A program made the position numbers and the translations under genes. Of a DNA stretch of 63,916 nt, positions 1-63,916 are shown in pieces (position 1 is the first letter of the stretch; each line of letters begins with the position of its first letter). Source of the DNA: Bacillus sp. AFS055030 (GTDB lineage Bacteria > Bacillota > Bacilli > Bacillales > Bacillaceae_G); contig NZ_NUGT01000008.1 in assembly GCF_002574545.1 (NCBI RefSeq), positions 9,995-73,910 on the forward strand. Reading direction: 5' to 3'. The notes under the pieces are model-generated. The model ran no database searches, was not told the DNA's origin, and saw only the letters and a program-made list of their open reading frames with translations.

Positions 1-309
1 CTGTTATGAGGAAGTATCTTTCAAATTTTCGGCGGTTTTCTTCCTCATGAACCTGTTATAAGTATCTTTCAAATTTTCGGTGGTTTCCTTCCTCATGAAC
101 CTGCTATGAGGAAGTATCTTTCAAATTTTCGGCGGTTTCCTTCCCCATGAACCTGTTATGAGGAAGTATCATTCAAATTTTCAGTGGTTTCCTTCCCCAT
201 GAACCTGTCATAAGGAATATGAACCTGTTATGAGGAAGTATCTTTCAAATTTTCGGCGGTTTCCTTCCCCATGAACCTGTTATGAGGAAGTATCATTCAA
301 ATTTTCGCT
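1..309. repeat. 52-bp tandem hairpin-repeat array 1 (cut by window edge)
   Basis: About six tandem copies of a unit of about 52 bp; ATGAACC-type cores begin near 47, 95, 147, 199, 219 and 271. Each full unit carries an inverted repeat, arms CTTCCTCAT and ATGAGGAAG around a 9-nt loop, so RNA or single-stranded DNA could form one hairpin per unit. The copy after 47 lacks a few bases and the one after 199 is cut to 20 bp. The array enters from outside the window. It is the same family as the array at 17450-18268. Confidence 0.9.
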
Positions 310-366
310 CAAATATAAACTTAAACTTCTGTTGTTCAATATTGACAATGCTTTATTTCAACAGTA
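300..366 (+). repeat. Conserved 3' border of hairpin array 1
   Basis: The sequence after the last unit is nearly the same as that after array 2 (18258-18331). It includes a shared block resembling TTGTTCAATATTGACAATG followed by TTTATTTCAACAGT. No open reading frame is seen in it. A fixed border next to a variable-copy array suggests that array and border move or amplify as one element. Confidence 0.75.
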
Positions 367-370
367 AAAG

Positions 371-401
371 AATACCCCCATCACTAGGATGGGGGGGTAT
401 T
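371..401 (-). terminator. Hairpin terminator of the small minus-strand gene
   Basis: Perfect inverted repeat with arms AATACCCCCATC and GATGGGGG..TATT. On the minus strand it is followed by a T-rich run and lies directly after the stop of the gene at 402-557. Confidence 0.6.
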
Positions 402-557
402 CTATGAATGCTCATTTTCTTTAGGCAGAGAAAGTTTCGGATCTATTCTAAGTGCATCATCCTTATTTAAAGCTCTTTTCAATAACAAAAATAATGAACC
501 AGTCATACCAAGAAGAATAATGACAAAAAAGAAAAAGATGAGTACATCATAGACCAA
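402..557 (-). CDS. Small single-pass membrane protein, 51 aa, unknown function
   Basis: A minus-strand frame starting with TTG (557-555), 8 nt behind a strong Shine-Dalgarno AAAAGGGGG. The protein has a hydrophobic N-terminal half (about residues 5-26, rich in Phe, Ile and Leu), then a short positively charged stretch and a polar C-terminal tail of about 20 residues. That is the layout of a small anchored membrane peptide with a cytoplasmic tail. A hairpin terminator follows immediately, which supports a real transcription unit. I do not recognise the family. Confidence 0.65.
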   Translation of the reverse strand: MVYDVLIFFFFVIILLGMTGSLFLLLKRALNKDDALRIDPKLSLPKENEHS

Positions 558-901
558 TGATAAAACCCCCTTTTAAAATTTTTCTGTAATTATATATATG
601 AATGAAGAAAAGGACAGATAACCAAAATTCACAAAGTGTTCAAAAATTAAATGCATATTTAAAGTGTGAATAAAATATTTTTATTATTTGGTGATTGAAT
701 GAACTAAAAGATAGCGATAACAGCATTCGTAACAGTTACACCTAAAATCTGGATTAGAACACGAAACAAAAAAATAGTTAAAACTCAAACTCATTACCGT
801 TGACTTAGGTAAAAATAGTCGTTGAACGATCGAATAGTATCATGTTACATTTTTCACATATTTAACTGTGAGAATTTGATGGGGGTTTCAAATATAGTAG
901 G

Positions 902-920
902 CAAATAGTTAAACTATTTG
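902..920. promoter_or_regulatory. 19-bp perfect palindrome upstream of the WxL operon
   Basis: Arms CAAATAGTT and AACTATTTG around a single central A, about 90 nt before the DUF916 gene. It is a good candidate operator. No convincing -35/-10 pair could be fixed beside it. The remaining part of 558-1010 is AT-rich, with nothing else recognisable except the Shine-Dalgarno AAAAGGAG just before 1011. Confidence 0.4.
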
Positions 921-1010
921 TGTATTGCAAATAAATCGAATAAAGATACTAAACAAAAGTAATCTAATTTGCATGAATTTTTTTAGTCAAGATCAAAAAA
1001 GGAGCTATCT

Positions 1011-2012
1011 ATGAATGTACTAAAAAAAATGATTATTATTTTCTTTCTAATAAATATTAATAACTTTCATGCAAGTGCAGCTGAAATGAATTTTGCAGTA
1101 TCGCCTGTTATGCCAACTAATCAAATTGATCAGAGCAAAACTTATTTTGATTTGAGAATGAAACCAGGACAAAAACAAATCTTAAATGTTCAAATTAAAA
1201 ATGATACGAATAAAAATATAGTTGTTCAGACAAAAGCTAATTCAGCGACTACAAATAGTAATGGAATTACGGATTACAGTGTTTCAAATTCAAAAGTAGA
1301 CGATACGTTAGAAATACCTTTCGCTACGATTGCTAAAGTAAAAAAAGAGACAAAAATTCCAGCAAAAAGTGAGTCAACAATAGAGATTACGATTGAGATG
1401 CCGAATCAGCAATTCGATGGTGTTATACTAGGTGGACTTCATTTTAGTGAGAAAGAAGACGAAGGAAAAGCAAAAAAAGAAGATGGAAGCGTTCAAATAA
1501 AAAATAAATATGCGTATGTTATTGGTGTTTTATTAAGAGAAACCGATAAAGTAGTCAAGCCAGATTTGAAATTAAATGAAGTGAAACCAGCACAAATCAA
1601 TGCACGAAATGTAGTGACAGCAAATTTACAAAATATAAAGCCAGCTATGTTAAAAAATTTGAGCGTAGATGCGAAAGTATATACGGAACATGGTGAAAAA
1701 ATCCTTCATGAAACAATGAAAGAAAATCTAAGAATGGCACCGAATTCAAATTTTGATTATGCAATAGATTGGGATGACCAAGCGATTGAGCCTGGTAATT
1801 ACCGTATAGAAATAAACGCCTCAGATGGTGAGCAATCATGGAAATGGACAAGAATATATACCGTTAAGAGCAATTCAGCAGAAGAACTAAATACTTTAGA
1901 TCTGAACAAGGATAGTAAAATGTGGTACGTAATCGGCGGTATTTTATTCCTTTTACTAGTCATTTTTACGTTTATCTTAATTAGACGTTTAAAGAATATA
2001 GAGAAACAGTAA
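1011..2012 (+). CDS. DUF916/DUF3324 WxL-interacting cell-surface protein
   Basis: This 333-aa protein has a signal peptide (about 1-23), a DUF916-type beta-sandwich domain beginning with the FAVSPVMP motif (about 27-150), a DUF3324-like region (about 160-290), and a C-terminal membrane helix (about 304-325) with a positively charged tail. Members of this family (WxLIP) bind peptidoglycan and WxL-domain proteins at the surface of Gram-positive cells. The gene lies directly before a WxL gene, the usual pairing. The start is fixed by AAAAGGAGC 7 nt upstream. The operon may be controlled through the palindrome at 902-920. Confidence 0.9.
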   Translation: MNVLKKMIIIFFLININNFHASAAEMNFAVSPVMPTNQIDQSKTYFDLRMKPGQKQILNVQIKNDTNKNIVVQTKANSATTNSNGITDYSVSNSKVDDTLEIPFATIAKVKKETKIPAKSESTIEITIEMPNQQFDGVILGGLHFSEKEDEGKAKKEDGSVQIKNKYAYVIGVLLRETDKVVKPDLKLNEVKPAQINARNVVTANLQNIKPAMLKNLSVDAKVYTEHGEKILHETMKENLRMAPNSNFDYAIDWDDQAIEPGNYRIEINASDGEQSWKWTRIYTVKSNSAEELNTLDLNKDSKMWYVIGGILFLLLVIFTFILIRRLKNIEKQ

Positions 2013-2043
2013 AGAAAAATTAATTTTGAAATGGGGAAACAAA

Positions 2044-4116
2044 ATGGTGAAAAAAAGAAAACGTCTTTTTAAAGCAATTGTTTTAGCTTCTATTTTTGTC
2101 ATCATAATGAGTGTGACAAAGCCGAATGAACTTGGAGTTAAGGGATTACTTAAACCTACTACTACAGAAGCAGCAACCTTTCCAAACTTATTTCAAAACT
2201 CTACATTTAATTTTGATAGTCAAACAACTACTTTTCCAAATTGGACATTTGTGTCGTATTTAAATAGAGGCCAAGAACTAGGTCCTTATAGCCCTAATTT
2301 TGAAGGGCAAAGTGGAGGTTGGTATAAGGTGTTTGGTGAAGTTGATCCACAAAGTTATGTTAAACCTATTTCAGGTATTGGAGGGATTTTATTAAAAGTT
2401 TTCAACACTGTAGATTCTCAAGAGTTTGTAGGTATGAAGCAAACGATTAATACAATTCCAGGGCAAACTTATACCTTAAAGTTTTCTTTTAACCTTATTG
2501 AACATAAGTATACCAAACCTAGGTATAGCTGGTTATTAAGTGATACTCTTCCTTCGCCAGTAAATGAATGGAAAGACTACACAGATCCTGAGAATATAAC
2601 GTATACTTTCACCGCTATTGGAACAACAGTAAATTTTAGAATTCTTTTTGAAGACGGTGGACATGAAGCTATTGATGGTAGTGGATATCAAATCTTTCAG
2701 GTTTTTCCTGTTTCAGTCACATTGATCGATGCTCAAGCACCAAAAATAACGGATGCTATTATTACCATACCAGAAGATTACACAGGTGGTACATCATGGA
2801 CCAATAAAAACACGACAATTCACTTCACAGCAACTGATGATTATGGGGTTGATCCGACATCGTACGAGGTTTCTACAAATAATGGTGCTACATGGAATAA
2901 AGATGGATTAAGTAATGCAACCTCAACAGGCGTTGATTATACAGTTTCAACCCAAGGTACGACAAATATTCAAATTAGAGTAAAAGATGATTCTGGAAAC
3001 CAAAGTAATCCGGAAACTGATCCTGGAGCTAAAATTACTGTCAAAATTGATAAAGAACCTCCTATTACTAACTATGCAAACGGGCAATTATATAATAGTA
3101 ATACAGCAACAAATATTACATTTAGTGATGCGCTAAGCGGTATTGATACAGCAAAATTAAATGGGACTACCATTACTTCTGGTACGATCAATCCTGATGA
3201 TGGTGAACATACATTAGTCATCACGGATCTAGCAGGTAATCAAACAATTCGACACTTTACAGTAGACAAAACGATTTTACCGCCAGTTATTAATTCCATT
3301 ACAGATATAAGTACAAGTATAACGGGAACAGCAGAGGCAAGTAGTACAGTAAGGATCATTTTACCAGATCAATCAATTCTAACGACAATCACTGAAACAG
3401 ATGGTTCGTATTCGGTATCTATACCGCCACGGACGTTGTATGAGGGAGATGTAGTGAGGGCAACTGCAACCGATATTGCAGGGAATACTAGTACAGAAAC
3501 ATTTGCTACCGTAACAGCAGAAACAAAAAATCCAGTTGATCCAACAAACCCAACAAATCCAGTCGAGCCAGTAAACCCAACTGATCCAAATAATCCTCAT
3601 GAACCAGGAACAAAGAGTTCATTAAGTATTGATTATGTCTCAAATTTTAACTTTGGTGAACATGAAATTTCAGGTAGTAATGAAGTTTATACTGCTCAAT
3701 TAGATCAAGTAAAACAAACTTCCGATGGTTCAGTCATTCAAGTACCAAATTTCATTCAAGTAACAGACCACCGAAGAGCAAAAACAGGGTGGAAATTATC
3801 CGTACAACAAAATGAACAATTTAAGAGTGGAAATAATGAGCTATCTGGTGCCGTATTAAAATTAACTGATCCTATTTTAAACTCAACGACTGACGAGCAG
3901 TATAAACCAGTAGCCAAAACAGTAACATTGGTTCCAGGTGGAGGTGCACAGGATGTAGCCTTTGCAGATGAGGGAAAGGGATTCGGAACATGGACGATTT
4001 CATATGGTCTGAATTCATCAAATGTTACTCTTTTCGTGCCAGGAGGGGCCTATAAAGAAGTAGGAGCTAAATATAAGACGACTTTAACGTGGACTTTAGC
4101 AGATACACCACTTTAA
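2044..4116 (+). CDS. WxL-domain surface protein with Ig-like repeats
   Basis: About 690 aa. A signal sequence is followed by an N-terminal jelly-roll-like region (about 45-225), several bacterial Ig-like modules (about 230-490), a Pro/Asn/Thr linker of PTNP-type repeats (about 498-525) and a C-terminal WxL domain. The two signature motifs are seen as GWKLSV (near residue 581) and TWTL (near 682, close to the C-terminus). WxL domains bind peptidoglycan non-covalently. The partner is the DUF916 protein just upstream, probably co-transcribed. I chose ATG 2044 because GGGG lies 6 nt before it; an in-frame ATG at 2026 has no ribosome site. Confidence 0.88.
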   Translation: MVKKRKRLFKAIVLASIFVIIMSVTKPNELGVKGLLKPTTTEAATFPNLFQNSTFNFDSQTTTFPNWTFVSYLNRGQELGPYSPNFEGQSGGWYKVFGEVDPQSYVKPISGIGGILLKVFNTVDSQEFVGMKQTINTIPGQTYTLKFSFNLIEHKYTKPRYSWLLSDTLPSPVNEWKDYTDPENITYTFTAIGTTVNFRILFEDGGHEAIDGSGYQIFQVFPVSVTLIDAQAPKITDAIITIPEDYTGGTSWTNKNTTIHFTATDDYGVDPTSYEVSTNNGATWNKDGLSNATSTGVDYTVSTQGTTNIQIRVKDDSGNQSNPETDPGAKITVKIDKEPPITNYANGQLYNSNTATNITFSDALSGIDTAKLNGTTITSGTINPDDGEHTLVITDLAGNQTIRHFTVDKTILPPVINSITDISTSITGTAEASSTVRIILPDQSILTTITETDGSYSVSIPPRTLYEGDVVRATATDIAGNTSTETFATVTAETKNPVDPTNPTNPVEPVNPTDPNNPHEPGTKSSLSIDYVSNFNFGEHEISGSNEVYTAQLDQVKQTSDGSVIQVPNFIQVTDHRRAKTGWKLSVQQNEQFKSGNNELSGAVLKLTDPILNSTTDEQYKPVAKTVTLVPGGGAQDVAFADEGKGFGTWTISYGLNSSNVTLFVPGGAYKEVGAKYKTTLTWTLADTPL

Positions 4117-4150
4117 AATCATGAAATAATTTGAAGTAAAAGGAAAAGTT

Positions 4151-4197
4151 AACCCCCTATCAAGCTGAATAATTGATGGGGGATTCTGTTCCTTTTT
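4151..4197 (+). terminator. Terminator after the WxL operon
   Basis: Stem CCCCCTATCAA / TTGATGGGGG followed by a T-rich stretch. It lies between convergent genes and could serve both strands. Confidence 0.7.
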
Positions 4198-4222
4198 AAT
4201 TTATTTGTAAAGGTTTCTATAC

Positions 4223-4804
4223 TTATGCTGCTTGATTACGGTTCTTTTTAACATGAACAAGAACTGGCGCAGAAGAAAGTAAAATGATTAATAGAACTGC
4301 ACTAATAATAAATGAAGGAACCATGTACCAAGCATTATATACTAATGAATAAAGTGAAACTGGTGTACCTTTTGGTGCGTATGAACCGTAGAAAACGATC
4401 CCAGCAATAAAGTGGCAGATGAATCGAGCAAGTGAGCCGATAAAAGTTCCTAAAATTATATAGGCTGCTGCTCTTTTTTTATTGCCATTTGTTAAGCTAT
4501 TTTTTATTTGTTTATAAACAAGACCAGCTAATCCGAGACTTGTAAATGCGACAATATAGTCTAAAAATACTTGAATTGGATGAACGAAATATAGCTTTGT
4601 AACGATTTGTAGTGCTGCTAATAATAGACCAGTAATTAATCCTTCTTTAAATCCCCAACGAAAAGCAATTAGAAAAACTGGAATCATTGATAATGATACA
4701 GAGCCACCTTGAGGTGCAGTAAACAATGGTAAGAAATCAAAAACGATTGCTAGTGCTGCACACATTGCTATTTCCGCCATTAATTGAATCTTTGATGTCT
4801 TCAT
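4223..4804 (-). CDS. thiT: Thiamine ECF transporter S component ThiT
   Basis: A 193-aa hydrophobic protein with six predicted membrane segments, matching the ThiT (YuaJ) family: conserved start around EIAMCAALAIVFD, the PQGGSVSLSMIP loop, and a C-terminal segment with NAWYMVPSF that contributes to thiamine binding. ThiT is the substrate-binding subunit that works with the shared ECF module (EcfA, EcfA', EcfT), which is not encoded here. AAAGGGGG precedes the ATG by 8 nt. The TPP riboswitch and terminator upstream (4988-5131) predict repression when thiamine pyrophosphate is plentiful, which confirms the substrate. Confidence 0.95.
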   Translation of the reverse strand: MKTSKIQLMAEIAMCAALAIVFDFLPLFTAPQGGSVSLSMIPVFLIAFRWGFKEGLITGLLLAALQIVTKLYFVHPIQVFLDYIVAFTSLGLAGLVYKQIKNSLTNGNKKRAAAYIILGTFIGSLARFICHFIAGIVFYGSYAPKGTPVSLYSLVYNAWYMVPSFIISAVLLIILLSSAPVLVHVKKNRNQAA

Positions 4805-4819
4805 CTCTATTTCCCCCTT

Positions 4820-4960
4820 TATCTAGTGGACAACCTATGTAGTGAAACACTTTGAAAATAATGAAGTTAGCGACTAGTCGCATACATTTGTCATGCCTAG
4901 TTCGTGCGCCTTGCCCTTTGTGGAATCGAGGTATGAGGCGTGCCACTTCCACATTTCAAA
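4820..4960 (-). other. Unassigned stretch between riboswitch terminator and thiT
   Basis: About 180 nt separate the riboswitch terminator from the thiT start, longer than usual. The stretch contains a perfect 12-bp palindrome GCGACTAGTCGC (4870-4881) and is less AT-rich than its surroundings. No gene is convincing here; the short open frame lacks a ribosome site. Confidence 0.4.
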
Positions 4961-4987
4961 TTTAGGGAGATTTTAGTAGGAATAAAT

Positions 4988-5032
4988 AAAAAAAGCAATA
5001 CTGGGTAGCATGATGATCCCGGCATTGCTTTT
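4988..5032 (-). terminator. Riboswitch-controlled terminator
   Basis: On the minus strand, a long stem with outer arms AAGCAAT(G/A)C... and ...ATTGCTT is followed by seven Ts. It lies directly 3' of the TPP aptamer, so it is the likely expression platform for thiT. Confidence 0.88.
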
Positions 5033-5034
5033 CA

Positions 5035-5131
5035 TCGTGCCACATCCCTACGTTAGTACTAACTAACAGGTTCAGAGGGTAAGAATAGCTTAATCTATTC
5101 ACTCTCAGCCAAATGGCTCCCCTTGTGGTTT
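5035..5131 (-). promoter_or_regulatory. TPP (thiamine pyrophosphate) riboswitch
   Basis: The minus strand shows the conserved THI-box landmarks in order: AAGGGGAGCC, GGCTGAGAG, an optional stem, ACCCTCTGAACCTG, and a closing segment with CGTAGGGA. The hairpin terminator right after it indicates transcriptional attenuation of thiT. Confidence 0.95.
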
Positions 5132-5478
5132 AACTTACATTTAGTTGTCTTTACTAAATATAGTCAAGGTCATTTAAAAATACAATTAATTTATCTGTAA
5201 AAATTAAAAATGTTGATCAAATTTAATGGAATTTGTGAAAGTATCGGTTCATACCTTACAAAGTTTTTTTTAGATAATCAATGAAATTATTTTAAAAAAA
5301 TGAGTGTAATCATAGCTATTCTGTAAAAAATAAGCATGATAACTCTTATCTTATTTATACTAGCCATAAATTATTCACAATGGCTTGCTTTTCATTTTAA
5401 AATATACCGTGTAGAATAATACAAAAGAAACAGCTAAATTTTGGCATAAAGTGTAAATAATTTGAAGGAGACATTGAG
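5132..5478. other. AT-rich intergenic region, divergent promoters
   Basis: It separates the thiT leader (minus) from yfkJ (plus) and must hold both promoters. No confident promoter, RNA or gene could be called. The Shine-Dalgarno GAAGGAGA for yfkJ lies at its end. Confidence 0.5.
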
Positions 5479-5955
5479 ATGATTCAAGTATTATTTGTCT
5501 GTTTAGGTAACATTTGTCGATCGCCAATGGCTGAGGCTGTTTTTCGTCATTTAGTGACAGAAAAAGGGTTAGATAAACAATTTATGATAGACTCAGCTGG
5601 TACTGGAGATTGGCATATTGGCCATCCTCCGCATAAGGGAACACAAGGTTTATTAAGTGAAAAAGGTATAAACTTCGAAGGTATGAAAGCTCGAAAAGTG
5701 ACAGAAAATGACTTTAAATATTTTAGTTATATTGTCGCTATGGATGCACAGAATAAAGAGGATTTAATGAATTTAGCAAGAAATAATTGTATAGGAGAGA
5801 TTTCACTACTTTCAGATTATGTTCCAGCATCAATGTGGAAGGAAGTGCCTGATCCATATTATACGGGTAATTTTAATGAAGTATATGAGATCATTACAGA
5901 AGGATGCACTCATTTACTTCAGCATATTTTAAAGCAACACCAATTAACAGTTTAG
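5479..5955 (+). CDS. yfkJ: Low-molecular-weight protein-tyrosine phosphatase (YfkJ-like)
   Basis: A 158-aa LMW-PTP. The phosphate-binding loop is seen at the N-terminus as C8-LGNIC-R14-S, the CX5R signature with nucleophile Cys8. The general-acid Asp lies in the DPYY motif at 125-128. It removes phosphate from tyrosine (or arginine) residues of cytoplasmic proteins; B. subtilis YfkJ is the closest match by context. It begins the yfkJ-yfkI-yfkH operon, with 13 nt to the next gene. GAAGGAGA 8 nt upstream fixes the ATG. Confidence 0.92.
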   Translation: MIQVLFVCLGNICRSPMAEAVFRHLVTEKGLDKQFMIDSAGTGDWHIGHPPHKGTQGLLSEKGINFEGMKARKVTENDFKYFSYIVAMDAQNKEDLMNLARNNCIGEISLLSDYVPASMWKEVPDPYYTGNFNEVYEIITEGCTHLLQHILKQHQLTV

Positions 5956-5968
5956 AGGAGGATGTAGA

Positions 5969-6523
5969 ATGTCAAAACGTAACAAAGCTTTACGCAATAT
6001 TCTAGTCGGAGTCGCAATTGGTGCAGGGGTTACTCTACTTAACAAAGAAAATCGTGAGAAAATCTCACGTAAAGGAAGAAGCGTAACAAACAAATTAAAT
6101 CAAATTAAAGAAGATCCAGAAATAGTAAAAGGTGCTGTTCGAAATCAGTTGAGAGTAGTACAAAACTCAGTTGAGAAATTAGAAGGCAATGTACAAATTG
6201 TAAAAGATAAATGGATCGAAATTAAAGATTCAACACTAAACAAGTTTGATAAAGGCTCTTCTAAAGTAACAGAAAAAGCAGTTGAAGCAGTAGAAGAGAA
6301 AATTGAAGATTCAATTGACCTAGAAGAGGGTAAATCGCAAATTTCAGCGACTTCATTAGAAGTAAATCATGAAAATGAAACTTCTCAACATGAAACTTCT
6401 GAAACTGACGAGCAGTTAGAAGCTACTCTTGAAGGTATTGAAGAATTAACTGAAGAAAATGCAGATGAAGTACAAGAGAAAGTAGAATCAATTTTATTGG
6501 CAGGTAATACATCTAAAGAATAA
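5969..6523 (+). CDS. yfkI: YfkI-like protein with YtxH-type N-terminus
   Basis: A 184-aa protein with a short hydrophobic segment (about 11-24), then long charged amphipathic helices rich in Lys and Glu, ending in an acidic tail (about 115-184). The layout resembles YtxH-type stress proteins. By position between yfkJ and a YihY-family gene it corresponds to B. subtilis YfkI, whose role is unknown. AGGAGGATG precedes the ATG. The helical region probably forms coiled coils at the inner face of the membrane. Confidence 0.8.
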   Translation: MSKRNKALRNILVGVAIGAGVTLLNKENREKISRKGRSVTNKLNQIKEDPEIVKGAVRNQLRVVQNSVEKLEGNVQIVKDKWIEIKDSTLNKFDKGSSKVTEKAVEAVEEKIEDSIDLEEGKSQISATSLEVNHENETSQHETSETDEQLEATLEGIEELTEENADEVQEKVESILLAGNTSKE

Positions 6524-6540
6524 CAATTGAAGGTGTCAAT

Positions 6541-7422
6541 TTGATTAAGAAAAAGAATTCTATTGTAGCATTTGTTTGGGATTTAGTGAAAAAATGTATG
6601 GAAGACGAAATAGTATCTCGTTCAGCGGAGCTAGCATATTACTTGATGCTATCTCTTTTTCCATTTCTACTTGTTTTAACGCAAGTCGTAACTTATTTAC
6701 CGCTATCTACTGAGCAAATATTGTCATTTTTGAGTCAATATGCTCCGCCAGATGCAATGGCGATTATTCGAAGTAATTTACAGTTAATAATCGGACAATC
6801 ACATGGTGGCGTTTTATCAGTCGGGTTAATCGCGACGATTTGGGCTGCATCCAACGGGATTAATGCAATTATCCGAGCGCTTAATGATGCGTATGATGTT
6901 GAGGATAAACGAAATTACTTTGTTGCAAGAGGTGTTTCAATCCTTTTAACCATTATTATGATTTTTGTGATCGTGTTTGCATTGTTAATACCAGTGTTTG
7001 GGAAAGTAATTGCGAAGTCTGTATTTGAATTTTTAGACATATCTAATGATTTCTTGGCCACTTGGAGCATTATTCGTTGGTCACTAAGCTTTGTGATTTT
7101 AATGGTTGTATTTACTGTTTTATATTCAATTGGACCGAGTAAAGTAGTTCACATTAAAAAAGTATTCTTTGGTTCTCTATTTGCAACATTTGGATGGATT
7201 ATTTCTTCATTTGGATTTGCTTTTTACGTAGATAATTTTGGTAATTACACAATTCATTATGGTAGTTTAGGTGGAATTATTATCTTGATGATTTGGTTTT
7301 TTATTTCGGCAATGGTTGTGATTATTGGTGGGGAGCTTAATGCATTAATAAAGCAAAGACAATATGGTAAGCACAAACCTAAACCAAAATTAATTGACCC
7401 AAATAATCCAAATCCAAAATAA
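6541..7422 (+). CDS. yfkH: YihY/BrkB-family membrane protein (YfkH)
   Basis: A 293-aa membrane protein with about six helices, matching the YihY/UPF0761 (BrkB) family. Recognisable blocks are RSAELAYYLMLSLFPFLL near the N-terminus, the WAASNGINAIIRALNDAY region, and a terminal helix with IWFFISAMVVIIGGELNA. The function of the family is not settled; an older link to ribonuclease BN was wrong. Translation starts with TTG at 6541 behind GAAGGTG. It is the last gene of the yfkJ-I-H operon. Confidence 0.88.
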   Translation: MIKKKNSIVAFVWDLVKKCMEDEIVSRSAELAYYLMLSLFPFLLVLTQVVTYLPLSTEQILSFLSQYAPPDAMAIIRSNLQLIIGQSHGGVLSVGLIATIWAASNGINAIIRALNDAYDVEDKRNYFVARGVSILLTIIMIFVIVFALLIPVFGKVIAKSVFEFLDISNDFLATWSIIRWSLSFVILMVVFTVLYSIGPSKVVHIKKVFFGSLFATFGWIISSFGFAFYVDNFGNYTIHYGSLGGIIILMIWFFISAMVVIIGGELNALIKQRQYGKHKPKPKLIDPNNPNPK

Positions 7423-7515
7423 TTTCTTCTATTGTATAATGGAGTTTTCTTCCATGAGTAGTCTTATTTTAGAGAGGTAAACTAAAATAGACTTCAAAAA
7501 GGGAGGAAATTTGAA

Positions 7516-7629
7516 ATGAGTAATAATAAGAAAAATCATAATGATAAATCGAATAAGAAACAAAAAAGCAGCTCTCATCCAAAGAACAAAACTAGTGGTT
7601 CGGCAAACGGTCATAATGATTATCATTAA
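7516..7629 (+). CDS. Small hydrophilic protein, 37 aa
   Basis: An ATG frame preceded by a perfect GGGAGGAAA Shine-Dalgarno. The product is very rich in Asn, Lys, Ser and His, with no hydrophobic segment, and ends in HNDYH. The composition recalls minor small acid-soluble spore proteins such as SspN or SspP, but the match is too weak to name it. A bidirectional terminator follows 67 nt downstream, so it may be its own unit or the tail of the yfkJIH transcript. Confidence 0.55.
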   Translation: MSNNKKNHNDKSNKKQKSSSHPKNKTSGSANGHNDYH

Positions 7630-7696
7630 GTTTAGACTGACTAGAATAATTGCTTTTCCTGCTAAAAAGCTCATTATTAGTTAGTTTAAAAAAGAA

Positions 7697-7730
7697 AGCA
7701 TCGTACAATTTTGTACGATGCTTTTTTTTT
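7697..7730. terminator. Bidirectional terminator between convergent genes
   Basis: Perfect 12-bp stem AGCATCGTACAA / TTGTACGATGCT with a 2-nt loop and eight Ts. An A run on the other side lets it work for the ATPase gene on the minus strand as well. Confidence 0.88.
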
Positions 7731-9648
7731 AATCTCTTAATAATCTTAATGAGTTAAGAATAACTAAAATTGTACTTCCTTCGTGACCGATAACACCATA
7801 AGGTAAATCAATGATTTGTAGGAAATTTGAACAGATCAGAAATGCAATTATGCTAAGTGAAAAGATAATATTTTGTTTTACGATTTTGTTCATGCGTTTA
7901 GATAAAGTGATTGCTTTTGAAATTTTCGTTAAGTCGTTTTTCATTAAAACGACATCTGCCGTTTCTAAAGCAACTCCAGTTCCGCCACCCATTGCAATAC
8001 CTACATTTGCAGTTGCTAGAGCAGGGGCATCGTTTATACCATCACCAACCATTGCAACTTGACCATAGTTATCTTTTAACTTTTTAACAATCGAAACTTT
8101 TTCATCCGGTAAGCATGATGCAAAGTATTCATTGATTTCACTTTCGGCAGCAATTGCTTTTGCCGTTTGTTCTGAGTCACCTGTAATCATGACTGTTTGA
8201 ACACCTAATTTATTTAAAGTTGATAAGGCTTGCTTTGATTCGTTACGAACTAAATCTTTTAATGAGAAAATCGCAACGACTTGATCTTGAGTACCAACAT
8301 ATACGATTGTATTTCCTTCTTGTTCCCATTGTTGTTCAAATTGAATAAGAGGATTTTGTTTCATCGTTACGAATTCTTTTTTACCTACTCTGTACTCAGT
8401 ACCATTTAAAATCGCTGATACACCGAAACCAGGATGATCATCAATTTGTTCAAATGACGAAGATACTGTAATTCCTTGTTTCATTGCGTACTCAACAATC
8501 GCTGCAGCTAGCGGGTGAGTTGAGTATTTTTCAATTGAAGCAACGATCGATAATAACGCTGTACGATCAAAATCTTCTACTTTTTCAAAACCAGTTACCT
8601 CTGGCTTACCAATTGTTAAAGTACCAGTTTTATCGAATGCGATTGCTTTTAATACGCCTAATCGTTCTAAATGAATACCACCTTTAACAAGAATTCCTGA
8701 CTTTGCTCCATTTGAGATAGCAGATAAAACAGCTGGTGTAATCGATGCGACTAATGCACAAGGTGATGCAACAACTAGTAAAATCATTGCTCGATAAAAT
8801 GTTGTTGTCCAAGACCAATCTAATGCAAAATGCGGTAAAAACATCATCAATAATACGGCAATTAAAACGCCTTTAACATAAACGCCTTCAAATTTTTCAA
8901 TAAATTGCTGAGAAGGAGTTTGTTCACTTTGAGCTGTTTGAACAAGATTAATAATTTTTTGGAAAAGAGTCTCATCACTATGTTTCGTAATTTCAACTAC
9001 TAGTGTTCCTTTAATGTTGATTGTTCCAGCAAAAACTTCATCATTTAAGTTTTTAACAACTGGAATTGATTCACCTGTAAGAGCAGCTTCATCTACTAAT
9101 GTTTCACCTTTAACGATTTGACCGTCAGCAGGAATTCGTTCTCCAGCTTTAATTAAAATATAATCGCCAATATTTAAACTTTTAATGCCGACAACTTCTT
9201 CAACATCATCCACTAATCGAATAGCAGTTTGTGGCTGAAGAGATAAAAGTGAAGAGATCTCTTTATTTGTTTTATTTAACGTATAAGTTTCAAGTGCACC
9301 ACTTAAAGCAAATATGAAAATCAGTACCGCACCTTCAGTCCAATATCCAATTGCAGCCGAACCAACCGCCGCAATAATCATCAGCATTTCAACATTTAGT
9401 TCTTTTTCAGCAATCGTATCTTCAATACCTTCCTTCGCCTTTGCATATCCCCCAATACAAAATGCTAAAACATATAAAATAATCGACATGATTGAACTAT
9501 CGTTTTTAACGAATGAAGCAATTAGAATTAATACACCCGAAACTAAAGCGGCAATTAATTCTCCATGTTTTGAAAGAAATGATGTAGATTCCACATGGTC
9601 AGCTTCATATGTAGCATGAATCGTAGTAACCTTTGGACTTGCTTCCAT
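7729..9648 (-). CDS. pfeT: P1B-4-type metal-exporting ATPase (PfeT/ZosA-like)
   Basis: This 639-aa heavy-metal P-type ATPase has TGES (191-194) in the actuator domain, the SPC membrane motif (295-297), the phosphorylated Asp339 in DKTGT, a HPLA motif, and GDGINDAPAL before the last two helices. There is no N-terminal CxxC domain, and a HEGST motif lies in the last helix. SPC plus HEG(G/S)T marks the P1B-4 class (Fe2+/Co2+/Zn2+). B. subtilis PfeT (ZosA), a PerR-controlled ferrous-iron exporter, is the same size and layout. GAAAGGGG precedes the ATG. The leader holds a hairpin and a Fur/PerR-like box. Confidence 0.9.
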   Translation of the reverse strand: MEASPKVTTIHATYEADHVESTSFLSKHGELIAALVSGVLILIASFVKNDSSIMSIILYVLAFCIGGYAKAKEGIEDTIAEKELNVEMLMIIAAVGSAAIGYWTEGAVLIFIFALSGALETYTLNKTNKEISSLLSLQPQTAIRLVDDVEEVVGIKSLNIGDYILIKAGERIPADGQIVKGETLVDEAALTGESIPVVKNLNDEVFAGTINIKGTLVVEITKHSDETLFQKIINLVQTAQSEQTPSQQFIEKFEGVYVKGVLIAVLLMMFLPHFALDWSWTTTFYRAMILLVVASPCALVASITPAVLSAISNGAKSGILVKGGIHLERLGVLKAIAFDKTGTLTIGKPEVTGFEKVEDFDRTALLSIVASIEKYSTHPLAAAIVEYAMKQGITVSSSFEQIDDHPGFGVSAILNGTEYRVGKKEFVTMKQNPLIQFEQQWEQEGNTIVYVGTQDQVVAIFSLKDLVRNESKQALSTLNKLGVQTVMITGDSEQTAKAIAAESEINEYFASCLPDEKVSIVKKLKDNYGQVAMVGDGINDAPALATANVGIAMGGGTGVALETADVVLMKNDLTKISKAITLSKRMNKIVKQNIIFSLSIIAFLICSNFLQIIDLPYGVIGHEGSTILVILNSLRLLRD

Positions 9649-9717
9649 AATAAATACCCCTTTCTTATTTTCAATTGAGAAAAATAATCAAATTCACTAT
9701 CCTTATAAAACACGAAA

Positions 9718-9739
9718 GCTGCCGTCCTTGGACAGCAGC
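9718..9739 (-). promoter_or_regulatory. Attenuator-like hairpin in the metal-ATPase leader
   Basis: On the minus strand, GCTGCTGTCC / GGACGGCAGC forms a 10-bp stem (one G-T pair) with a 2-nt loop, followed by TTTCGTGTTTT. It lies about 70 nt before the ATPase start, inside the probable leader. It could be a terminator for transcript entering from the right or an attenuator. Confidence 0.5.
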
Positions 9740-9758
9740 GTACAGATTATAATACTTA

Positions 9759-9803
9759 CTATTTATTTAATCACTATTTATTTAATCTCTATTTATTTAA
9801 TCT
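9759..9803. repeat. Three tandem copies of a 15-bp repeat
   Basis: CTATTTATTTAATC(A/T) is repeated three times without interruption, between the leader hairpin and the PerR-like box of the ATPase gene. It sits in or next to the promoter region and could vary in copy number. Confidence 0.8.
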
Positions 9804-9824
9804 CTTAGTTGTAGAGTTTCTTAT

Positions 9825-9839
9825 TTAAAATAATTCTTA
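9825..9839 (-). promoter_or_regulatory. Candidate PerR/Fur-family operator
   Basis: TTAAAATAATTCTTA matches 12 of 15 positions of the Bacillus PerR box (TTATAATnATTATAA). It lies about 180 nt upstream of a PfeT-like ATPase, a gene type known to be under PerR or Fur-like control. Confidence 0.45.
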
Positions 9840-10063
9840 TTAAATATATATTACCACATTACTTTAAATGTGATGAAAAAATTTGCTTGTTAATTAAAAA
9901 AATTTTAATGAATGTGTTTGAGTTGTGAAAATGTTGGTTAGTGGGGGGGAGACAGGACCAAAATTTTAAAATTTTTGACATTCATTAAAGAATTTTAAGC
10001 TACCAACCGATATTTATACAGTGAGCACAAAGTATATCAAATAAATAAAATAAAAGGCTGGTA

Positions 10064-11224
10064 GTGATTTTGAAAAAAAAATTAATACAATCAATTGCAA
10101 TCATAGGATCTGTTTCATGCATTAATTCTATGGATCTATTAGAAGCAGATGCAGAAAGTACAAACACAAATCAACCTAAAGTATTGATGCCATCCGCAGA
10201 CAATTATATTTCAAGTGGGAACGGAGTACGTATTCGTTCAGGGGCAGGAACGGATAATCCGATTTTAGGAAGTGTATATAAGAACGAAAAATTAGATGTT
10301 ATATCTTCTGAAAATGGTTGGTATAAGGTTAATTATAAGGGAAGAATTGGATACATCGTTGGTACTTACGTAAAGAAACAAAATAGTTATGTTGAAAATG
10401 AAAAAATAGAAAACAATACCTCTAATTATATTTCAACAGGGAATGGGGTACGAATTCGATCTGGAGCAGGAACGAATTATCGTATTTTAGGAAGTGTAAA
10501 TAAGAACGAAAAATTAGATGTTCTATCTTCCTTAAATGGTTGGTACAAAGTTAATTATCAAGGAAGAATTGGCTATATAAGTGACACCTATGTTCAGAAA
10601 CAAAAGAAAATTGAAGACGAAAAACCTGTATACAATACGAGTAAATATACTGTAACTGGGACCGTAGTAAATATTCGCTCAGGTGCGGGAACGAATTACA
10701 ATATAATAGGTAGTGCGACAAAAAATCAGAAGGTAGATGTTATTTCAACTTCAAATGGTTGGCACAAGTTTGTCTATCAAGGAAAAACTGCTTATATAAG
10801 TGCTGGATATACTGAAAAAGAAAAAGTTCAATCAAATAGTTCCTCTAGTAATGAGCAAGATATGCTTTCATTTGCAAAACGATTTTTAGGAGTTCCTTAT
10901 AAGTGGGCAGGAGTTTCTCCTTCGGGGTTTGATTGTAGTGGCTTTATTTATTATGTCCTGAAAGAAAATGGTAAGCCATATGGAAGAACGAATGTATCAG
11001 GTTATTGGCATAATAATACTTTATTCCAAAAAGTAACAACTTCACAGCCCGGTGATTTGATATTTTTTCAAAATACATACACATATGGACCATCTCACAT
11101 AGGAATCATGTTAAATGAAAATGAATTTATTCAGGCTAGTAGTAGTAGAGGCGTTACGATTTCGAATATAAATGAATCATATTGGAAAAAGCACTTTTTA
11201 GGATATAAGCGAATCATATCATAA
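10064..11224 (+). CDS. Secreted SH3b-NlpC/P60 peptidoglycan endopeptidase
   Basis: A 386-aa exported protein with a signal peptide (about 1-30), three bacterial SH3 domains (about 47-105, 119-178, 194-250; each with a VRIRSGAGT- or VNIRSGAGT-type core) and a C-terminal NlpC/P60 domain (about 265-386). The catalytic Cys is C291 in FDCSGF and the His is H345 in SHIGIM. SH3b modules bind the wall; NlpC/P60 enzymes cut the D-gamma-glutamyl-diaminopimelate bond. The domain order resembles B. cereus EntFM-type cell-wall peptidases. The start is GTG 10064 behind AAAAGG; a TTG six bases later is also possible. Confidence 0.9.
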   Translation: MILKKKLIQSIAIIGSVSCINSMDLLEADAESTNTNQPKVLMPSADNYISSGNGVRIRSGAGTDNPILGSVYKNEKLDVISSENGWYKVNYKGRIGYIVGTYVKKQNSYVENEKIENNTSNYISTGNGVRIRSGAGTNYRILGSVNKNEKLDVLSSLNGWYKVNYQGRIGYISDTYVQKQKKIEDEKPVYNTSKYTVTGTVVNIRSGAGTNYNIIGSATKNQKVDVISTSNGWHKFVYQGKTAYISAGYTEKEKVQSNSSSSNEQDMLSFAKRFLGVPYKWAGVSPSGFDCSGFIYYVLKENGKPYGRTNVSGYWHNNTLFQKVTTSQPGDLIFFQNTYTYGPSHIGIMLNENEFIQASSSRGVTISNINESYWKKHFLGYKRIIS

Positions 11225-11350
11225 AAAGACTCTAAGGCATTGTCTTTAACTTTAGGCACTTTATTTGAATCAAACCGATAGTAGGAATGTCCTATAGATG
11301 ATAGAATAAACTGTATTCTATAGAGAGAAAAAGGCTTATGGGGGGAAACA

Positions 11351-12295
11351 ATGTCTGCTAAGAGATTTTTTACACATCCTTTGGGAGTGATTGCATCAGC
11401 GGTTATTACAACTTTTTTATGGGGAAGCGCATTTCCGTTTATTAAGCTAAGTTATGAGCATTTGCATATTGAGAAGAATGAGATTTGGAAACAAATGATT
11501 TTTGCGGGTTATCGTTTCTTTTTGGCCTCATTATTAATTTTACTATTTTTTACGATCATTGGTAGAAAGTTAACCTTTAAGCGAGATACTTTTTTTGTAG
11601 TAGGAAAAGTAGGTTTGTTTCAAACGTTTTTACAATATGTGTTGTTTTATATTGGATTGAGCTTTACGACTGGAGTTCAAGGTTCGATCATTGCTGGAAC
11701 TACTTCGTTTTTTCAACTGTTAGCAGCGCATTTTATGTATAAAAATGATCGTTTAAACTTACGTAAGATTCTTGGTGTAACGGTAGGGTTTGCGGGTGTC
11801 ATTATCGTGAATATGACAAAGGGCACGCTTTCTTTACATTTAGGAATTGGCGAGATTTTATTATTGTTTGCAATGGCGTTTGGTGGCTATGGTAATGTAC
11901 TTGCTAAGGAAGCTGCAAAGAAAGTGGATGTTGCCTATTTAACAGCCTATCAAATGATGATCGGTTCGATTGGATTGTTATGTATTGGTGGTTTAACAGC
12001 AGGATTTTTACCGTTCCACTTTGATTTAAAAACGTTTGGCATGTTAGTTTATTTATCGTTACTTTCATCTGTCGGTTTCATCCTTTGGAACAATGTCATG
12101 AAATATAATCAAGTTGGAAAAGTATCAATGTACTTATTCTTAGTTCCTGTTTTTGGTGTGATTTTATCATCAATCATGTTGAATGAAGTATTATCTTATC
12201 TTGTTTTTATTGGTTTAATGATGGTTACATCAGGTATTATCATTGTGAATTATCAAAAGGATCAACGTAGCACTCATATGAAGAGTGCGTCTTGA
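11351..12295 (+). CDS. EamA-family (DMT superfamily) transporter
   Basis: A 314-aa protein with ten predicted membrane helices in two EamA repeats (about 10-155 and 165-305). The WGSAFPFIKLSYEHL block in the first repeat is typical of the drug/metabolite transporter superfamily. It is probably an exporter of a small metabolite or amino acid; the substrate cannot be told. It is preceded by GGGGGGAAACA and followed by a strong terminator, so it is a single-gene unit. Confidence 0.88.
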   Translation: MSAKRFFTHPLGVIASAVITTFLWGSAFPFIKLSYEHLHIEKNEIWKQMIFAGYRFFLASLLILLFFTIIGRKLTFKRDTFFVVGKVGLFQTFLQYVLFYIGLSFTTGVQGSIIAGTTSFFQLLAAHFMYKNDRLNLRKILGVTVGFAGVIIVNMTKGTLSLHLGIGEILLLFAMAFGGYGNVLAKEAAKKVDVAYLTAYQMMIGSIGLLCIGGLTAGFLPFHFDLKTFGMLVYLSLLSSVGFILWNNVMKYNQVGKVSMYLFLVPVFGVILSSIMLNEVLSYLVFIGLMMVTSGIIIVNYQKDQRSTHMKSAS

Positions 12296-12310
12296 CTCAA
12301 ATAAAGTATA

Positions 12311-12355
12311 AAAGCAACTCTACTTTTTCATAATAAGGTGGAGTTGCTTTTTTTT
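12311..12355 (+). terminator. Terminator after the EamA gene
   Basis: Outer stem AAGCAACTC / GAGTTGCTT followed by eight Ts. Confidence 0.85.
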
Positions 12356-12386
12356 GTGTAGATCGTTTATGAAGGGAGGTACATAG

Positions 12387-13340
12387 TTGTCGAAGTTTGA
12401 TAAAGAGGTGAATAAAGAAGTTGAAACAGTTGTAGATGATGCTACTGACTTTAAAGTCTCCTTTCGAAAGAAACGTAGAAATAGTGGAAGTTTTATCGTA
12501 TTTGTCGGTCCAGCCTTTCTAGTTTTTGCAGCTTTAGTACTTATTCCATTTTTAATGGGTCTGTATTATTCCTTTACAAACTGGAATGGGGTAGTTGGCA
12601 ATATCCAGTATGTCGGTTTTGATAATTATAAGTACATATTTACGCAAGATGCAGATTTTAAACGGTCTTTTATCATTACGACAAAGTATACGTTTTTCGC
12701 AGTAATCTTAACGAATTTGATTGGTTTTGGTTTAGCTTTACTAGTGACAAAGGGGCTAAAAACAAGAAATATTCTTAGGACGATTTTCTTTTTACCAAAC
12801 TTAATAGGTGGATTATTACTCGGGTTTATTTGGCAATTTATTTTTAATAAAGGTCTCACTTCATTAGGAGCAGCGTTAGGAATTGATTCTCTCATGCAGT
12901 CATTGCTAGGTACTGCAAATGGAGCGTTTTGGGCAATTATTATTGTAGCGATCTGGCAAGGTGCAGGTTATATCATGATTATTTATGTAGCCGCACTCCA
13001 AGGCGTACCGCAAGAATTGATTGAAGCAGCTCAAGTTGACGGCGCAGATCGTTTTACAACTTTAAGGAAAATTATCATTCCAATGGTAGCACCAGCTGTA
13101 ACTGTCTGTTTATTTTTAACAATCTCATGGTCCTTTAAAGTATTTGACCAAAATTTATCACTAACTGGTGGTGGACCATTTAAATCGACAGAAATGCTTG
13201 CGTTAAACATTTATACAGAAGCATTTGTAAACAACCGATATGGTTTAGGGGAAGCAAAAGCAATTGTCTTCTTCGTCGTTGTCGCAGCTATTTCAATTCT
13301 CCAAGTTTATATTACGAAGAAAAGGGAGGTTGAAGCATAG
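12387..13340 (+). CDS. Sugar ABC importer permease (copy 1, MalF/MsmF-like)
   Basis: A 317-aa permease with six membrane helices and the BPD_transp_1 fold. The EAA loop that docks the ATPase is seen as ELIEAAQVDGADRFTTLRKI, near residue 210. It forms a heteromeric channel with the next gene. Translation starts with TTG 12387 behind GGGAGG. Copy 2 of the same gene is at 19130. No ATPase is encoded beside it, so it probably uses a shared MsmX-type ATPase, as known for B. subtilis sugar importers. Confidence 0.9.
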   Translation: MSKFDKEVNKEVETVVDDATDFKVSFRKKRRNSGSFIVFVGPAFLVFAALVLIPFLMGLYYSFTNWNGVVGNIQYVGFDNYKYIFTQDADFKRSFIITTKYTFFAVILTNLIGFGLALLVTKGLKTRNILRTIFFLPNLIGGLLLGFIWQFIFNKGLTSLGAALGIDSLMQSLLGTANGAFWAIIIVAIWQGAGYIMIIYVAALQGVPQELIEAAQVDGADRFTTLRKIIIPMVAPAVTVCLFLTISWSFKVFDQNLSLTGGGPFKSTEMLALNIYTEAFVNNRYGLGEAKAIVFFVVVAAISILQVYITKKREVEA

Positions 13341-14170
13341 TGGAAAACGAACGCTATACCGGACTGACGTTTTTGCTTGAGCTATTTGGAATCATATTAG
13401 CGATATTTTTCCTGGTGCCTTTTTACTATGTATTAGGAAACTCGTTTAAATCCTTTGCAGATATTTTGCAAAATACATCAACGCTACCAAAAACTTTCGA
13501 TTTTACAAACTACTCACAAGCAATTGTCATTATGGATTTCTGGAGAGCTCTTTTGAATTCTTTAATCATAGCAGTTGCGAGTAATGCCATTATCGTTTTA
13601 TTTTGCTCAATGGCAGCTTATAAACTAGTTCGCACAAAGCATAAAATTTCAACGATCATTTTCTTTATTTTTGTCGCAACAATGGTAATCCCTTTTCAAT
13701 CAATAATGATTCCACTTGTTAAAGTCGGAAGTACACTTCATTTAATGAATAGTCATTATGGACTTGTTGTGATGTATTTAGCGTTTGGTTCAGCACTTTC
13801 GATTTTTCTCTATCACGGTTTTATTAAAGGGATTCCAATTGAGCTTGAAGAAGCAGCGATTATTGATGGATGTTCACCATTTATGGTTTTTTGGAAAGTA
13901 GTGTTCCCTTTACTAAAACCGATTACCGTCACAATAGTTATTTTAAATACGTTATGGATTTGGAATGATTTCTTGTTACCATCTCTCGTTTTGCGTGATC
14001 AAGAGCTACGCACAATACCACTGGCTACTTTTTATTTTTTCGGCGCTTATACGAAACAATGGAATTTAGCACTTGCCGGATTAGTTTTAGGCATTACGCC
14101 ATTATTGATCTTTTTCTTTGCTGCCCAAAAGCAAATTATCCGAGGTATTACAAGTGGCTCAATAAAGTAA
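13340..14170 (+). CDS. Sugar ABC importer permease (copy 1, MalG/MsmG-like)
   Basis: A 276-aa permease with six helices. Its EAA motif reads ELEEAAIIDGCSPFMVFWKV, and the C-terminus GITSGSIK is typical of MalG-type subunits. The GTG start overlaps the stop of the upstream permease (TAGTG), so the two are translationally coupled. The Shine-Dalgarno GGGAGG lies inside the upstream gene. It is very similar to the second copy at 20065. Confidence 0.9.
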   Translation: MENERYTGLTFLLELFGIILAIFFLVPFYYVLGNSFKSFADILQNTSTLPKTFDFTNYSQAIVIMDFWRALLNSLIIAVASNAIIVLFCSMAAYKLVRTKHKISTIIFFIFVATMVIPFQSIMIPLVKVGSTLHLMNSHYGLVVMYLAFGSALSIFLYHGFIKGIPIELEEAAIIDGCSPFMVFWKVVFPLLKPITVTIVILNTLWIWNDFLLPSLVLRDQELRTIPLATFYFFGAYTKQWNLALAGLVLGITPLLIFFFAAQKQIIRGITSGSIK

Positions 14171-14185
14171 GTTAAGGAGGATCAT

Positions 14186-15457
14186 ATGAATAAAAAATTA
14201 GTTAAATCGATTGCCGTTTTATCAACTAGTATGTTGTTGTTTACTGGATGTAATAATAAAAAAGAAGAAACAAAAAAGCCTGGTGCAGGTGAAAAAATTA
14301 CATTAAATATTTTTCAGTTTAAAGCAGAGATTGCAAAAGATTTAGAGGCTTTAACAAAGGAATATGAAAAGGAAAATAAAAACGTAACGGTAAAGGTTCA
14401 AACAGTAGGTGGAGGTGCAGATTATGGGGCAGCATTGAAAGCTCAATTTGCATCAGGAAATGAACCGGATATATTCAATAATGGTGGATATCAAGAAGCT
14501 GTTACTTGGAAGGATAAACTCGAGGACCTGTCAGATCAAGATTGGGTGAAGGATTTATATCCAGAAACCGAAAAACCGATGACAGTTGATGGAAAATTAC
14601 TCGGAATGCCTATGAACACAGAAGGCTATGGATTCATTTACAATAAAGACTTATTTGATAAAGCTGGTATTACACAATTACCAAAAACATTAACTGAATT
14701 AGAAGCAGCGGCAAAAAAATTAAAAGCCGCTGGTATTACGCCGTTTTCAGTTGGCTATGGTGAGTGGTGGATTTTAGGAATACATTTATTAAATATTCCA
14801 TTCGCACAACAACCAGACCCAGATCAATTTATCGCCGATTTAAATGCAGGCAAAGCAAAAATCCCTGATAATGATAAATTTAAGGACTTTATCAAATTAT
14901 TTGATTTAACGATTAAATATGGAAATAAAAATCCATTAACAACGGATTATAATACACAAGTTACTAATTTTGCATCTGGAAAAACAGCTATGATGCAACA
15001 AGGAAACTGGACACAAGGTATGATTGATGGCATTACGCCAAATATGAATCTTGGTCTTTTACCAATTCCGATTAATGATGATAAAGAAGCAATGGACAAA
15101 ATCCCGGTCGGCGTACCAAATAACTGGGTAGTAAACAAAAATTCAAAAAACAAAGAAGAAGCGAAGAAGTTCTTAAATTGGATGGTTTCTTCTGATACAG
15201 GTAAAAAATATATCGTAGAAAAGTTTAAATTCATTCCAGCAGTTAAAACAATCGAAGGAAAAGGCTTAGGTCCGATTGCTGATGATATTCAAAAATACTC
15301 AGCAGACGGAAAAGTACTTTCTTGGAACTGGTTTAAATATCCAAACGGTGCAACAAATGAATTTGGTGCTTCAATGCAAGCATATGTTGGCGGACAAAAA
15401 AATCCACAACAATTACTACAATCGCTTCAGGATACATGGGATAAGTTAAAGAAATAG
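14186..15457 (+). CDS. Sugar ABC importer substrate-binding lipoprotein (copy 1)
   Basis: A 423-aa family-1 solute-binding protein. The lipobox is LFTGC with Cys22, so it is a membrane-anchored lipoprotein. The fold starts with LNIFQFKAEIAKDLE and contains the binding-cleft segments FNNGGYQEA and YGEWWILGIH. The mature protein agrees with the copy at 21026 at roughly four of five positions by eye. The sugar is unknown. It lies 15 nt after the permeases with Shine-Dalgarno AAGGAGGA and ends the operon. Confidence 0.9.
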   Translation: MNKKLVKSIAVLSTSMLLFTGCNNKKEETKKPGAGEKITLNIFQFKAEIAKDLEALTKEYEKENKNVTVKVQTVGGGADYGAALKAQFASGNEPDIFNNGGYQEAVTWKDKLEDLSDQDWVKDLYPETEKPMTVDGKLLGMPMNTEGYGFIYNKDLFDKAGITQLPKTLTELEAAAKKLKAAGITPFSVGYGEWWILGIHLLNIPFAQQPDPDQFIADLNAGKAKIPDNDKFKDFIKLFDLTIKYGNKNPLTTDYNTQVTNFASGKTAMMQQGNWTQGMIDGITPNMNLGLLPIPINDDKEAMDKIPVGVPNNWVVNKNSKNKEEAKKFLNWMVSSDTGKKYIVEKFKFIPAVKTIEGKGLGPIADDIQKYSADGKVLSWNWFKYPNGATNEFGASMQAYVGGQKNPQQLLQSLQDTWDKLKK

Positions 15458-15465
15458 TATATAGG

Positions 15466-15515
15466 AAAGACAAGCTTTATTTCGAATTAATGTTTCGAAT
15501 TGGTTTGTCTTTTTT
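15466..15515 (+). terminator. Terminator of sugar importer operon 1
   Basis: Outer stem AAGACAA / TTGTCTT with an inner TTCGAA repeat, followed by six Ts. The next 150 nt, up to the LysM gene, hold no other recognised feature. Confidence 0.75.
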
Positions 15516-15667
15516 AATGCGGATTTTGTTGGTGATTTAACGATTGGAAGATTTTATAGGATGAATCAAATTAATTATCGTGATATAGTAATTATCGTTG
15601 TGGAAATAAATGAAATTCCTGAATTAACCTAAATCAATAGATTAATAGTAAGGGAGAGTAATCAACT

Positions 15668-16717
15668 ATGAAAAAATCGATTAAAAATGTGATCTTATCA
15701 ACCGCGATTGTCTTTTCTTTAGGAACAACAGTAGTCGGATCAGCTGATGCTGCTTCTGTTGTTTATAAAGTTAAAAAAGGGGACACGCTTTATAAAATTT
15801 CTAAAAAATATAAAACAACTGTTACAGAGCTTAAAAAGCAAAATAAACTAAAATCGAACTCAATTCGAATTGGACAAAAAATAACGATTCCTACGAAAAC
15901 AAAAGTTGCTCCAAAGAAACCAACAACACAGACGAATAGTCCTGTGAAACTCCCAGCAAGTGAATCAGTGAAAAAGATGGCACTAGAAATCACTTCATGG
16001 TATGAAACAGCATCATCTGAAGCTGATGCATTCGGTGCAACAAGTGGTAACTTCGATGGTGCTGGTCTATCTTTTGGTGCGCTTCAAGAAAACTTTGGAA
16101 CAGAAACTTTACAACCAATTATGAAAAATATGTTCACAAATCATAATGGTGTCGTCCTAAAAGCTTTCAATGGAGATATGAATTCATATAATACATTCAA
16201 AGATGTAGTGATGAACAAAACAACAAAAGAACAAGTAGCCTGGGGAGATTCAATCAGTGACCCTAATAATAAATACAAAGTTGTAGAGCCTTGGAAGACT
16301 TACTTTAAAAATCTAGGGACAAGTAAAGAATGTATTGATGAACAAATTAATGCGTCAAAATGGTACTTCGATCAAGCAGAAAAGTATTACAAAACATTCG
16401 GATTATGGTCAAAAAGAGGATATGCACTAATGTTCGATATCTTTGTTCAAAGTGGTGCAATCTCAGATAAAACGAAAAATTTAATTTTAGAAGACTTTAA
16501 AAAAATTGATACAAAAAACATGACAAAAGAACAAATCGAAACGAAGAAAATGAATATGATCGTAAATCGTCGAGCTGCAGATGTAAGTGAACAATGGAGA
16601 GAAACATGGAAATCTAGAAAATCAGTCATCGCAAACGGCAGCGGAACTGTTGTTGGTTATGGAGACTTCTTTGATGTAACTCCGTATGGTGCGACGTTAA
16701 CACATGTTAATAAGTAA
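15668..16717 (+). CDS. Secreted LysM protein with lysozyme-like catalytic domain
   Basis: A 349-aa protein with a signal peptide ending near ADAAS (about 1-29), one LysM domain (about 32-76, YKVKKGDTLYKISKKY), a Thr/Pro linker, and a domain of about 250 residues. That domain carries the GAGLSFGALQENFGTETLQ block found in lysozyme/goose-lysozyme-like muramidases of Bacillus. LysM binds N-acetylglucosamine chains, so this is a wall-bound hydrolase or wall-binding protein. The exact bond cut is not certain. AAGGGAGAG precedes the ATG; a terminator follows. Confidence 0.8.
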   Translation: MKKSIKNVILSTAIVFSLGTTVVGSADAASVVYKVKKGDTLYKISKKYKTTVTELKKQNKLKSNSIRIGQKITIPTKTKVAPKKPTTQTNSPVKLPASESVKKMALEITSWYETASSEADAFGATSGNFDGAGLSFGALQENFGTETLQPIMKNMFTNHNGVVLKAFNGDMNSYNTFKDVVMNKTTKEQVAWGDSISDPNNKYKVVEPWKTYFKNLGTSKECIDEQINASKWYFDQAEKYYKTFGLWSKRGYALMFDIFVQSGAISDKTKNLILEDFKKIDTKNMTKEQIETKKMNMIVNRRAADVSEQWRETWKSRKSVIANGSGTVVGYGDFFDVTPYGATLTHVNK

Positions 16718-16725
16718 GTTATTTG

Positions 16726-16755
16726 AGGGAGTCCGAATGTGGGCTTCCTTTTTTT
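16726..16755 (+). terminator. Terminator after the LysM gene
   Basis: Stem AGGGAGTCC / GGGCTTCCT (with G-T pairs) followed by seven Ts. Confidence 0.75.
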
Positions 16756-16850
16756 GTGGAATTTTTAATGAGTGAGGCAATCAATAATACAAAAAAACTG
16801 TATCCGATAAAGGACACAGCCGTAGTTATTGATGGAATATATGTTGTTTT

Positions 16851-17261
16851 TTAGTTGCTCCTAAGGAAGTATATAAACCTTTTGCCCATGTATATTCTAT
16901 ACCCAATGTAAGTCCCTAGAGTATTTAATATAACATCATCTATATCTGACCATCTAAAAGACATCATATATTGGACAACTTCTATACTTACTGATAAAAA
17001 CAAGCCAACTAATATAACCTTTTTTGTTCGTTTAATGGAAGTCAAAATAAATCCAAATGGCACAAAAAGAAGGATATTTCCAATAACATTAACGATGAAT
17101 TGCTTAAGACCAAACCCATTAAATAGTTGGATGAAAGGGATTAAATTTAATCCACCCTCGGATACGCCTATGCCTAAAGAAGCGACCGGAAAAAAAGTAA
17201 ACCTAAAAATAAACAGAAGTGAAAAAATTAACAGTAAAATTTTGATGAAAATCGGCTTCAA
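16851..17261 (-). CDS. VanZ-family membrane protein
   Basis: A 136-aa protein with four predicted helices. VanZ-family marks are visible: NLIPF after the first helix, NVIGNILLFVPFGF, then IEVVQ followed by RWSDIDDVILNTLGTYIGY. VanZ proteins are linked to low-level teicoplanin resistance in enterococci, but most chromosomal members in Bacillaceae have no known role. TTG 17261 is the start, 7 nt after GGGAG. It lies alone between the LysM gene and the repeat array. Confidence 0.85.
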   Translation of the reverse strand: MKPIFIKILLLIFSLLFIFRFTFFPVASLGIGVSEGGLNLIPFIQLFNGFGLKQFIVNVIGNILLFVPFGFILTSIKRTKKVILVGLFLSVSIEVVQYMMSFRWSDIDDVILNTLGTYIGYRIYMGKRFIYFLRSN

Positions 17262-17449
17262 AATAAATCTCCCAAAAATATGTATTAATTCATTTATTAT
17301 ACATTAATCATTTTGTATTTCCTCAACAAACCTTTCATTAAATGATGATCGATTCGTCGCACACTTAGATATGCCTGTCTAATTTTAGGAGGAAGAGTTT
17401 TGAAAAATGAGCCTGTCAACTACGCCAATTTTTGATTGATTTCCCCTAA

Positions 17450-18268
17450 AACCTGTCATGAGTAAGAAACTTTCTAATTTTTGGCTCGTTTACTTCCTCA
17501 TGAATCTGTTATGAGGAAGTACCAATCTATTTTTGGTTGGTATACTTCCACATGAACCTGTTATGAGGAAGTACCTTTCAATTTTTGTTTGGCAGGTATA
17601 CTTCCACATGAACCAGTTATGAGGAAGTATCTTTCAATTTTTGGCTCGTTTACTTCCACATGAACCAGTTATGAGGAAGTATCTTTCAATTTTTGGTTGG
17701 TATACTTCCACATGAACCAGTTATGAGGAAGTACCTTTCAATTTTTGGCAGGTGTACTTCCACATGAACCTGTTATGAGGAAGTATCTTTCTATTTTTCA
17801 CAGGTGTACTTCCACATGAACCTGTTAAGAGGAAGTATCTTTCTATTTTTCACAGGTGTACTTCCTCATGAACCTGTTAAGAGGAAGTATCTTTCTATTT
17901 TTCACAGGTGTACTTCCACATGAACCAGTTATGAGGAAGTTTCTTTCAATTTTTGGCAGGTATACTTCCGCATGAACCAGTTATGAGGAAGTACCTTTCA
18001 ATTTTTGGCAGGTATACTTCCTCATGAACCAGTTATGAGGAAGTATCTTTCAATTTTTGGTTGGTATACTTCCACATGAACCAGTTAAGAGGAAGTATCT
18101 TTCTATTTTTCACAGGTGTACTTCCACATGAACCTGTTAAGAGGAAGTACCTTTCAATTTTTGGCAGGTATACTTCCGCATGAACCAGTTATGAGGAAGT
18201 ATCTTTCTAATTTTTGGCTGGTGTACTTCCTCATGAACCAGTTATGAGGAAGTACCTTTAAAATTTTT
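17450..18268. repeat. 52-bp tandem hairpin-repeat array 2, about 15 units
   Basis: Fifteen regular units (ATGAAYC cores near 17500, 17552, 17608, 17660, 17712 and on to 18231) plus a decayed one near 17454. The period is 51-56 bp, mostly 52. Each unit has arms CTTCC(T/A/G)CAT and AT(G)AGGAAG around GAACC(T/A)GTT, a hairpin. Units differ mainly in the arm-to-arm spacer, which falls into a few types (GGCAGGTATAC, TTGGTTGGTATAC, TTCACAGGTGTAC). There are no unique spacers. The region 17262-18462 holds no gene. Confidence 0.92.
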
Positions 18269-18331
18269 GTTTAAATAATATATACTTAGACGTTTGTTGT
18301 TCTATATTGACAATGTTTTATTTCAACAGTC
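18258..18331 (+). repeat. Conserved 3' border of hairpin array 2
   Basis: Nearly the same as 300-366 after array 1, including TGTTGTTCTATATTGACAATG and TTTATTTCAACAGT with few changes. Similarity stops at the CAACAGT end in both places, which defines a right border. Confidence 0.75.
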
Positions 18332-18333
18332 TG

Positions 18334-18358
18334 CCGGCTAATTTTAGGCGGTTTTTGT
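18334..18358 (+). terminator. Hairpin terminator after array 2
   Basis: Stem CCGGCTAA / TTAGGCGG (one mismatch) followed by five Ts, just after the conserved border. Array 1 is also followed by a hairpin at the same place. Confidence 0.6.
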
Positions 18359-18462
18359 GTTAATTCAAAATAAATTTTCCTAACATTAAAAATTAATAAT
18401 GTTACATGGGTATTTGGAATAGACTTAAATGTACCGTATTTACATCTTAGGAGGGATCACTC

Positions 18463-18804
18463 GTGGAATGGTATTTAAAAGTATTAAAGAATTACGCAGT
18501 ATTCAGCGGAAGAGCTAGAAGAACAGAGTATTGGATGTTTTTCCTGTTTAATGCCATTATCACTATTATACTTGCGATTTTACAAAGCATTGCCGGTATC
18601 GATGAACTATTAACTGGAATTTACGGTTTACTTACGTTACTACCATCTTTAGCAGTAGGTGCTCGCAGGTTACATGATTCGGGTAGAAGTGGTTGGTGGC
18701 TGTTAATTGGAATAATTCCGTTAATTGGTACGATTATTCTATTGGTTTTCTTCTGTTTGGATAGTGATGAGGGAGATAATCGATTTGGGGCTAATCCTAA
18801 GTAG
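18463..18804 (+). CDS. DUF805 membrane protein
   Basis: A 113-aa protein with the DUF805 pattern: N-terminal MEWYLKVLKNYAVFSGRARRTEYW, then three to four helices, the RRLHDSGRSGWWLLIGIIPL loop, and a C-terminal DNRFG(A)NP. The function of the family is unknown. GTG 18463 starts 8 nt after AGGAGGG. A terminator follows, so it is a single-gene unit. Confidence 0.92.
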   Translation: MEWYLKVLKNYAVFSGRARRTEYWMFFLFNAIITIILAILQSIAGIDELLTGIYGLLTLLPSLAVGARRLHDSGRSGWWLLIGIIPLIGTIILLVFFCLDSDEGDNRFGANPK

Positions 18805-18834
18805 TAGGTTATTGGATAAATAATAGAAGTGGAG

Positions 18835-18858
18835 GCCACCTTTTAAAGGTGGTTTTTT
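18835..18858 (+). terminator. Terminator after the DUF805 gene
   Basis: Stem CCACC / GGTGG with a TTTTAAA loop, followed by six Ts. Confidence 0.8.
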
Positions 18859-19046
18859 GTGTTTGTGGATTAACTTTGAACAAAGTGTATTTCCATACGA
18901 TCATTTAAAGAAATAATATTAACTATTTCTCCATTTTGGTGAAAAAACCATTGAGAGACATGTTTAAGAGTGTATTTTGATCGGTATTCGGCAGTTTGTA
19001 GCCTATGTAAAAAATGACTAAGTATGTAAAACTAAAAACAATCTAG

Positions 19047-19062
19047 TCAATATATTCCACCC
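19047..19062 (+). repeat. 16-bp direct repeat upstream of importer operon 2
   Basis: TCAATATATTCCACCC occurs here and again at 20915-20930 before the binding-protein gene of the same operon. Here it lacks the left hairpin arm present at the second site. It could be a regulator site shared by both transcripts. Confidence 0.55.
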
Positions 19063-19073
19063 TACTGTTCAAA

Positions 19074-19087
19074 TGAATACGTTTTCA
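19074..19087. promoter_or_regulatory. Candidate cre (CcpA) operator, importer operon 2
   Basis: TGAATACGTTTTCA matches 13 of 14 positions of the Bacillus cre consensus TGWAANCGNTNWCA. It lies 43 nt before the permease start, a place where CcpA would block transcription. Confidence 0.65.
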
Positions 19088-19129
19088 CAACTTGAGAGGT
19101 ATTTTATGATGATAGTGGAGGTGTTACAG

Positions 19130-20065
19130 ATGATTGAAACGAAAAAAGTGATTGATACAAATTTAACAGATGCCAAGGCAAAGAAGTCATCTAAAAAATT
19201 AAGAGATTTTTTAAATTATCTTACGTTTGTAGGACCAGTAACTATTGTTTTTGCAGCGATCGTGTTAACGCCATTTTTGATCGGCTTTTTCTATTCATTT
19301 ACTGAGTGGGATGGTGTAGCTGATTCTGCTAAGTGGGTCGGGCTTGAAAATTATAAATACATTTTTACAAAGGATACGGATTTTATCCATTCGTTTATTT
19401 TAACGGGTAAATATACATTATTTGCTGTGATTTTGACCAATGTGATTGGTTTTAGTTTAGCGTTAATCGTAACGCAAGCATTGAAGACTAGAAATATTTT
19501 AAGAACGGTCTTTTTCCTTCCAAATTTAATTGGTGGATTATTATTAGGTTTCATTTGGCAGTTTATTTTTAATAAAGGTTTAATTTCAATTGGACAATTA
19601 TTGCATTCAGACTTTTTACAAAGAGCACTTTTAGGAGAAGAAAAAGGTGCGTTCTGGGCAATTGTGATCGTAGCAGTTTGGCAAGGTGCAGGTTATATAA
19701 TGGTTATTTATGTAGCGGCCTTACAAGGTGTACCACAGGAATTAATTGAAGCAGCTCAAATTGATGGTGCGAATAAATTCCAAGTGTTACGTAAAATCAT
19801 TATTCCAATGGTAGCGCCTGCTGTAACAGTTTGTTTATTCTTAACAATTTCATGGTCATTTAAAGTGTTTGATACGAACCTTTCGTTAACAAATGGTGGA
19901 CCATTTAAATCTACTGAGATGTTGGCATTAAATATTTACACTGAAGCGTTTGTTAATAACCGTTATGGATTAGGTGAAGCAAAAGCGATTGTATTCTTCG
20001 TAGTCGTTGCGTTAATTTCAGTTATTCAAGTGTACATTACGAAGAAGAGGGAGGTTGAGGCATAA
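19130..20065 (+). CDS. Sugar ABC importer permease (copy 2, MalF/MsmF-like)
   Basis: A permease of about 311 aa with six helices and an EAA loop ELIEAAQIDGANKFQVLRKI, closely similar to the gene at 12387. ATG 19130 is preferred because GTGGAGGTG lies just before it. In-frame ATGs further upstream (19073, 19106) lack a ribosome site, and the first one overlaps the cre operator. It is coupled to the next permease by overlap. Unlike copy 1 it is under a cre-type operator and close to a two-component system. Confidence 0.9.
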   Translation: MIETKKVIDTNLTDAKAKKSSKKLRDFLNYLTFVGPVTIVFAAIVLTPFLIGFFYSFTEWDGVADSAKWVGLENYKYIFTKDTDFIHSFILTGKYTLFAVILTNVIGFSLALIVTQALKTRNILRTVFFLPNLIGGLLLGFIWQFIFNKGLISIGQLLHSDFLQRALLGEEKGAFWAIVIVAVWQGAGYIMVIYVAALQGVPQELIEAAQIDGANKFQVLRKIIIPMVAPAVTVCLFLTISWSFKVFDTNLSLTNGGPFKSTEMLALNIYTEAFVNNRYGLGEAKAIVFFVVVALISVIQVYITKKREVEA

Positions 20066-20895
20066 TGCTGAAAGAACGATATACTGGCTTAACTTTTATA
20101 TTAGAAATAGCAGCGATTCTACTTGCTCTCGTCTTCTTAGTTCCTTTTTATTATGTGTTAGGTAACTCATTTAAATCATTTGCTGATATTTTACAAAATA
20201 CATCTTCGCTTCCAAAGAGCTTAGATTTTACAAACTATCAACAAGCAATCGAAATCATGAATTTCTGGAAAGCACTATTGAACTCATTAATCGTAACAAT
20301 TGTAAGTAATGTTGTAATCGTCTTTTTCTGTTCGATGGCAGCTTATAAACTAGTGCGTTCAAAAAGTAAAATTTCAAATATCATTTTCTTTATCTTTGTA
20401 GCAACAATGGTAATCCCGTTCCAATCAATTATGATCCCACTCGTGAAAGTCGGAAGCACGCTTCATTTAATGAATAGCCATTGGGGATTAGTCATTATGT
20501 ATTTAGGTTTCGGGTCAGCATTATCAATCTTCCTATATCATGGATTTATTAAAACAATTCCAATCGAGTTAGAGGAAGCAGCAATTATTGATGGATGTTC
20601 ACCGACTATGGTTTTCTGGAAAGTTGTTTTTCCACTTTTAAAACCAATTACGGTTACAATTGTGATCTTAAATACGTTATGGATTTGGAATGACTTCTTA
20701 TTACCATCACTTGTATTAAGAGATATGGAGTTAAGAACGATTCCTCTTGCTACATTCTACTTCTTTGGAGCATATACAAAACAGTGGAACTTAGCGTTAT
20801 CTGGACTTGTTTTAGGGATCACACCACTATTAATTTTCTACTTTGCAGCACAGAAACACATTATTAAAGGGATTACAAGCGGTTCAATTAAATAA
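20065..20895 (+). CDS. Sugar ABC importer permease (copy 2, MalG/MsmG-like)
   Basis: A 276-aa permease with six helices, EAA motif ELEEAAIIDGCSPTMVFWKV and C-terminus GITSGSIK. It is almost collinear with the gene at 13340, with many synonymous differences, so the duplication is not recent. The start overlaps the stop of the preceding permease (ATAATG arrangement), with GGGAGG upstream. A hairpin and a fresh promoter with cre separate it from the binding-protein gene. Confidence 0.9.
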   Translation: MLKERYTGLTFILEIAAILLALVFLVPFYYVLGNSFKSFADILQNTSSLPKSLDFTNYQQAIEIMNFWKALLNSLIVTIVSNVVIVFFCSMAAYKLVRSKSKISNIIFFIFVATMVIPFQSIMIPLVKVGSTLHLMNSHWGLVIMYLGFGSALSIFLYHGFIKTIPIELEEAAIIDGCSPTMVFWKVVFPLLKPITVTIVILNTLWIWNDFLLPSLVLRDMELRTIPLATFYFFGAYTKQWNLALSGLVLGITPLLIFYFAAQKHIIKGITSGSIK

Positions 20896-20902
20896 GGTGA
20901 CT

Positions 20903-20930
20903 GGGTGGAAGCTATCAATATATTCCACCC
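20903..20930 (+). promoter_or_regulatory. Intercistronic hairpin between permease and binding protein
   Basis: Perfect 8-bp stem GGGTGGAA / TTCCACCC with a 12-nt loop and no T run. It could protect the 3' end of the permease message or partly terminate it. The right arm is part of the 16-bp repeat also found at 19047. Confidence 0.6.
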
Positions 20931-20973
20931 ATCATGTCAATTTAGGCTATCTATAGTTGCTTATTTTTAAATG

Positions 20974-20992
20974 TATAATGAAAGCGTATTCA
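20974..20992 (+). promoter_or_regulatory. -10 element overlapping a cre operator, binding-protein gene
   Basis: TATAAT at 20974-20979 runs into TGAAAGCGTATTCA (20979-20992), a full match to the degenerate cre consensus WTGNAANCGNWNNCAW. No good -35 is seen at 17 bp. It predicts a separate, CcpA-repressed promoter for the binding protein, allowing it to be made in excess over the permeases. Confidence 0.6.
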
Positions 20993-21025
20993 AAATAAAG
21001 AATATTGAGACGGGGGTTTATAGTA

Positions 21026-22297
21026 ATGAAAAAGATGCTAAAAGTAGCAGCTGCATTAACAACTTCAGTGATGTTATTCTCTGCATGTTCTGGAGGGTCT
21101 TCAGACAAAGCTTCAAATGAATCAAAGGATAAAAAAGTAACATTAAACGTATTCCAGTTTAAAGCTGAGATTGCGAAAGATTTAGAACAAATGGCGAAGG
21201 ATTACCATAAGGAAAATCCAAACGTAACAGTTAAAATTCAAACTGTTGGTGGCGGTGCTGACTACGGTGCTGCATTAAAAGCGCAATTTGCTTCAGGTAA
21301 CGAACCAGATATCTTTAACAACGGTGGATTCCAAGAAGCAGAAACTTGGAAAGATAAATTAGAAGATCTTTCTGATCAATCATGGGTAAAAGACTTATAT
21401 CCAGGAACTGAAAAACCAATGACAATTGACGGCAAACTTTACGGTATGCCAATGAATACTGAAGGTTACGGCTTTATTTACAATAAAGATTTATTCGCAA
21501 AAGCTGGTATTACTGAAGCACCAAAAACATTAAGCGAATTAACTGCTGCAGCTGAAAAGCTTAAAAAAGCAGGGATCACACCATTCTCAGTAGGATACGG
21601 TGAGTGGTGGATTCTAGGAATTCACTTATTAAATATTCCTTTCGCTCAACAGCAAGATCCAGACCAATTCATGGCTGATGTTTCTGCTGGTAAAGTGAAA
21701 ATTCAAGACAATGAGCAATTCAAACAATTTATGAAACTGTTTGACTTAACAATCAAAAACGGAAATAAAAATCCTTTAACAACTGATTACAACACACAAG
21801 TTACAAACTTTGCTCAAGGTAAAACAGCTATGATCCAACAAGGTAACTGGATTCAAGGTATGGTTGATGGAATTACTCCTAACATGAACTTAGGCGTATT
21901 ACCAATTCCAATCAACGATGACAAAGCAGCAATGGACAAATTACCAATGGGTGTACCAAATAACTGGGTAGTTAACAAAAACTCTAAAAACAAAGAAGAA
22001 GCTAAAAAATTCTTAGAATGGATGGTTACTTCTGACACTGGTAAGAAATACATTGTAGAAAAATTCAAATTTATCCCAGCACTAAAAACAATTGAAGGTA
22101 AAAACTTAGGACCAATCGCAGACGATCTATTAAAATACTCTGCAGAAGGTAAAACATTATCTTGGAACTGGTTCAAATACCCAGATGGAGCTACAAATGA
22201 GTTTGGTGCATCAATGCAAGCTTACGTTGGAAAGCAAAAATCTGCTGATGAAATGTTAAAATCGATTGAAGAATCTTGGATGAAATTAAAAAAATAA
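21026..22297 (+). CDS. Sugar ABC importer substrate-binding lipoprotein (copy 2)
   Basis: A solute-binding protein of about 423 aa. The lipobox is LFSAC, followed by a Ser/Gly/Asp-rich linker. It shares the LNVFQFKAEIAKDLE start and the cleft segments FNNGGFQEA and YGEWWILGIH with copy 1, so the ligand is probably the same or close. ATG 21026 lies 9 nt after GGGGG; a TTG at 21005 is in frame but has no ribosome site. It has its own promoter with a cre site and a strong terminator. Confidence 0.9.
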   Translation: MKKMLKVAAALTTSVMLFSACSGGSSDKASNESKDKKVTLNVFQFKAEIAKDLEQMAKDYHKENPNVTVKIQTVGGGADYGAALKAQFASGNEPDIFNNGGFQEAETWKDKLEDLSDQSWVKDLYPGTEKPMTIDGKLYGMPMNTEGYGFIYNKDLFAKAGITEAPKTLSELTAAAEKLKKAGITPFSVGYGEWWILGIHLLNIPFAQQQDPDQFMADVSAGKVKIQDNEQFKQFMKLFDLTIKNGNKNPLTTDYNTQVTNFAQGKTAMIQQGNWIQGMVDGITPNMNLGVLPIPINDDKAAMDKLPMGVPNNWVVNKNSKNKEEAKKFLEWMVTSDTGKKYIVEKFKFIPALKTIEGKNLGPIADDLLKYSAEGKTLSWNWFKYPDGATNEFGASMQAYVGKQKSADEMLKSIEESWMKLKK

Positions 22298-22344
22298 GTT
22301 CTTAATTGGAGGCTTTCCTAAAAGTTCCTCTATAGATTAAGGCT

Positions 22345-22380
22345 AACCCCACAAGGAGATTACTTGTGGGGTTTTATCTT
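22345..22380 (+). terminator. Terminator of sugar importer operon 2
   Basis: Stem AACCCCACAAG / CTTGTGGGGTT followed by TTATCTTT. Confidence 0.88.
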
Positions 22381-22536
22381 TATAAATAACGATCTGTTTA
22401 ATGAACAAAACTTCTTATTTGATTAGAAAGAAAACCATCCAATCAATTTAGTTCACAAAATGTTCTGGTTAAAAGCTTATATTTTACTAATCCCGTGATA
22501 TGATTTTAGTATGAAATAATAAAGTGTATTAAAAAA

Positions 22537-22758
22537 ATGATATTAACTGGGCATGCTGATGAAAAGGTGAGTGATGCTATGCTTGATGAAATGAGAACGT
22601 TCGAAAAAGGATTTCCTGACGGAGTTTTTGTAGAACCAAACTGCACAAGTGAACCTAAAGTAAAGGTTAAGGCATAGTATGAATACTGTAGGAAAAGCGG
22701 ATTAAAGCCTAAAGATTTAACAGAAAATGAAAGAAAACAGTTTCTTGTTTATGAATGA
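22537..22758 (+). pseudogene. Remnant of the C-terminus of an ATP-dependent DNA ligase
   Basis: One frame reads through 46 codons, a TAG stop (22675), then 26 more codons to TGA. The peptide holds FPDGVFVEP and, after PKVKVKA, a block YEYCRKSGL. This resembles the end of bacterial ATP-dependent (LigD/LigB-type) ligases, where G-(V/F)P.GV.WVEP is followed by a VKV.F.E.T..G.LR segment. The N-terminal catalytic part is absent. The assignment rests on pattern memory and is uncertain; the in-frame stop and truncation are plain. The rest of 22381-22857 holds nothing recognisable. Confidence 0.35.
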
Positions 22759-22857
22759 AAAAATAAACTTTGTATTTAATAGAAGAAACCCAGTGAACTT
22801 AAGGAGTTTATAAGGGTGTTATTCGCTCTATATCTTTGATAAACTAATAATAGAAAG

Positions 22858-22871
22858 TGCAAACGTTTCCG
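22858..22871. promoter_or_regulatory. Candidate cre operator before the sensor kinase
   Basis: TGCAAACGTTTCCG has the full cre core (TGNAANCGTTT) with one mismatch at the last base. It lies 15 nt before the kinase start and just after a TAATAA/TAATAG -10-like sequence near 22846. Confidence 0.6.
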
Positions 22872-22885
22872 CAAAGGATGTTATC

Positions 22886-24691
22886 ATGAAAAACAGTATT
22901 AGAAGAAAGTTGATTACCTTATTGTTAATCGCGACCATTATTCCATTTGGTTTATCGATTATCGCAAGTTATTTTTATACGAAAAACACGGTTACGAAGG
23001 AATTTGTCAATACGAATTATGATTTATTGAAGCGTAGTGGGAATGATTTATTGAGTTATTTTAATGAAATTTACGGTATTCCATTGTCCATTTATAGTAA
23101 TCGACCGTTTTTGTCTGTGTTAGAAAATGGTGCGACAGCTTATATCGAACAAAATTCTGCTGAAATTCAGCGTAGTTTATTAGGACTTTATTTTTCTAGA
23201 AGAGAGATCGAGCAGTTGCATTTATATTTAACGAAGGGTAAGGATGATTACACCGTATACAATGCAAAGGTGAGTAGTCGAGGGAAGTTGTATAATTTCA
23301 ATAAAATTCCCCCATATAGAAATTTAAGTTTTTCGAGGGATTCGTATTATATTCAACCGACTCATCTGATTCAAAATTATAATAATTTATCTGATTTTCG
23401 AATTGAGCCAGTTAAGCAGGTCGTATCATTTCATTATTTTTTAAATAATGTTACGTCCGACCAATGGCTAGGCTTTTTATCAATTGATATTGAATTAAGC
23501 AGAATTAATGAGATTTTTGATCGTATTTATAAAAAAGGAGAGGAACATCTTTTCGTTGTTGGTGATGGGAATGTTGTTTTGTATTCTTCTGAAAAAAAGC
23601 TGATTGGTAAAAAGCTAGAAACGAAATGGTATAAAAAAATTAGCTCAGATCGATCAGGGGAAACTAGTTTTGAATGGAAGGACAAGGACTTTAGAGGGGT
23701 CTATGTGTATGACAAAATAAGAAGTAATCATCAACAATGGACAATCATTAAAAGCATTCCTTATAAAAATCTCTATCATAATTCGAATCAATTATTGAAG
23801 ATTACCGTTACACTTGGGGCGATTTCAGTCTTATTAGTCATCATTTTAACGATTATCGTATCTTTCAGATTTACCCGACCAATACGAATCTTAATTCGAG
23901 ATATGCAGCGAATTGAGAAGGGGGAACTTGCTGTTTCTTTTGATACGTTAGGAAATGATGAGTTTGGTCAGTTAGGTAAACATTTTACTTCAATGGTCGA
24001 TACGTTAAATGATTTATATATAAAAGAATACAAGCTTCAAATTGAGAATAAAACGAATCAATTAAAAGTACTTCAGTCTCAAATCAATCCGCATTTTTTA
24101 TACAATGCCTTGCAGTCAATTGGAACTCTTTCATTAAAAAATGACGGAATTAAAGTGTATCGATTAATTATGTCATTATCAAAAATCATGAGATATAGCA
24201 TGAAAAATAATGAAGATTTCGTAACGCTTAAAGATGAATTAAACCATATAAAAGATTATTTATCGCTTCAAAATGAACGTTATGATGGTAGATTTGTTTA
24301 TAACCTGGAAGTGGATGAAGGGGTAAAGAATGTAAAAATGCCAAAAATGATTTTACAGCCAATCGTGGAAAATTTCTTTAAACATGGCTTTGAAAAACAA
24401 CAAAAGCTTGGTGAATTAAATATTTCGATTCATAGACAACAAGATAATCGTTTAAAAATAGTCATTGCTGATAATGGTGAAGGTGCATCGGAAGAGGAAT
24501 TAGAAATTATCAATTCATCGCTAGCAGAAGGTGGATTAAATACGAATGAGAGTATCGGTTTAAAAAATATATCTGATCGCCTTCATTTCTATTATGGTAA
24601 AAAAGCAGAAGTAAAAATAGAAAGTGTGAAGCATGAAAACTTTGTTGTAACGATAATCTTACCGATTGAAATGACAAGAGGAGAAAGTTAA
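22886..24691 (+). CDS. YesM-family sensor histidine kinase
   Basis: A 601-aa membrane kinase. Helices at about 9-30 and 303-326 enclose an extracellular sensor domain of the Cache type. A HAMP domain (about 327-380), a His_kinase domain with phospho-acceptor H403 in INPHFLYNALQS, and a HATPase_c domain (about 485-597; N-box VENFFKHG, DNGEG) follow. This is the YesM type that senses carbohydrates or their binding proteins in Bacillaceae. It lies next to importer operon 2 and just upstream of its regulator, so it probably controls the importer. A cre site lies in its promoter. Confidence 0.92.
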   Translation: MKNSIRRKLITLLLIATIIPFGLSIIASYFYTKNTVTKEFVNTNYDLLKRSGNDLLSYFNEIYGIPLSIYSNRPFLSVLENGATAYIEQNSAEIQRSLLGLYFSRREIEQLHLYLTKGKDDYTVYNAKVSSRGKLYNFNKIPPYRNLSFSRDSYYIQPTHLIQNYNNLSDFRIEPVKQVVSFHYFLNNVTSDQWLGFLSIDIELSRINEIFDRIYKKGEEHLFVVGDGNVVLYSSEKKLIGKKLETKWYKKISSDRSGETSFEWKDKDFRGVYVYDKIRSNHQQWTIIKSIPYKNLYHNSNQLLKITVTLGAISVLLVIILTIIVSFRFTRPIRILIRDMQRIEKGELAVSFDTLGNDEFGQLGKHFTSMVDTLNDLYIKEYKLQIENKTNQLKVLQSQINPHFLYNALQSIGTLSLKNDGIKVYRLIMSLSKIMRYSMKNNEDFVTLKDELNHIKDYLSLQNERYDGRFVYNLEVDEGVKNVKMPKMILQPIVENFFKHGFEKQQKLGELNISIHRQQDNRLKIVIADNGEGASEEELEIINSSLAEGGLNTNESIGLKNISDRLHFYYGKKAEVKIESVKHENFVVTIILPIEMTRGES

Positions 24692-24693
24692 TC

Positions 24694-26247
24694 ATGAAGG
24701 TTCTACTAATAGATGACGAAAAGCATGTACGAGAAGGTGTAAAACTTCTTGCAGATTGGGATGCAATTGGTGTTACTGAAATATTAGAAGCAGAAAACGG
24801 AGCAATCGCTCAAGACATCATTATAAAGGAAAGACCAACAATCATTTTTACTGACTTAATGATGCCAGAGCTAGACGGTAGAGGACTATTAAAATGGCTT
24901 CATTCAGAAAATATTAATTGCAAAGTAATCGTTGTAACGGGATATGATGACTACCATTATATGAGAGAAGCCATCCAGTTCGGTGCATCCGATTATTTAT
25001 TGAAACCAATTGATCCGGATATTTTGAATGAAACTTTAGTAAAAGTAGTTTCCGATTGGAATGAAAAAGAAAAAGAGAGAATTGATGCATTAAATGACTT
25101 TCGTTTACTGCAAGAAGTTTTACCTGTTTACAGAGACAAACAATTAACAAATGCAATTTACGGTAAAGAATATAATCAGAATATATTAAACCAATTAGGA
25201 TACGAAGAAGGACAAACTTTACATGTTTCTTTACTAAAATTACGAAATCTAGAGACATTCAAAGACATCTGGCCGGAGGATTTATGCTTCTTTGCCCTAT
25301 TGAATATAGCAAATGAAATTCTTCAAAACCAAAATGGAGGAATTGCATTTCGGAATTTACAAGGAACAAAAGAGATTTGCTTACTATATTGGGGCGAGCA
25401 AGTAACTGACAGGATCCAACATATCGCTAAAATTTTATCGACAGTTGTGCCTTTCCCGTTTCATTTTGCAATTAGTAGAAAGTTAACCATTGATTCGATC
25501 CAGTCTGGGTATGAGGAAGTTGTAAATGTCTTGCAGCATGTAAATATTTTAGAAAAACGAGATGTACCGGTTTATTCGTATGAAGATATAAAAGAGTATC
25601 AACCGATTAATCTAGTAGAAATCATCAACTTATTTGAACAAATGGTTGAGAAACAGGATATTTATATTTACGATGAAGTCATTCAACGTTTTAGTAAACG
25701 AATCGCACAGAAGAATTATCTACCTTTTGCACAATTACAATCATTGCATCAGGAGTTTCTAATCTTCCTTAATCACTGGATTAATAAACTATCGCTTCAA
25801 ACCATTCAGGAAGTGGATTTAGAATTGTTCTGGAATGCGAAAGGACATTTTGAAATTGGTAATTATGTAGCGACTCAAAGGGAAAGAGTACAATCGATTA
25901 TTCAAGAAAAAAATCAAACGAACCAAGAACTAAATAGTATTGAAGCAATTGCAAATTATATTCAACTGAACTATGCTGAAGAAATTTCACTACAGGAGTT
26001 TTCAGAGAAATTCTATTTAAGCCGCGAATATATATCCCGTAAGTTCAAACAAATTTACGGTGTGAATATTTCAGATTATATCGTTTCAATTCGGATCGAA
26101 AAAGCGAAGGAATTATTGAAGTTCCCCAATTTAAAAATTTATGAAATAGCTGGGAAAATCGGTTATCAAGATGATAAATACTTCCGAAAAGTGTTTAAGA
26201 AAATCGTTGGCATGACCCCAAATGAATACCGAAATATGAATAGTTAG
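24694..26247 (+). CDS. YesN-family response regulator with AraC-type DNA-binding domain
   Basis: A 517-aa regulator. The receiver domain (about 1-120) has D7, D8, the phospho-accepting D54 in FTDLMMP and K104 in LLKPID. A variable middle region (about 130-400) follows, then a double helix-turn-helix AraC domain (about 415-515) ending in KYFRKVFKKIVGMTPNEYR. It starts 2 nt after the kinase stop. It probably activates importer operon 2 and perhaps copy 1; the 16-bp repeats at 19047 and 20915 are candidate sites. Confidence 0.93.
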   Translation: MKVLLIDDEKHVREGVKLLADWDAIGVTEILEAENGAIAQDIIIKERPTIIFTDLMMPELDGRGLLKWLHSENINCKVIVVTGYDDYHYMREAIQFGASDYLLKPIDPDILNETLVKVVSDWNEKEKERIDALNDFRLLQEVLPVYRDKQLTNAIYGKEYNQNILNQLGYEEGQTLHVSLLKLRNLETFKDIWPEDLCFFALLNIANEILQNQNGGIAFRNLQGTKEICLLYWGEQVTDRIQHIAKILSTVVPFPFHFAISRKLTIDSIQSGYEEVVNVLQHVNILEKRDVPVYSYEDIKEYQPINLVEIINLFEQMVEKQDIYIYDEVIQRFSKRIAQKNYLPFAQLQSLHQEFLIFLNHWINKLSLQTIQEVDLELFWNAKGHFEIGNYVATQRERVQSIIQEKNQTNQELNSIEAIANYIQLNYAEEISLQEFSEKFYLSREYISRKFKQIYGVNISDYIVSIRIEKAKELLKFPNLKIYEIAGKIGYQDDKYFRKVFKKIVGMTPNEYRNMNS

Positions 26248-26325
26248 TAAAAAAGTTGCAGGGATTCCTTGGAATCTGGGGAATATGTAATTAGATATGT
26301 ATTCTATGGTCCGGGGGATTAAAAA

Positions 26326-27291
26326 ATGGAACAGGCAGTTGAAAGAGTTTTTACGAAAGAGATTTTAACGAACGCAGCATCACAATTTGGTATGACAGTA
26401 GATGAAAAACCAGTCGGAGAATTCGAGAACTATCTATTTAAAGGTAAACTAGCAGATGGAACAGATCGCATTTTACGATTAACACATTCATCACACCGCT
26501 CAAAAGAAGAAATTGAGGCAGAGCTTAAGTTTTTAAAATACGCTAGAGAAAACGGAGCAAATGCAGCAGGTTCTTTAACTTCATTAAACGGTAATCTAGT
26601 AGAAGTCCAAAATGCAAGCGATGGCACATTTTTTTACGCATCAATGTTCGAATGGGCAGACGGTCAATTAGTTGATCGAACAAACCCAGCTGTGTGGAAT
26701 GACAATCTAATGTACACATGGGGAAAAACAATCGGCAAGCTACACGCATTAACAGTTGATTACCCAGTAACAAATCACCGTGAGCATTGGGACGAAGAAG
26801 CTTATTTAAGTGAAATGTTAGCTGACGAAGAACTTGGCATTTTTACAAAGGAATTAATAGAAGAAATTCAAAGCTATGAAAGAAAGAAAGATTCATATGG
26901 ATTAATCCATAGCGACTTGCATCTCCACAATTTCTTCGTAAATGATAAAGGTGAAATAACGACTTTTGATTTCGATGACCTACAATATAATTATTTCATA
27001 TCAGATATCGCAATTGTCCTATATTATACTGCTTGGGGTAGTAAAACGTCATTCGAAGAAAAATCTAATTTCGCAAAAAGACAGCTAGAAATATTCCGAA
27101 GAGGTTATGAAACTGAGTATGTTTTAGATGAAGTATGGTACAGCCGAATTCCTTCATTTTTAAAATGTCGTGATATCGTTCTTTATCACGTGTTGAATAT
27201 GAAGTATGAAGAAAAAACGCAAAGGGTTATTGAGCTTTGTGAAGAGTTGAAAGATCGAATTGTGAATCAGAAGACGATTATTGAACTTTAA
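26326..27291 (+). CDS. APH-family phosphotransferase
   Basis: A 321-aa member of the aminoglycoside phosphotransferase/choline kinase-like fold. Brenner's motif is seen as HSDLHLHNF (near residue 200) and the metal-binding segment as TFDFDDLQYNYFISDIA. The N-terminal lobe has a LTHSSHRSKEEIEAEL block. Such chromosomal proteins usually phosphorylate small hydroxylated molecules; the substrate here is unknown and antibiotic resistance should not be assumed. It lies after the two-component genes with its own terminator. The ATG follows GGGGGA by 8 nt. Confidence 0.85.
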   Translation: MEQAVERVFTKEILTNAASQFGMTVDEKPVGEFENYLFKGKLADGTDRILRLTHSSHRSKEEIEAELKFLKYARENGANAAGSLTSLNGNLVEVQNASDGTFFYASMFEWADGQLVDRTNPAVWNDNLMYTWGKTIGKLHALTVDYPVTNHREHWDEEAYLSEMLADEELGIFTKELIEEIQSYERKKDSYGLIHSDLHLHNFFVNDKGEITTFDFDDLQYNYFISDIAIVLYYTAWGSKTSFEEKSNFAKRQLEIFRRGYETEYVLDEVWYSRIPSFLKCRDIVLYHVLNMKYEEKTQRVIELCEELKDRIVNQKTIIEL

Positions 27292-27293
27292 AA

Positions 27294-27330
27294 GAAAGCT
27301 ACGATTCAAACATGAATCGTAGCTTTTTTT
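27294..27330 (+). terminator. Terminator after the phosphotransferase gene
   Basis: Stem AAAGCTACGATTCA / TGAATCGTAGCTTT with a 4-nt loop and a T run. Confidence 0.9.
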
Positions 27331-27720
27331 ATTTAAAATGGGGAATACAGAAATTGTTTTTATTAATTAGGTTGTGTCCTCTTTAATAAGATACAAATTT
27401 TTTATATAAAAAGTTAATTAAAAAAATTTTTTTGTACATACCCAAATAGACAAAAAAATATGGGAAAAACGGATAAATTTTAACATTTTTTTAACTTAAA
27501 CAACAAAAATAACTAATGTGTTTGTTTACCAAATAATGGAAAAAATAAAATTTCAATATAACAAAAAGAAATATATGAAATACTCTTTTAAAATGTTTTT
27601 ATCTCAAATTGAAGAAAATAGTCGGAGAAGTAGGACTTTTGATGTCTTTTTGTAAAATCGAAAAAAAGGTTATGTAAGTAGTTGGAAACAGTATTTACCA
27701 ACGAAACGATTGAAAATGGA
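27331..27720. other. AT-rich intergenic region without a gene
   Basis: Very AT-rich with many A and T runs. No open frame with a ribosome site, no clear promoter and no structured RNA seen. It ends at a terminator hairpin (27721), whose plus-strand T run is the stronger one, so a short unannotated plus-strand RNA is possible. Confidence 0.4.
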
Positions 27721-27767
27721 AAAGCTAGGTGAATCTAAAAATCGGGGTCACCTAGCTTTTTATTTTT
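27721..27767. terminator. Bidirectional terminator
   Basis: Stem AAAGCTAGGTGA / TCACCTAGCTTT with a 15-nt loop. T-rich tract on the plus side and TTTTCCATTTTC on the minus side, where it would serve the small gene at 27798-27947. Confidence 0.8.
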
Positions 27768-27797
27768 ATAAGTGCAGTAAACAAAAGTTGTAAGATC

Positions 27798-27947
27798 TTA
27801 CTCAGAGTGATGTAGCATATACGTATAAGCCGTGTCGTAAAGGTGCTCTAAATCAGCATCCGTCATGAAAACTAAGTCCTCAGTTGAAAATCCTTTTGTT
27901 AATTCCAAAAATTGAACCATGTTTTTACGCTCTTCTCTACTCATCAT
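27798..27947 (-). CDS. BH0509-family small protein, 49 aa
   Basis: A minus-strand frame that starts with two Met codons, behind AAAGGGAGTG. The peptide has the pattern SREERKNMVQFLELTKGF, then STEDLVFMTDADLEHLYD, typical of the short BH0509-family proteins of Bacillaceae (function unknown). It is predicted to be two short helices, soluble and acidic. The terminator at 27721-27767 lies 30 nt downstream. It is divergent from the capsule operon. Confidence 0.8.
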   Translation of the reverse strand: MMSREERKNMVQFLELTKGFSTEDLVFMTDADLEHLYDTAYTYMLHHSE

Positions 27948-28148
27948 TAACAACACTCCCTTTGATTTAAATGATTAATAATTTACTTTCAATCTGTTTT
28001 AATACAGTGTATTTATTTAATAATTATTATATAACAGAAAAGTTGAAACGTGCTAGTGATTTTTACTAAAAATGTAAAAAAATCATTAAATCAATTCATT
28101 GCCTAAAATTTAAATTACAGCATAAGTATTATCCTAAAATAATATCTA

Positions 28149-28179
28149 ATGTTACAATTTTCGTTATCGAATGTAACAT
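28149..28179. promoter_or_regulatory. Inverted repeat upstream of the capsule promoter
   Basis: Arms ATGTTACA and TGTAACAT separated by 15 nt, about 110 nt before the capsule -35. A looser version (GTTACAAT ... ATTGTAAT) lies near 48175 before the galU-2 promoter. It could be a second regulator site. Confidence 0.4.
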
Positions 28180-28285
28180 AACTAGACCAGTTTGTAAGGG
28201 TTTCCATAAATTGGGTGAAATAATCGACAAAAAAGCCTATTTTGTGGTAAAATTAACCAAAAAATCCAATTGATAGATTAATTTT

Positions 28286-28317
28286 TACTTAACATTGTGT
28301 TAAGTAATTGTTATACT
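28286..28317 (+). promoter_or_regulatory. Capsule operon promoter with a palindromic operator
   Basis: -35 TTAACA (28289-28294), 17-nt spacer, -10 TATACT (28312-28317). A perfect palindrome, TACTTAACA / TGTTAAGTA with a 3-nt centre (28286-28306), covers the -35 and half the spacer, so a bound repressor would block RNA polymerase. A close copy of the whole arrangement is at 48281-48312. Confidence 0.75.
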
Positions 28318-28384
28318 AGGCACTGTTGTATTTGAGGGTTTATTTTAATAGAATAATAAAGTGCTAGAATTTAAGGAGGAAACG

Positions 28385-29104
28385 ATGGAAGAGACGATTA
28401 GTTTACAGGAATTATTCGGCGTTATTAAGAAACGTCTAATCATGATAATTAGTATTACTGTTGTAGCCACAGTGGTTACAGGAGTCATTAGCTATTTATT
28501 TTTAACCCCGATTTATCAATCTTCAACACAATTATTAGTAAACCAAAAAGAAACAAAAGATTCTTCGATTTATCAGAATAACCAAGTACAAACAAATGTT
28601 CAGTTGATTAATACGTACAATGTTGTTATTAAGAGTCCAGCTATTTTAGATGAAGTTATTAATCAATTAAATTTAGATTATACAGTTGCAGAACTGACTA
28701 AAAATATCACTGTTGCAAGCGAAACAAATTCACAAGTATTTACAGTTTCTGTACAAGATTCTGATCCAAAGCAAGCACAAGCGATTGTTAATACGATTGC
28801 AAGTGTTTTCCAGACAAAAATCAAAACAATTATGAGTGTAAATAATGTAACTGTTTTAGCAAAAGCAGATTTAAGTGAAGATCCGATTAAACCAAATAAG
28901 AAATTAAATGTAGCAATTGGTTTTGTTGTTGGATTAATGATTTCAGTTGGTATTGCATTCTTATTAGAGTTCTTAGATAACACAGTAAAAACTGAAAAAC
29001 AGCTTGAAGAATTATTAGAGTTACCAATACTGGGTGTAATTTCTGAAGTATCTGAAGGGAAAATCACTCCTAAAATAAATTTAAAATTAGGAAAGGGTGC
29101 GTAA
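28385..29104 (+). CDS. Capsule chain-length modulator / kinase activator (Wzz, CapA/EpsA-like)
   Basis: A protein of about 239 aa with helices near 19-40 and 172-195 enclosing an extracellular Wzz-type domain (about 42-165), then a short cytoplasmic tail. It matches the CapA/YveK/EpsA modulators that activate the tyrosine kinase encoded next and set polymer length. ATG 28385 follows AAGGAGGAAACG; a GTG at 28361 is in frame but upstream of that ribosome site. It is the first gene of the operon. Confidence 0.92.
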   Translation: MEETISLQELFGVIKKRLIMIISITVVATVVTGVISYLFLTPIYQSSTQLLVNQKETKDSSIYQNNQVQTNVQLINTYNVVIKSPAILDEVINQLNLDYTVAELTKNITVASETNSQVFTVSVQDSDPKQAQAIVNTIASVFQTKIKTIMSVNNVTVLAKADLSEDPIKPNKKLNVAIGFVVGLMISVGIAFLLEFLDNTVKTEKQLEELLELPILGVISEVSEGKITPKINLKLGKGA

Positions 29105-29105
29105 A

Positions 29106-29801
29106 ATGGTTAAAAAAACAACTAAAGAAAAATTAAAAAGATTTCTTATTACATTAACAAACCCTAAATCACCATTTGCAGAGCAATATCGAACAGTTCG
29201 TACGAACATTCAATTTTCTTCGATTGATCGAAAAATAAAATCTATTTTAGTAACATCTTCTGAACCTTCAGAAGGTAAAACAACGACTATTGCCAATCTT
29301 GCAGTTACATATGCTCAGCAGGAAAAGAGAGTGCTTTTAGTAGATGCAGATCTACGTAAACCGCAATTGCATTCTGTTTTTAAGTTGGAAAATTTTAAAG
29401 GTTTAACAACTGCAATTACACATGAAAAGTCCTTAAAGGACGTTATACAAAAAACTGAGCTTAACAATCTATCAATTTTAACTTCAGGTCCTATCCCACC
29501 AAATCCATCTGAACTATTGTCTTCAGAAAAAATGAAGAAATTGATTGAACAAATGTATGAACAATATGATGTGATACTTTTTGATGCGCCTCCATTATTA
29601 GCAGTTACAGATGCTCAAATCATTTCACAAGTTTGTGATGGAACGATTTTAGTTGTGCGAAGAGGGCACGCAGCAAAAGAAAAAATTAAAAAAGCAAAAG
29701 AGTTATTAACACTAGTAAACGCAAATATTCTAGGTGTGGTATTAAATAGAGCAGAACAAGAAAAAGACGGTTATTACTATTACTACGGTAACGAAAAATG
29801 A
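29106..29801 (+). CDS. Capsule tyrosine kinase (CapB/EpsB/CpsD-like)
   Basis: A BY-kinase of about 231 aa: Walker A in SSEPSEGKTTT (about 51-61), Walker A' in LLVDADLRKPQLH, Walker B in VILFDAPP, and a Tyr cluster YYYYYG at the C-terminus as the autophosphorylation site. It works with the modulator just upstream, which lies 1 nt before its start, and phosphorylates sugar enzymes such as Ugd. It is opposed by the phosphatase that overlaps its end. Confidence 0.93.
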   Translation: MVKKTTKEKLKRFLITLTNPKSPFAEQYRTVRTNIQFSSIDRKIKSILVTSSEPSEGKTTTIANLAVTYAQQEKRVLLVDADLRKPQLHSVFKLENFKGLTTAITHEKSLKDVIQKTELNNLSILTSGPIPPNPSELLSSEKMKKLIEQMYEQYDVILFDAPPLLAVTDAQIISQVCDGTILVVRRGHAAKEKIKKAKELLTLVNANILGVVLNRAEQEKDGYYYYYGNEK

Positions 29802-30571
29802 TTGATTTACACTGTCATATTTTACATGGATTAGATGATGGACCGACTACAATGGAAGATAGTATTAATATGGCTCGAGCAGCTGTGGACAATGGGATTC
29901 ATACAATTGTTGCATCACCTCATCATCAAAATGGACGTTACAATACAGACAGAAAAGAAATCCTAGAAAAAGTAGAAGAGTTAAATAATGTATTAAAAGA
30001 AAAAGCTATACCTTTAACGATTTTACCAGGACAAGAAGTAAGACTTTATGGAGAATTGATTCAAGACTATGAATTTAATCGAATCGTTTCAATTAATGAT
30101 GGAAGACGCTATTTACTTTGCGAGCTTCCTTCATCTCGTATACCAAAATTTACAGAAAGATTGTTTTACGAGATGCAAGAAAATCGAATACTACCGATTA
30201 TTGTACATCCTGAACGAAACAAAGTACTTATAAATGAACCTGATATTCTTTTTGAATTTGTCCAAAAAGGGATCTTAACTCAACTTACTGCTTCATCAAT
30301 AACAGGTAAATTCGGTAAAAAAATTCAAAAATATGCTTTTAAATGTATTGAGTCAAATTGGGTGCATATTGTTGCATCAGATGCACACAACACGAAAAAT
30401 CGGAATTTTGAGTTAAATGAAGCATATGAAATCATCCGAGAAAAATTTGGAATAGAAACTGAGTTCCAAATGAGAGAAAATGCGCAAACAATATTGAATG
30501 GTGATGTTCTTTATCCAGAAGAACCACTTAAGTTTAAACAAAATATTTTTAGTCGTTTACTAGGAATTTAA
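29798..30571 (+). CDS. Capsule tyrosine-protein phosphatase (CapC/CpsB/YwqE-like)
   Basis: A 257-aa PHP-family metal-dependent phosphatase. Metal ligands are visible in MIDLHCHILHGLDDG at the start, in VASPHHQ (near 40), IVHPERN (near 135) and ASDAHN (near 192). It dephosphorylates the tyrosine cluster of the kinase. The ATG overlaps the kinase stop by 4 nt (ATGA), showing translational coupling. A 343-nt leader separates it from galU-1. Confidence 0.93.
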   Translation: MIDLHCHILHGLDDGPTTMEDSINMARAAVDNGIHTIVASPHHQNGRYNTDRKEILEKVEELNNVLKEKAIPLTILPGQEVRLYGELIQDYEFNRIVSINDGRRYLLCELPSSRIPKFTERLFYEMQENRILPIIVHPERNKVLINEPDILFEFVQKGILTQLTASSITGKFGKKIQKYAFKCIESNWVHIVASDAHNTKNRNFELNEAYEIIREKFGIETEFQMRENAQTILNGDVLYPEEPLKFKQNIFSRLLGI

Positions 30572-30914
30572 TAAATGATAGGTGATATCTCCTTACCGTT
30601 ATCAATGGGGGTACTCGGCTATATTGTGGTAGATGATTAAATAGTTTTCCATTTATCTTAATGCAAATAGACCTTATGAAATCACTCAAACAAAAAGGCT
30701 ATGCGTATTCGAGAAAAGGAGTAATAAACTTGTAATCATCTGCTTAGACGCTGGTCGTCAGAGGTATAGTGTGAGGGGGGGTTAGATGCCCTAATTATTT
30801 ATTAATATTTGATTTAAATGAACATAGAGTTTCTTCTTGTGTATTTATTCACATGAATATAGAAGTGGTAACTTTATTAACTTGGGGAAAGAAATCAATG
30901 GAGGGACTTAGGGA
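30572..30914 (+). promoter_or_regulatory. Long untranslated leader inside the capsule operon (EAR-like position)
   Basis: 343 nt with no open frame of note and no T-run terminator. It sits between the kinase/phosphatase genes and the biosynthetic genes, near where the EAR antitermination RNA is found in Bacillales eps operons. Blocks TCTGCTTAGA, TCGTCAGAGGTAT and TTGTGTATTTATTCACATG recur, slightly changed, before galU-2 (48409-48500). I cannot confirm the EAR fold by eye. Confidence 0.4.
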
Positions 30915-31790
30915 ATGAAGAAAGTAAGAAAAGCAATTATACCAGCTGCAGGATTAGGAACACGCTTTTTACCTGCAACTAAAGCAATGCCAAAAGAAAT
31001 GCTACCAATCGTAGACAAACCAACAATTCAATACATTGTTGAAGAAGCAATCGAATCAGGTATTGAAGATATCATTATCGTAACAGGTAAAGGAAAACGT
31101 GCAATTGAAGATCATTTTGATTATTCATATGAGCTAGAACAAAATTTATTAGAAAAAGAAAAATATGCGCTATTAGAACAAGTTAAAGCTCCATCTAATA
31201 TCGACATTCATTATATTCGTCAAAAAGAACCTAAAGGATTAGGTCATGCTGTTTGGTGTGCTCGTAACTTTATCGGCAACGAACCATTTGCAGTATTACT
31301 AGGTGATGATATTGTTGAAGCTAAAACTCCAGGATTAAAGCAGTTAATGGACCAATATGACAATACATATTCTTCAGTTATCGGTGTTCAAACAGTACCA
31401 GAAGAAGAAACGCACAGATATGGCATTGTTGAACCGCTTATGCAAGAAGGTAGAAGATACGAAGTAAAAAACTTTGTCGAAAAACCAGCACCAGGTACAG
31501 CACCTTCTAATTTAGCAATCATGGGCCGCTATGTATTCACACCTGAAATTTTTATGTACTTAGAAGAACAAAATATCGGTGCAGGTGGCGAAATTCAATT
31601 AACAGATGCCATTCAAAAATTAAATTCAATTCAACGTGTATTTGCATATGACTTTGAAGGGAAACGTCATGACGTTGGTGAGAAATTAGGGTTTATTAAA
31701 ACGACAATAGAGTTTGCATTAAAGAATGAAGAAATAAGAGATGATTTATTGACGTATTTACATGACATGTTAACAGTAAATATTAAATAA
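30915..31790 (+). CDS. galU: UTP-glucose-1-phosphate uridylyltransferase (copy 1)
   Basis: A 291-aa GalU/GtaB. The nucleotide-binding motif [19 protein letters not shown] is at 13-31, the LGDDI metal site near 135, and the FVEKP and GEIQLTDAI segments follow. It makes UDP-glucose, the precursor for Ugd (42072) and then UDP-glucuronate. It differs from the copy at 48540 at only a few positions. The start follows ATGGAGGGACTTAGGGA. It is the first biosynthetic gene after the leader. Confidence 0.96.
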
Positions 31791-31796
31791 GGATGG

Positions 31797-32486
31797 ATGA
31801 TCAGATTGAAAGCAATGAGATTGGAACAATCAGAATATGCTTCAGGGCCACTCTTATCGATAGAAACAGTTGAAAAAAGAAGGATCTATTTAATTACAAA
31901 GAGATTAATGGATTTAATCGGAGCAATCTTTGGTCTTCTATTATTATTACCTGTGTTTATTGTAGTAGCAATTTTTATTAAGGTAGAAGATCCAAAAGGT
32001 CCGGTTTTCTTTTATCAAACAAGAGTCGGTAAAAATGGAAAAGAATTCAAAATGTACAAGTTCCGTTCAATGGTAACGGATGCTGAAGAACGATTGAAGG
32101 AGCTTCTAAAATACAATGAAGTTTCTGGTGCAATGTTTAAAATGAAGGATGATCCGAGAATTACAAGGATTGGTAAATTTATTCGGAAAACATCGATTGA
32201 TGAGTTGCCACAATTCATAAATGTTTTATTAGGTGATATGTCACTTGTTGGTCCAAGACCACCACTTCCTCGAGAAGTTGATGAATATACAGATTATGAT
32301 AAACAGAGATTACTAGTGACGCCTGGTTGTACTGGACTATGGCAAGTTAGTGCCCGAAATAGTGTAGGCTTTGATGAAATGGTTCAATTAGACCTACAAT
32401 ATATCAGAGAAAGATCATTCTTATTTGATATAAAAATTATTTTTAAAACAGTCCTTGTATTATTTGGATCAAAGGATGCATTTTAG
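31797..32486 (+). CDS. Undecaprenyl-phosphate sugar-1-phosphate transferase (initiating enzyme)
   Basis: A 229-aa monotopic phosphoglycosyl transferase (bacterial sugar transferase family). A hydrophobic re-entrant segment (about 43-65) is followed by VFFYQTRVGKNGKEFKMYKFRSM and the catalytic DE pair in TSIDELPQF; PGCTGLWQVSAR lies near the end. It moves a sugar phosphate onto undecaprenyl phosphate to start each repeat unit. TTG 31806 may be the true start, since the spacing from AAGGATGG fits better than for ATG 31797. Confidence 0.9.
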   Translation: MIRLKAMRLEQSEYASGPLLSIETVEKRRIYLITKRLMDLIGAIFGLLLLLPVFIVVAIFIKVEDPKGPVFFYQTRVGKNGKEFKMYKFRSMVTDAEERLKELLKYNEVSGAMFKMKDDPRITRIGKFIRKTSIDELPQFINVLLGDMSLVGPRPPLPREVDEYTDYDKQRLLVTPGCTGLWQVSARNSVGFDEMVQLDLQYIRERSFLFDIKIIFKTVLVLFGSKDAF

Positions 32487-32606
32487 GCCACTGAAGTCGT
32501 AAGAGGGAACAATATACCCTAGTTTTTTTATTCTGAATATTAAATGGAAGAATTACCGTTGAACACCTATCGAAGGAAATAAAATGAATAAAAGGAGCAT
32601 TAAAAA

Positions 32607-33074
32607 TTGATAAAGAAGAGAAATCGCAAACCACGATTATGCTTGGTATCTTCTTCAGGAGGTCATTGGGAGCAACTTCAAAAACTGCAACCTCTTATTG
32701 AAAAGTACGATGGTTTTATGGTGACTGAGCAAACAGTGTTCGAAGCAAATGCTAAGTATTTAATGAAGCAAACTGATTTAAAGGATAAATGGATGCTACT
32801 TAAGATGTTATACAATACAGTATACTCACTCTTAATTTGGTTTAAGGAACGACCTGATTTTGTTGTAACAACTGGTACAATGGTTGCTTATCCATTTTAT
32901 TTATTGGCTGTACTATTCAATAAGAAATTTATATTTATTGAAACCTTTGGTAGGGCAAATATGCCTACAGTAGCAGGAAAAAAGATGGAGAAACATACTG
33001 ATTTATTTATTGTTCAGTGGGAGACTCAGAAAAAATTCTATAAGAAAGCTATATACGGTGGGTGTTTATATTGA
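32607..33074 (+). CDS. Alg14/PssD/CpsF-like glycosyltransferase membrane subunit
   Basis: A 155-aa protein with a Rossmann-like N-terminus (LCLVSSSGGHWEQLQKL), a hydrophobic segment near 88-112, and the TFGRANMPTVAGKKM block typical of Alg14/CpsF. This subunit anchors the catalytic partner to the membrane and helps bind the acceptor lipid. TTG 32607 starts behind AGGAGC. It overlaps the next gene by 4 nt (TTGA), so the two halves are made together. Confidence 0.85.
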   Translation: MIKKRNRKPRLCLVSSSGGHWEQLQKLQPLIEKYDGFMVTEQTVFEANAKYLMKQTDLKDKWMLLKMLYNTVYSLLIWFKERPDFVVTTGTMVAYPFYLLAVLFNKKFIFIETFGRANMPTVAGKKMEKHTDLFIVQWETQKKFYKKAIYGGCLY

Positions 33075-33571
33075 TTTTCATAACAGTAGGTTCAAGGAAT
33101 TATCCCTTTGATAGACTCTTTATTAAATTAGACGAGTTATATGAGAGTAAGGTTCTTACTCAAAAAGTGTTTGCTCAAATCGGTGCATCCACATATAAGC
33201 CAAAACACTTTGAATATAAAGATTATATATCCCAAACCGAATTTCTTCAAAAGGTTCAAGAAGCTGAAATTGTGGTGAGCCATGGGGCTTCGGGCTCAAT
33301 CATGAAGGCACTTAATGCTGGTAAGAAGGTAATCGCTGTTACCCGCCTTGAAAAGTATGGAGAGCATATTAACGATCATCAAATTCAGAACAATGAAGCG
33401 TTCGTGAGTAATAAATATGTCCTAATGGCTGATTTGGAGCTGACAGATTTAGGTGAATGCTTTCAAAAAATTTATGCTGGAACAGACGGACTGGTTCCTT
33501 GGGAAAATAAAGATCCAATGGCAATAATTAATCTCATAGATAACTTTATACAGGAAAATTGGAGGACATGA
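33071..33571 (+). CDS. Alg13/PssE/CpsG-like glycosyltransferase catalytic subunit
   Basis: A protein of about 166 aa with the GT28 C-terminal fold: IFITVGSRNYPFDRLF at the start and VVSHGASGSIMKAL (donor-binding loop) near 75. With the Alg14-like protein upstream it forms one bipartite enzyme that adds the second sugar. TTG 33071, six nt after GGTGGGTG, is the preferred start and overlaps the upstream stop. Its own stop overlaps the next start (ATGATG). Confidence 0.85.
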   Translation: MIFITVGSRNYPFDRLFIKLDELYESKVLTQKVFAQIGASTYKPKHFEYKDYISQTEFLQKVQEAEIVVSHGASGSIMKALNAGKKVIAVTRLEKYGEHINDHQIQNNEAFVSNKYVLMADLELTDLGECFQKIYAGTDGLVPWENKDPMAIINLIDNFIQENWRT

Positions 33572-34437
33572 TGGACAAAAAGAAATTATTAAAAAAAATA
33601 AAGTACTGTCTCCGTATACTCCCAGATTCATTGTATATTCAGATTTACTATTTTGCACAGTTCAAAAAGTTTTGTAATTTACACCAACCCCGAACATATA
33701 ATGAAAAATTAAATTGGTTAAAAATACATGATCGAAATCCTGAATATATTAAGATGGTTGATAAATATGAGGTAAAAAAATATATTGCTCCAATTATAGG
33801 TAGTGAATATGTTGTTCCAACACTTGGGATTTGGGATACATTTGACGAAATTGATTTCGACAAGTTACCTAATCAGTTTGTTTTAAAGTGTACTCATGAC
33901 TCAGAAGGTCTGGTTATTGTAAAAGATAAAAATAAATTGGATGTAATTGCCGCAAAGAAGAAAATTGAAGCAGCTCAGAAATGTAATTTCTACTATATTG
34001 GTCGAGAGTGGCCTTATAAACATCTAAAGCCAAGAATAATTGCAGAAAAGTATATGGAAGATCATGTTGATGGTGAATTACGTGACTATAAGTTTTTCTG
34101 CTTTGATGGGGTACCTAAAGCAATGTTTATCGCTTCAGACAGAGAAGTTGGAGAAACAAAATTTGATTATTTTGATTTAGATTTTAATCAGCTTGATATT
34201 ATCCAAAATTATCCTAATTCCTCGAAAACACTTCGTAAACCTATAACATTTGAAAAAATGATTGAATTATCAAAGGTCTTGTCAAAAGATATTCCACATG
34301 TAAGAGTAGATTTTTATGAGGTTGATGGGAAGCTTTATTTTGGAGAATTAACTTTTTATCATTTTAGCGGATTTAAACCGTTTCAGCCTAACAAATGGGA
34401 TAGAGCATTTGGTGATTGGTTAAAGTTACCAAAATAG
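33571..34437 (+). CDS. TupA-like ATP-grasp protein 1
   Basis: About 288 aa, TupA-like ATP-grasp family: TYNEKLNWLKIHDRNPEY near the start, ATP-binding QFVLKCTHDSEGL (about 102-114), PRIIAEKYM, DYKFFCFDG, and metal-binding VRVDFYEVDGKLYFGELTFY near the C-terminus. TupA is needed for teichuronopeptide synthesis in an alkaliphilic Bacillus. ATP-grasp enzymes join a carboxylate to an amine, so an amino-acid amide on the polymer is a reasonable guess. The loop reads SEG where the other two copies have SGG. The start overlaps the upstream stop; GGAGG lies 5 nt before. Confidence 0.85.
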   Translation: MDKKKLLKKIKYCLRILPDSLYIQIYYFAQFKKFCNLHQPRTYNEKLNWLKIHDRNPEYIKMVDKYEVKKYIAPIIGSEYVVPTLGIWDTFDEIDFDKLPNQFVLKCTHDSEGLVIVKDKNKLDVIAAKKKIEAAQKCNFYYIGREWPYKHLKPRIIAEKYMEDHVDGELRDYKFFCFDGVPKAMFIASDREVGETKFDYFDLDFNQLDIIQNYPNSSKTLRKPITFEKMIELSKVLSKDIPHVRVDFYEVDGKLYFGELTFYHFSGFKPFQPNKWDRAFGDWLKLPK

Positions 34438-34583
34438 ATTTGGATGATTTAATATAAAGGATTGTATGGACGTTTTGAAAACTTGCTTTTGCAATTCATC
34501 TATTTATGAAAGTGTTATACAAAAAGCTTGATACAGCAGAAATGTTGTAACCTGCAAAAAAATGTAAGACGGAGAAATTAGAT

Positions 34584-35666
34584 ATGAAAATTATGATGGT
34601 CATTACAGGGATGCAATCTGGCGGGGCAGAACGAGTTATGGCAACGTTGTGCAACGAGCTTTCTAAAAGAAACCAGGTACGTTTGCTGGTAATGAAAGAA
34701 AAGAAAACAGATTATGAATTAAAAGATAATATTGAATTTGTTGCTGGTAATGTTACAAATCAGAGCCTTTTGAAATCCGTCCGATTTGTCCGCCAACAAA
34801 TGGATGATTGGCAACCACAAGTAGTATTGTCGTTTATGACAAAATCGAACCTTATCACGCTTCTTGCCAAAAAAATGGCCAAGTGGAAGGCGCCGGTAAT
34901 CATTGCAGAGCGTGCAAATCCTAACTACACTGGAAGTCTTCTGAAAGTACTCCGTAAATTTGTATATCCAAGTGCGGATGGCTGCGTATTCCAAACTAAG
35001 CAAGCTCAAAAGTATTATAATGATATTCTCAATTGTAACAGTATAGTATTACGAAATCCCTTGAACCCTAATTTTAAAGTTCAATTACACCAAGGGGTTA
35101 GAACAAAGAGAATTGTTTCTGTTGGGCGCCTATCTGTGGAAAAAAATCAAAGGTTGCTCATTGAATCATTTTCTAAGATAGCAGTTTCGTATCCGGAATA
35201 TTCAGTTGAAATCTTTGGAGAAGGTCCATTAAGGAATGAATTGCAGAGCTTTATAAACAAGAAAAATCTGCAAAGTCAAGTTCGTTTAATGGGGAGAAAA
35301 GACAATATTCAGGAGTACATCTCTGATGCAGAGATTTTTGTACTTCCGTCAAATTCTGAGGGGATGCCTAATGCCTTATTGGAGGCTATGGCGTTGGGAA
35401 TGGCATGTATAGCCACAGATTGTCCGATTGGAGGACCTGCAGTAATTATAGAAAATAAGAAAAATGGAATATTGGTGCCTATGAATGAGTCACAGATAAT
35501 GGCTGATACACTGGAATTACTAATTGGTAATGATGGTCTATCCAGTAGGCTCAGAGCAGAAGCAAAAAAAGTTGTAGAGCATTATGACACAGAAAAAGTA
35601 TGTGCAGAGTGGGAGACCTATATTAGGGGCGTAGTGAGTTCTATTGCCAAAAATGGTCGAAGTTAA
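34584..35666 (+). CDS. GT4-family glycosyltransferase 1
   Basis: A 360-aa GT-B enzyme. The N-terminal domain begins KIMMVITGMQSGGAERVM (the GGAER acceptor loop). The C-terminal glycosyltransferase group 1 domain has IVSVGRLSVEKNQRLLIESF and the donor-binding EX7E segment (SNSEGMPNALLEAMALG). It adds one sugar of the repeat unit at the cytoplasmic side. Codon and base use looks less AT-rich than the flanking operon ends. It lies 20 nt before TupA-like gene 2. Confidence 0.9.
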   Translation: MKIMMVITGMQSGGAERVMATLCNELSKRNQVRLLVMKEKKTDYELKDNIEFVAGNVTNQSLLKSVRFVRQQMDDWQPQVVLSFMTKSNLITLLAKKMAKWKAPVIIAERANPNYTGSLLKVLRKFVYPSADGCVFQTKQAQKYYNDILNCNSIVLRNPLNPNFKVQLHQGVRTKRIVSVGRLSVEKNQRLLIESFSKIAVSYPEYSVEIFGEGPLRNELQSFINKKNLQSQVRLMGRKDNIQEYISDAEIFVLPSNSEGMPNALLEAMALGMACIATDCPIGGPAVIIENKKNGILVPMNESQIMADTLELLIGNDGLSSRLRAEAKKVVEHYDTEKVCAEWETYIRGVVSSIAKNGRS

Positions 35667-35686
35667 AGAGAGTTAAGGGGATTGAC

Positions 35687-36592
35687 ATGAATATTATTGA
35701 TAAATTTAAAAAGGATCCGAGCTTGTTCATGATTATGTCTCTTGGTCGAGTGTTGCCAGATACAGTAGGATGTGATGCATTTTATCTGAAGCTTCTATAT
35801 AAAAACAGAATGAAGAAAAAGTTAGAGCTAACAAATCCACAGACATACAATGAAAAATTACAATGGCTGAAACTCTATAATCGACGCCCGGAGTACACAA
35901 TGATGGTTGATAAATTTCGAGTAAAGGAATATGTTGCTTCTGTTATTGGAGAGGACTATATAATTCCAACTTTGGGTATTTGGGAACGTTTCGATGATAT
36001 TGATTTTGATAAATTGCCGAATCAATTTGTATTGAAATGTACACATGATAGCGGCGGCCTAGTTATATGTAAAGATAAAACTAAATTGGACAAAGCCAAG
36101 GCGAAGAAGCAAATCGAAAGATGCTTAAAAAGAAAATACTTTCTCAACACTAGAGAATGGCCTTATAAGGACGTTTTGCCGCGTATTATAGCAGAAAAAT
36201 ATATGGATGACGAATCTGGAAATGGATTGAATGACTATAAGTTTTTTGCATTTGATGGTATTGTCAAAGCTATGTATATTGCTACTGATAGAGGGGCGGA
36301 TACTGAAACCTGCTTTGATTACTTTGATAGAGATTTTGTACATCTTCCATTTCGTAATGGATATTCCAATTCACAAAAAAAGCTCGTTAAACCGGAAAAC
36401 TATGAAAAAATGATTGAACTTGCTGAAAGATTGAGTAGAGATATGCCCCATGCAAGAATTGATTTTTATAATATAAACGGTAAAGTCTATTTTGGGGAGA
36501 TTACATTCTACCATTGGAGTGGAATGAAGCCTTTTGAACCTCAAGAGTGGGATTATAAGTTTGGTGATTGGATAAATCTGCCGAAGAGATAA
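35687..36592 (+). CDS. TupA-like ATP-grasp protein 2
   Basis: A 301-aa paralogue of the gene at 33571, with TYNEKLQWLKLYNRRPEY, QFVLKCTHDSGGLVI (canonical glycine loop), PRIIAEKYMDD, DYKFFAFDG and ARIDFYNINGKVYFGEITFY. All ATP-grasp landmarks are present, so it is probably active. It follows GT4-1 closely, as if each glycosyltransferase had its own ATP-grasp partner. AGTTAAGGGGA precedes the ATG. Confidence 0.86.
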   Translation: MNIIDKFKKDPSLFMIMSLGRVLPDTVGCDAFYLKLLYKNRMKKKLELTNPQTYNEKLQWLKLYNRRPEYTMMVDKFRVKEYVASVIGEDYIIPTLGIWERFDDIDFDKLPNQFVLKCTHDSGGLVICKDKTKLDKAKAKKQIERCLKRKYFLNTREWPYKDVLPRIIAEKYMDDESGNGLNDYKFFAFDGIVKAMYIATDRGADTETCFDYFDRDFVHLPFRNGYSNSQKKLVKPENYEKMIELAERLSRDMPHARIDFYNINGKVYFGEITFYHWSGMKPFEPQEWDYKFGDWINLPKR

Positions 36593-36702
36593 ACGAAGGA
36601 ATTAATTATATAAAGACGATTGATTATTATAGTCATACAACCAGCCTCCCTAAGTTAAAATTCCAATTTATTTACTCAATGCTGTGTAAAGAGGAGATTT
36701 AA

Positions 36703-37797
36703 ATGAATTACAAAAATAAAAAAATAATATTTGTTACAGGCTCTCTAGCTGATGGCGGGGCAGAGCGTGTAATGTCAATTTTGGCAACAATGTGTGCAGA
36801 AGCGGGTGCAGATGTCACTCTAGTAGTTATGCGTGAAAAAAAGTATATATATCATGTATCAGATAAAGTAAATTGTATTCAGATTAAAACTGGTAGTAAA
36901 AAATTTAAAACAATTTCAAGGATTAAACAGTTGCGTTCAATATTGAAAAAAAGTGATGACTCGACGGTTATACCCTTTCTGCCATTGATTACGTTATATA
37001 CTATGATTGCGAATATGGGGATCAATAAACGAGTTATAACTTCTGAACGATCCGATCCCCGTATTAGTTTCTGGGCTAAAAATTTAAGCTGGAAAGATCG
37101 AGTTGGAATCCTCATTATGCGTAAGATGGGACTTTATAATTTGGCTGAATTGATGGTATTTCAAACGCCAGATGCACAATCATATTACAATAAAAATCGT
37201 CAAAAGAGGAGTTGTATTATTCCAAATCCTTTAGATACAGATAAATTACCTAAAAGATATGAAGGAGAACGTGAAAAACGAATTGTGGCAGCTGGTAGGT
37301 TTTCTGAAGAAAAGAATTTTTCACTATTAATTGAAGCCTTTTCGATTTTCCATAAGAAACATCCGGAATATAATATGACAATCTATGGCGAGGGAGCACT
37401 GCGAAACCAATTAGAAAGAGAAATAAAGAAATATGACTTAATGAGCATTATTAAGTTACCTGGATTTGCATCAAATTTGCCTGAAGAAATCAACAAAGCT
37501 GCAATGTATGTTTCTACTTCTAATCATGAAGGAATATCCAACTCTATGCTTGAAGCTTTGGGCATGGGAATACCATCGATTGTAACAGACTGTCCTGTTG
37601 GAGGTGCAAGGATGTTTGTTAAGACCGATGAAAATGGCATTTTAATTCCAATGAATGACTGTGATGCATTAGTAGAAGCTATGAGTAAAATTGCAGAGGA
37701 TAGAGCGTATGCAGAAAAAATTTCGGCTAATGCTACAAAAATCAGAGAAGAAATATCAGCAAAAAATATTTGCAAAATGTGGTTAGAACTAGTTTGA
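36703..37797 (+). CDS. GT4-family glycosyltransferase 2
   Basis: A 364-aa GT-B enzyme with the DGGAERVMS acceptor loop, IVAAGRFSEEKNFSLLIEAF, and the donor site SNHEGISNSMLEALGMG. It is clearly related to GT4-1, so the pair may stem from an old duplication together with the ATP-grasp genes. GAGGAGATTTAA precedes the ATG. 110 nt before it and 68 nt after it hold no further gene. Confidence 0.9.
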   Translation: MNYKNKKIIFVTGSLADGGAERVMSILATMCAEAGADVTLVVMREKKYIYHVSDKVNCIQIKTGSKKFKTISRIKQLRSILKKSDDSTVIPFLPLITLYTMIANMGINKRVITSERSDPRISFWAKNLSWKDRVGILIMRKMGLYNLAELMVFQTPDAQSYYNKNRQKRSCIIPNPLDTDKLPKRYEGEREKRIVAAGRFSEEKNFSLLIEAFSIFHKKHPEYNMTIYGEGALRNQLEREIKKYDLMSIIKLPGFASNLPEEINKAAMYVSTSNHEGISNSMLEALGMGIPSIVTDCPVGGARMFVKTDENGILIPMNDCDALVEAMSKIAEDRAYAEKISANATKIREEISAKNICKMWLELV

Positions 37798-37865
37798 TAC
37801 CAGATAGAATAATTGAGTAGTATTTATCAAAGTAACTAAAATAATAATTTTTTGGAGGTGACTAG

Positions 37866-38843
37866 ATGAAAGTATTGAAAAAAATTAAAGATCCCAAAAA
37901 GATAGCGTTGTATATCAAGTGGAAACTAGATAAAGCTGGTTTTTTTAATTTTTGGAATGATGAGACTTATTTGAAGTTTGTATATAGATTACGGATGGGT
38001 AAAAGGTTAAATTTAGCCAATCCTCAATCGTTTAATGAAAAAATGCAGTGGCTAAAATTGTATGATAGAAATCCACGGTATTCGTTAATGGTTGACAAAT
38101 ACGCTGTCAAAACTTATGTAGAAGAAATGGTAGGTCCAGAATACATTATACCAACGATAGGAGTTTACGATAAGTTTGAAGATATTGACTTCAGTCAGTT
38201 ACCTAATCGATTTGTAATTAAATGTACCCATAACTCTGGAGGAGTAGTTGTAGTTAATGACAAAAAAGATATTGACATTAAAAAAATTGAAAAAGATTTT
38301 AAAAGGATGTTGAAGAGAAATTTTTTCTATGCAGGCCGAGAATGGCCCTATAAAAATGTTCCCCCAAGAATTATCATTGAGGAGAATTTGCAAGATGAAA
38401 ATGAAAAGATACAGATTAATGATTATAAGTTGATGTGTTTTAACGGGGAATTAAAGTGTTCCTTTGTATGCTCTAATAGAAATTCAAAGCAGGGGTTATG
38501 TGTTAACTTTTACGATGAAGATTGGTTGCCAATGCCGTTTGAAAGACATTATCCTAGAAATTCAGTTGAAATTGAAAAACCGAGTCAATATGAAAAAATG
38601 GTACAATTGGCAAAAATTCTATCCAAAGATATTCCTTTCGTCAGGGTCGATTTTTATCAAAAGGGAGAGCAGGTATATTTTGGTGAATTGACCTTTTATC
38701 CAGGAAGTGGTGCAGAAGAATTTACCCCCGAAATTTGGGATTACAAATTAGGACAGTGGATAAATCTATCAACAGTATCACAGGCGCATTTAGTTGAGGA
38801 AGATAGGAATCATTCTAAAATAGGGGAGTTTTATGAAGATTAG
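37866..38843 (+). CDS. TupA-like ATP-grasp protein 3
   Basis: The third and longest paralogue (325 aa): SFNEKMQWLKLYDRNPRY, RFVIKCTHNSGGVVVV, PRIIIEENLQDEN, DYKLMCFNG, VRVDFYQKGEQVYFGELTFY. An extra C-terminal tail of about 30 polar residues overlaps the start of the polymerase gene by 11 nt. It is the most divergent of the three. TTTGGAGGTGACTAG precedes the ATG. Confidence 0.86.
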   Translation: MKVLKKIKDPKKIALYIKWKLDKAGFFNFWNDETYLKFVYRLRMGKRLNLANPQSFNEKMQWLKLYDRNPRYSLMVDKYAVKTYVEEMVGPEYIIPTIGVYDKFEDIDFSQLPNRFVIKCTHNSGGVVVVNDKKDIDIKKIEKDFKRMLKRNFFYAGREWPYKNVPPRIIIEENLQDENEKIQINDYKLMCFNGELKCSFVCSNRNSKQGLCVNFYDEDWLPMPFERHYPRNSVEIEKPSQYEKMVQLAKILSKDIPFVRVDFYQKGEQVYFGELTFYPGSGAEEFTPEIWDYKLGQWINLSTVSQAHLVEEDRNHSKIGEFYED

Positions 38844-40047
38844 TAGAAAAAAACTATGCTTGGGAATATTTGAGATAGCGTTTGTTTTCTTACTTTTCCA
38901 ACAAAATATATTTCCGAGTGAATTGACATTTATTTCGTTATTATTAACAGTCATAGCAGGAATATTTTTGATTATGTTAGATGGGAAGTTTTATTTAAAC
39001 CCATTTCTTATATCCTATGGTCTATTTTTCCTGTTTGCACTAATCTTATCCTTAATTGGCTGGGGTACAGGGAATGTTGAGGATCGATTGATGCTTTTGC
39101 TAATGAAGTACGTATCCTCCATATTTATTTATAATTATCTTATGCGTCTCGAAAAACCTGAAAAATTCATGAGGTTATATGTGGCTATTAGTATAATTTC
39201 TTTGGTTATAATATTCCTTTTAGTTGGTGATAATGCAGTAGCATCCAGGTTGGGGCATAACGGTTCTGGTAGTATAGTTAGTTATCAAATAGCAGGGGTT
39301 CCTATATACAAAAGTTCTAATGGAACTGCTACCTTTTGCGCTATAGCAACATTATTCTTACTATATTATTCTGTGCGATTTAAAAAGTGGTATTGTTATA
39401 TTTTTATTGTCTTCTTAACAATTGGAATGTTACTTTCTGGATCAAGAAAAGGATTGTTGATTTATATACTATATATAATATACACGTATTTTTTTATGAG
39501 AAAGGGTATTACGTTAAAAAAAATAGTTTTGTTCCTTGTTGTTCCAATAGCAGGATATATACTTCTTTCTAAAGTCCCTATTATTTATGATGCAGTAGGG
39601 ATTAGGCTTGAGTCTATGATAATGAACATATTTTCACAATCCAATTCATTAGATGGTAACTCTTATCTTATGCGGCAGCAACTAAAAAATGTAGCATATG
39701 AATGGATAGGAAGTAAGCCGTTTTTGGGATATGGTTTTAATACTTTCCAAACCGCGACGGGTTATGGTGCTGAAAATAACTTGTTACAAATTATGGTGGA
39801 ATTTGGACTTATAGGAGCATTAATTTATTATAGTTTCTTATTCTCATTATTTAGAGTAATTTTAAGAATAAAAAATAAATCTGTTTTAGCAGGATTATTT
39901 TCTGTCCTAATTTTGTCAATCTTATTACAAGATTATGGAAGTGTAACATATTCGTGGCAACATATGACTATCTGGTATTCAGTATTCTGGGCAGTAGCTA
40001 ATCATCACATGGAGAGGAAAAAGTTCATTAAACTTTATAATAAATAG
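38833..40047 (+). CDS. Wzy-type O-antigen/capsule polymerase
   Basis: A 404-aa protein with about ten to twelve membrane helices and the O-antigen ligase/polymerase pattern: a long periplasmic-side loop and LGYGFNTFQTATGYGAENNLLQIMVEFG before the last helices. It would join the repeat units outside the membrane. It overlaps TupA-like gene 3. Wzy proteins share little sequence, so the call rests on topology and position. Confidence 0.82.
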   Translation: MKISRKKLCLGIFEIAFVFLLFQQNIFPSELTFISLLLTVIAGIFLIMLDGKFYLNPFLISYGLFFLFALILSLIGWGTGNVEDRLMLLLMKYVSSIFIYNYLMRLEKPEKFMRLYVAISIISLVIIFLLVGDNAVASRLGHNGSGSIVSYQIAGVPIYKSSNGTATFCAIATLFLLYYSVRFKKWYCYIFIVFLTIGMLLSGSRKGLLIYILYIIYTYFFMRKGITLKKIVLFLVVPIAGYILLSKVPIIYDAVGIRLESMIMNIFSQSNSLDGNSYLMRQQLKNVAYEWIGSKPFLGYGFNTFQTATGYGAENNLLQIMVEFGLIGALIYYSFLFSLFRVILRIKNKSVLAGLFSVLILSILLQDYGSVTYSWQHMTIWYSVFWAVANHHMERKKFIKLYNK

Positions 40048-40299
40048 GAAGTACGGGTTGGAAAATTGGGTGCCTGGGCTATGAGAATGAGCCTATGATA
40101 TATATATAAAGCTACGAGCTATGTCCTTTATAAGTGGATCTGTCGAGTTAATACCTGACTTATTCAGTATATGGCCATAGGTCTTTTTCATTGCAAAGAA
40201 CAACGAAATTGAACATTTGAAGTATTTTTAATAGTGAAATCGAATTATCTTAACTTTAGAAAAATAAATTAGTTCTGTTTTTATTAAGGGGTAAGTATT

Positions 40300-41763
40300 T
40301 TGAATGAGAAAAACCTTCAGAGTAAAGTTTTCCATGCAACAAAATGGTCATCAATAACAGAGATTACAGCAAAGTTATTTAGTCCAGTAACAAATATGAT
40401 TTTGGCTAGGATTCTAGCACCAGAAGCTTTTGGCGTAGTTACAACAGTAACTATGATAATAAGCTTTGCCGATATGTTAACTGATTCTGGTTTTCAAAAG
40501 TATATAGTCCAGAATAAATTTAAAAATGAAGATGAGAAGAATAAATATGCTAATGTGGCTTTTTGGACAAACATGGGGATTTCAATCCTTTTGTGGGGAA
40601 TTATTTTTATATTCCGTCAACCAATTGCAAATTTGGTTGGAAATCCTGGATTAGGTAATGTCCTTGCAATTGCATGTTTACAATTACCGTTAACCTCGTT
40701 TTCAAGTATTCAAATGGCATTGTACCGAAGAAGCTTTGATTTTAAGACATTATTTTGGGTTAGATTAATTTCTATTTTTATACCATTCATTGTTACAATT
40801 CCATTAGCCTTATTTGGGTTTGGATATTGGGCATTAATTATTGGAACATTAATCATTCAAGTTTCAAATGCTCTTATTTTAACAATCAATTCAAGTTGGA
40901 AACCTACTTTTTTTTACAGCTTTAAAAGATTAAAAAAAATGCTCTCATTCAGTGTGTGGTCATTAATTGAAGCAATTTCAATATGGTTAACAATCTGGGT
41001 TGATTCATTTATTATAGGAACAGTTTTAAACCAGTATTATTTAGGATTGTATAAAACATCAACTTCTTTAGTTAATACATTAATGGCACTGATAACTTCT
41101 TCAATAGTGCCGGTATTATTTTCTGGATTATCACGTTTGCAAGATAATGACACAAAGTTTAATCAACTATTTTTTAAGTTTCAAAGAATAGTGTCTATAA
41201 TTGTATTTCCTTTAGGGATTGGTATGTTCCTTTATAGTGATATAGCGACTAAAATTTTGTTAGGAAGTCAATGGTCAGAAGCTAGTAATGTGATAGGAAT
41301 ATGGGCTTTAACCAGCTCAATGCAAATTGTCTTTGCTCATTTTTGTAGTGAAGTATATCGTGCTAAAGGTAGGCCAAAATTATCCTTTCTAGCACAAATA
41401 CTCCACCTAATAGTTTTAGTTCCTACCTGTATCATTAGTTCTAAATACGGATTTTGGGCATTGGTATATTCACGATCATTGATAAGACTTGAAGGCATCT
41501 TAGTTCACTTTATTGTTATGAAATATTTAATTAGGTTTCCAATCTATAAAACATTTAAAAATGTTTTACCGACTATTATATCTGCAGTATCTATGGGGAT
41601 AATCGGATATGCATTTCAGCAAATAAATGAGGGCTTCATATGGAGTTTTATATCAATTTTTCTATGCATAGTATTCTATTTTGGAATACTATTTTTATTT
41701 CCAAGTTTACGAAATGAGACATTAAAAATATCCAAGATGGTAATTTCAAAAAAAAATAAATAA
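40300..41763 (+). CDS. Wzx-type repeat-unit flippase
   Basis: A 487-aa MOP-superfamily protein with about twelve to fourteen helices. The N-terminus FHATKWSSITEITAKLFSPVTNMILARILAPEAFG is typical of polysaccharide flippases of the TuaB/WzxC type. It moves the lipid-linked repeat unit across the membrane. TTG 40300 starts behind AAGGGGTAAG. The 252 nt before it hold no recognised feature and may contain a promoter. Confidence 0.9.
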   Translation: MNEKNLQSKVFHATKWSSITEITAKLFSPVTNMILARILAPEAFGVVTTVTMIISFADMLTDSGFQKYIVQNKFKNEDEKNKYANVAFWTNMGISILLWGIIFIFRQPIANLVGNPGLGNVLAIACLQLPLTSFSSIQMALYRRSFDFKTLFWVRLISIFIPFIVTIPLALFGFGYWALIIGTLIIQVSNALILTINSSWKPTFFYSFKRLKKMLSFSVWSLIEAISIWLTIWVDSFIIGTVLNQYYLGLYKTSTSLVNTLMALITSSIVPVLFSGLSRLQDNDTKFNQLFFKFQRIVSIIVFPLGIGMFLYSDIATKILLGSQWSEASNVIGIWALTSSMQIVFAHFCSEVYRAKGRPKLSFLAQILHLIVLVPTCIISSKYGFWALVYSRSLIRLEGILVHFIVMKYLIRFPIYKTFKNVLPTIISAVSMGIIGYAFQQINEGFIWSFISIFLCIVFYFGILFLFPSLRNETLKISKMVISKKNK

Positions 41764-42071
41764 TAGCTAAAAAAAATATTAGATAAGGCATTTACCAAAT
41801 TAGAGTAAATAATCTATAAAGCTCTAGAGCAACTTCGACTTTAAAAATTATAGTATTTGTTACCATCCTAGATATGTAGAGAACGGTAGTAATTGTTTTG
41901 TAAAATACATTGGTGATTACCATAAGTTACTTTATGTTCTGATTAGTTAAGTTATTTGATTTTATGTTTATGGATAGAGCGGAAGATAATTTTTAAATAA
42001 TACTCTTTTGAATGATTAGATTTTTTTAATAAAAGAAACTGAGTTAATTTATGAGAAAAGGAAGCGAGATA

Positions 42072-43499
42072 ATGTACAAGATAGCAGTTGCAGGTACAGG
42101 TTATGTCGGATTAGTGGCAGGTGTATGTTTTGCTGAAGTAGGCCACCAAGTAACCTGTGTGGACATCGACGAGAATAAAGTAAATATGATGAAACAAGGA
42201 ATTTCTCCTATATTTGAGGAAGGACTTGAAGAATTAATGCAAAAGAATTACGCAGCGGGTAGATTAAATTACACGACAGATTATGCACAAGCTTATAAGG
42301 AAGCAGACGCTATTTTTATTGGTGTTGGTACACCAGAACTACCTGATGGTTCTGCTAATCTTTCATATATTGCAACAGTTGCTAGACAGATTGCTGAGTC
42401 AATTGAAAAGGATTGTTTGGTAGTTGTGAAGTCAACTGTTCCTGTTGGTACAAATGATAAGGTGGAGCAGTTTATCTATGACTTCCTTCCACATGACGGG
42501 GAAAAATATATTGGAAACTCCTCTAATAATGGCGAAAAAGAAATTAGAGTAGAAGTCGCATCAAATCCGGAGTTTTTAGCACAGGGTACAGCGGTTAAAG
42601 ATACTTTACATGCTGCAAGAATTATAATAGGTACAGAAAGTAAATGGGCACAAGAATTGTTAATGAATATTTATGAGCCATTTAATATCCCAATTGTGTC
42701 TGTAAGTAGGCGTTCAGCTGAGATGATTAAATATGCTTCGAACGATTTTCTTGCTCTTAAAATTTCTTACATGAACGACATTTCTAATCTATGTGAGCTA
42801 GTCGGTGCTGATATTGAAGATGTAGCAGTTGGAATGAGCTTTGATGATCGGATTGGCAGTAAATTTTTAAATGCTGGTATTGGTTACGGTGGCAGCTGTT
42901 TCCCTAAAGATACGAAGGCATTGAAGTATATTGCAGAGCAACACGGGTATGAACTTAAAACAGTCAGCGCTGCAATTGATGTAAATACTGAACAAAAAAC
43001 CCTACTTTATAAGAAAGCAAGTAAGAGATTAATAACATTTAGTGGTTTAAAAGTTGCAGTTTTTGGTTTAACATTCAAGCCTGGTACAGATGACTTGCGA
43101 GAGGCACCATCTCTAGACAATGTTCCTTTATTATTGGAACAAGGGGCAGATATTTATGCTTATGATCCGGTCGGAGCAGATAACTTTAAACGTGTTTATC
43201 CAGAAGGAAAGAATGGCAGAGGTAGTATAACATATGTTAAAAATCCTCAAGATGCGTTAAAAGATGCAAATGTTTGCTTCATCTTTACAGAGTGGGGCGA
43301 AATTAAGGCTATTAAACCAGAAGAATATAAAAATTTAATGAGAACTCCATTAGTTTATGATGGTCGAAATATTTATGGAGTTAGTTATATGAAAGAGGCT
43401 GGGGTAGAATACTACTCTGTTGGAAGACAAAATGGGACAAGCAGGCTTGCCATTGTAAAAAATACAAAGGAGAAGAATCTAAGTGAAACAACAGTTTAA
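42072..43499 (+). CDS. ugd: UDP-glucose 6-dehydrogenase
   Basis: A protein of about 475 aa with the NAD-binding GTGYVGLVAGVCFAEVGH at the start, the catalytic Cys in GYGGSCFPKD (near 276), and the GLTFKPGTDDLREAPS block in the C-terminal domain. It oxidises UDP-glucose to UDP-glucuronate and is a known substrate of capsule tyrosine kinases. ATG 42072 follows AAAAGGAAGCGAG; the in-frame ATG at 42051 has no ribosome site. It overlaps the epimerase gene by 17 nt. Confidence 0.95.
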   Translation: MYKIAVAGTGYVGLVAGVCFAEVGHQVTCVDIDENKVNMMKQGISPIFEEGLEELMQKNYAAGRLNYTTDYAQAYKEADAIFIGVGTPELPDGSANLSYIATVARQIAESIEKDCLVVVKSTVPVGTNDKVEQFIYDFLPHDGEKYIGNSSNNGEKEIRVEVASNPEFLAQGTAVKDTLHAARIIIGTESKWAQELLMNIYEPFNIPIVSVSRRSAEMIKYASNDFLALKISYMNDISNLCELVGADIEDVAVGMSFDDRIGSKFLNAGIGYGGSCFPKDTKALKYIAEQHGYELKTVSAAIDVNTEQKTLLYKKASKRLITFSGLKVAVFGLTFKPGTDDLREAPSLDNVPLLLEQGADIYAYDPVGADNFKRVYPEGKNGRGSITYVKNPQDALKDANVCFIFTEWGEIKAIKPEEYKNLMRTPLVYDGRNIYGVSYMKEAGVEYYSVGRQNGTSRLAIVKNTKEKNLSETTV

Positions 43500-44520
43500 T
43501 TCTATAGACAAAAGCAAGACATACCTAATTACGGGTGCAGTAGGTTTTATCGGTTTCTATTTATCTAAGAAACTTCTTGAACAAGGGGCGCGAGTAATTG
43601 GTATTGATAATATAAATGACTATTATGATGTTAACCTTAAGTTTGCTCGTCTCGAGAAACTTAAACCTTTTGCTAACTTTACATTTATTAAAGGTGACAT
43701 TTCAGATAAAACAATGATTGAGTCTGTTTTTGAGGAGTACAAGCCAAATGTTGTTGTTAACCTTGCTGCCCAGGCTGGGGTGCGTTATTCCATCGAGAAC
43801 CCAGATGTATACATCCAAAGTAATATTATTGGCTTTTATAACATCCTTGAAGCATGTCGCTATTACCCGGTAGATCATCTTATTTATGCATCATCTAGCT
43901 CAGTCTATGGAGCAAACAAGAAGGTTCCTTTTGAGGAAACAGATATGGTAGATAACCCAGTTTCCCTTTATGCAGCAACTAAGAAATCAAATGAATTGAT
44001 GGCACATACTTATAGCCATCTTTATAAGATCCCAGCAACAGGACTTCGTTTCTTTACAGTTTATGGACCAATGGGTCGTCCGGATATGGCCTATTTTGGA
44101 TTTACCAATAAGTATTTTGCTGGAGAACCGATTAAAATCTTTAATAATGGTGATTTTGAGAATGATTTGTATCGTGATTTTACTTATGTAGATGATATCG
44201 TAGAAGGAATTGAACGATTACTTAACAATCCTTCTGTAGGTGAGGAAGACGTGCCTCATCGAGTATTTAACATTGGTAACAACAGTCCCGAGAAGTTGAT
44301 GGTGTTTATTGAAACCCTCGAAAAGTGCTTAAGCAATGCATTGGAAAGGGAAGTAAAGTTTGAAAAGGTATTTGAGCCGATTAAGCCAGGGGATGTACCT
44401 GCGACTTATGCTTCAACTGAAGCACTAGATCAAGCTGTTGGATTTAAGCCAATGACATCTATTGAAAATGGATTACAGCAATTCGCGGATTGGTATATCG
44501 AGTATTATAAAAAGAACTAA
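43483..44520 (+). CDS. UDP-glucuronate 4-epimerase
   Basis: A 345-aa short-chain dehydrogenase-type epimerase. It has the cofactor loop GAVGFIGFYL, a DNINDYYDVNLK segment typical of CapI/LspL-type glucuronate epimerases, and the catalytic YAATKKSNE (YxxxK). It makes UDP-galacturonate from the product of Ugd, whose gene it overlaps. Both uronates are therefore likely in the polymer. The start is GTG behind AAGGAGAAG. Confidence 0.9.
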   Translation: MKQQFNSIDKSKTYLITGAVGFIGFYLSKKLLEQGARVIGIDNINDYYDVNLKFARLEKLKPFANFTFIKGDISDKTMIESVFEEYKPNVVVNLAAQAGVRYSIENPDVYIQSNIIGFYNILEACRYYPVDHLIYASSSSVYGANKKVPFEETDMVDNPVSLYAATKKSNELMAHTYSHLYKIPATGLRFFTVYGPMGRPDMAYFGFTNKYFAGEPIKIFNNGDFENDLYRDFTYVDDIVEGIERLLNNPSVGEEDVPHRVFNIGNNSPEKLMVFIETLEKCLSNALEREVKFEKVFEPIKPGDVPATYASTEALDQAVGFKPMTSIENGLQQFADWYIEYYKKN

Positions 44521-44840
44521 ATTTGACCTAAACCAACAAGTTAAGTAAGAAATCTCCATTTTTTGAAAGGGTCATATCTTTTCCTTGAGACCAAAAATAA
44601 CCATACCTGTTACTTCTTGGTTGAATTCTAGAGTTGTAGGATTTCGGAATAGTAAAGGAAAAATACTAGGGAAATATTAGAACTCTATGCCATTATAGAT
44701 GAATGGCATCAATTCTTTATGTAGGAAAAGTAGAATTTTTTAGGGATGTATTATTTGTTCCTTTGGGGCGTGTTTTACTTTAGCTTAGACTTATTTGTAT
44801 TAATCCCAAGAGTAAAATTGCAAATGCGAATTGAAATTTA
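44521..44840. other. Non-coding stretch after the epimerase gene
   Basis: Nothing convincing: only short open frames without ribosome sites on either strand. The operon terminator follows at 44841. Confidence 0.5.
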
Positions 44841-44884
44841 AAAAGCGTTAAAGATCTGATTTAAGAATCTTTAACGCTTTTTTA
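44841..44884 (+). terminator. Terminator of the capsule operon
   Basis: Stem AAAGCGTTAAAGAT / ATCTTTAACGCTTT followed by T-rich sequence, about 320 nt after the epimerase stop. The next 260 nt (44885-45147) are AT-rich, must hold the promoter for pgcA, and show no other feature. Confidence 0.85.
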
Positions 44885-45147
44885 TATTAATACAACTCAA
44901 TTTAAAAGATAAAGGTAAGTTGGTTGAATTACTTATTTATTTCTGAATAAAATTAAAAATTAAGTCTGGGAAGTTGTATGCGCTTATTTTTGTCCTTAAC
45001 TACATATTTGTATTTCTTTCCAAAACCCAAAATATTGTTTTGTAATACTAAAATGAAAAATTTAAAACAATCAATTTCAATGTTTATAAAAATCAATAAT
45101 TGTCAATCGATTGTTTTACGGTTTTAAGAATAAGAGGTAAATTGTAG

Positions 45148-46878
45148 ATGAATCATAAAAATCAATTCAAAAAATGGTACAACCATCCATCACTAGACAA
45201 TGAACTAAAATCATTACTAGAACAAATGAAATCAAACGAAAAACTAATAGAAGACAGCTTCTACAAAAACCTAGAATTCGGCACAGGCGGAATGCGAGGA
45301 GAACTAGGCGCAGGTACAAACCGTCTTAACATTTACACTGTACGAAAAGCATCAGAAGGGTTAGCACGTTTCATCGAGAACCATGGTGAAGAAGCAAAAC
45401 GTCAAGGTGTAGTAATTGCTTACGATTCACGTCACAAATCACCTGAATTTGCAATGGAAGCAGCAACGACTCTTGGTGCACATGGTATTAAAACATATGT
45501 ATTCGAAAGCTTGCGTCCGACTCCAGTTTTATCATTTGCAGTTCGTTATTTAGGTGCGTTCAGTGGGATCGTATTAACAGCAAGTCATAACCCACCTGAA
45601 TACAATGGCTATAAAGTATACGGTCCTGATGGTGGACAATTACCTCCTGCAGAAGCGGATGCATTAACTAGTTTCGTAGATCAGGTTGAAGATGAATTAT
45701 CAGTGGAGGTAGCTTCAAAAGAAGAGTTACTGTCTAATGGTTTACTAGAAATGATCGGCGAAAAAGTAGATACAGCTTATTTAGAAGAGTTAAAAACAGT
45801 TGTTGTAAATGCAAAAATTGTAGAAAAGCATGCGAAGGATTTAACTATTGTTTTCTCACCTTTACATGGGACGTCTAATATTCCTGTTCGTAATGGATTA
45901 AGTATGTTGGGTTATACAAATGTAACTGTTGTTAAAGAGCAGGAGCTTCCAGATCCAAACTTTACGACTGTAAAATCTCCGAATCCAGAAGAACATGCAG
46001 CATTTGAATTAAGTATTCAGTATGGTGAGAAAGTAAATGCAGATGTATTAATTACAACTGATCCTGATGCAGACCGTTTAGGTGTTGCTGTGCGTAATGC
46101 TGAAGGTGAGTTTACGATTTTAACAGGTAACCAAACTGGTGCGTTAATGCTTGAGTATTTATTATCTCAAAAGAAATCACTTGGAACTTTACCTGACAAT
46201 GGTGTAATTTTAAAAACAATTGTTACATCTGAAATTGGACGTGTTATTGCACAAAACTATGGTATTGATACGATTGATACGCTTACTGGCTTTAAGTTTA
46301 TTGGTGAGAAGATTAAAGAGTATGAACAAACAGGTGAGTACAAGTTCCAATTTGGCTATGAAGAAAGCTATGGCTATTTAATTCGTGATTTTGTAAGAGA
46401 TAAGGATGCAGTTCAATCTGTTATATTAGCTTGTGAAGTTGCTGCTTACTATAAATCGCAAGGTAAAACATTATATGATGGTTTACTAGAAATCTTTGAA
46501 AAGTATGGTTTCTTTAAAGAAGATTTAGTTTCTATGACATTGAAGGGGAAAGATGGAGCAGAGCAAATTCAACAAATGATGAATGAGTTCCGAGTGAATC
46601 CTCCGAAAGAGTTTGCTAGTCTTGAAGTTGCGATCATTGAAGATTATATAGAAAGTACTAGAACAATTCTTAAAGATGGCACAAAAAACGAAATAAATCT
46701 TCCGAAATCAAATGTTTTAAAATACATTTTATCAGATGGATCTTGGTGTGCATTACGTCCATCTGGTACTGAGCCGAAAATTAAATTTTATTTCGGGGTT
46801 AAAGGAAATACATTAACAAATAGTAATGAAAAATTAGAGGCAATAAAGAAAGACGTTTTAAGTCGTTTTGATAAGTAG
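45148..46878 (+). CDS. pgcA: Alpha-phosphoglucomutase (PgcA)
   Basis: A 576-aa phosphohexomutase. The active-site serine loop is [13 protein letters not shown] (near 145), the metal loop is DPDADRLG (near 305), the sugar-binding loop is GYEESYGY (near 409) and the phosphate-binding loop is RPSGTEPK near the C-terminus. It converts glucose 6-phosphate to glucose 1-phosphate, the substrate of GalU. It lies between the capsule and galU-2/LCP clusters, as fits a supplier of UDP-glucose. AAGAGGTAAATTGTAG precedes the ATG. Confidence 0.96.
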
Positions 46879-46886
46879 GTAATTTT

Positions 46887-46926
46887 TGCACAGGTAATTT
46901 ATAATGATTGCCTGTGCATTTTTCTT
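46887..46926 (+). terminator. Terminator after pgcA
   Basis: Stem TGCACAGG / CCTGTGCA with a 16-nt loop, then TTTTTC. Confidence 0.85.
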
Positions 46927-47099
46927 ATGCAAGAAAATAAAAAGTCTGTACCTAAAAAGATTTTGCATTCTTTTAGTTTTTCAAAAAATTAACACATAAA
47001 TATTATGCAAATGCCTTTCTAATCAAGTAAGATAGAAATATAAGCAATTCTGACTATTTTTCATAGGAAAATAAAGTTCATAATTAAAGGAGAAAAATC

Positions 47100-48053
47100 T
47101 TGTCTAGATCAGAAAAACGCTCATCTAAAAAAATGTCCACGACAAAAAAAGTTCTACTAACCCTAGTTAGTGTACTAGTTGTCATTGGTCTAGGAATAGG
47201 CGGTTATGCTTATTCAATTTACCACAATGTAAATAAAACAACAGACGCAATTTATAAAGGCATCAAGAAAACTGATAAACGTAAAGAAGAAGTAAGTGTT
47301 GAAAAGAAAGAACCTTTCTCGATTTTACTATTAGGGGTTGACCATCGTCCTGGTGATAAAGGTCGTTCGGATACGATGATTGTGTTAACAGTTAATCCGA
47401 ATACTAATACAACAAAGATGGTAAGTATTCCACGTGATACGAGAACAGAAATTGTTGGTAAAGGTAAACAAGATAAGATTAATCACGCTTATGCATTTGG
47501 TGGAATTCAAATGGCAGTTGACTCGGTTGAAAATTTTTTGAACATTCCAATCGATTATTATCTTGAAGTAAATATGGAAGGCTTTAAAGATATCGTAGAA
47601 GCAGTAGGTGGAGTTGATGTGAATAATGACTTAGACTTTACTTATGGTGGAGTTCATTTCACTAAAGGACCAATGCATTTAAATGGTGATGATGCTTTAC
47701 TTTATTCTCGTATGCGTAAGCAAGACCCAAGAGGTGACTTTGGACGTCAGCTGCGACAAAGACAAGTGATTGAAGCAGTTATTAAAAAAGGGGCAACAAT
47801 CTCTTCTTTAACAAACTATCAATCGATTTTACAAGCGATTCAAAAGAATGTTGTGACGAACTTTGGCTTAAATGATATGGTATCAATTCAAAAAGACTAT
47901 CGTGTTGCTGCGAAGAATATTACAGAAACTCAGATTACAGGTCAAGGTAAACTGATTGATAAAATTTATTATTTACTTGTTTCGGATGAAGACAGAAATA
48001 CTATTTCAAATGATCTTCGCCAGCACTTAGAGCTACCTTTAGAAACAAAATAA
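47100..48053 (+). CDS. LytR-CpsA-Psr (LCP) family wall glycopolymer ligase 1
   Basis: A 317-aa protein with a positively charged start, one membrane helix (about 18-37) and an extracellular LCP domain (about 75-225). Landmarks are LLGVDHRPGDKGRSDTMIV, SIPRDTRTEI, KINHAYAFGG and DFGRQLRQRQVI; the Arg and Asp residues bind the polyprenyl pyrophosphate. LCP enzymes transfer wall polymers from undecaprenyl pyrophosphate to peptidoglycan. TTG 47100 follows AAAGGAGAAAA. It is a close paralogue of the gene at 49516. Confidence 0.93.
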   Translation: MSRSEKRSSKKMSTTKKVLLTLVSVLVVIGLGIGGYAYSIYHNVNKTTDAIYKGIKKTDKRKEEVSVEKKEPFSILLLGVDHRPGDKGRSDTMIVLTVNPNTNTTKMVSIPRDTRTEIVGKGKQDKINHAYAFGGIQMAVDSVENFLNIPIDYYLEVNMEGFKDIVEAVGGVDVNNDLDFTYGGVHFTKGPMHLNGDDALLYSRMRKQDPRGDFGRQLRQRQVIEAVIKKGATISSLTNYQSILQAIQKNVVTNFGLNDMVSIQKDYRVAAKNITETQITGQGKLIDKIYYLLVSDEDRNTISNDLRQHLELPLETK

Positions 48054-48065
48054 TAATTGTTAACT

Positions 48066-48111
48066 GGATAATAGGCACCTTAAAAAAGAGGTCTATTATC
48101 CAATTTTTTTT
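48066..48111 (+). terminator. Terminator after LCP gene 1
   Basis: Perfect stem GGATAATAG / CTATTATCC with a second inner stem, followed by eight Ts. Confidence 0.88.
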
Positions 48112-48280
48112 ATTCCTATTGATTAAACTTGTTTCCAATCTGCAAAAAAATAATTATATTTGTATAATAAATAACGTTACAATATTGTTTAATGATTGTA
48201 ATATAAATAGGTCTAAACCATTATAATGTAGATATTTCCTCTAGTTTGTGCAAACGTCAATCTAAATATTTATTAAAAAC

Positions 48281-48312
48281 TACTTAACGAAATGTTGAGA
48301 AATTGTTATAAT
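48281..48312 (+). promoter_or_regulatory. galU-2 promoter with the same operator as the capsule promoter
   Basis: -35 TTAACG (48284-48289), 17-nt spacer, -10 TATAAT (48307-48312). TACTTAACG ... TGTTGAGAA is an imperfect copy of the palindrome over the capsule -35, at the same position. The spacer end AATTGT is also shared. Both clusters are probably under one regulator. Confidence 0.72.
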
Positions 48313-48430
48313 AAGTTTTGTTGATTATCTAATATTATTCTAAAAAAATAATTCAAGGCAGGATTTACTTGGAAGAGTAAAGGTTATTTAGTTTCGAAGT
48401 GTAAAATTGTCTGCTTAGAAGTAAATCATC

Positions 48431-48459
48431 AGGGTATTATGTACCCTTTTTAGTTTTTT
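48431..48459 (+). terminator. Attenuator-type hairpin in the galU-2 leader
   Basis: Stem AGGGTA / TACCCT with a 5-nt loop, then TTTTAGTTTTTT, about 110 nt after the promoter and 80 nt before galU-2. As it lies between promoter and gene with no other gene before it, it must be read through, which points to controlled termination. Confidence 0.6.
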
Positions 48460-48539
48460 AAATGGAGTTACATTTTTGTGTATTAAATCACATGCGTATA
48501 GATATAAAATAGAGAGAAGAACATGGGGGGACTTTTGAA

Positions 48540-49415
48540 ATGAAAAAAGTAAGAAAAGCAATTATTCCAGCAGCGGGATTAGGAACACGTTTTTTACCTG
48601 CAACAAAAGCGATGCCGAAAGAAATGTTACCAATCGTAGACAAGCCAACAATTCAATATATAGTAGAAGAAGCGATTGAATCAGGAATTGAAGACATTAT
48701 TATCGTAACAGGTAAAGGTAAACGTGCAATTGAAGATCACTTTGATTATTCATTTGAGTTAGAACAAAATTTATTAGAAAAAGAAAAATATGATATATTA
48801 AAACAAGTAAAAGCTCCATCTAATATTGACATTCATTATATTCGTCAAAAAGAACCAAAAGGATTAGGTCATGCTGTATGGTGCGCACGTAATTTTATTG
48901 GGAATGAGCCATTTGCAGTATTACTTGGTGATGATATTGTTGAAGCAGAAACACCAGGATTAAAGCAATTAATTGATCAATATGACCAAAAATTCTCTTC
49001 TGTAATTGGTGTGCAAACTGTACCAGAAGAAGAAACACATCGATATGGAATTGTTGATCCAATCATGCAAAATGGCAGAAGCTACGAAGTAAGAAACTTT
49101 GTTGAAAAACCAGCACCTGGTACAGCTCCTTCGAATTTAGCCATTATGGGCCGTTATGTCTTTACACCTGAAATTTTTAAGTTCTTAGAAGAACAAAATA
49201 TCGGTGCTGGTGGAGAGATTCAGTTAACGGATGCTATTCAAGAATTAAATACGATTCAACGTGTGTTTGCATATGACTTTGAAGGAAAGCGTCATGATGT
49301 TGGTGAAAAATTAGGATTTATTAAAACAACGATTGAGTTTGCTTTAAAACATGATGATTTAAGAGAAGATTTATTAGATTATTTAAAGGACATGTTAACA
49401 GTAAACGTTAAATAA
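48540..49415 (+). CDS. galU: UTP-glucose-1-phosphate uridylyltransferase (copy 2)
   Basis: A 291-aa paralogue of the gene at 30915, same length and almost the same protein, with all GalU motifs ([41 protein letters not shown]). Most DNA differences are synonymous. It lies between two LCP genes and behind its own promoter and attenuator-like hairpin. After its stop, GATGGATGATTTGAAAA resembles the sequence that starts the sugar transferase gene after galU-1, a trace of the duplication. Confidence 0.95.
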
Positions 49416-49515
49416 AGATGGATGATTTGAAAAAGTAGAACTTATATTAATATAATGAAGTTTTTGGAATAATGGATTTTTAATTAAAGATAAAGTTCAT
49501 AAAAGGAGAAAACTA

Positions 49516-50469
49516 TTGTCTAGATCAGAAAAAAAATCAGCTAAAAAAATGTCAACGGCAAAAAAAGTAGTATTAATTGTAGTCAGTGTATTAGTTGTGA
49601 TCGGTTTAGGAATTGGTGGTTATGCGTATTCTATTTACCATAATGTAAATAAGACGACAGATGCGATTTATAAAGGAATCAAAAAATCAGATAAACGAGA
49701 AGAAGAAATAAGTGTTGAAAAGAAAGAACCGTTCTCTATTTTAATATTAGGTGTCGATCATCGTCCTGGTGATAAGGGCCGTTCGGATACGATGATTGTG
49801 ATGACGGTTAATCCAAATACAAATACGACAAAAATGGTTAGTATTCCACGTGATACAAGAACGGAAATCGTTGGAAAAGGGAAAGAAGATAAAATTAACC
49901 ATGCCTATGCATTTGGTGGAATCCAAATGTCAGTTGATACAGTTGAGAACTTCTTAAATATTCCAATTGACTATTATCTTGAAGTAAATATGGAAGGCTT
50001 TAAAGATATTGTTGATGCAGTAGGTGGAGTTGATGTCGTTAATGACTTAGACTTTACTTATGGTGGTGTACATTTTGAGGAGGGCCAAATTCATTTGAAT
50101 GGTGAGGATGCATTAAAGTATTCTCGTATGCGTAAATTAGACCCACGAGGTGACTTTGGTCGTGAGCAGCGACAAAGACAAATCATTGAAGCGGTAATCA
50201 AAAAAGGAGCTACCATTTCTTCTTTAACAAATTACCAATCCGTTTTACAAGCGATTCAAAAGAATGTTGTGACGAATATTAAGTTAGACGATATGATCGC
50301 AATTCAAAAAAATTATCGTGAGGCTTCGAAAAAGATTAGTAAATCCCAAGTGACTGGTTCAGGTAAGAAAATTGATGGTATATACTATTATTTAATTCCG
50401 CAAGAGGAACGAAACGCTATCTCAAATGATCTTCGCCAGCATTTAGAGTTACCCGCTGAAACAAAATAA
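49516..50469 (+). CDS. LytR-CpsA-Psr (LCP) family wall glycopolymer ligase 2
   Basis: A 317-aa LCP protein with the same layout as the gene at 47100: membrane helix (about 18-37), then LILGVDHRPGDKGRSDTMIV, SIPRDTRTEI, KINHAYAFGG and DFGREQRQRQII. It differs most in the last 60 residues. The leaders of both genes share ATAAAGTTCATAA and the SRSEK(K/R)S start, so gene and ribosome site were copied together. TTG 49516 follows AAAAGGAGAAAA. It may act on the same polymer or on a second wall polymer. Confidence 0.93.
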   Translation: MSRSEKKSAKKMSTAKKVVLIVVSVLVVIGLGIGGYAYSIYHNVNKTTDAIYKGIKKSDKREEEISVEKKEPFSILILGVDHRPGDKGRSDTMIVMTVNPNTNTTKMVSIPRDTRTEIVGKGKEDKINHAYAFGGIQMSVDTVENFLNIPIDYYLEVNMEGFKDIVDAVGGVDVVNDLDFTYGGVHFEEGQIHLNGEDALKYSRMRKLDPRGDFGREQRQRQIIEAVIKKGATISSLTNYQSVLQAIQKNVVTNIKLDDMIAIQKNYREASKKISKSQVTGSGKKIDGIYYYLIPQEERNAISNDLRQHLELPAETK

Positions 50470-50478
50470 TGATTAGTT

Positions 50479-50518
50479 AGACACTGTTAAAATTTTTTAA
50501 CGGTGTCTATTTTTTTTG
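50479..50518 (+). terminator. Terminator after LCP gene 2
   Basis: Stem AGACACTGTTAA / TTAACGGTGTCT (one G-T pair), followed by eight Ts. Confidence 0.88.
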
Positions 50519-50646
50519 ATCATATTCATCAAAAATACCACTCTTTACCACCAAACTCATAGATCCTCTAAGAAGTTTACCTACACAACCCCTTAACCAC
50601 TATCATAATAATATATATATTCCTAAATGTTTAGGAGGTCTTAACA

Positions 50647-51525
50647 ATAAAAGGCATTATACTTGCAGGTGGCAGCGGTACTCGTCTTTATCCATTAACG
50701 ATGGTGACTAGTAAACAACTATTGCCTGTATACGATAAACCAATGATTTACTATCCATTATCTACTTTAATGCTAGCTGGTATTAGAGAGATTTTAATTA
50801 TATCGACTCCAGAAGATTTACCTCGTTTTGAGGCGTTGTTAGGTGATGGCTCACAATTTGGCGTTTCGTTGAACTATAAAGTACAACCTTTTCCAGATGG
50901 GTTGGCCCAAGCGTTCATTCTTGGTGAAGAGTTTATTGGAAACGACTCTGTTGCGATGATATTAGGTGACAATATTTATTATGGCAGTGGGTTACGTAGT
51001 ATGTTGAAGAAAGCTGCGATGAAGGAAAAAGGGGCAACAGTATTCGGGTATCATGTCCAGGATCCTGAGCGATTTGGTGTTGTAGAATTCGATGAGTCAG
51101 GGAAAGTTTTGAGCATCGAAGAAAAGCCAGTAGCTCCGAAATCAAATTATGCAGTTACTGGATTGTATTTTTATGATAATCGTGTCATTGAAATTGCTAA
51201 AAACGTAAAACCATCAAGTCGAGGGGAATTAGAGATTACTTCTGTCAATGAAGCTTATTTAAATTTGGGAGAGTTAGAAGTTGAGTTATTAGGTCGCGGC
51301 TATACATGGTTAGATACTGGAACGCATGAAAGCTTAGTGTCGGCAACTAATTTTGTCAAAACAATCGAAGAGCATCAAGGGATTAAAATATCTGCGCCAG
51401 AAGAAGTAGCTTTTATTAATGGGTGGATTGATAAAGAACAATTAGTCCGTTTAAGCGAATCGCTTCGTAAAACAAGTTATGGTAACTATTTACGAAAAGT
51501 TGCAAATGGCGAGATAAAATATTAG
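50647..51525 (+). CDS. rmlA: Glucose-1-phosphate thymidylyltransferase, apparent ATA start
   Basis: A RmlA of about 292 aa. The essential nucleotide-binding motif [15 protein letters not shown] lies before the first ATG (50701), so translation must begin upstream. The only candidate is ATA 50647, eight nt after a perfect AGGAGG (50633-50638). An in-frame stop at 50632 and the lack of ATG, GTG or TTG between exclude others. The reading frame from ATA gives KGIILAGG, the usual RmlA start. Other motifs: [28 protein letters not shown]. It is the first step of dTDP-L-rhamnose synthesis and the first gene of the rml operon. Confidence 0.9.
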
Positions 51526-51543
51526 TTCAAGGGGTCATTATCA

Positions 51544-52104
51544 ATGAAAATGACAGAAACTTTTATAAAAGGAATTGTAGTGATTGAACCGACTGTTTAT
51601 GGTGATCATCGTGGTTGGTTTATGGAAACATATAATGATTCTAAAATGAAGGATCTTGGAATGGATTTGAATTTTGTTCAAGATAATCAATCATTTTCTG
51701 CATTGAAGGGAACGTTGCGGGGATTACATTATCAGTTGTCTCCAAAAGCACAAACGAAATTAGTTCGTTGTACAAGGGGTGCAATTTTTGATGTGGCTGT
51801 CGATCTAAGAAAAGGGAGTCCAACTTACGGAAAATGGTTCGGAATCGAGTTAAGTGCAGAAAACAAAAAACAATTATTCATTCCAAAAGGGTTTGCTCAC
51901 GGTTTTATGACGTTAACAGATAATGTGGAAGTCCAATATAAGGCGGATGAGTTCTATTCACCCGAATGTGATCGTGGAATTGTTTGGAATGACCCCGATA
52001 TTCAGGTGCAATGGCCAATGAATAGTTCTCCATTATTATCTGAAAAAGACAAAGCCGCACCATTATTAAAAGATGCTGAAAATAATTTTATTTATAAGGA
52101 GTAA
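51544..52104 (+). CDS. rmlC: dTDP-4-dehydrorhamnose 3,5-epimerase
   Basis: A 186-aa cupin of the RmlC family: GDHRGWFMETYN, FVQDNQSFS, GTLRGLHYQ with the catalytic His, LVRCTRGAIFDVAVDLR, and PKGFAHGFMTL. It carries out the third step of dTDP-L-rhamnose synthesis. It lies 18 nt after rmlA and 5 nt before rmlD. AAGGGGTC precedes the ATG. Length fits the family. Confidence 0.95.
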   Translation: MKMTETFIKGIVVIEPTVYGDHRGWFMETYNDSKMKDLGMDLNFVQDNQSFSALKGTLRGLHYQLSPKAQTKLVRCTRGAIFDVAVDLRKGSPTYGKWFGIELSAENKKQLFIPKGFAHGFMTLTDNVEVQYKADEFYSPECDRGIVWNDPDIQVQWPMNSSPLLSEKDKAAPLLKDAENNFIYKE

Positions 52105-52109
52105 TATAA

Positions 52110-52970
52110 ATGAAGGTTTTAGTAACTGGTTATGGTGGACAACTAGGCTATGATGTTGTTAAGGAATGTGAACGACATGGTTTAGTTGTAAAAGGAATCG
52201 GTCGAAAAGAACTCGATATTACTGAAAAGGAATCAGTTTCTTCTATTATCGATTCATTTAAACCGGATGTAATTGTTCACTGCGCTGCCTATACAGCAGT
52301 AGACAAAGCGGAAGATGATAAAGAGAATTGCTGGAATGTGAATGTAGAAGGAACAAGATATTTAGTTGAAGCTGCGAAAAAACATCATTCAAAGTTCATT
52401 TATATTAGTACGGACTATGTATTTAATGGGACAGGTGAAAGTCCATTTAATGAAGATGACCAACCGGATCCAATCGGCTATTATGGATTAACAAAGTTTG
52501 AGGGTGAAAGAGTTGTTCAATCATGCATCGAAAACTATTTCATCGTTCGTATTTCGTGGGTATTTGGGATTAATGGAAATAATTTTATTAAAACAATGTT
52601 GAAATTATCAGAAACAAGAAATGAATTAAAGATCGTCGAAGATCAAATTGGTTCACCGACTTATACAGTTGATCTAGCTAGATTCATAATCGATTTAATG
52701 AAATCAGATCAATTTGGAATCTATCACGCAACAAATGAGGGCTTTACTAGTTGGGCTGATTTTGCAAAAGAAATATTCAAACAAACAGACAGAAAAACTT
52801 TCGTAAAATCGATTGCATCCGAAGACTACCCTACTCGAGCAACTCGACCGAAAAATTCGAGATTATCAAAACAAAAGCTAGTAGATAATGGCTTTCAATC
52901 TTTACCTTCATGGCAAGACGCATTAGCAAGGTATTTAGTTCAATTAAATAAAAGAGACGAGGTACAGTAA
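52110..52970 (+). CDS. rmlD: dTDP-4-dehydrorhamnose reductase
   Basis: A 286-aa short-chain reductase: NADPH-binding GYGGQLGYDV at the start, AAYTAVDKAEDD, STDYVFNG, catalytic YGLTKFEGE (YxxxK), and VRISWVFG. It makes dTDP-L-rhamnose in the last step. It is co-transcribed with rmlC (5 nt before) and rmlB (4 nt after); TAAGGAGTA lies before the ATG. Confidence 0.95.
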   Translation: MKVLVTGYGGQLGYDVVKECERHGLVVKGIGRKELDITEKESVSSIIDSFKPDVIVHCAAYTAVDKAEDDKENCWNVNVEGTRYLVEAAKKHHSKFIYISTDYVFNGTGESPFNEDDQPDPIGYYGLTKFEGERVVQSCIENYFIVRISWVFGINGNNFIKTMLKLSETRNELKIVEDQIGSPTYTVDLARFIIDLMKSDQFGIYHATNEGFTSWADFAKEIFKQTDRKTFVKSIASEDYPTRATRPKNSRLSKQKLVDNGFQSLPSWQDALARYLVQLNKRDEVQ

Positions 52971-52974
52971 AAAC

Positions 52975-53988
52975 ATGAAAGTAGCTGTTACAGGTGGTGC
53001 CGGTTTTATCGGTGGAAACTTTGTTCAATACATGATCAATAAATACCCATCTTATTCAATATACAATTTGGATGCTTTAACGTATGCGGGGGATTTAACA
53101 AAACATAAAAATATCGAACAAAATGAAAACTATCATTTTATTAAAATTGATATTTCAAACCGTGACGACATCATGACTTTATTTAAAAAAGAGAAATTCG
53201 ACTATGTCATCCACTTCGCAGCAGAAAGTCATGTTGATCGCTCAATAGCAGACCCAAGTATATTCGTGACAACAAATGTATTAGGAACTCAAGTTTTACT
53301 AGATGCTTCAAAAGTGATAAACATTAAGAAATTTGTCCATGTATCGACAGATGAAGTGTACGGGGATCTAGATTTTGATCCTACAACCTTTTTTACTGAA
53401 GATACACCGCTACAACCGAATAGCCCGTACTCCGCAAGTAAAGCATCTTCTGATTTATTAGTTCGTGCCTATCATGAAACGTATGGATTTCCGATGAATA
53501 TCACACGTTGTTCAAATAATTACGGACCATATCACTTTCCAGAGAAGTTAATTCCATTAACGATTTCTCGCGTTCTAAATGACCAAAAAGTTCCTGTTTA
53601 TGGCACTGGTGAAAATATTCGCGATTGGTTGCATGTTCTTGACCATTGTTCTGCAATTGATTTAGTTTTGCATAAAGGAGAAAACGGGGAAGTTTACAAT
53701 GTAGGTGGACATAACGAGCGGACGAATTTAGAGGTTGTTAAGACGATCATTAAAGAGCTTGGTAAATCTGAGGGATTAATTGAATTCGTTAAAGATCGTT
53801 TAGGTCATGATAAACGATACGCGATTGATCCTAGTAAATTAGAAAAACTAGGATGGAAGCCAACTTATCATTTCGATACTGGAATTGCTCAAACCGTTCA
53901 ATGGTATTTGGAAAATAAGGAATGGTGGGAGAAAATCGTTTCAGGTGAATACAAAGATTATTTTGAAAAGCAATATGGAAATAACTAA
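52975..53988 (+). CDS. rmlB: dTDP-glucose 4,6-dehydratase
   Basis: A 337-aa dehydratase: NAD-binding GGAGFIGGNFV, HFAAESHVDRSI, VSTDEVYGDL, catalytic YSASKASSD, and RCSNNYGPYHFPEKLIP. It is the second step of dTDP-L-rhamnose synthesis. Gene order A-C-D-B differs from the A-B-C-D order of many clusters. A terminator follows at once. Confidence 0.96.
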   Translation: MKVAVTGGAGFIGGNFVQYMINKYPSYSIYNLDALTYAGDLTKHKNIEQNENYHFIKIDISNRDDIMTLFKKEKFDYVIHFAAESHVDRSIADPSIFVTTNVLGTQVLLDASKVINIKKFVHVSTDEVYGDLDFDPTTFFTEDTPLQPNSPYSASKASSDLLVRAYHETYGFPMNITRCSNNYGPYHFPEKLIPLTISRVLNDQKVPVYGTGENIRDWLHVLDHCSAIDLVLHKGENGEVYNVGGHNERTNLEVVKTIIKELGKSEGLIEFVKDRLGHDKRYAIDPSKLEKLGWKPTYHFDTGIAQTVQWYLENKEWWEKIVSGEYKDYFEKQYGNN

Positions 53989-54027
53989 GACTGCCTACGC
54001 AAAATTTGCAAAGGCAGTTATTTTTTT
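53989..54027 (+). terminator. Terminator after rmlB
   Basis: Stem ACTGCC / GGCAGT with an inner TTTGC-rich stem, followed by eight Ts. Confidence 0.82.
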
Positions 54028-54103
54028 ACATTATTTTAACATGGATACTCATTAAGCTTCACAAAAAGTCGTTAATCTCTAATTAAGAATCGTTTCCTTT
54101 TTA

Positions 54104-54135
54104 ATAAACACGTCTTACTTGGATACGGTGTTTAT
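54104..54135. promoter_or_regulatory. Inverted repeat before the coiled-coil/glycosyltransferase genes
   Basis: Perfect 8-bp arms ATAAACAC and GTGTTTAT separated by 16 nt, ending 20 nt before the start at 54156. It could be an operator or a 5' hairpin of the message; no clear -35/-10 was fixed. Confidence 0.4.
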
Positions 54136-54155
54136 CTTATTGTTGGAGGTTTGAA

Positions 54156-54572
54156 ATGAAGAATAGTCAATTATTGAATAGTAGTCATGTTGATTCAACA
54201 ACTGTAAGTTTTAAACCAAGTTTAATCGAGGTTTCGACTGAGGATCTCGATGGGAATATTGTACGGAAAAATGAATGGTTAATGAAAGAAAATGAATGTC
54301 TCTCTAATAAAGTGATGGAATTAGAAAAGAGAATGGAAGAGCAATTATTTCGTCGGTTGGATTTAATTGTTGAGCATGAGGAATTTATGATGGGGCTTGA
54401 TGATTATGTGATTGTAAACGAAGTAAAGCAGTCATTTGGTTCGTATGAATATGAAAAATTGCAAGAAGAATATCAAAAGCTGCAATTAAATTATGAAACG
54501 TTTCGGAATTCAAAGTTTGGCAAATTAGCTAGGAAATACTGGAAGCTCTTGAAGTATGTAAAAAGAAAATGA
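54156..54572 (+). CDS. Coiled-coil protein of unknown function
   Basis: A 138-aa soluble protein without membrane segment or signal. Residues about 42-65 and 98-120 are heptad-like helices (ENECLSNKVMELEKRMEEQ; YEKLQEEYQKLQLNYETF). The C-terminus is strongly basic (FGKLARKYWKLLKYVKRK). Coiled-coil stretches ending in a basic K(F/L)GKL.RK.WKL segment are often found next to or inside glycosyltransferases, so it may be a scaffold for the next two enzymes. GGAGG precedes the ATG by 7 nt. Confidence 0.7.
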   Translation: MKNSQLLNSSHVDSTTVSFKPSLIEVSTEDLDGNIVRKNEWLMKENECLSNKVMELEKRMEEQLFRRLDLIVEHEEFMMGLDDYVIVNEVKQSFGSYEYEKLQEEYQKLQLNYETFRNSKFGKLARKYWKLLKYVKRK

Positions 54573-54582
54573 GGGGTCATGT

Positions 54583-56697
54583 ATGTTAAAAGAATTAATC
54601 GAAAAACAAATTACTAGATTACGTAATGAAAAATATGACACGAAGATGATGCTGCAAGAATTAATGAATGTGGATGAACCCTTCTATTTTCAAAACCATG
54701 AGGTACTTCCATTGTCAGCTGATGATTTTATCGTTAGTAAAGGGATTCAAAAGTTTCAAAAGGAAAAGCAAACGCTATTTCATAACAAACTAATAAAACA
54801 GACTGCGGTTATTGATTATAAAGACGAAAAAAAATTAATGGATCTACTTTTTAATGAAGGTAGGAGTCAGTTATTTACTAAATTTGGCATCACAGGATTT
54901 GTGAGCGGTAAGTGTGAAGTAGTTTGTGAGCTACGATTTGTAGATCATGAGTATAACGCAATTACAGTCAATTTCCAGCTGGACGAGTTAGTTGATCTAT
55001 CTCAATTTAATCAAAGTGGGATCCAATCGGCTTCTTTTTCGATTTATATGACAGGTGCGGCCACACTTCATATATTCCATGCTAAATTAATGGGTTCATA
55101 TAAAAATAGTACGATAGACAATTCTCACTTGAACAAACAAAAGAAAGAAATTAAGGACTTTCGAGTAGGGTTTATCGCCGACGAATTTACGACACGATGC
55201 TTCGATTATGAGTTTCAACTTGTAAAAATTACGCCTGAGAATTGGTTGACGGAATTTAAAAAGCATCGAATAGATTTATTTTTTTGCGAGTCTGCCTGGC
55301 TTGGGAATGATGGAGCTTGGAAGGATAAAATCGGTACGAAAAATCATCGAAATCATACGAAACTATTAAAATTAGTTTATTGGTGTAAAGAGCATAAGAT
55401 CCCGACCGTCTTTTGGAATAAGGAAGATCCGTTCCATTATCAAGCCTTTATTGATACTGCTAAGCATTTTGATTATGTATTCACGACTGATTTTGAATCC
55501 GTTCAGAACTATGTGGATGAAGGCTGCGAAAATGTTTATTGCTTACCTTTTGCAGCTCAACCGAAAATTCACAATCCAATTGAATCTATTCCTCGTAAAG
55601 AGAAAGTAGTTTTTGCCGGGGCGTATTATGGGAAAAAGTTTCCTGAGCGTACGAGTACGATGGAGAAGCTAGTCAATTCTTCTAAGGAATACGGGCTAGA
55701 TATTTATGACCGTAACTATCATAATCCAACAAGTCCTAATCAATTTCCAGATGAGTATAAACCATTTATTGTTGGAAACTTAAAACAAAATGAAATTGAT
55801 CTTGCGTATAAAGGCTATAAAGTAGCACTAAATGTAAATAGTATTACGAAATCTCCGACAATGTTTGCCCGGAGAGTATTTGAGTTATTAGCAAGTAATA
55901 CCCCGATTATTAGTTCCCATTCAGAAGGGATTCATCGAATGTTTGGAGAGATTGTAACAGCGACAGACGATGAAAAGATCATGAAACAACGACTTTCAAA
56001 CTATTTTACAGATGAGACTTTTTATAAAAAGAATCGTCTACTCACATTGCGAAAAGTATTAGAAGAACATACATATACGAATCGAGTGGAAGATTTATTC
56101 GACATTATTAATCTGCCATATGAGAAATATGAAGAGACTGCTACTTTAGTAGGAATTGTTCGAAGTAAAGCTGATTATGAAAAAATAATCTCGATTTACA
56201 ATAGACAAGGAATCAAACAAAAAAAGCTAGTGATCCTACTCGATTTGTTTGAAGGCTATTTAAATATTTTTAATCAAAACAATTATGGAGAAGTAAAAAC
56301 CTATCTAATTGATTACTGCCATCATTACTTTAGCTTAAATGATCTCGTTGATTCGAATTATATTGCTCCAATTAATCTAGATCATTATTATGGAGAAAAT
56401 TATTTAAGAGATTTGATGTTAGCGACTAAGTACACGAATGATACGATTATTGCTAAGGGCAATGGAAATAGCTATAACTACGTAAATGATTGCTATATTG
56501 ATGGGGCATTGATTTGTAAAAAGGCGACTAGATTTCTTCACCCCAATGAATTTATAAAGCTTTTAAATCATAAATCATCAATTGGCCATTTCTCAAAAGC
56601 TGGTGTTCAATTTTTTGAAATTGATGAGTTTAATTTTTATCGAGATGCCTATGAACAAGCCATTAGCCAAGACACAATTGAGCGTATTTTAGTATAA
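54583..56697 (+). CDS. CgeB-like glycosyltransferase
   Basis: A 704-aa protein. The first 190 residues are a separate domain that I do not recognise. Residues about 195-530 follow the CgeB/DUF3880 plus glycosyltransferase pattern: FRVGFIADEFTTRCF, FFCESAWLG, FWNKEDPFHYQAFI, FVFTTDFES-type YVFTTD, FAGAYYGKKFPERT, RRVFELLASNTPIISSHSEG. The last 170 residues resemble a GT2-like appendage. CgeB of B. subtilis acts in the outermost spore layer; relatives also act on teichoic acids and flagella. It lies 10 nt after the coiled-coil gene and 12 nt before the next. Confidence 0.75.
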   Translation: MLKELIEKQITRLRNEKYDTKMMLQELMNVDEPFYFQNHEVLPLSADDFIVSKGIQKFQKEKQTLFHNKLIKQTAVIDYKDEKKLMDLLFNEGRSQLFTKFGITGFVSGKCEVVCELRFVDHEYNAITVNFQLDELVDLSQFNQSGIQSASFSIYMTGAATLHIFHAKLMGSYKNSTIDNSHLNKQKKEIKDFRVGFIADEFTTRCFDYEFQLVKITPENWLTEFKKHRIDLFFCESAWLGNDGAWKDKIGTKNHRNHTKLLKLVYWCKEHKIPTVFWNKEDPFHYQAFIDTAKHFDYVFTTDFESVQNYVDEGCENVYCLPFAAQPKIHNPIESIPRKEKVVFAGAYYGKKFPERTSTMEKLVNSSKEYGLDIYDRNYHNPTSPNQFPDEYKPFIVGNLKQNEIDLAYKGYKVALNVNSITKSPTMFARRVFELLASNTPIISSHSEGIHRMFGEIVTATDDEKIMKQRLSNYFTDETFYKKNRLLTLRKVLEEHTYTNRVEDLFDIINLPYEKYEETATLVGIVRSKADYEKIISIYNRQGIKQKKLVILLDLFEGYLNIFNQNNYGEVKTYLIDYCHHYFSLNDLVDSNYIAPINLDHYYGENYLRDLMLATKYTNDTIIAKGNGNSYNYVNDCYIDGALICKKATRFLHPNEFIKLLNHKSSIGHFSKAGVQFFEIDEFNFYRDAYEQAISQDTIERILV

Positions 56698-56709
56698 GGA
56701 GCTGTTTTT

Positions 56710-57693
56710 ATGAAACTGGCGATTATCGGGCATGATTTAAAATTTATAAACGATGCGATTAAGAGGTTTGAAGCTAGAAGTGACATTGAACTAAAAATTG
56801 ATTTGTGGGAAGGTCATACAATTCATCAAGTTGGCAAAAGTTTAGAGATCGTTAATTGGGCAGCTGTTCTTTTTTGTGAGTGGGGACTTGGAAATGTGAT
56901 TTGGTATCAGGAGCATAAAAAAGATCATCAATTATTAATTGTTAGAATGCATCGTTTTGAAATGAATACGCCTTTTCCAGAACGATTTGATTTTACGAAG
57001 ATTGATAAGATTATTGCGATTTCTTCTTATATATTTGAGGAGTTTCATCGTGTTGCAAGGATTCCTAGGGAAAAGATGATCGTCATTCAAAATGGAGTTG
57101 ATGTCGATAAATTCCATTTGCCGAAGCAATATGATGCAGATTTTAGAATTGGATTACTTGGTTATGTACCGAAGCTAAAACGGTTAGATCGGGCGCTTGA
57201 GTTGTTTGAAAAGTTATATGAAAGAGACAGTCGATATACGCTTTCAATAAAAGGGAAGCATCCGAAAGAGTTTCCGTGGGTATGGAATAATCAACAAGAG
57301 CAGGACTATTATACAAGTTTATTTAAAAAAATTGAGAATTCCCATTATCGTGATCAAGTTCAATTTGAAGAGTGGGGAGATTCAGCGGAGTGGCTCGAGT
57401 CGATTGGTTATGTTTTATCAGTTAGCGATTATGAAAGTTTTCACTTAGCACCCGTTGAAGGGATGGCTTCTTGTGCTGTACCAATTGTTTTAAATCGTGA
57501 AGGGGCTCGTATGATATTCCCTGATGAGTATATTTTTGAATCAATTGATCAAGCAGCTCAGTACATTGCGAATCGTAGAAAAGGAAATAAGCAAGAACTA
57601 GTTGAATTTGTGAAGGGAAATTACTGTATGGATAAAATGTGTTCAGAGATTTTGAGTCTAATTGATGAGTTACAAGTAAAATTAGTACATTAA
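56710..57693 (+). CDS. GT4-like glycosyltransferase
   Basis: A 327-aa GT-B enzyme. The N-terminal half holds LFCEWGLGNVIWYQ and MHRFEMNTPFPERF. The C-terminal half has IAISSYIFEEF, VIQNGVDVDKFHLP, IGLLGYVPKLKRLDRALELF and the donor loop SDYESFHLAPVEGMASCAVP. The short acceptor domain sets it apart from the capsule GT4 enzymes. It is probably in one operon with the CgeB-like gene and could use dTDP-rhamnose from the genes upstream. TAAGGAGC lies before the ATG. Confidence 0.82.
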   Translation: MKLAIIGHDLKFINDAIKRFEARSDIELKIDLWEGHTIHQVGKSLEIVNWAAVLFCEWGLGNVIWYQEHKKDHQLLIVRMHRFEMNTPFPERFDFTKIDKIIAISSYIFEEFHRVARIPREKMIVIQNGVDVDKFHLPKQYDADFRIGLLGYVPKLKRLDRALELFEKLYERDSRYTLSIKGKHPKEFPWVWNNQQEQDYYTSLFKKIENSHYRDQVQFEEWGDSAEWLESIGYVLSVSDYESFHLAPVEGMASCAVPIVLNREGARMIFPDEYIFESIDQAAQYIANRRKGNKQELVEFVKGNYCMDKMCSEILSLIDELQVKLVH

Positions 57694-57703
57694 GTAGATC
57701 TTA

Positions 57704-57745
57704 GTGCACAGTGATTTCTTGAATAGAAGGAACTGTGCTTTTTCT
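57704..57745 (+). terminator. Terminator after the glycosyltransferase pair
   Basis: Stem GCACAG / CTGTGC with further inner pairs, followed by TTTTTCTTCTT. The 260 nt up to the next start contain the mnaA promoter region without other features. Confidence 0.8.
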
Positions 57746-58004
57746 TCTTAGCCTCAAGTATGAATGATTTCAAATATGGGAAACTAAGTGTATAGGCTTT
57801 TTTCGATTTGTGAGATCGAATAGGAAAATTACTAGTTAAAGAACTTATTAGGAATTAAGACGATTAAATTGTATAATTTGTGATGTGAATAGAGGAATAT
57901 ACGGTATTTTTCATGGTAAAAAATGTCTTTATTTCGTTAGTTACGATACAATAGATAGATACATATTTCAATTTACCGAATTGTTTTTGAAAGGGGAAAG
58001 AATT

Positions 58005-59123
58005 TTGACTGTTAAAGTAATGACCATTTTTGGAACAAGACCAGAGGCAATTAAGATGGCGCCACTTGTGCTTGAATTAGCTAAACATCCAGATGAAATT
58101 GAATCAATTGTGACGGTTACAGCTCAGCATCGTCAAATGTTGGATCAAGTTCTTGAAATTTTCGACATCACGCCTGATTATGATTTAAATATAATGAAGG
58201 ACCGCCAAACATTAATCGATGTAACAACTCGAGGATTGGAAGGTTTAAATAAGGTTATGCAAGAAGTAAAGCCGGACATTGTATTAGTTCACGGGGATAC
58301 GACAACTACTTTTATTGCTAGTCTGGCAGCTTTTTATAATCAAATTGCAATTGGGCATGTTGAAGCTGGTTTACGTACTTGGGACAAGTATTCACCATAC
58401 CCAGAAGAAATGAACCGTCAATTAACGGGTGTCATGACGGATTTGCATTTCTCTCCTACGACAAAATCAGCACAAAATTTATTAGCTGAAAATAAAAAGG
58501 AAGAATCAATTTTTATTACTGGTAATACTGCAATTGATGCACTTAAAACAACCGTAAAAGAAGAATATACTCATCCTGTTCTTGATCAAATTGGAAATGA
58601 CAGATTAGTGTTAATGACTGCACATCGTCGTGAAAATTTAGGGGAACCAATGAGAAATATGTTTAAAGCGATTAAGCGCTTAGTCGAAAAACATCATGAT
58701 ATTCAAGTTGTGTATCCTGTACATATGAATCCTGTTGTTCGCGAAATCGCAAATGAAGTATTAGGAAATGACAATCGAATCCATTTAATCGAACCACTAG
58801 ATGTGATCGATTTCCATAACTTTGCTGCAAGATCGCATTTAATCCTAACTGATTCTGGTGGTGTACAAGAGGAAGCACCTTCACTAGGCGTACCAGTTCT
58901 TGTTTTACGCGACACGACAGAACGTCCTGAAGGAATTGATGCTGGTACATTGAAGCTGGCTGGAACTGACGAAGAAGTCATTTTCTCGTTAGCCGATGAA
59001 CTGTTATCGGACGAAGAAGCACATGCAAAAATGTCTAAAGCATCTAACCCATACGGAGACGGAGAAGCTTCTAGAAGAATTGTTGAAGTGATTATTCAAC
59101 ATTTTAAGAATAAAACAAAGTAA
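58005..59123 (+). CDS. mnaA: UDP-N-acetylglucosamine 2-epimerase (non-hydrolysing)
   Basis: An enzyme of about 372 aa with MTIFGTRPEAIKMAPL at the start, TAQHRQMLDQVLEIF, VHGDTTTTF, HVEAGLRTWDKYSPYPEEMNRQ, MTAHRRENLGEP and DSGGVQEEAPSLGVPVLVLR. It makes UDP-ManNAc for linkage units of teichoic acids and other wall polymers. TTG 58005, eight nt after AAAGGGG, gives the correct family N-terminus; an in-frame start at 57885 would add 40 unrelated residues. Confidence 0.94.
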   Translation: MTVKVMTIFGTRPEAIKMAPLVLELAKHPDEIESIVTVTAQHRQMLDQVLEIFDITPDYDLNIMKDRQTLIDVTTRGLEGLNKVMQEVKPDIVLVHGDTTTTFIASLAAFYNQIAIGHVEAGLRTWDKYSPYPEEMNRQLTGVMTDLHFSPTTKSAQNLLAENKKEESIFITGNTAIDALKTTVKEEYTHPVLDQIGNDRLVLMTAHRRENLGEPMRNMFKAIKRLVEKHHDIQVVYPVHMNPVVREIANEVLGNDNRIHLIEPLDVIDFHNFAARSHLILTDSGGVQEEAPSLGVPVLVLRDTTERPEGIDAGTLKLAGTDEEVIFSLADELLSDEEAHAKMSKASNPYGDGEASRRIVEVIIQHFKNKTK

Positions 59124-59135
59124 TCATGTAATAGG

Positions 59136-59178
59136 AAAGACTAACTTTGAAAATTTTTCAAGGGTAGTCTTTTTTTTA
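59136..59178 (+). terminator. Terminator after mnaA
   Basis: Stem AAGACTAAC / GGTAGTCTT with a TTTGAAAATTTTTCAA inner stem, followed by eight Ts. A second short hairpin (AAAGTTTGTC / GACAAACTTT, 59293-59321) lies between this point and the next gene. Confidence 0.82.
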
Positions 59179-59222
59179 TTGGCTCTGTTAAAGAAGATTG
59201 TTGATATACTAACAAAAATTAA

Positions 59223-59285
59223 GGTACAAAAAATTGTGGTCTTTGCTTTTTCTTATACAAATAAAGCATGCGTTAGTTGCATAAA
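59223..59285. repeat. Palindromic element A (3' of minus-strand gene 59355-59858)
   Basis: Contains ATTGTGGTCTTTGCTTTTTC and TTATACAAATAAAGCATG followed by CGTTAGTTGCATAA. It shares these blocks with elements B and D. The left half of the GACCACAA stem is missing, so it is a partial copy. Confidence 0.7.
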
Positions 59286-59354
59286 AGTTCCTAAAGTTTG
59301 TCTAATTAGACAAACTTTTTTAGTTCAAAAATCAATATTTAAATTTAACAGATC

Positions 59355-59858
59355 CTATTTATTAAAAATTACTTGGACATCTCTTGTAGAAAGATCAATT
59401 TCCTTAATTACTAAGTCATCATACCAATCACCGAGATCAACTACTCTTTTAAACGTATCAATATAAAATTCTCTTGAAAAACTTACTTCATAATAATCTA
59501 CATTGTTATTGTTTCTATATTCGCGCAGGTATTCTTCAGCAAATTGTGGAGCATCAGACCAGAAATTTCTTACATTTTTTTCCACACAATTATAAATGTA
59601 TTTGAAACATTCTTCTTCATCTTCAATTTTCAATAAATGATCCTTGAATTCACCAGATTCATTTAATAGAAATCCGTTTTCATCACTATAAAACTCTTCT
59701 AATAAACTAGCATTTACAATAAAAGTCTCAACGTGATCTCTAAAGATTTCATCCATAATTTGTGTTTCTGCGAATCGTTCAAATGCCTGTTCTTCCGACT
59801 CAGCATTGACAGCTACACAAATATCTGGACCAGCGTACACTACAAATGTTCTTTCCAT
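59355..59858 (-). CDS. Acidic protein of unknown function (cassette gene 1)
   Basis: A 167-aa soluble, strongly acidic protein starting MERTFVVYAGPDICVAVNAES, a pattern suggesting a small alpha/beta fold. The rest is helix-rich with many Glu and Asp and ends in VQVIFNK. There is no signal peptide or membrane segment. AAAGGAGAA lies 6 nt before the ATG. Small acidic proteins next to a barstar-like gene are often immunity proteins of polymorphic toxins; that is an inference from the neighbourhood only. Confidence 0.75.
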   Translation of the reverse strand: MERTFVVYAGPDICVAVNAESEEQAFERFAETQIMDEIFRDHVETFIVNASLLEEFYSDENGFLLNESGEFKDHLLKIEDEEECFKYIYNCVEKNVRNFWSDAPQFAEEYLREYRNNNNVDYYEVSFSREFYIDTFKRVVDLGDWYDDLVIKEIDLSTRDVQVIFNK

Positions 59859-60142
59859 CGTAATTCTCCTTTATCGAAAATAGTAACTTCCTTAATCGTA
59901 ATGGAAAAGAGGGAGGAAAACTAGATGAACTTAAAACAATTTTTATGTCAAAACCAGTACTAAACATAATGCTAGGTACTAAAAAAGAAAAGGTGAATGA
60001 AAATATAATATCAATACTACAAAAAAGGGGATGAATAATATTGAAGCCAATTATTTCGTGGATTAAAGATGTACCAAATAAGGGAAAATCTGTAGATAAA
60101 GACAATAATGCCTTAAATGGTTACTTTTTAGCAGAACAAAAA
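59859..60142. other. Gene fragment region between cassettes 1 and 2
   Basis: A plus-strand frame of about 39 codons begins at a TTG near 60042 behind AAAAAGGGGATG, with the start KPIISWIKDVPNKGKS. It runs into element B. It may be the stub of a longer gene on the opposite strand to the cassettes. Nothing else was recognised. Confidence 0.3.
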
Positions 60143-60208
60143 ATAAGACCACAAAAATAATGGTCTTTGCTTGTTCTTATTCAACTAAAGCATCAGTTAG
60201 TTGCATAA
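60143..60208. repeat. Palindromic element B (3' of cassette gene 2)
   Basis: On the minus strand it holds AAGACCA / TGGTCTT, followed by ATTTTTTG, a terminator-like stem, and beside it TTATTCAACTAA ... TTAGTTGCATAA, an imperfect palindrome. It lies 10 nt after the stop of the gene at 60218-60652. Confidence 0.78.
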
Positions 60209-60217
60209 GTATTAAAT

Positions 60218-60652
60218 TTAATACTCTACTACATTAAGCCATTGACCATCAGGACCAATTGTAATATGAGGAATTCTATTTAATTCAAACAATTTGTAAA
60301 TGTGAACATTCTTCTTGTTTATATTTCTTAAAAGTTCTGTTGCATCGGTTTCGGAAAAAACCAGATGGTCCATTGTGGTAGACCGTAGATAAAATTCAAA
60401 AATATATTTATTTAGATTGTCTTTTACATAACCTAAATGCCCTATTTCCCTTGGAAAAACTCGTGGTAAAGGGAATTTATTTAGTTCATTAAAGTCACTA
60501 GCTAATTCCTCTAATAGTTCTTGTTCGTACTCAGGTATAATCGCATAAATATAACATCCTTGCTTGTAGAACTTATTAAATGTATTAACAAACTCTTGTT
60601 CATCTATTTCTTCATCGAGTAATATTTCACGTATATACGGAACATATTCCAA
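60218..60652 (-). CDS. Unknown soluble protein (cassette gene 2)
   Basis: A 144-aa acidic protein starting MEYVPYIREILLDEEIDEQEF. The middle has YIYAIIPEYEQELLEELASDF and PLPRVFPREIGHLGYV; the end is ITIGPDGQWLNVVEY. I do not recognise the family. It has no signal or membrane segment. AAAAAAGGGGTGATTTC precedes the ATG. As for its neighbours, an immunity-type role is possible but unproven. Confidence 0.72.
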   Translation of the reverse strand: MEYVPYIREILLDEEIDEQEFVNTFNKFYKQGCYIYAIIPEYEQELLEELASDFNELNKFPLPRVFPREIGHLGYVKDNLNKYIFEFYLRSTTMDHLVFSETDATELLRNINKKNVHIYKLFELNRIPHITIGPDGQWLNVVEY

Positions 60653-60699
60653 AATGAAATCACCCCTTTTTTATGATTATACAATTTGCTTTGAAATAT

Positions 60700-60775
60700 T
60701 TCCTTATTAAACTAAACTGCCATTTACTACAATAAAAAAAGCCGAAGATAAGCAGCTCGTGTTATGTAACTTATA
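60700..60775. repeat. Palindromic element C (3' of cassette gene 3)
   Basis: Contains TTATTAAACTAAACTGCCAT (shared with D) and, on the other side of an A run, GCCGAAGATAAGCAGCTCGTG (shared in part with E). On the minus strand AGCTG / CGGCT plus seven Ts forms a terminator. It lies 13 nt after the stop of the gene at 60788-61216. Confidence 0.75.
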
Positions 60776-60787
60776 GTGAAATATTTC

Positions 60788-61216
60788 TTACTCAACCAAA
60801 TAAACCTTAAAAGATTTAGCTTTACCTTCAACTACTACTCGTTCCACCTCTTCTTCCCAAAAAGGAAGGATAAGCCTATTGAATTGATCAATAATTTTCC
60901 TTTTTAATGAATCATTTTTTCTTGAAAATTTGTTGAAGTTGTAAATTATTAAAGCAAATTTTTCAATCTTATTATCTTCATATTCATCTTCTTCAAACCA
61001 TGTCAGATCTCTAATCCAATCTAGATATCTATCCCACATATACTCACATGATCTTGGAAATTTAAACTTTTTCTCGACTTCAATAATATAATCCTCCCAG
61101 GTTTGGATTTTTTTACCATCCAATTCAACTAGAAATAAAGAATGATCATGTGTCATTTCTTCTTTTATTTCACTTATTTCTTGTGTTGTTATTTTATAAA
61201 TTTTATTCTTTATCAT
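60788..61216 (-). CDS. Barstar-like ribonuclease inhibitor (cassette gene 3)
   Basis: A 142-aa protein whose middle has the barstar pattern: LVELDGKKIQTWEDYIIEVE, then KFKFPRSCEYMWDRYLDWIRD and LTWF. Barstar-type proteins block barnase-like RNases by covering the active site with acidic residues from that helix. The extra C-terminal helices (about 90-142) are seen in immunity members. No barnase-like toxin gene is seen in the window, so this is an orphan immunity gene here. Confidence 0.8.
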   Translation of the reverse strand: MIKNKIYKITTQEISEIKEEMTHDHSLFLVELDGKKIQTWEDYIIEVEKKFKFPRSCEYMWDRYLDWIRDLTWFEEDEYEDNKIEKFALIIYNFNKFSRKNDSLKRKIIDQFNRLILPFWEEEVERVVVEGKAKSFKVYLVE

Positions 61217-61290
61217 TTAGATAACTCCCAACTAGATTTCAAATAGTTTTTTTAAAAATAATTCAACTTTTTAAACTTTTTTCCTTTTTT

Positions 61291-61397
61291 CTTATACAAC
61301 TAAACTGCCATTATGTTGAATACTGGAATGAAAAAAGACCACAATTTGTGATCTTTACTTTTTCTTATTCAACTAAATGCATCAGTTAGTTGAATAG
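61291..61397. repeat. Palindromic element D, the most complete copy (3' of cassette gene 4)
   Basis: In order: CTTATACAACTAAACTGCCA..ATGTTGAATA (palindrome 1), AAAGACCACAA / TTGTGATCTTT (terminator stem, minus-strand T run), and TATTCAACTAA / TTAGTTGAATA (palindrome 2, perfect 11-bp arms). It lies 68 nt after the stop of the gene at 61465-61890. Confidence 0.8.
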
Positions 61398-61464
61398 CAA
61401 ATGGGTTAATGATTAAAATTCAATTTTCAATGTCTTAAAAAACCTCAGATAAGAGATCAAATTA

Positions 61465-61890
61465 TTAATTTAGGTCAGATAATTTTCCACCAATGAGTAT
61501 TTCATATAATTCTTCTGAACGATTCTTGTCTAATTGAAAAAATTTACTTTCGGCATTTACTGTGAGTTCCACTTTATCTTTATTAGGACTTATCCAAAGC
61601 TCATATAGTACTGCTTTTCCATTTATATCAGGATTTTTAAATTGAAATATAAATCTGTAATCGGCTGGGCGTACCATATCTACTTTTGTATGTTCCCAAT
61701 CAATATTATCTAATAATTCTCTTACCTTTTGAACTTTCTTATTATTAGTTATTACTTTGAAGTCTTCATAATTATTTACATCATCGACCCGTTTTTGAAC
61801 TTTTATATTTTGTTCTTCGTTTCCAATAAAGTTTGAACAACCTGTTATTAATATAGTCATAACAACAATAAGAGTAAGTATATATTTCAA
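61465..61890 (-). CDS. Secreted lipoprotein of unknown function (cassette gene 4)
   Basis: A 141-aa protein with a lipoprotein signal peptide; lipobox LITGC with Cys18. The mature part has VQKVRELLDNIDWEHTKVDM, FIFQFKNPD and a C-terminal KNRSEELYEILIGGKLSDLN, a pattern I recall from small Bacillus lipoproteins of unknown role. A surface lipoprotein among immunity-type genes could protect against an exported or contact-delivered toxin, but that is inference. AAGGGGGATAAG precedes the ATG. Confidence 0.78.
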   Translation of the reverse strand: MKYILTLIVVMTILITGCSNFIGNEEQNIKVQKRVDDVNNYEDFKVITNNKKVQKVRELLDNIDWEHTKVDMVRPADYRFIFQFKNPDINGKAVLYELWISPNKDKVELTVNAESKFFQLDKNRSEELYEILIGGKLSDLN

Positions 61891-61962
61891 ACTTATCCCC
61901 CTTATATTTTAAGACGTTTCCATTTATAAATATTCCATTATTTACCTTTTAATTATACCACA

Positions 61963-62050
61963 CCTTATAGAACTAATCTGACATTTAGTTGAACTAAAAA
62001 GAACTGCCGAAGCAACTCACGTTGTTCAACTAACGCATTAGTTCGTATTA
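61963..62050. repeat. Palindromic element E (upstream of cassette gene 4, next to IS110)
   Basis: TTATAGAACTAATCTGACAT..TTTAGTTGAACTAA, then GCCGAAGCAACTCACGTTG and TTCAACTAACGCATTAGTTCG. It has the same two-part build as C. Its right end lies close to the probable left edge of the IS110 element. Confidence 0.7.
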
Positions 62051-62076
62051 TAAGGTCATCCAGTTTTATTTACTGG

Positions 62077-62104
62077 TTGACCATTTTTTATATGGTCTTA
62101 TGAT
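62077..62104 (+). promoter_or_regulatory. Sigma-A promoter for the IS110 leader RNA
   Basis: -35 TTGACC (62077-62082), 16-nt spacer, -10 TATGAT (62099-62104). Transcription would start near 62111, at the beginning of the structured leader. Confidence 0.7.
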
Positions 62105-62105
62105 T

Positions 62106-62290
62106 AAGTAGTCGGGGCAGAACGAAGCATTAGTGGGGCTTAGACCCCGTCAACTAAACAGTTCACCCCCTACTTATAGAAACATGCTTTGGGCTGGTTG
62201 GGACAAAGATCCCGAATAACAAGCGAACCTATGACACTATAAGGGAGTATTTGGGGAACCGATAAATTTAATAGTTTTAGGGGGAGATAG
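62106..62290 (+). ncRNA. Candidate IS110 bridge RNA
   Basis: The 5' region before an IS110 transposase encodes a bridge RNA in characterised members. Here two domains can be drawn. First, AAGTAG..GGGG (62106-62117) pairs with CCCC..CTACTT (about 62165-62177), enclosing the GGGGCTTAGACCCC hairpin (62135-62148). Second, GCTT..GTT.GGGA pairs with TCCC..AAC.AAGC around CAAAGA (about 62187-62224), leaving an internal loop TGGGCTG opposite GAAT. Length of about 180 nt and the two-loop plan fit a bridge RNA. The guide loops are not assigned. Confidence 0.6.
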
Positions 62291-62293
62291 TTT

Positions 62294-63529
62294 ATGAATC
62301 CAGTAGTTGGTCTGGATGTCGCAAAAGGAGAAAGTCAAATACAAGCTTTTTTAGATAGAAAGACTCCTTTTAAAAAAAGTTTTAAAATTTCACATACAGT
62401 TGAAGGGTTTAAGCAGCTACATCAATTTTTACAGAGTATCGAAGAAAAAGCCAATTCAAAACCAGTATTAATAATGGAATCGACAGGACATTACCATTCT
62501 CCAGTTATGCAGTTCTTAGATAGCTTAAATTATATTTACATCGTTATTAATCCATTAATCTCTTATCGAGCTAAAAGTTCGAGCTTAAGAAAGGTTAAGA
62601 CTGATGTCATCGATGCGTACCACCTCTGCGAGCTGTATTACAAAGAAGAGTTAGAGCCACATAAAAAACGTGGTGCACAGTTACTAAACCTGCGAAATTT
62701 AACCAGACAGCACGATCATTTAACAGGTATTAGTTCTCAGGCAAAACTACATTTTTTAGCGATTCTAGATCAAGTGTTTCCTGAATATCGAGGTGTATTT
62801 GGAGATTTGTATTCTAATGTTTCACTCTTAACTTTACTGGAGTTTCCTTCATCTGAAGCTGTGTTACAAGCAGGTGAAGATCAACTGGCTAAACGAATCG
62901 CATCTTTATGTACTAGTCGTTCTAAACAATGGGCAAACGAAAGAGCTAAGCTTTTAATTACTGCGGCTGAAAAAAATCCGTTTCAAGTAAATCTTTATAG
63001 GAGCCTTATTATTTCGCTTGAGATGCATATTAAAATGGTTCTTCAATACAAAGAACATCTATCCAATTTAAAAGCAGAGATAGATGTCCTCGTCAAAGAA
63101 ATTGAAGAATATACTATCATCCAATCGATTCCAGGTATCGGAAAAAAAATCGCGGCAACGATTATCTCTGAAATTGGTGAAATTGATCGGTTTGATAATC
63201 CTAAAAAACTTGTGGCTTTCACTGGTGTTGACCCGAGTGTCTTTGAATCTGGTAAATTCACAGCCAGTAGAAACCGTATTACAAAACGTGGTTCTAGTCG
63301 ATTGAGACATGCGTTATTTATGGCTGTTCGGTGTGCAATTCGTGATAATCGTAAGAATAAGACAACAGACGAAATCATCCCAAGAAATAAGCGAATGCGA
63401 CAATTTTATGATAAAAAGCGTGAAGAAGGAAAACCATTTAGAGTAACAGTTATTGCTTGTATAAACAAACTATTACATTGGATTTATGCCCTGTTAAAAA
63501 GCAAAACGACTTTCCAAGATCTAGCTTAA
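62294..63529 (+). CDS. IS110-family transposase (recombinase), intact
   Basis: A 411-aa protein. The N-terminal RuvC-like DEDD domain (about 1-160) shows D8 in GLDVAKG, E62 in MESTGHYH, and D104/D107 in KTDVIDAYHL. The C-terminal Tnp domain has QSIPGIGKKIAATIISEIGE and the AFTGVDPSVFESG block, with the catalytic serine in TKRGSSRLRHALF (S334/S335). All catalytic residues are present and there is no frameshift, so it may be active. GGGGGAGATAGTTT precedes the ATG. Confidence 0.95.
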   Translation: MNPVVGLDVAKGESQIQAFLDRKTPFKKSFKISHTVEGFKQLHQFLQSIEEKANSKPVLIMESTGHYHSPVMQFLDSLNYIYIVINPLISYRAKSSSLRKVKTDVIDAYHLCELYYKEELEPHKKRGAQLLNLRNLTRQHDHLTGISSQAKLHFLAILDQVFPEYRGVFGDLYSNVSLLTLLEFPSSEAVLQAGEDQLAKRIASLCTSRSKQWANERAKLLITAAEKNPFQVNLYRSLIISLEMHIKMVLQYKEHLSNLKAEIDVLVKEIEEYTIIQSIPGIGKKIAATIISEIGEIDRFDNPKKLVAFTGVDPSVFESGKFTASRNRITKRGSSRLRHALFMAVRCAIRDNRKNKTTDEIIPRNKRMRQFYDKKREEGKPFRVTVIACINKLLHWIYALLKSKTTFQDLA

Positions 63530-63551
63530 AATCTGAATCAACTTCAATTAC

Positions 63552-63590
63552 CATAATCTTCCAATTTTTGAATAAGTGGAAGATTATTTG
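63552..63590 (+). terminator. Terminator after the IS110 transposase
   Basis: Stem ATAATCTTCCA / TGGAAGATTAT with a 13-nt loop, 25 nt after the stop. The T run is weak. Confidence 0.65.
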
Positions 63591-63642
63591 GCATGTCAAA
63601 AATAGTATAACATGAGTCCCAAAATTTTTTTATTGAAAATTA

Positions 63643-63676
63643 TTGACAAACTATTAGCTGGTTTAGTTGATTAAGA
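63643..63676. repeat. Palindromic element F (right of IS110)
   Basis: AAACTATTAGCTGGTTTAG followed by TTGATTAAG resembles the CAACTAA / TTAGTTG palindrome of elements B and D, with changes. It lies just after the stop of the minus-strand gene at 63678-63884, the same place as in the other cassettes. Confidence 0.5.
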
Positions 63677-63677
63677 C

Positions 63678-63884
63678 CTATTTATGTGTTTTACCTTTAT
63701 AGTTTTCCAGAACCGTTTCAGCATTAAAACTCAATATTCCTAATTCAGGGGAATTTGTAATATATTTTAATATTTGCTCTGCCTCTTTATATTTATAGTC
63801 AATTTCTAAAGCTACACTACAAGCCCAAATTTTCACATTAGGTTCGTTACTATCAATTAATATATCAAGCATATTTTCAACCAA
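63678..63884 (-). CDS. DUF2019-like protein, shortened
   Basis: A 68-aa frame starting with TTG 63884 behind a weak AGGA. The sequence LIDSNEPNVKIWACSVALEI, then YKEAEQILKYI and LSFNAETVLENYKG matches the C-terminal half of DUF2019 proteins (HEAT-like helical domain, often in toxin-immunity loci). The family is usually about 120-140 aa and an in-frame TAA lies five codons upstream, so the N-terminal half is missing or frameshifted. It may be a remnant. Confidence 0.55.
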   Translation of the reverse strand: MVENMLDILIDSNEPNVKIWACSVALEIDYKYKEAEQILKYITNSPELGILSFNAETVLENYKGKTHK

Positions 63885-63916
63885 AGTATTATCCTGTTAC
63901 AAATGCTAATTTAAAT

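Follow-up and report, generated by a model that had tools for sequence, protein, structure and literature searches.

In the available portions of two reports (PMC11800379, PMC13276843), TupA-like domains of Campylobacter are described as demonstrated uronate amide ligases; that of Cj1438 amidates glucuronate on the growing chain, the next transferase needs the amide, and the amines in the published cases are serinol phosphate or ethanolamine phosphate. In Bacillus halodurans, tupA shares the family name and, in excerpts of a review, is linked to teichuronopeptide, a uronate-containing wall polymer (PMC8153356). In passages on Rhizobium, the two genes for PssD and PssE jointly form a glucuronosyl transferase that adds GlcA onto the first sugar (PMC1403797). 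The current work concerns a window of 63,916 nucleotides from Bacillus sp. AFS055030, in which three predicted TupA-type ligase genes alternate with glycosyltransferase genes inside a capsule cluster.

Layout of the capsule gene cluster

All of the genes described here lie on the forward strand. The CpsC, CpsD and CpsB type block (28361..30571) consists of a chain-length gene (CpsC type, 28361-29104; Wzz, 78.6 bits), a tyrosine kinase gene (CpsD type, 29097-29801; named from the sequence by eye) and a phosphatase gene (CpsB type, 29798-30571; CpsB_CapC, 172.8 bits). It is followed by an open reading frame for a GalU-type UDP-glucose pyrophosphorylase (30915..31790; also named by eye) and by the priming phosphoglycosyl transferase, PGT (31797..32486; TIGR03025, 301.7 bits, cut-off 295.55, with a PF02397 match at the corresponding genome position), which would start the repeat unit on a lipid carrier. 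From this point the order is PGT, Alg14-Alg13-TupA1, GT4a-TupA2, GT4b-TupA3, Wzy, Wzx, Ugd and epimerase. The first extending glycosyltransferase is split into an Alg14-like half (32607..33074; PF08660, 43.5 bits, cut-off 27) and an Alg13-like half (33062..33571; PF04101, 49.4 bits, cut-off 22). TupA1 (33571..34437; PF14305, 241.3 bits) has a reading frame that opens at a TTG at 33559, and the ATG at 33571 was adopted as its start. GT4a (34584..35666; PF00534, 121.7 bits) precedes TupA2 (35687..36592; PF14305, 247.8 bits), and GT4b (36703..37797; PF00534, 109.3 bits), which is 35% identical to GT4a, precedes TupA3 (37866..38843; PF14305, 241.3 bits), a predicted ligase of a different lineage. 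The Wzy-type polymerase gene (38833..40047; PF04932 (Wzy_C), 45.2 bits, cut-off 31.7) begins inside the TupA3 gene with an overlap of 11 nt, and is followed by the Wzx-type flippase (40300..41763; PF13440, 284 bits), the UDP-glucose 6-dehydrogenase Ugd (42051..43499; TIGR03026, 428.1 bits, cut-off 189.8) and an SDR epimerase, probably a UDP-glucuronate 4-epimerase (43483..44520; PF16363/PF01370). PGT, flippase, polymerase and CpsB/CpsC genes occur together, as in a Wzx/Wzy capsule cluster.

The first-pass annotation had noticed three TupA-like ATP-grasp genes alternating with two GT4 genes ahead of the polymerase, and the PF14305, PF00534 and Wzy_C matches confirm this. It had also let the array begin with an unpaired ATP-grasp gene, which is not the case: the split Alg14/Alg13 glycosyltransferase lies directly upstream of TupA1, so that every recognised chain-extending glycosyltransferase precedes its own TupA. 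The proposed pairs of glycosyltransferase and ATP-grasp gene exist, but have to be redrawn, with Alg14/13-TupA1 as the first pair and each TupA placed after its glycosyltransferase. The window shows that three-for-three pairing can exist. The Alg13 stop and the TupA1 start overlap in the sequence TGATG; 20 nt separate GT4a from TupA2 and 68 nt separate GT4b from TupA3, while the distances from a TupA to the next glycosyltransferase are 146 and 110 nt.

Promoter-like sites in a scan were fewer than in shuffles (70 vs 95.6), and terminator-like sites numbered 11 vs 8.8, the strongest (46887-46918) lying 3' of the phosphoglucomutase gene, so that internal operon breaks were neither found nor excluded. 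A plasmid origin was rejected, no near-identity match for 33571-40050 being present in the plasmid collection.

The TupA lineages and their neighbours

All three TupA match PF14305 (ATPgrasp_TupA) over positions 1-240 of 241, scoring 241-248 bits (cut-off 25), and are the only members of this family in the genome. In an alignment of 60 sequences, consisting of the three window copies and 57 of 60 listed relatives (themselves a diversity pick from 94 candidates), 28 columns are invariant, including K117, E170, D259, E271 and T273 in TupA2 numbering, and every one is present in all three TupA. The invariant lysines and acidic residues presumably bind ATP and metal, as in other ATP-grasp enzymes. 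Broken or decayed ligases were ruled out, since the three open reading frames have no stops and keep all invariant residues; pseudogenes without metal-binding residues, named beforehand as evidence against function, were not found. Structure prediction, also suggested in the first-pass annotation, gave confident ATP-grasp models for TupA2 and TupA3, which match D-Ala-D-Ala ligases and LysX/ArgX and also RimK. A search by sequence for the closest solved relative returned nothing useful (single protein 2hek, E 0.023; profile 5b7c, E 0.68). TupA1, TupA2 and TupA3 are predicted to function as amide ligases.

Relative to the middle copy TupA2, TupA1 is 59% and TupA3 46% identical, with the differences spread over the whole length, and the motifs quoted earlier as shared are present with small variants (VIKCTH in TupA3; ARIDFY and YFGEITFY in TupA2). 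The three copies, described at first as paralogues differing along their length, are clear homologues but not recent paralogues of one another. Recent tandem duplication was rejected as their source (tree grouping all three, p-AU 1.8e-38), and so was the tree with TupA1 and TupA2 as a pair (6.7e-4); judged by these sequence trees, the three TupA are separate lineages and not local duplicates. In 21 of the 22 multi-TupA regions surveyed, the best 80 of 546 relatives included, no TupA finds its nearest relative within the same region.

The survey covered two sets of regions. Set 1 contains 78 regions from a scan of genome contigs, taken from the best 80 of 546 relatives and hence biased toward close kin; it retains L065/L069, L072/L093 and L078/L080, pairs that share much DNA, and two of its regions have no TupA call. 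Set 2 contains 37 hand-picked regions (one without a TupA call), from which below-cut-off and some weak or split matches were omitted (e.g. G359, G372, G049:C8). L151 in set 2 duplicates L101 in set 1 and was counted throughout, except in the tests of spacing and covariation and in the Alg13 count. Gene labels were assigned with our own iterative profiles; many genes are unlabelled and many regions stop at contig ends.

A glycosyltransferase was found directly upstream of TupA in 41/101 cases in set 1 (best 80 of 546 relatives) plus the window, compared with a fraction of 0.31 in shuffles (p 0.026), and in 17/35 cases in set 2 (p 0.0055, against 0.26 in shuffles). On the downstream side glycosyltransferases were not enriched, either in set 1 (best 80 of 546 relatives) plus the window (34/101, p 0.26) or in set 2 (6/35, p 0.85). 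Three glycosyltransferase-to-TupA pairs occur in the window alone among 116 regions, the best 80 of 546 relatives included, and two pairs occur in six. Spacing of 10 nt or less was seen in 39/58 upstream vs 21/42 downstream neighbours, again with the best 80 of 546 relatives included; tighter upstream spacing was significant by rank test (p 0.018) but not by Fisher test (p 0.10). Upstream and downstream neighbours could not be told apart by the covariation of GT4 with TupA, measured on sets that include the best 80 of 546 relatives (Pearson 0.32, p below 0.001, vs 0.25, p 0.02; Spearman 0.21, p 0.062, vs 0.23, p 0.047).

Alg13 lies immediately 5' of TupA in 9 of the 11 regions with Alg13 (window and best 80 of 546 relatives included, one duplicate removed). 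In L049, TupA comes before Alg14-Alg13, and in L137 a GT4 follows Alg13. Twelve Alg14 over the cut-off were found in 398 genomes; besides that of the window, two are in TupA genomes and both adjoin TupA, although the overlap of Alg14 and TupA genomes with the window excluded is weak (p 0.076). The TupA1 lineage also occurs in L031, L066, L079 and L095, with Alg14-Alg13-TupA1 retained in all four, and Alg14-Alg13-TupA is a recurring unit. The GT4a relative in L031 (64% identical) directly precedes TupA2, and GT4b relatives are 59% (L031) and 62% (L036) identical. GT4a of L079 has no TupA after it, GT4b of L031 has a TupA before and not after it, and L054 holds a Wzy-TupA fusion.

Probable uronate supply and proposed assembly of the repeat unit

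The ugd gene reported in the first-pass annotation is upheld by the TIGR03026 match over cut-off, and its product would make UDP-glucuronate; the best NCBIfam model is NF047673 TuaD (503.2 bits, below the cut-off of 700). The SDR epimerase, assigned earlier as a glucuronate 4-epimerase, probably has this activity and would supply UDP-GalA. No NCBIfam model was over cut-off for it among the matches listed (25 of 32), and its closest solved chain, 5u4q (364 bits), is deposited as a dTDP-glucose 4,6-dehydratase, the next being 6zl6 (150 bits).

Dehydrogenase genes were compared with 40 hand-chosen control regions, each containing one strong priming transferase gene and starting near it rather than centred on it; none of the 40 has a TupA and four are short. 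A sugar-6-dehydrogenase was found in 15/37 set-2 regions vs 7/40 controls (p 0.042), and is absent within the stretch in the remaining 22/37. Because capsule genes are scarcer in the controls (10/40 have a flippase call vs 18/37 in set 2), comparisons matched for capsule genes were added. Among regions with a flippase or polymerase call the dehydrogenase counts were 14/18 vs 6/17 (p 0.018), and with flippase-only matching 14/18 vs 4/10 (p 0.097); in set 1 (best 80 of 546 relatives) the enrichment disappeared in both comparisons (31/62 vs 6/17, p 0.41; 27/54 vs 4/10, p 0.73). A subset figure of 14/20 vs 7/40 (p 1.1e-4), picked post hoc and unmatched, is not relied on. The link of TupA regions to sugar-6-dehydrogenase genes is suggestive, but fragile and weaker after control matching.

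We favour, with modest confidence, a Wzx/Wzy capsule in which each of the three chain-extending glycosyltransferases has a TupA-type amide ligase of its own as partner during assembly of the repeat unit. Ugd and the epimerase would provide UDP-GlcA and UDP-GalA, and PGT would load the first sugar phosphate onto the lipid carrier. Alg14/Alg13, which may be related to PssD/PssE, is a candidate glucuronosyltransferase and would attach a uronic acid. TupA1 would then convert the C6 carboxylate of this residue with ATP to an acyl phosphate, and this to an amide with an amine. GT4a would attach the next, perhaps uronic, sugar for amidation by TupA2, and GT4b a third sugar for amidation by TupA3 with a different specificity; the amide-capped unit, once complete, would be flipped and then polymerised. 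The action of the three TupA on uronates in gene order, the identities of the sugars and the amines are all conjectural parts of this scheme, in which successive uronic acids possibly carry different amines. An amide-decorated uronic polymer, as proposed earlier, is supported by the family, the models and the Campylobacter precedent; the amino acids or peptides named with it lack such support, as the published cases use serinol phosphate or ethanolamine phosphate, and are one option only. The fused transferase of Cj1438 is an extender, so "glycosyltransferase then TupA" may not mean that the transferase adds the acceptor: the partner of a TupA may add the uronate or may extend the amidated one.

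A stricter version, which is tentative and rather unlikely, holds that gene order equals reaction order, that glycosyltransferase-TupA pairs are exchangeable modules, each determining both the uronic acid and the amine joined to it, and that amidation is a checkpoint for the next transferase. If true, the product would be a sequence-defined, amide-decorated glycan, with side groups readable from, and swappable with, the TupA lineages.

Alternatively, uronic acids may be limited to one or two residues per repeat, with several TupA acting in series on a single uronate and extending a short chain of peptide or amine there. Linked ATP-grasp ligases often work one after another; teichuronopeptides and O-antigen are among the products named in the accessible part of one source (PMC4431377). 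Two TupA genes overlap directly in L102 and stand in tandem in L057. In the window, however, glycosyltransferases separate the TupA genes, and Alg14-Alg13-TupA1 carries the sole TupA seen in L095 (13 kb) and on the short contig L066 (3.8 kb), which makes serial action improbable.

Reverse chemistry, in which the TupA enzymes would activate the carboxylate of an amino acid and use it to acylate an amino sugar, would agree with the shared fold of Ddl, RimK and LysX, since some ATP-grasp ligases of this fold activate amino-acid carboxylates. We give it a slim chance: between CpsC and the epimerase, where two genes were named by eye, uronate-supply genes are present and no amino-sugar-forming gene was recognised, and for the TupA-like domains that have been characterised, the carboxylate activated is that of the sugar in the passages available (PMC11800379, PMC13276843).

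The chance is about as slim that two or all three TupA perform the same reaction, as partly redundant copies retained by chance after capsule gene exchange. Campylobacter HS:2 has two transferases for one step, for a reason not known according to the excerpt (PMC11800379); TupA1 and TupA2 share 59% identity, and the HWSG loop of TupA2 is common to several other lineages. Against redundancy, the tree tests place the TupA in separate lineages, HDSEG is restricted to the 5 TupA1-type rows among 30 aligned rows, and in TupA3 and most of its 7 kin PGSG or PGNG takes the place of the HFSG and HWSG found in the other two window copies.

A teichuronopeptide-type wall polymer (polyglucuronate and polyglutamate), as in alkaliphilic Bacillus and as the first-pass annotation implied, is unlikely: that polymer is the source of the family name and is tied to tupA in the review, and TuaD and TuaB are the best and third-best NCBIfam models of Ugd and Wzx, both below cut-off, but C-125 has no tupA paralogue in the review excerpts (PMC8153356), whereas the three found here belong to a cluster that also has Wzx, Wzy, PGT and three transferases for chain extension. 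PgsB reaches at best 26.2 bits in the genome against a cut-off of 222.7, which weakens this reading only a little because a review sentence can be read as C-125 also lacking a polyglutamate gene cluster.

Comparison with described systems

Genes are a poor guide to the chemistry of a capsule, and annotation easily misses amide decorations. Should every TupA lineage have an acceptor and an amine of its own, the window offers three side-by-side enzymes for cracking that code. If the favoured pairing is true, a mechanism worked out, in the portions of literature found, for Campylobacter capsules only would extend to Wzx/Wzy clusters. Such clusters are also present in many gut-derived genomes among the best 80 of 546 relatives. 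Titles and abstract openings in the open-licence literature gave no multi-TupA cluster or amine code.

The Anaerostipes MAG cluster L031 resembles the window in PGT (54% identity), epimerase (57%), Alg14 (81%), Alg13 (76%), TupA1 (74%), GT4a (64%), TupA2 (72%) and GT4b (59%), with Ugd (30%) and Wzy (31%) more distant. It differs in carrying a pyruvyl transferase and an additional ATPgrasp_ST gene, and in its third TupA, which belongs to another lineage and lies before GT4b. The Rhizobium PssD/PssE passages mention no TupA (PMC1403797), whereas the Alg14/Alg13 pair of the window adjoins TupA1. Campylobacter jejuni Cj1438 / HS19.11 shares an ATP-grasp, with a fold described as TupA-like (PMC11800379), linked to capsule glycosyltransferases. 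There, one ligase domain is fused to a GT2 and accompanied by a phosphatase and serinol-phosphate supply; here, no amine-supply gene was recognised in the cluster, and three free-standing ligases stand with one Alg14/13 and two GT4 in a Wzx/Wzy cluster. The chemistry is known; the arrangement is new and unusually complete.

Gene order around the three TupA genes

Three genes of the window, all on the forward strand, encode proteins with end-to-end matches to PF14305 (ATPgrasp_TupA): TupA1 (33571-34437), TupA2 (35687-36592) and TupA3 (37866-38843). They are the only PF14305 ORFs in the genome. The first-pass annotation placed them exactly, and its alternation of three ATP-grasp genes with two GT4-type glycosyltransferase (GT) genes, then a polymerase, agrees with family matches and ORF positions. 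It had left the first ATP-grasp gene unpaired, which did not hold: by family match, the gene pair immediately 5' of TupA1 is an Alg14/Alg13 split glycosyltransferase. The order therefore contains three GT-TupA pairs: priming transferase, [Alg14-Alg13]-TupA1, GT4a-TupA2, GT4b-TupA3, Wzy, Wzx, Ugd (UDP-glucose 6-dehydrogenase), epimerase. The Alg13 TGA stop shares one base with the TupA1 ATG, which has GGAGG five bases 5' of it; the other GT-to-TupA gaps are 20 nt (GT4a/TupA2) and 68 nt (GT4b/TupA3), and the TupA-to-GT gaps are 146 and 110 nt. The Wzy_C polymerase gene overlaps the 3' end of TupA3 by 11 nt. A terminator-like hairpin of 13 pairs (46887-46918) lies between a phosphoglucomutase gene and a LytR-type gene.

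Lineages of TupA

The three proteins had been called clear paralogues; the common family stands, but not recent paralogy. A tree built from 117 TupA domains placed them apart. In a second, careful tree of 52 TupA, TupA1 formed a clade with L095, L079, L031 (an Anaerostipes MAG cluster) and L066 (support 100/99), TupA2 paired with L031 (100/98), and TupA3 was nearest, with weak support, to L099, L062, L063 and L107. Single clades of all three (p-AU 1.8e-38) and of TupA1 with TupA2 (p-AU 6.7e-4) were rejected. Because a TupA had its nearest relative in the same region in only 1 of 22 multi-TupA regions in the tree, TupA sharing a region usually belong to different lineages. Among 30 aligned rows, HDSEG occurs in five, exactly the TupA1-type rows; the motif following the catalytic-site glutamate is HFSG in TupA1, HWSG in TupA2 and other lineages, and PGSG or PGNG in TupA3 and most of its kin.

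Other family members were noted by eye, such as a 454-residue TupA with an apparently repeated C-terminal half (L036:16647-18011). Longer TupA-matching proteins (about 450-510 residues, coiled-looking N-terminus) of the same-order genomes L007, L009, L010, L012 and L018 are apparently another use of the family; in the last four, a neighbour resembles another ATP-grasp protein. The closest viral matches in a fold search with the TupA2 model were giant-virus proteins of Marseillevirus LCMAC103 (E 2.5e-17) and Mimiviridae ChoanoV1 (E 1.8e-15), the latter named TupA-like.

Pairing across regions

The Alg14-Alg13-TupA1 order is kept in all four close TupA1 relatives, whose Alg14 and Alg13 are 71-84% identical to the window's. 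TupA lies directly 3' of Alg13 in 9 of 11 Alg13-bearing regions, window counted, one known duplicate dropped and every region chosen for holding a TupA; L049 (TupA 5' of Alg14) and L137 are the exceptions. At 10% per region, our rough guess, the chance of this is 4.6e-8, or 3.7e-7 for 8/10 without the window. A GT directly 5' of TupA was commoner than in shuffles both in set 1 (78 regions from the best 80 of 546 relatives) plus the window (41/101, p 0.026) and in set 2, 37 regions picked by us (17/35, p 0.0055); directly 3', no excess was seen in either (34/101, p 0.26; 6/35, p 0.85). Against pairing count the GT4/TupA covariation, which did not tell upstream from downstream neighbours, and a Fisher test of tight GT/TupA spacing, which was not significant. 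Each TupA may serve the preceding transferase, or may ready the acceptor for the following one.

Among 116 regions (both sets and the window, with at least one duplicate and three without a TupA call; set 1 from the best 80 of 546 relatives), only the window has three GT-to-TupA pairs, and L031, L035, L038, L044, L048 and L049 have two. Three TupA occur in 4/78 regions of set 1 and 0/37 of set 2. A 760-residue protein of L054 (10853-13135) is a Wzy_C polymerase with a TupA domain at its C-terminus, and in L036 an Alg13-type domain is fused to a GT4 (8320-9990) just 5' of a TupA gene; both fit an intimate link of transfer, amidation and polymerisation. A sugar-transfer-associated ATP-grasp (PF14397, 172.3 bits; L031:6544-7677) lies between relatives of TupA1 and GT4a.

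Substrate and comparison with known systems

Ugd and a probable UDP-GlcA epimerase are both encoded within the cluster. A sugar-6-dehydrogenase gene occurred in 15/37 set-2 regions (p 0.042) and 35/78 set-1 regions (best 80 of 546 relatives; p 0.0042) versus 7/40 controls, which had one strong priming transferase each and no TupA. With a flippase or polymerase matched, the excess remained in set 2 (14/18 vs 6/17, p 0.018) and was absent in set 1, again the best 80 of 546 relatives (31/62 vs 6/17, p 0.41); with a flippase alone, neither set 2 (14/18 vs 4/10, p 0.097) nor that set 1 (27/54 vs 4/10, p 0.73) was significant. Because capsule genes are scarcer in the controls and the matched comparisons are mostly not significant, the survey should be read only as suggestive. 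The argument for uronates rests instead on genes within the window itself and on the precedent from Campylobacter.

That the product is a teichuronopeptide-type polymer is unlikely. PgsB had no match over the cut-off in the genome, a lack that weighs little, since a review leaves it ambiguous whether strain C-125 has polyglutamate genes (PMC8153356).

Amino acids are a plausible, tentative prediction for the amines joined by TupA, because no amine-supply gene was recognised within the cluster. The Alg14/Alg13 pair is presumably kin to Rhizobium PssD/PssE. As described in the respective reports, a TupA-like domain of Campylobacter (Cj1438) amidates glucuronic acid on the growing capsule chain, and only the amide accepts the next sugar (PMC11800379); HS:19 works in the same way (PMC13276843), and Rhizobium PssD and PssE jointly transfer GlcA onto the first glucose (PMC1403797). 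Together these precedents suggest a stepwise model, in which each GT would add a uronic sugar and its own TupA would amidate it before flipping and polymerisation. This kind of ATP-grasp enzyme and its role in capsule synthesis are already known; the three-for-three GT/TupA arrangement with three lineages is new within the open-licence literature searched.
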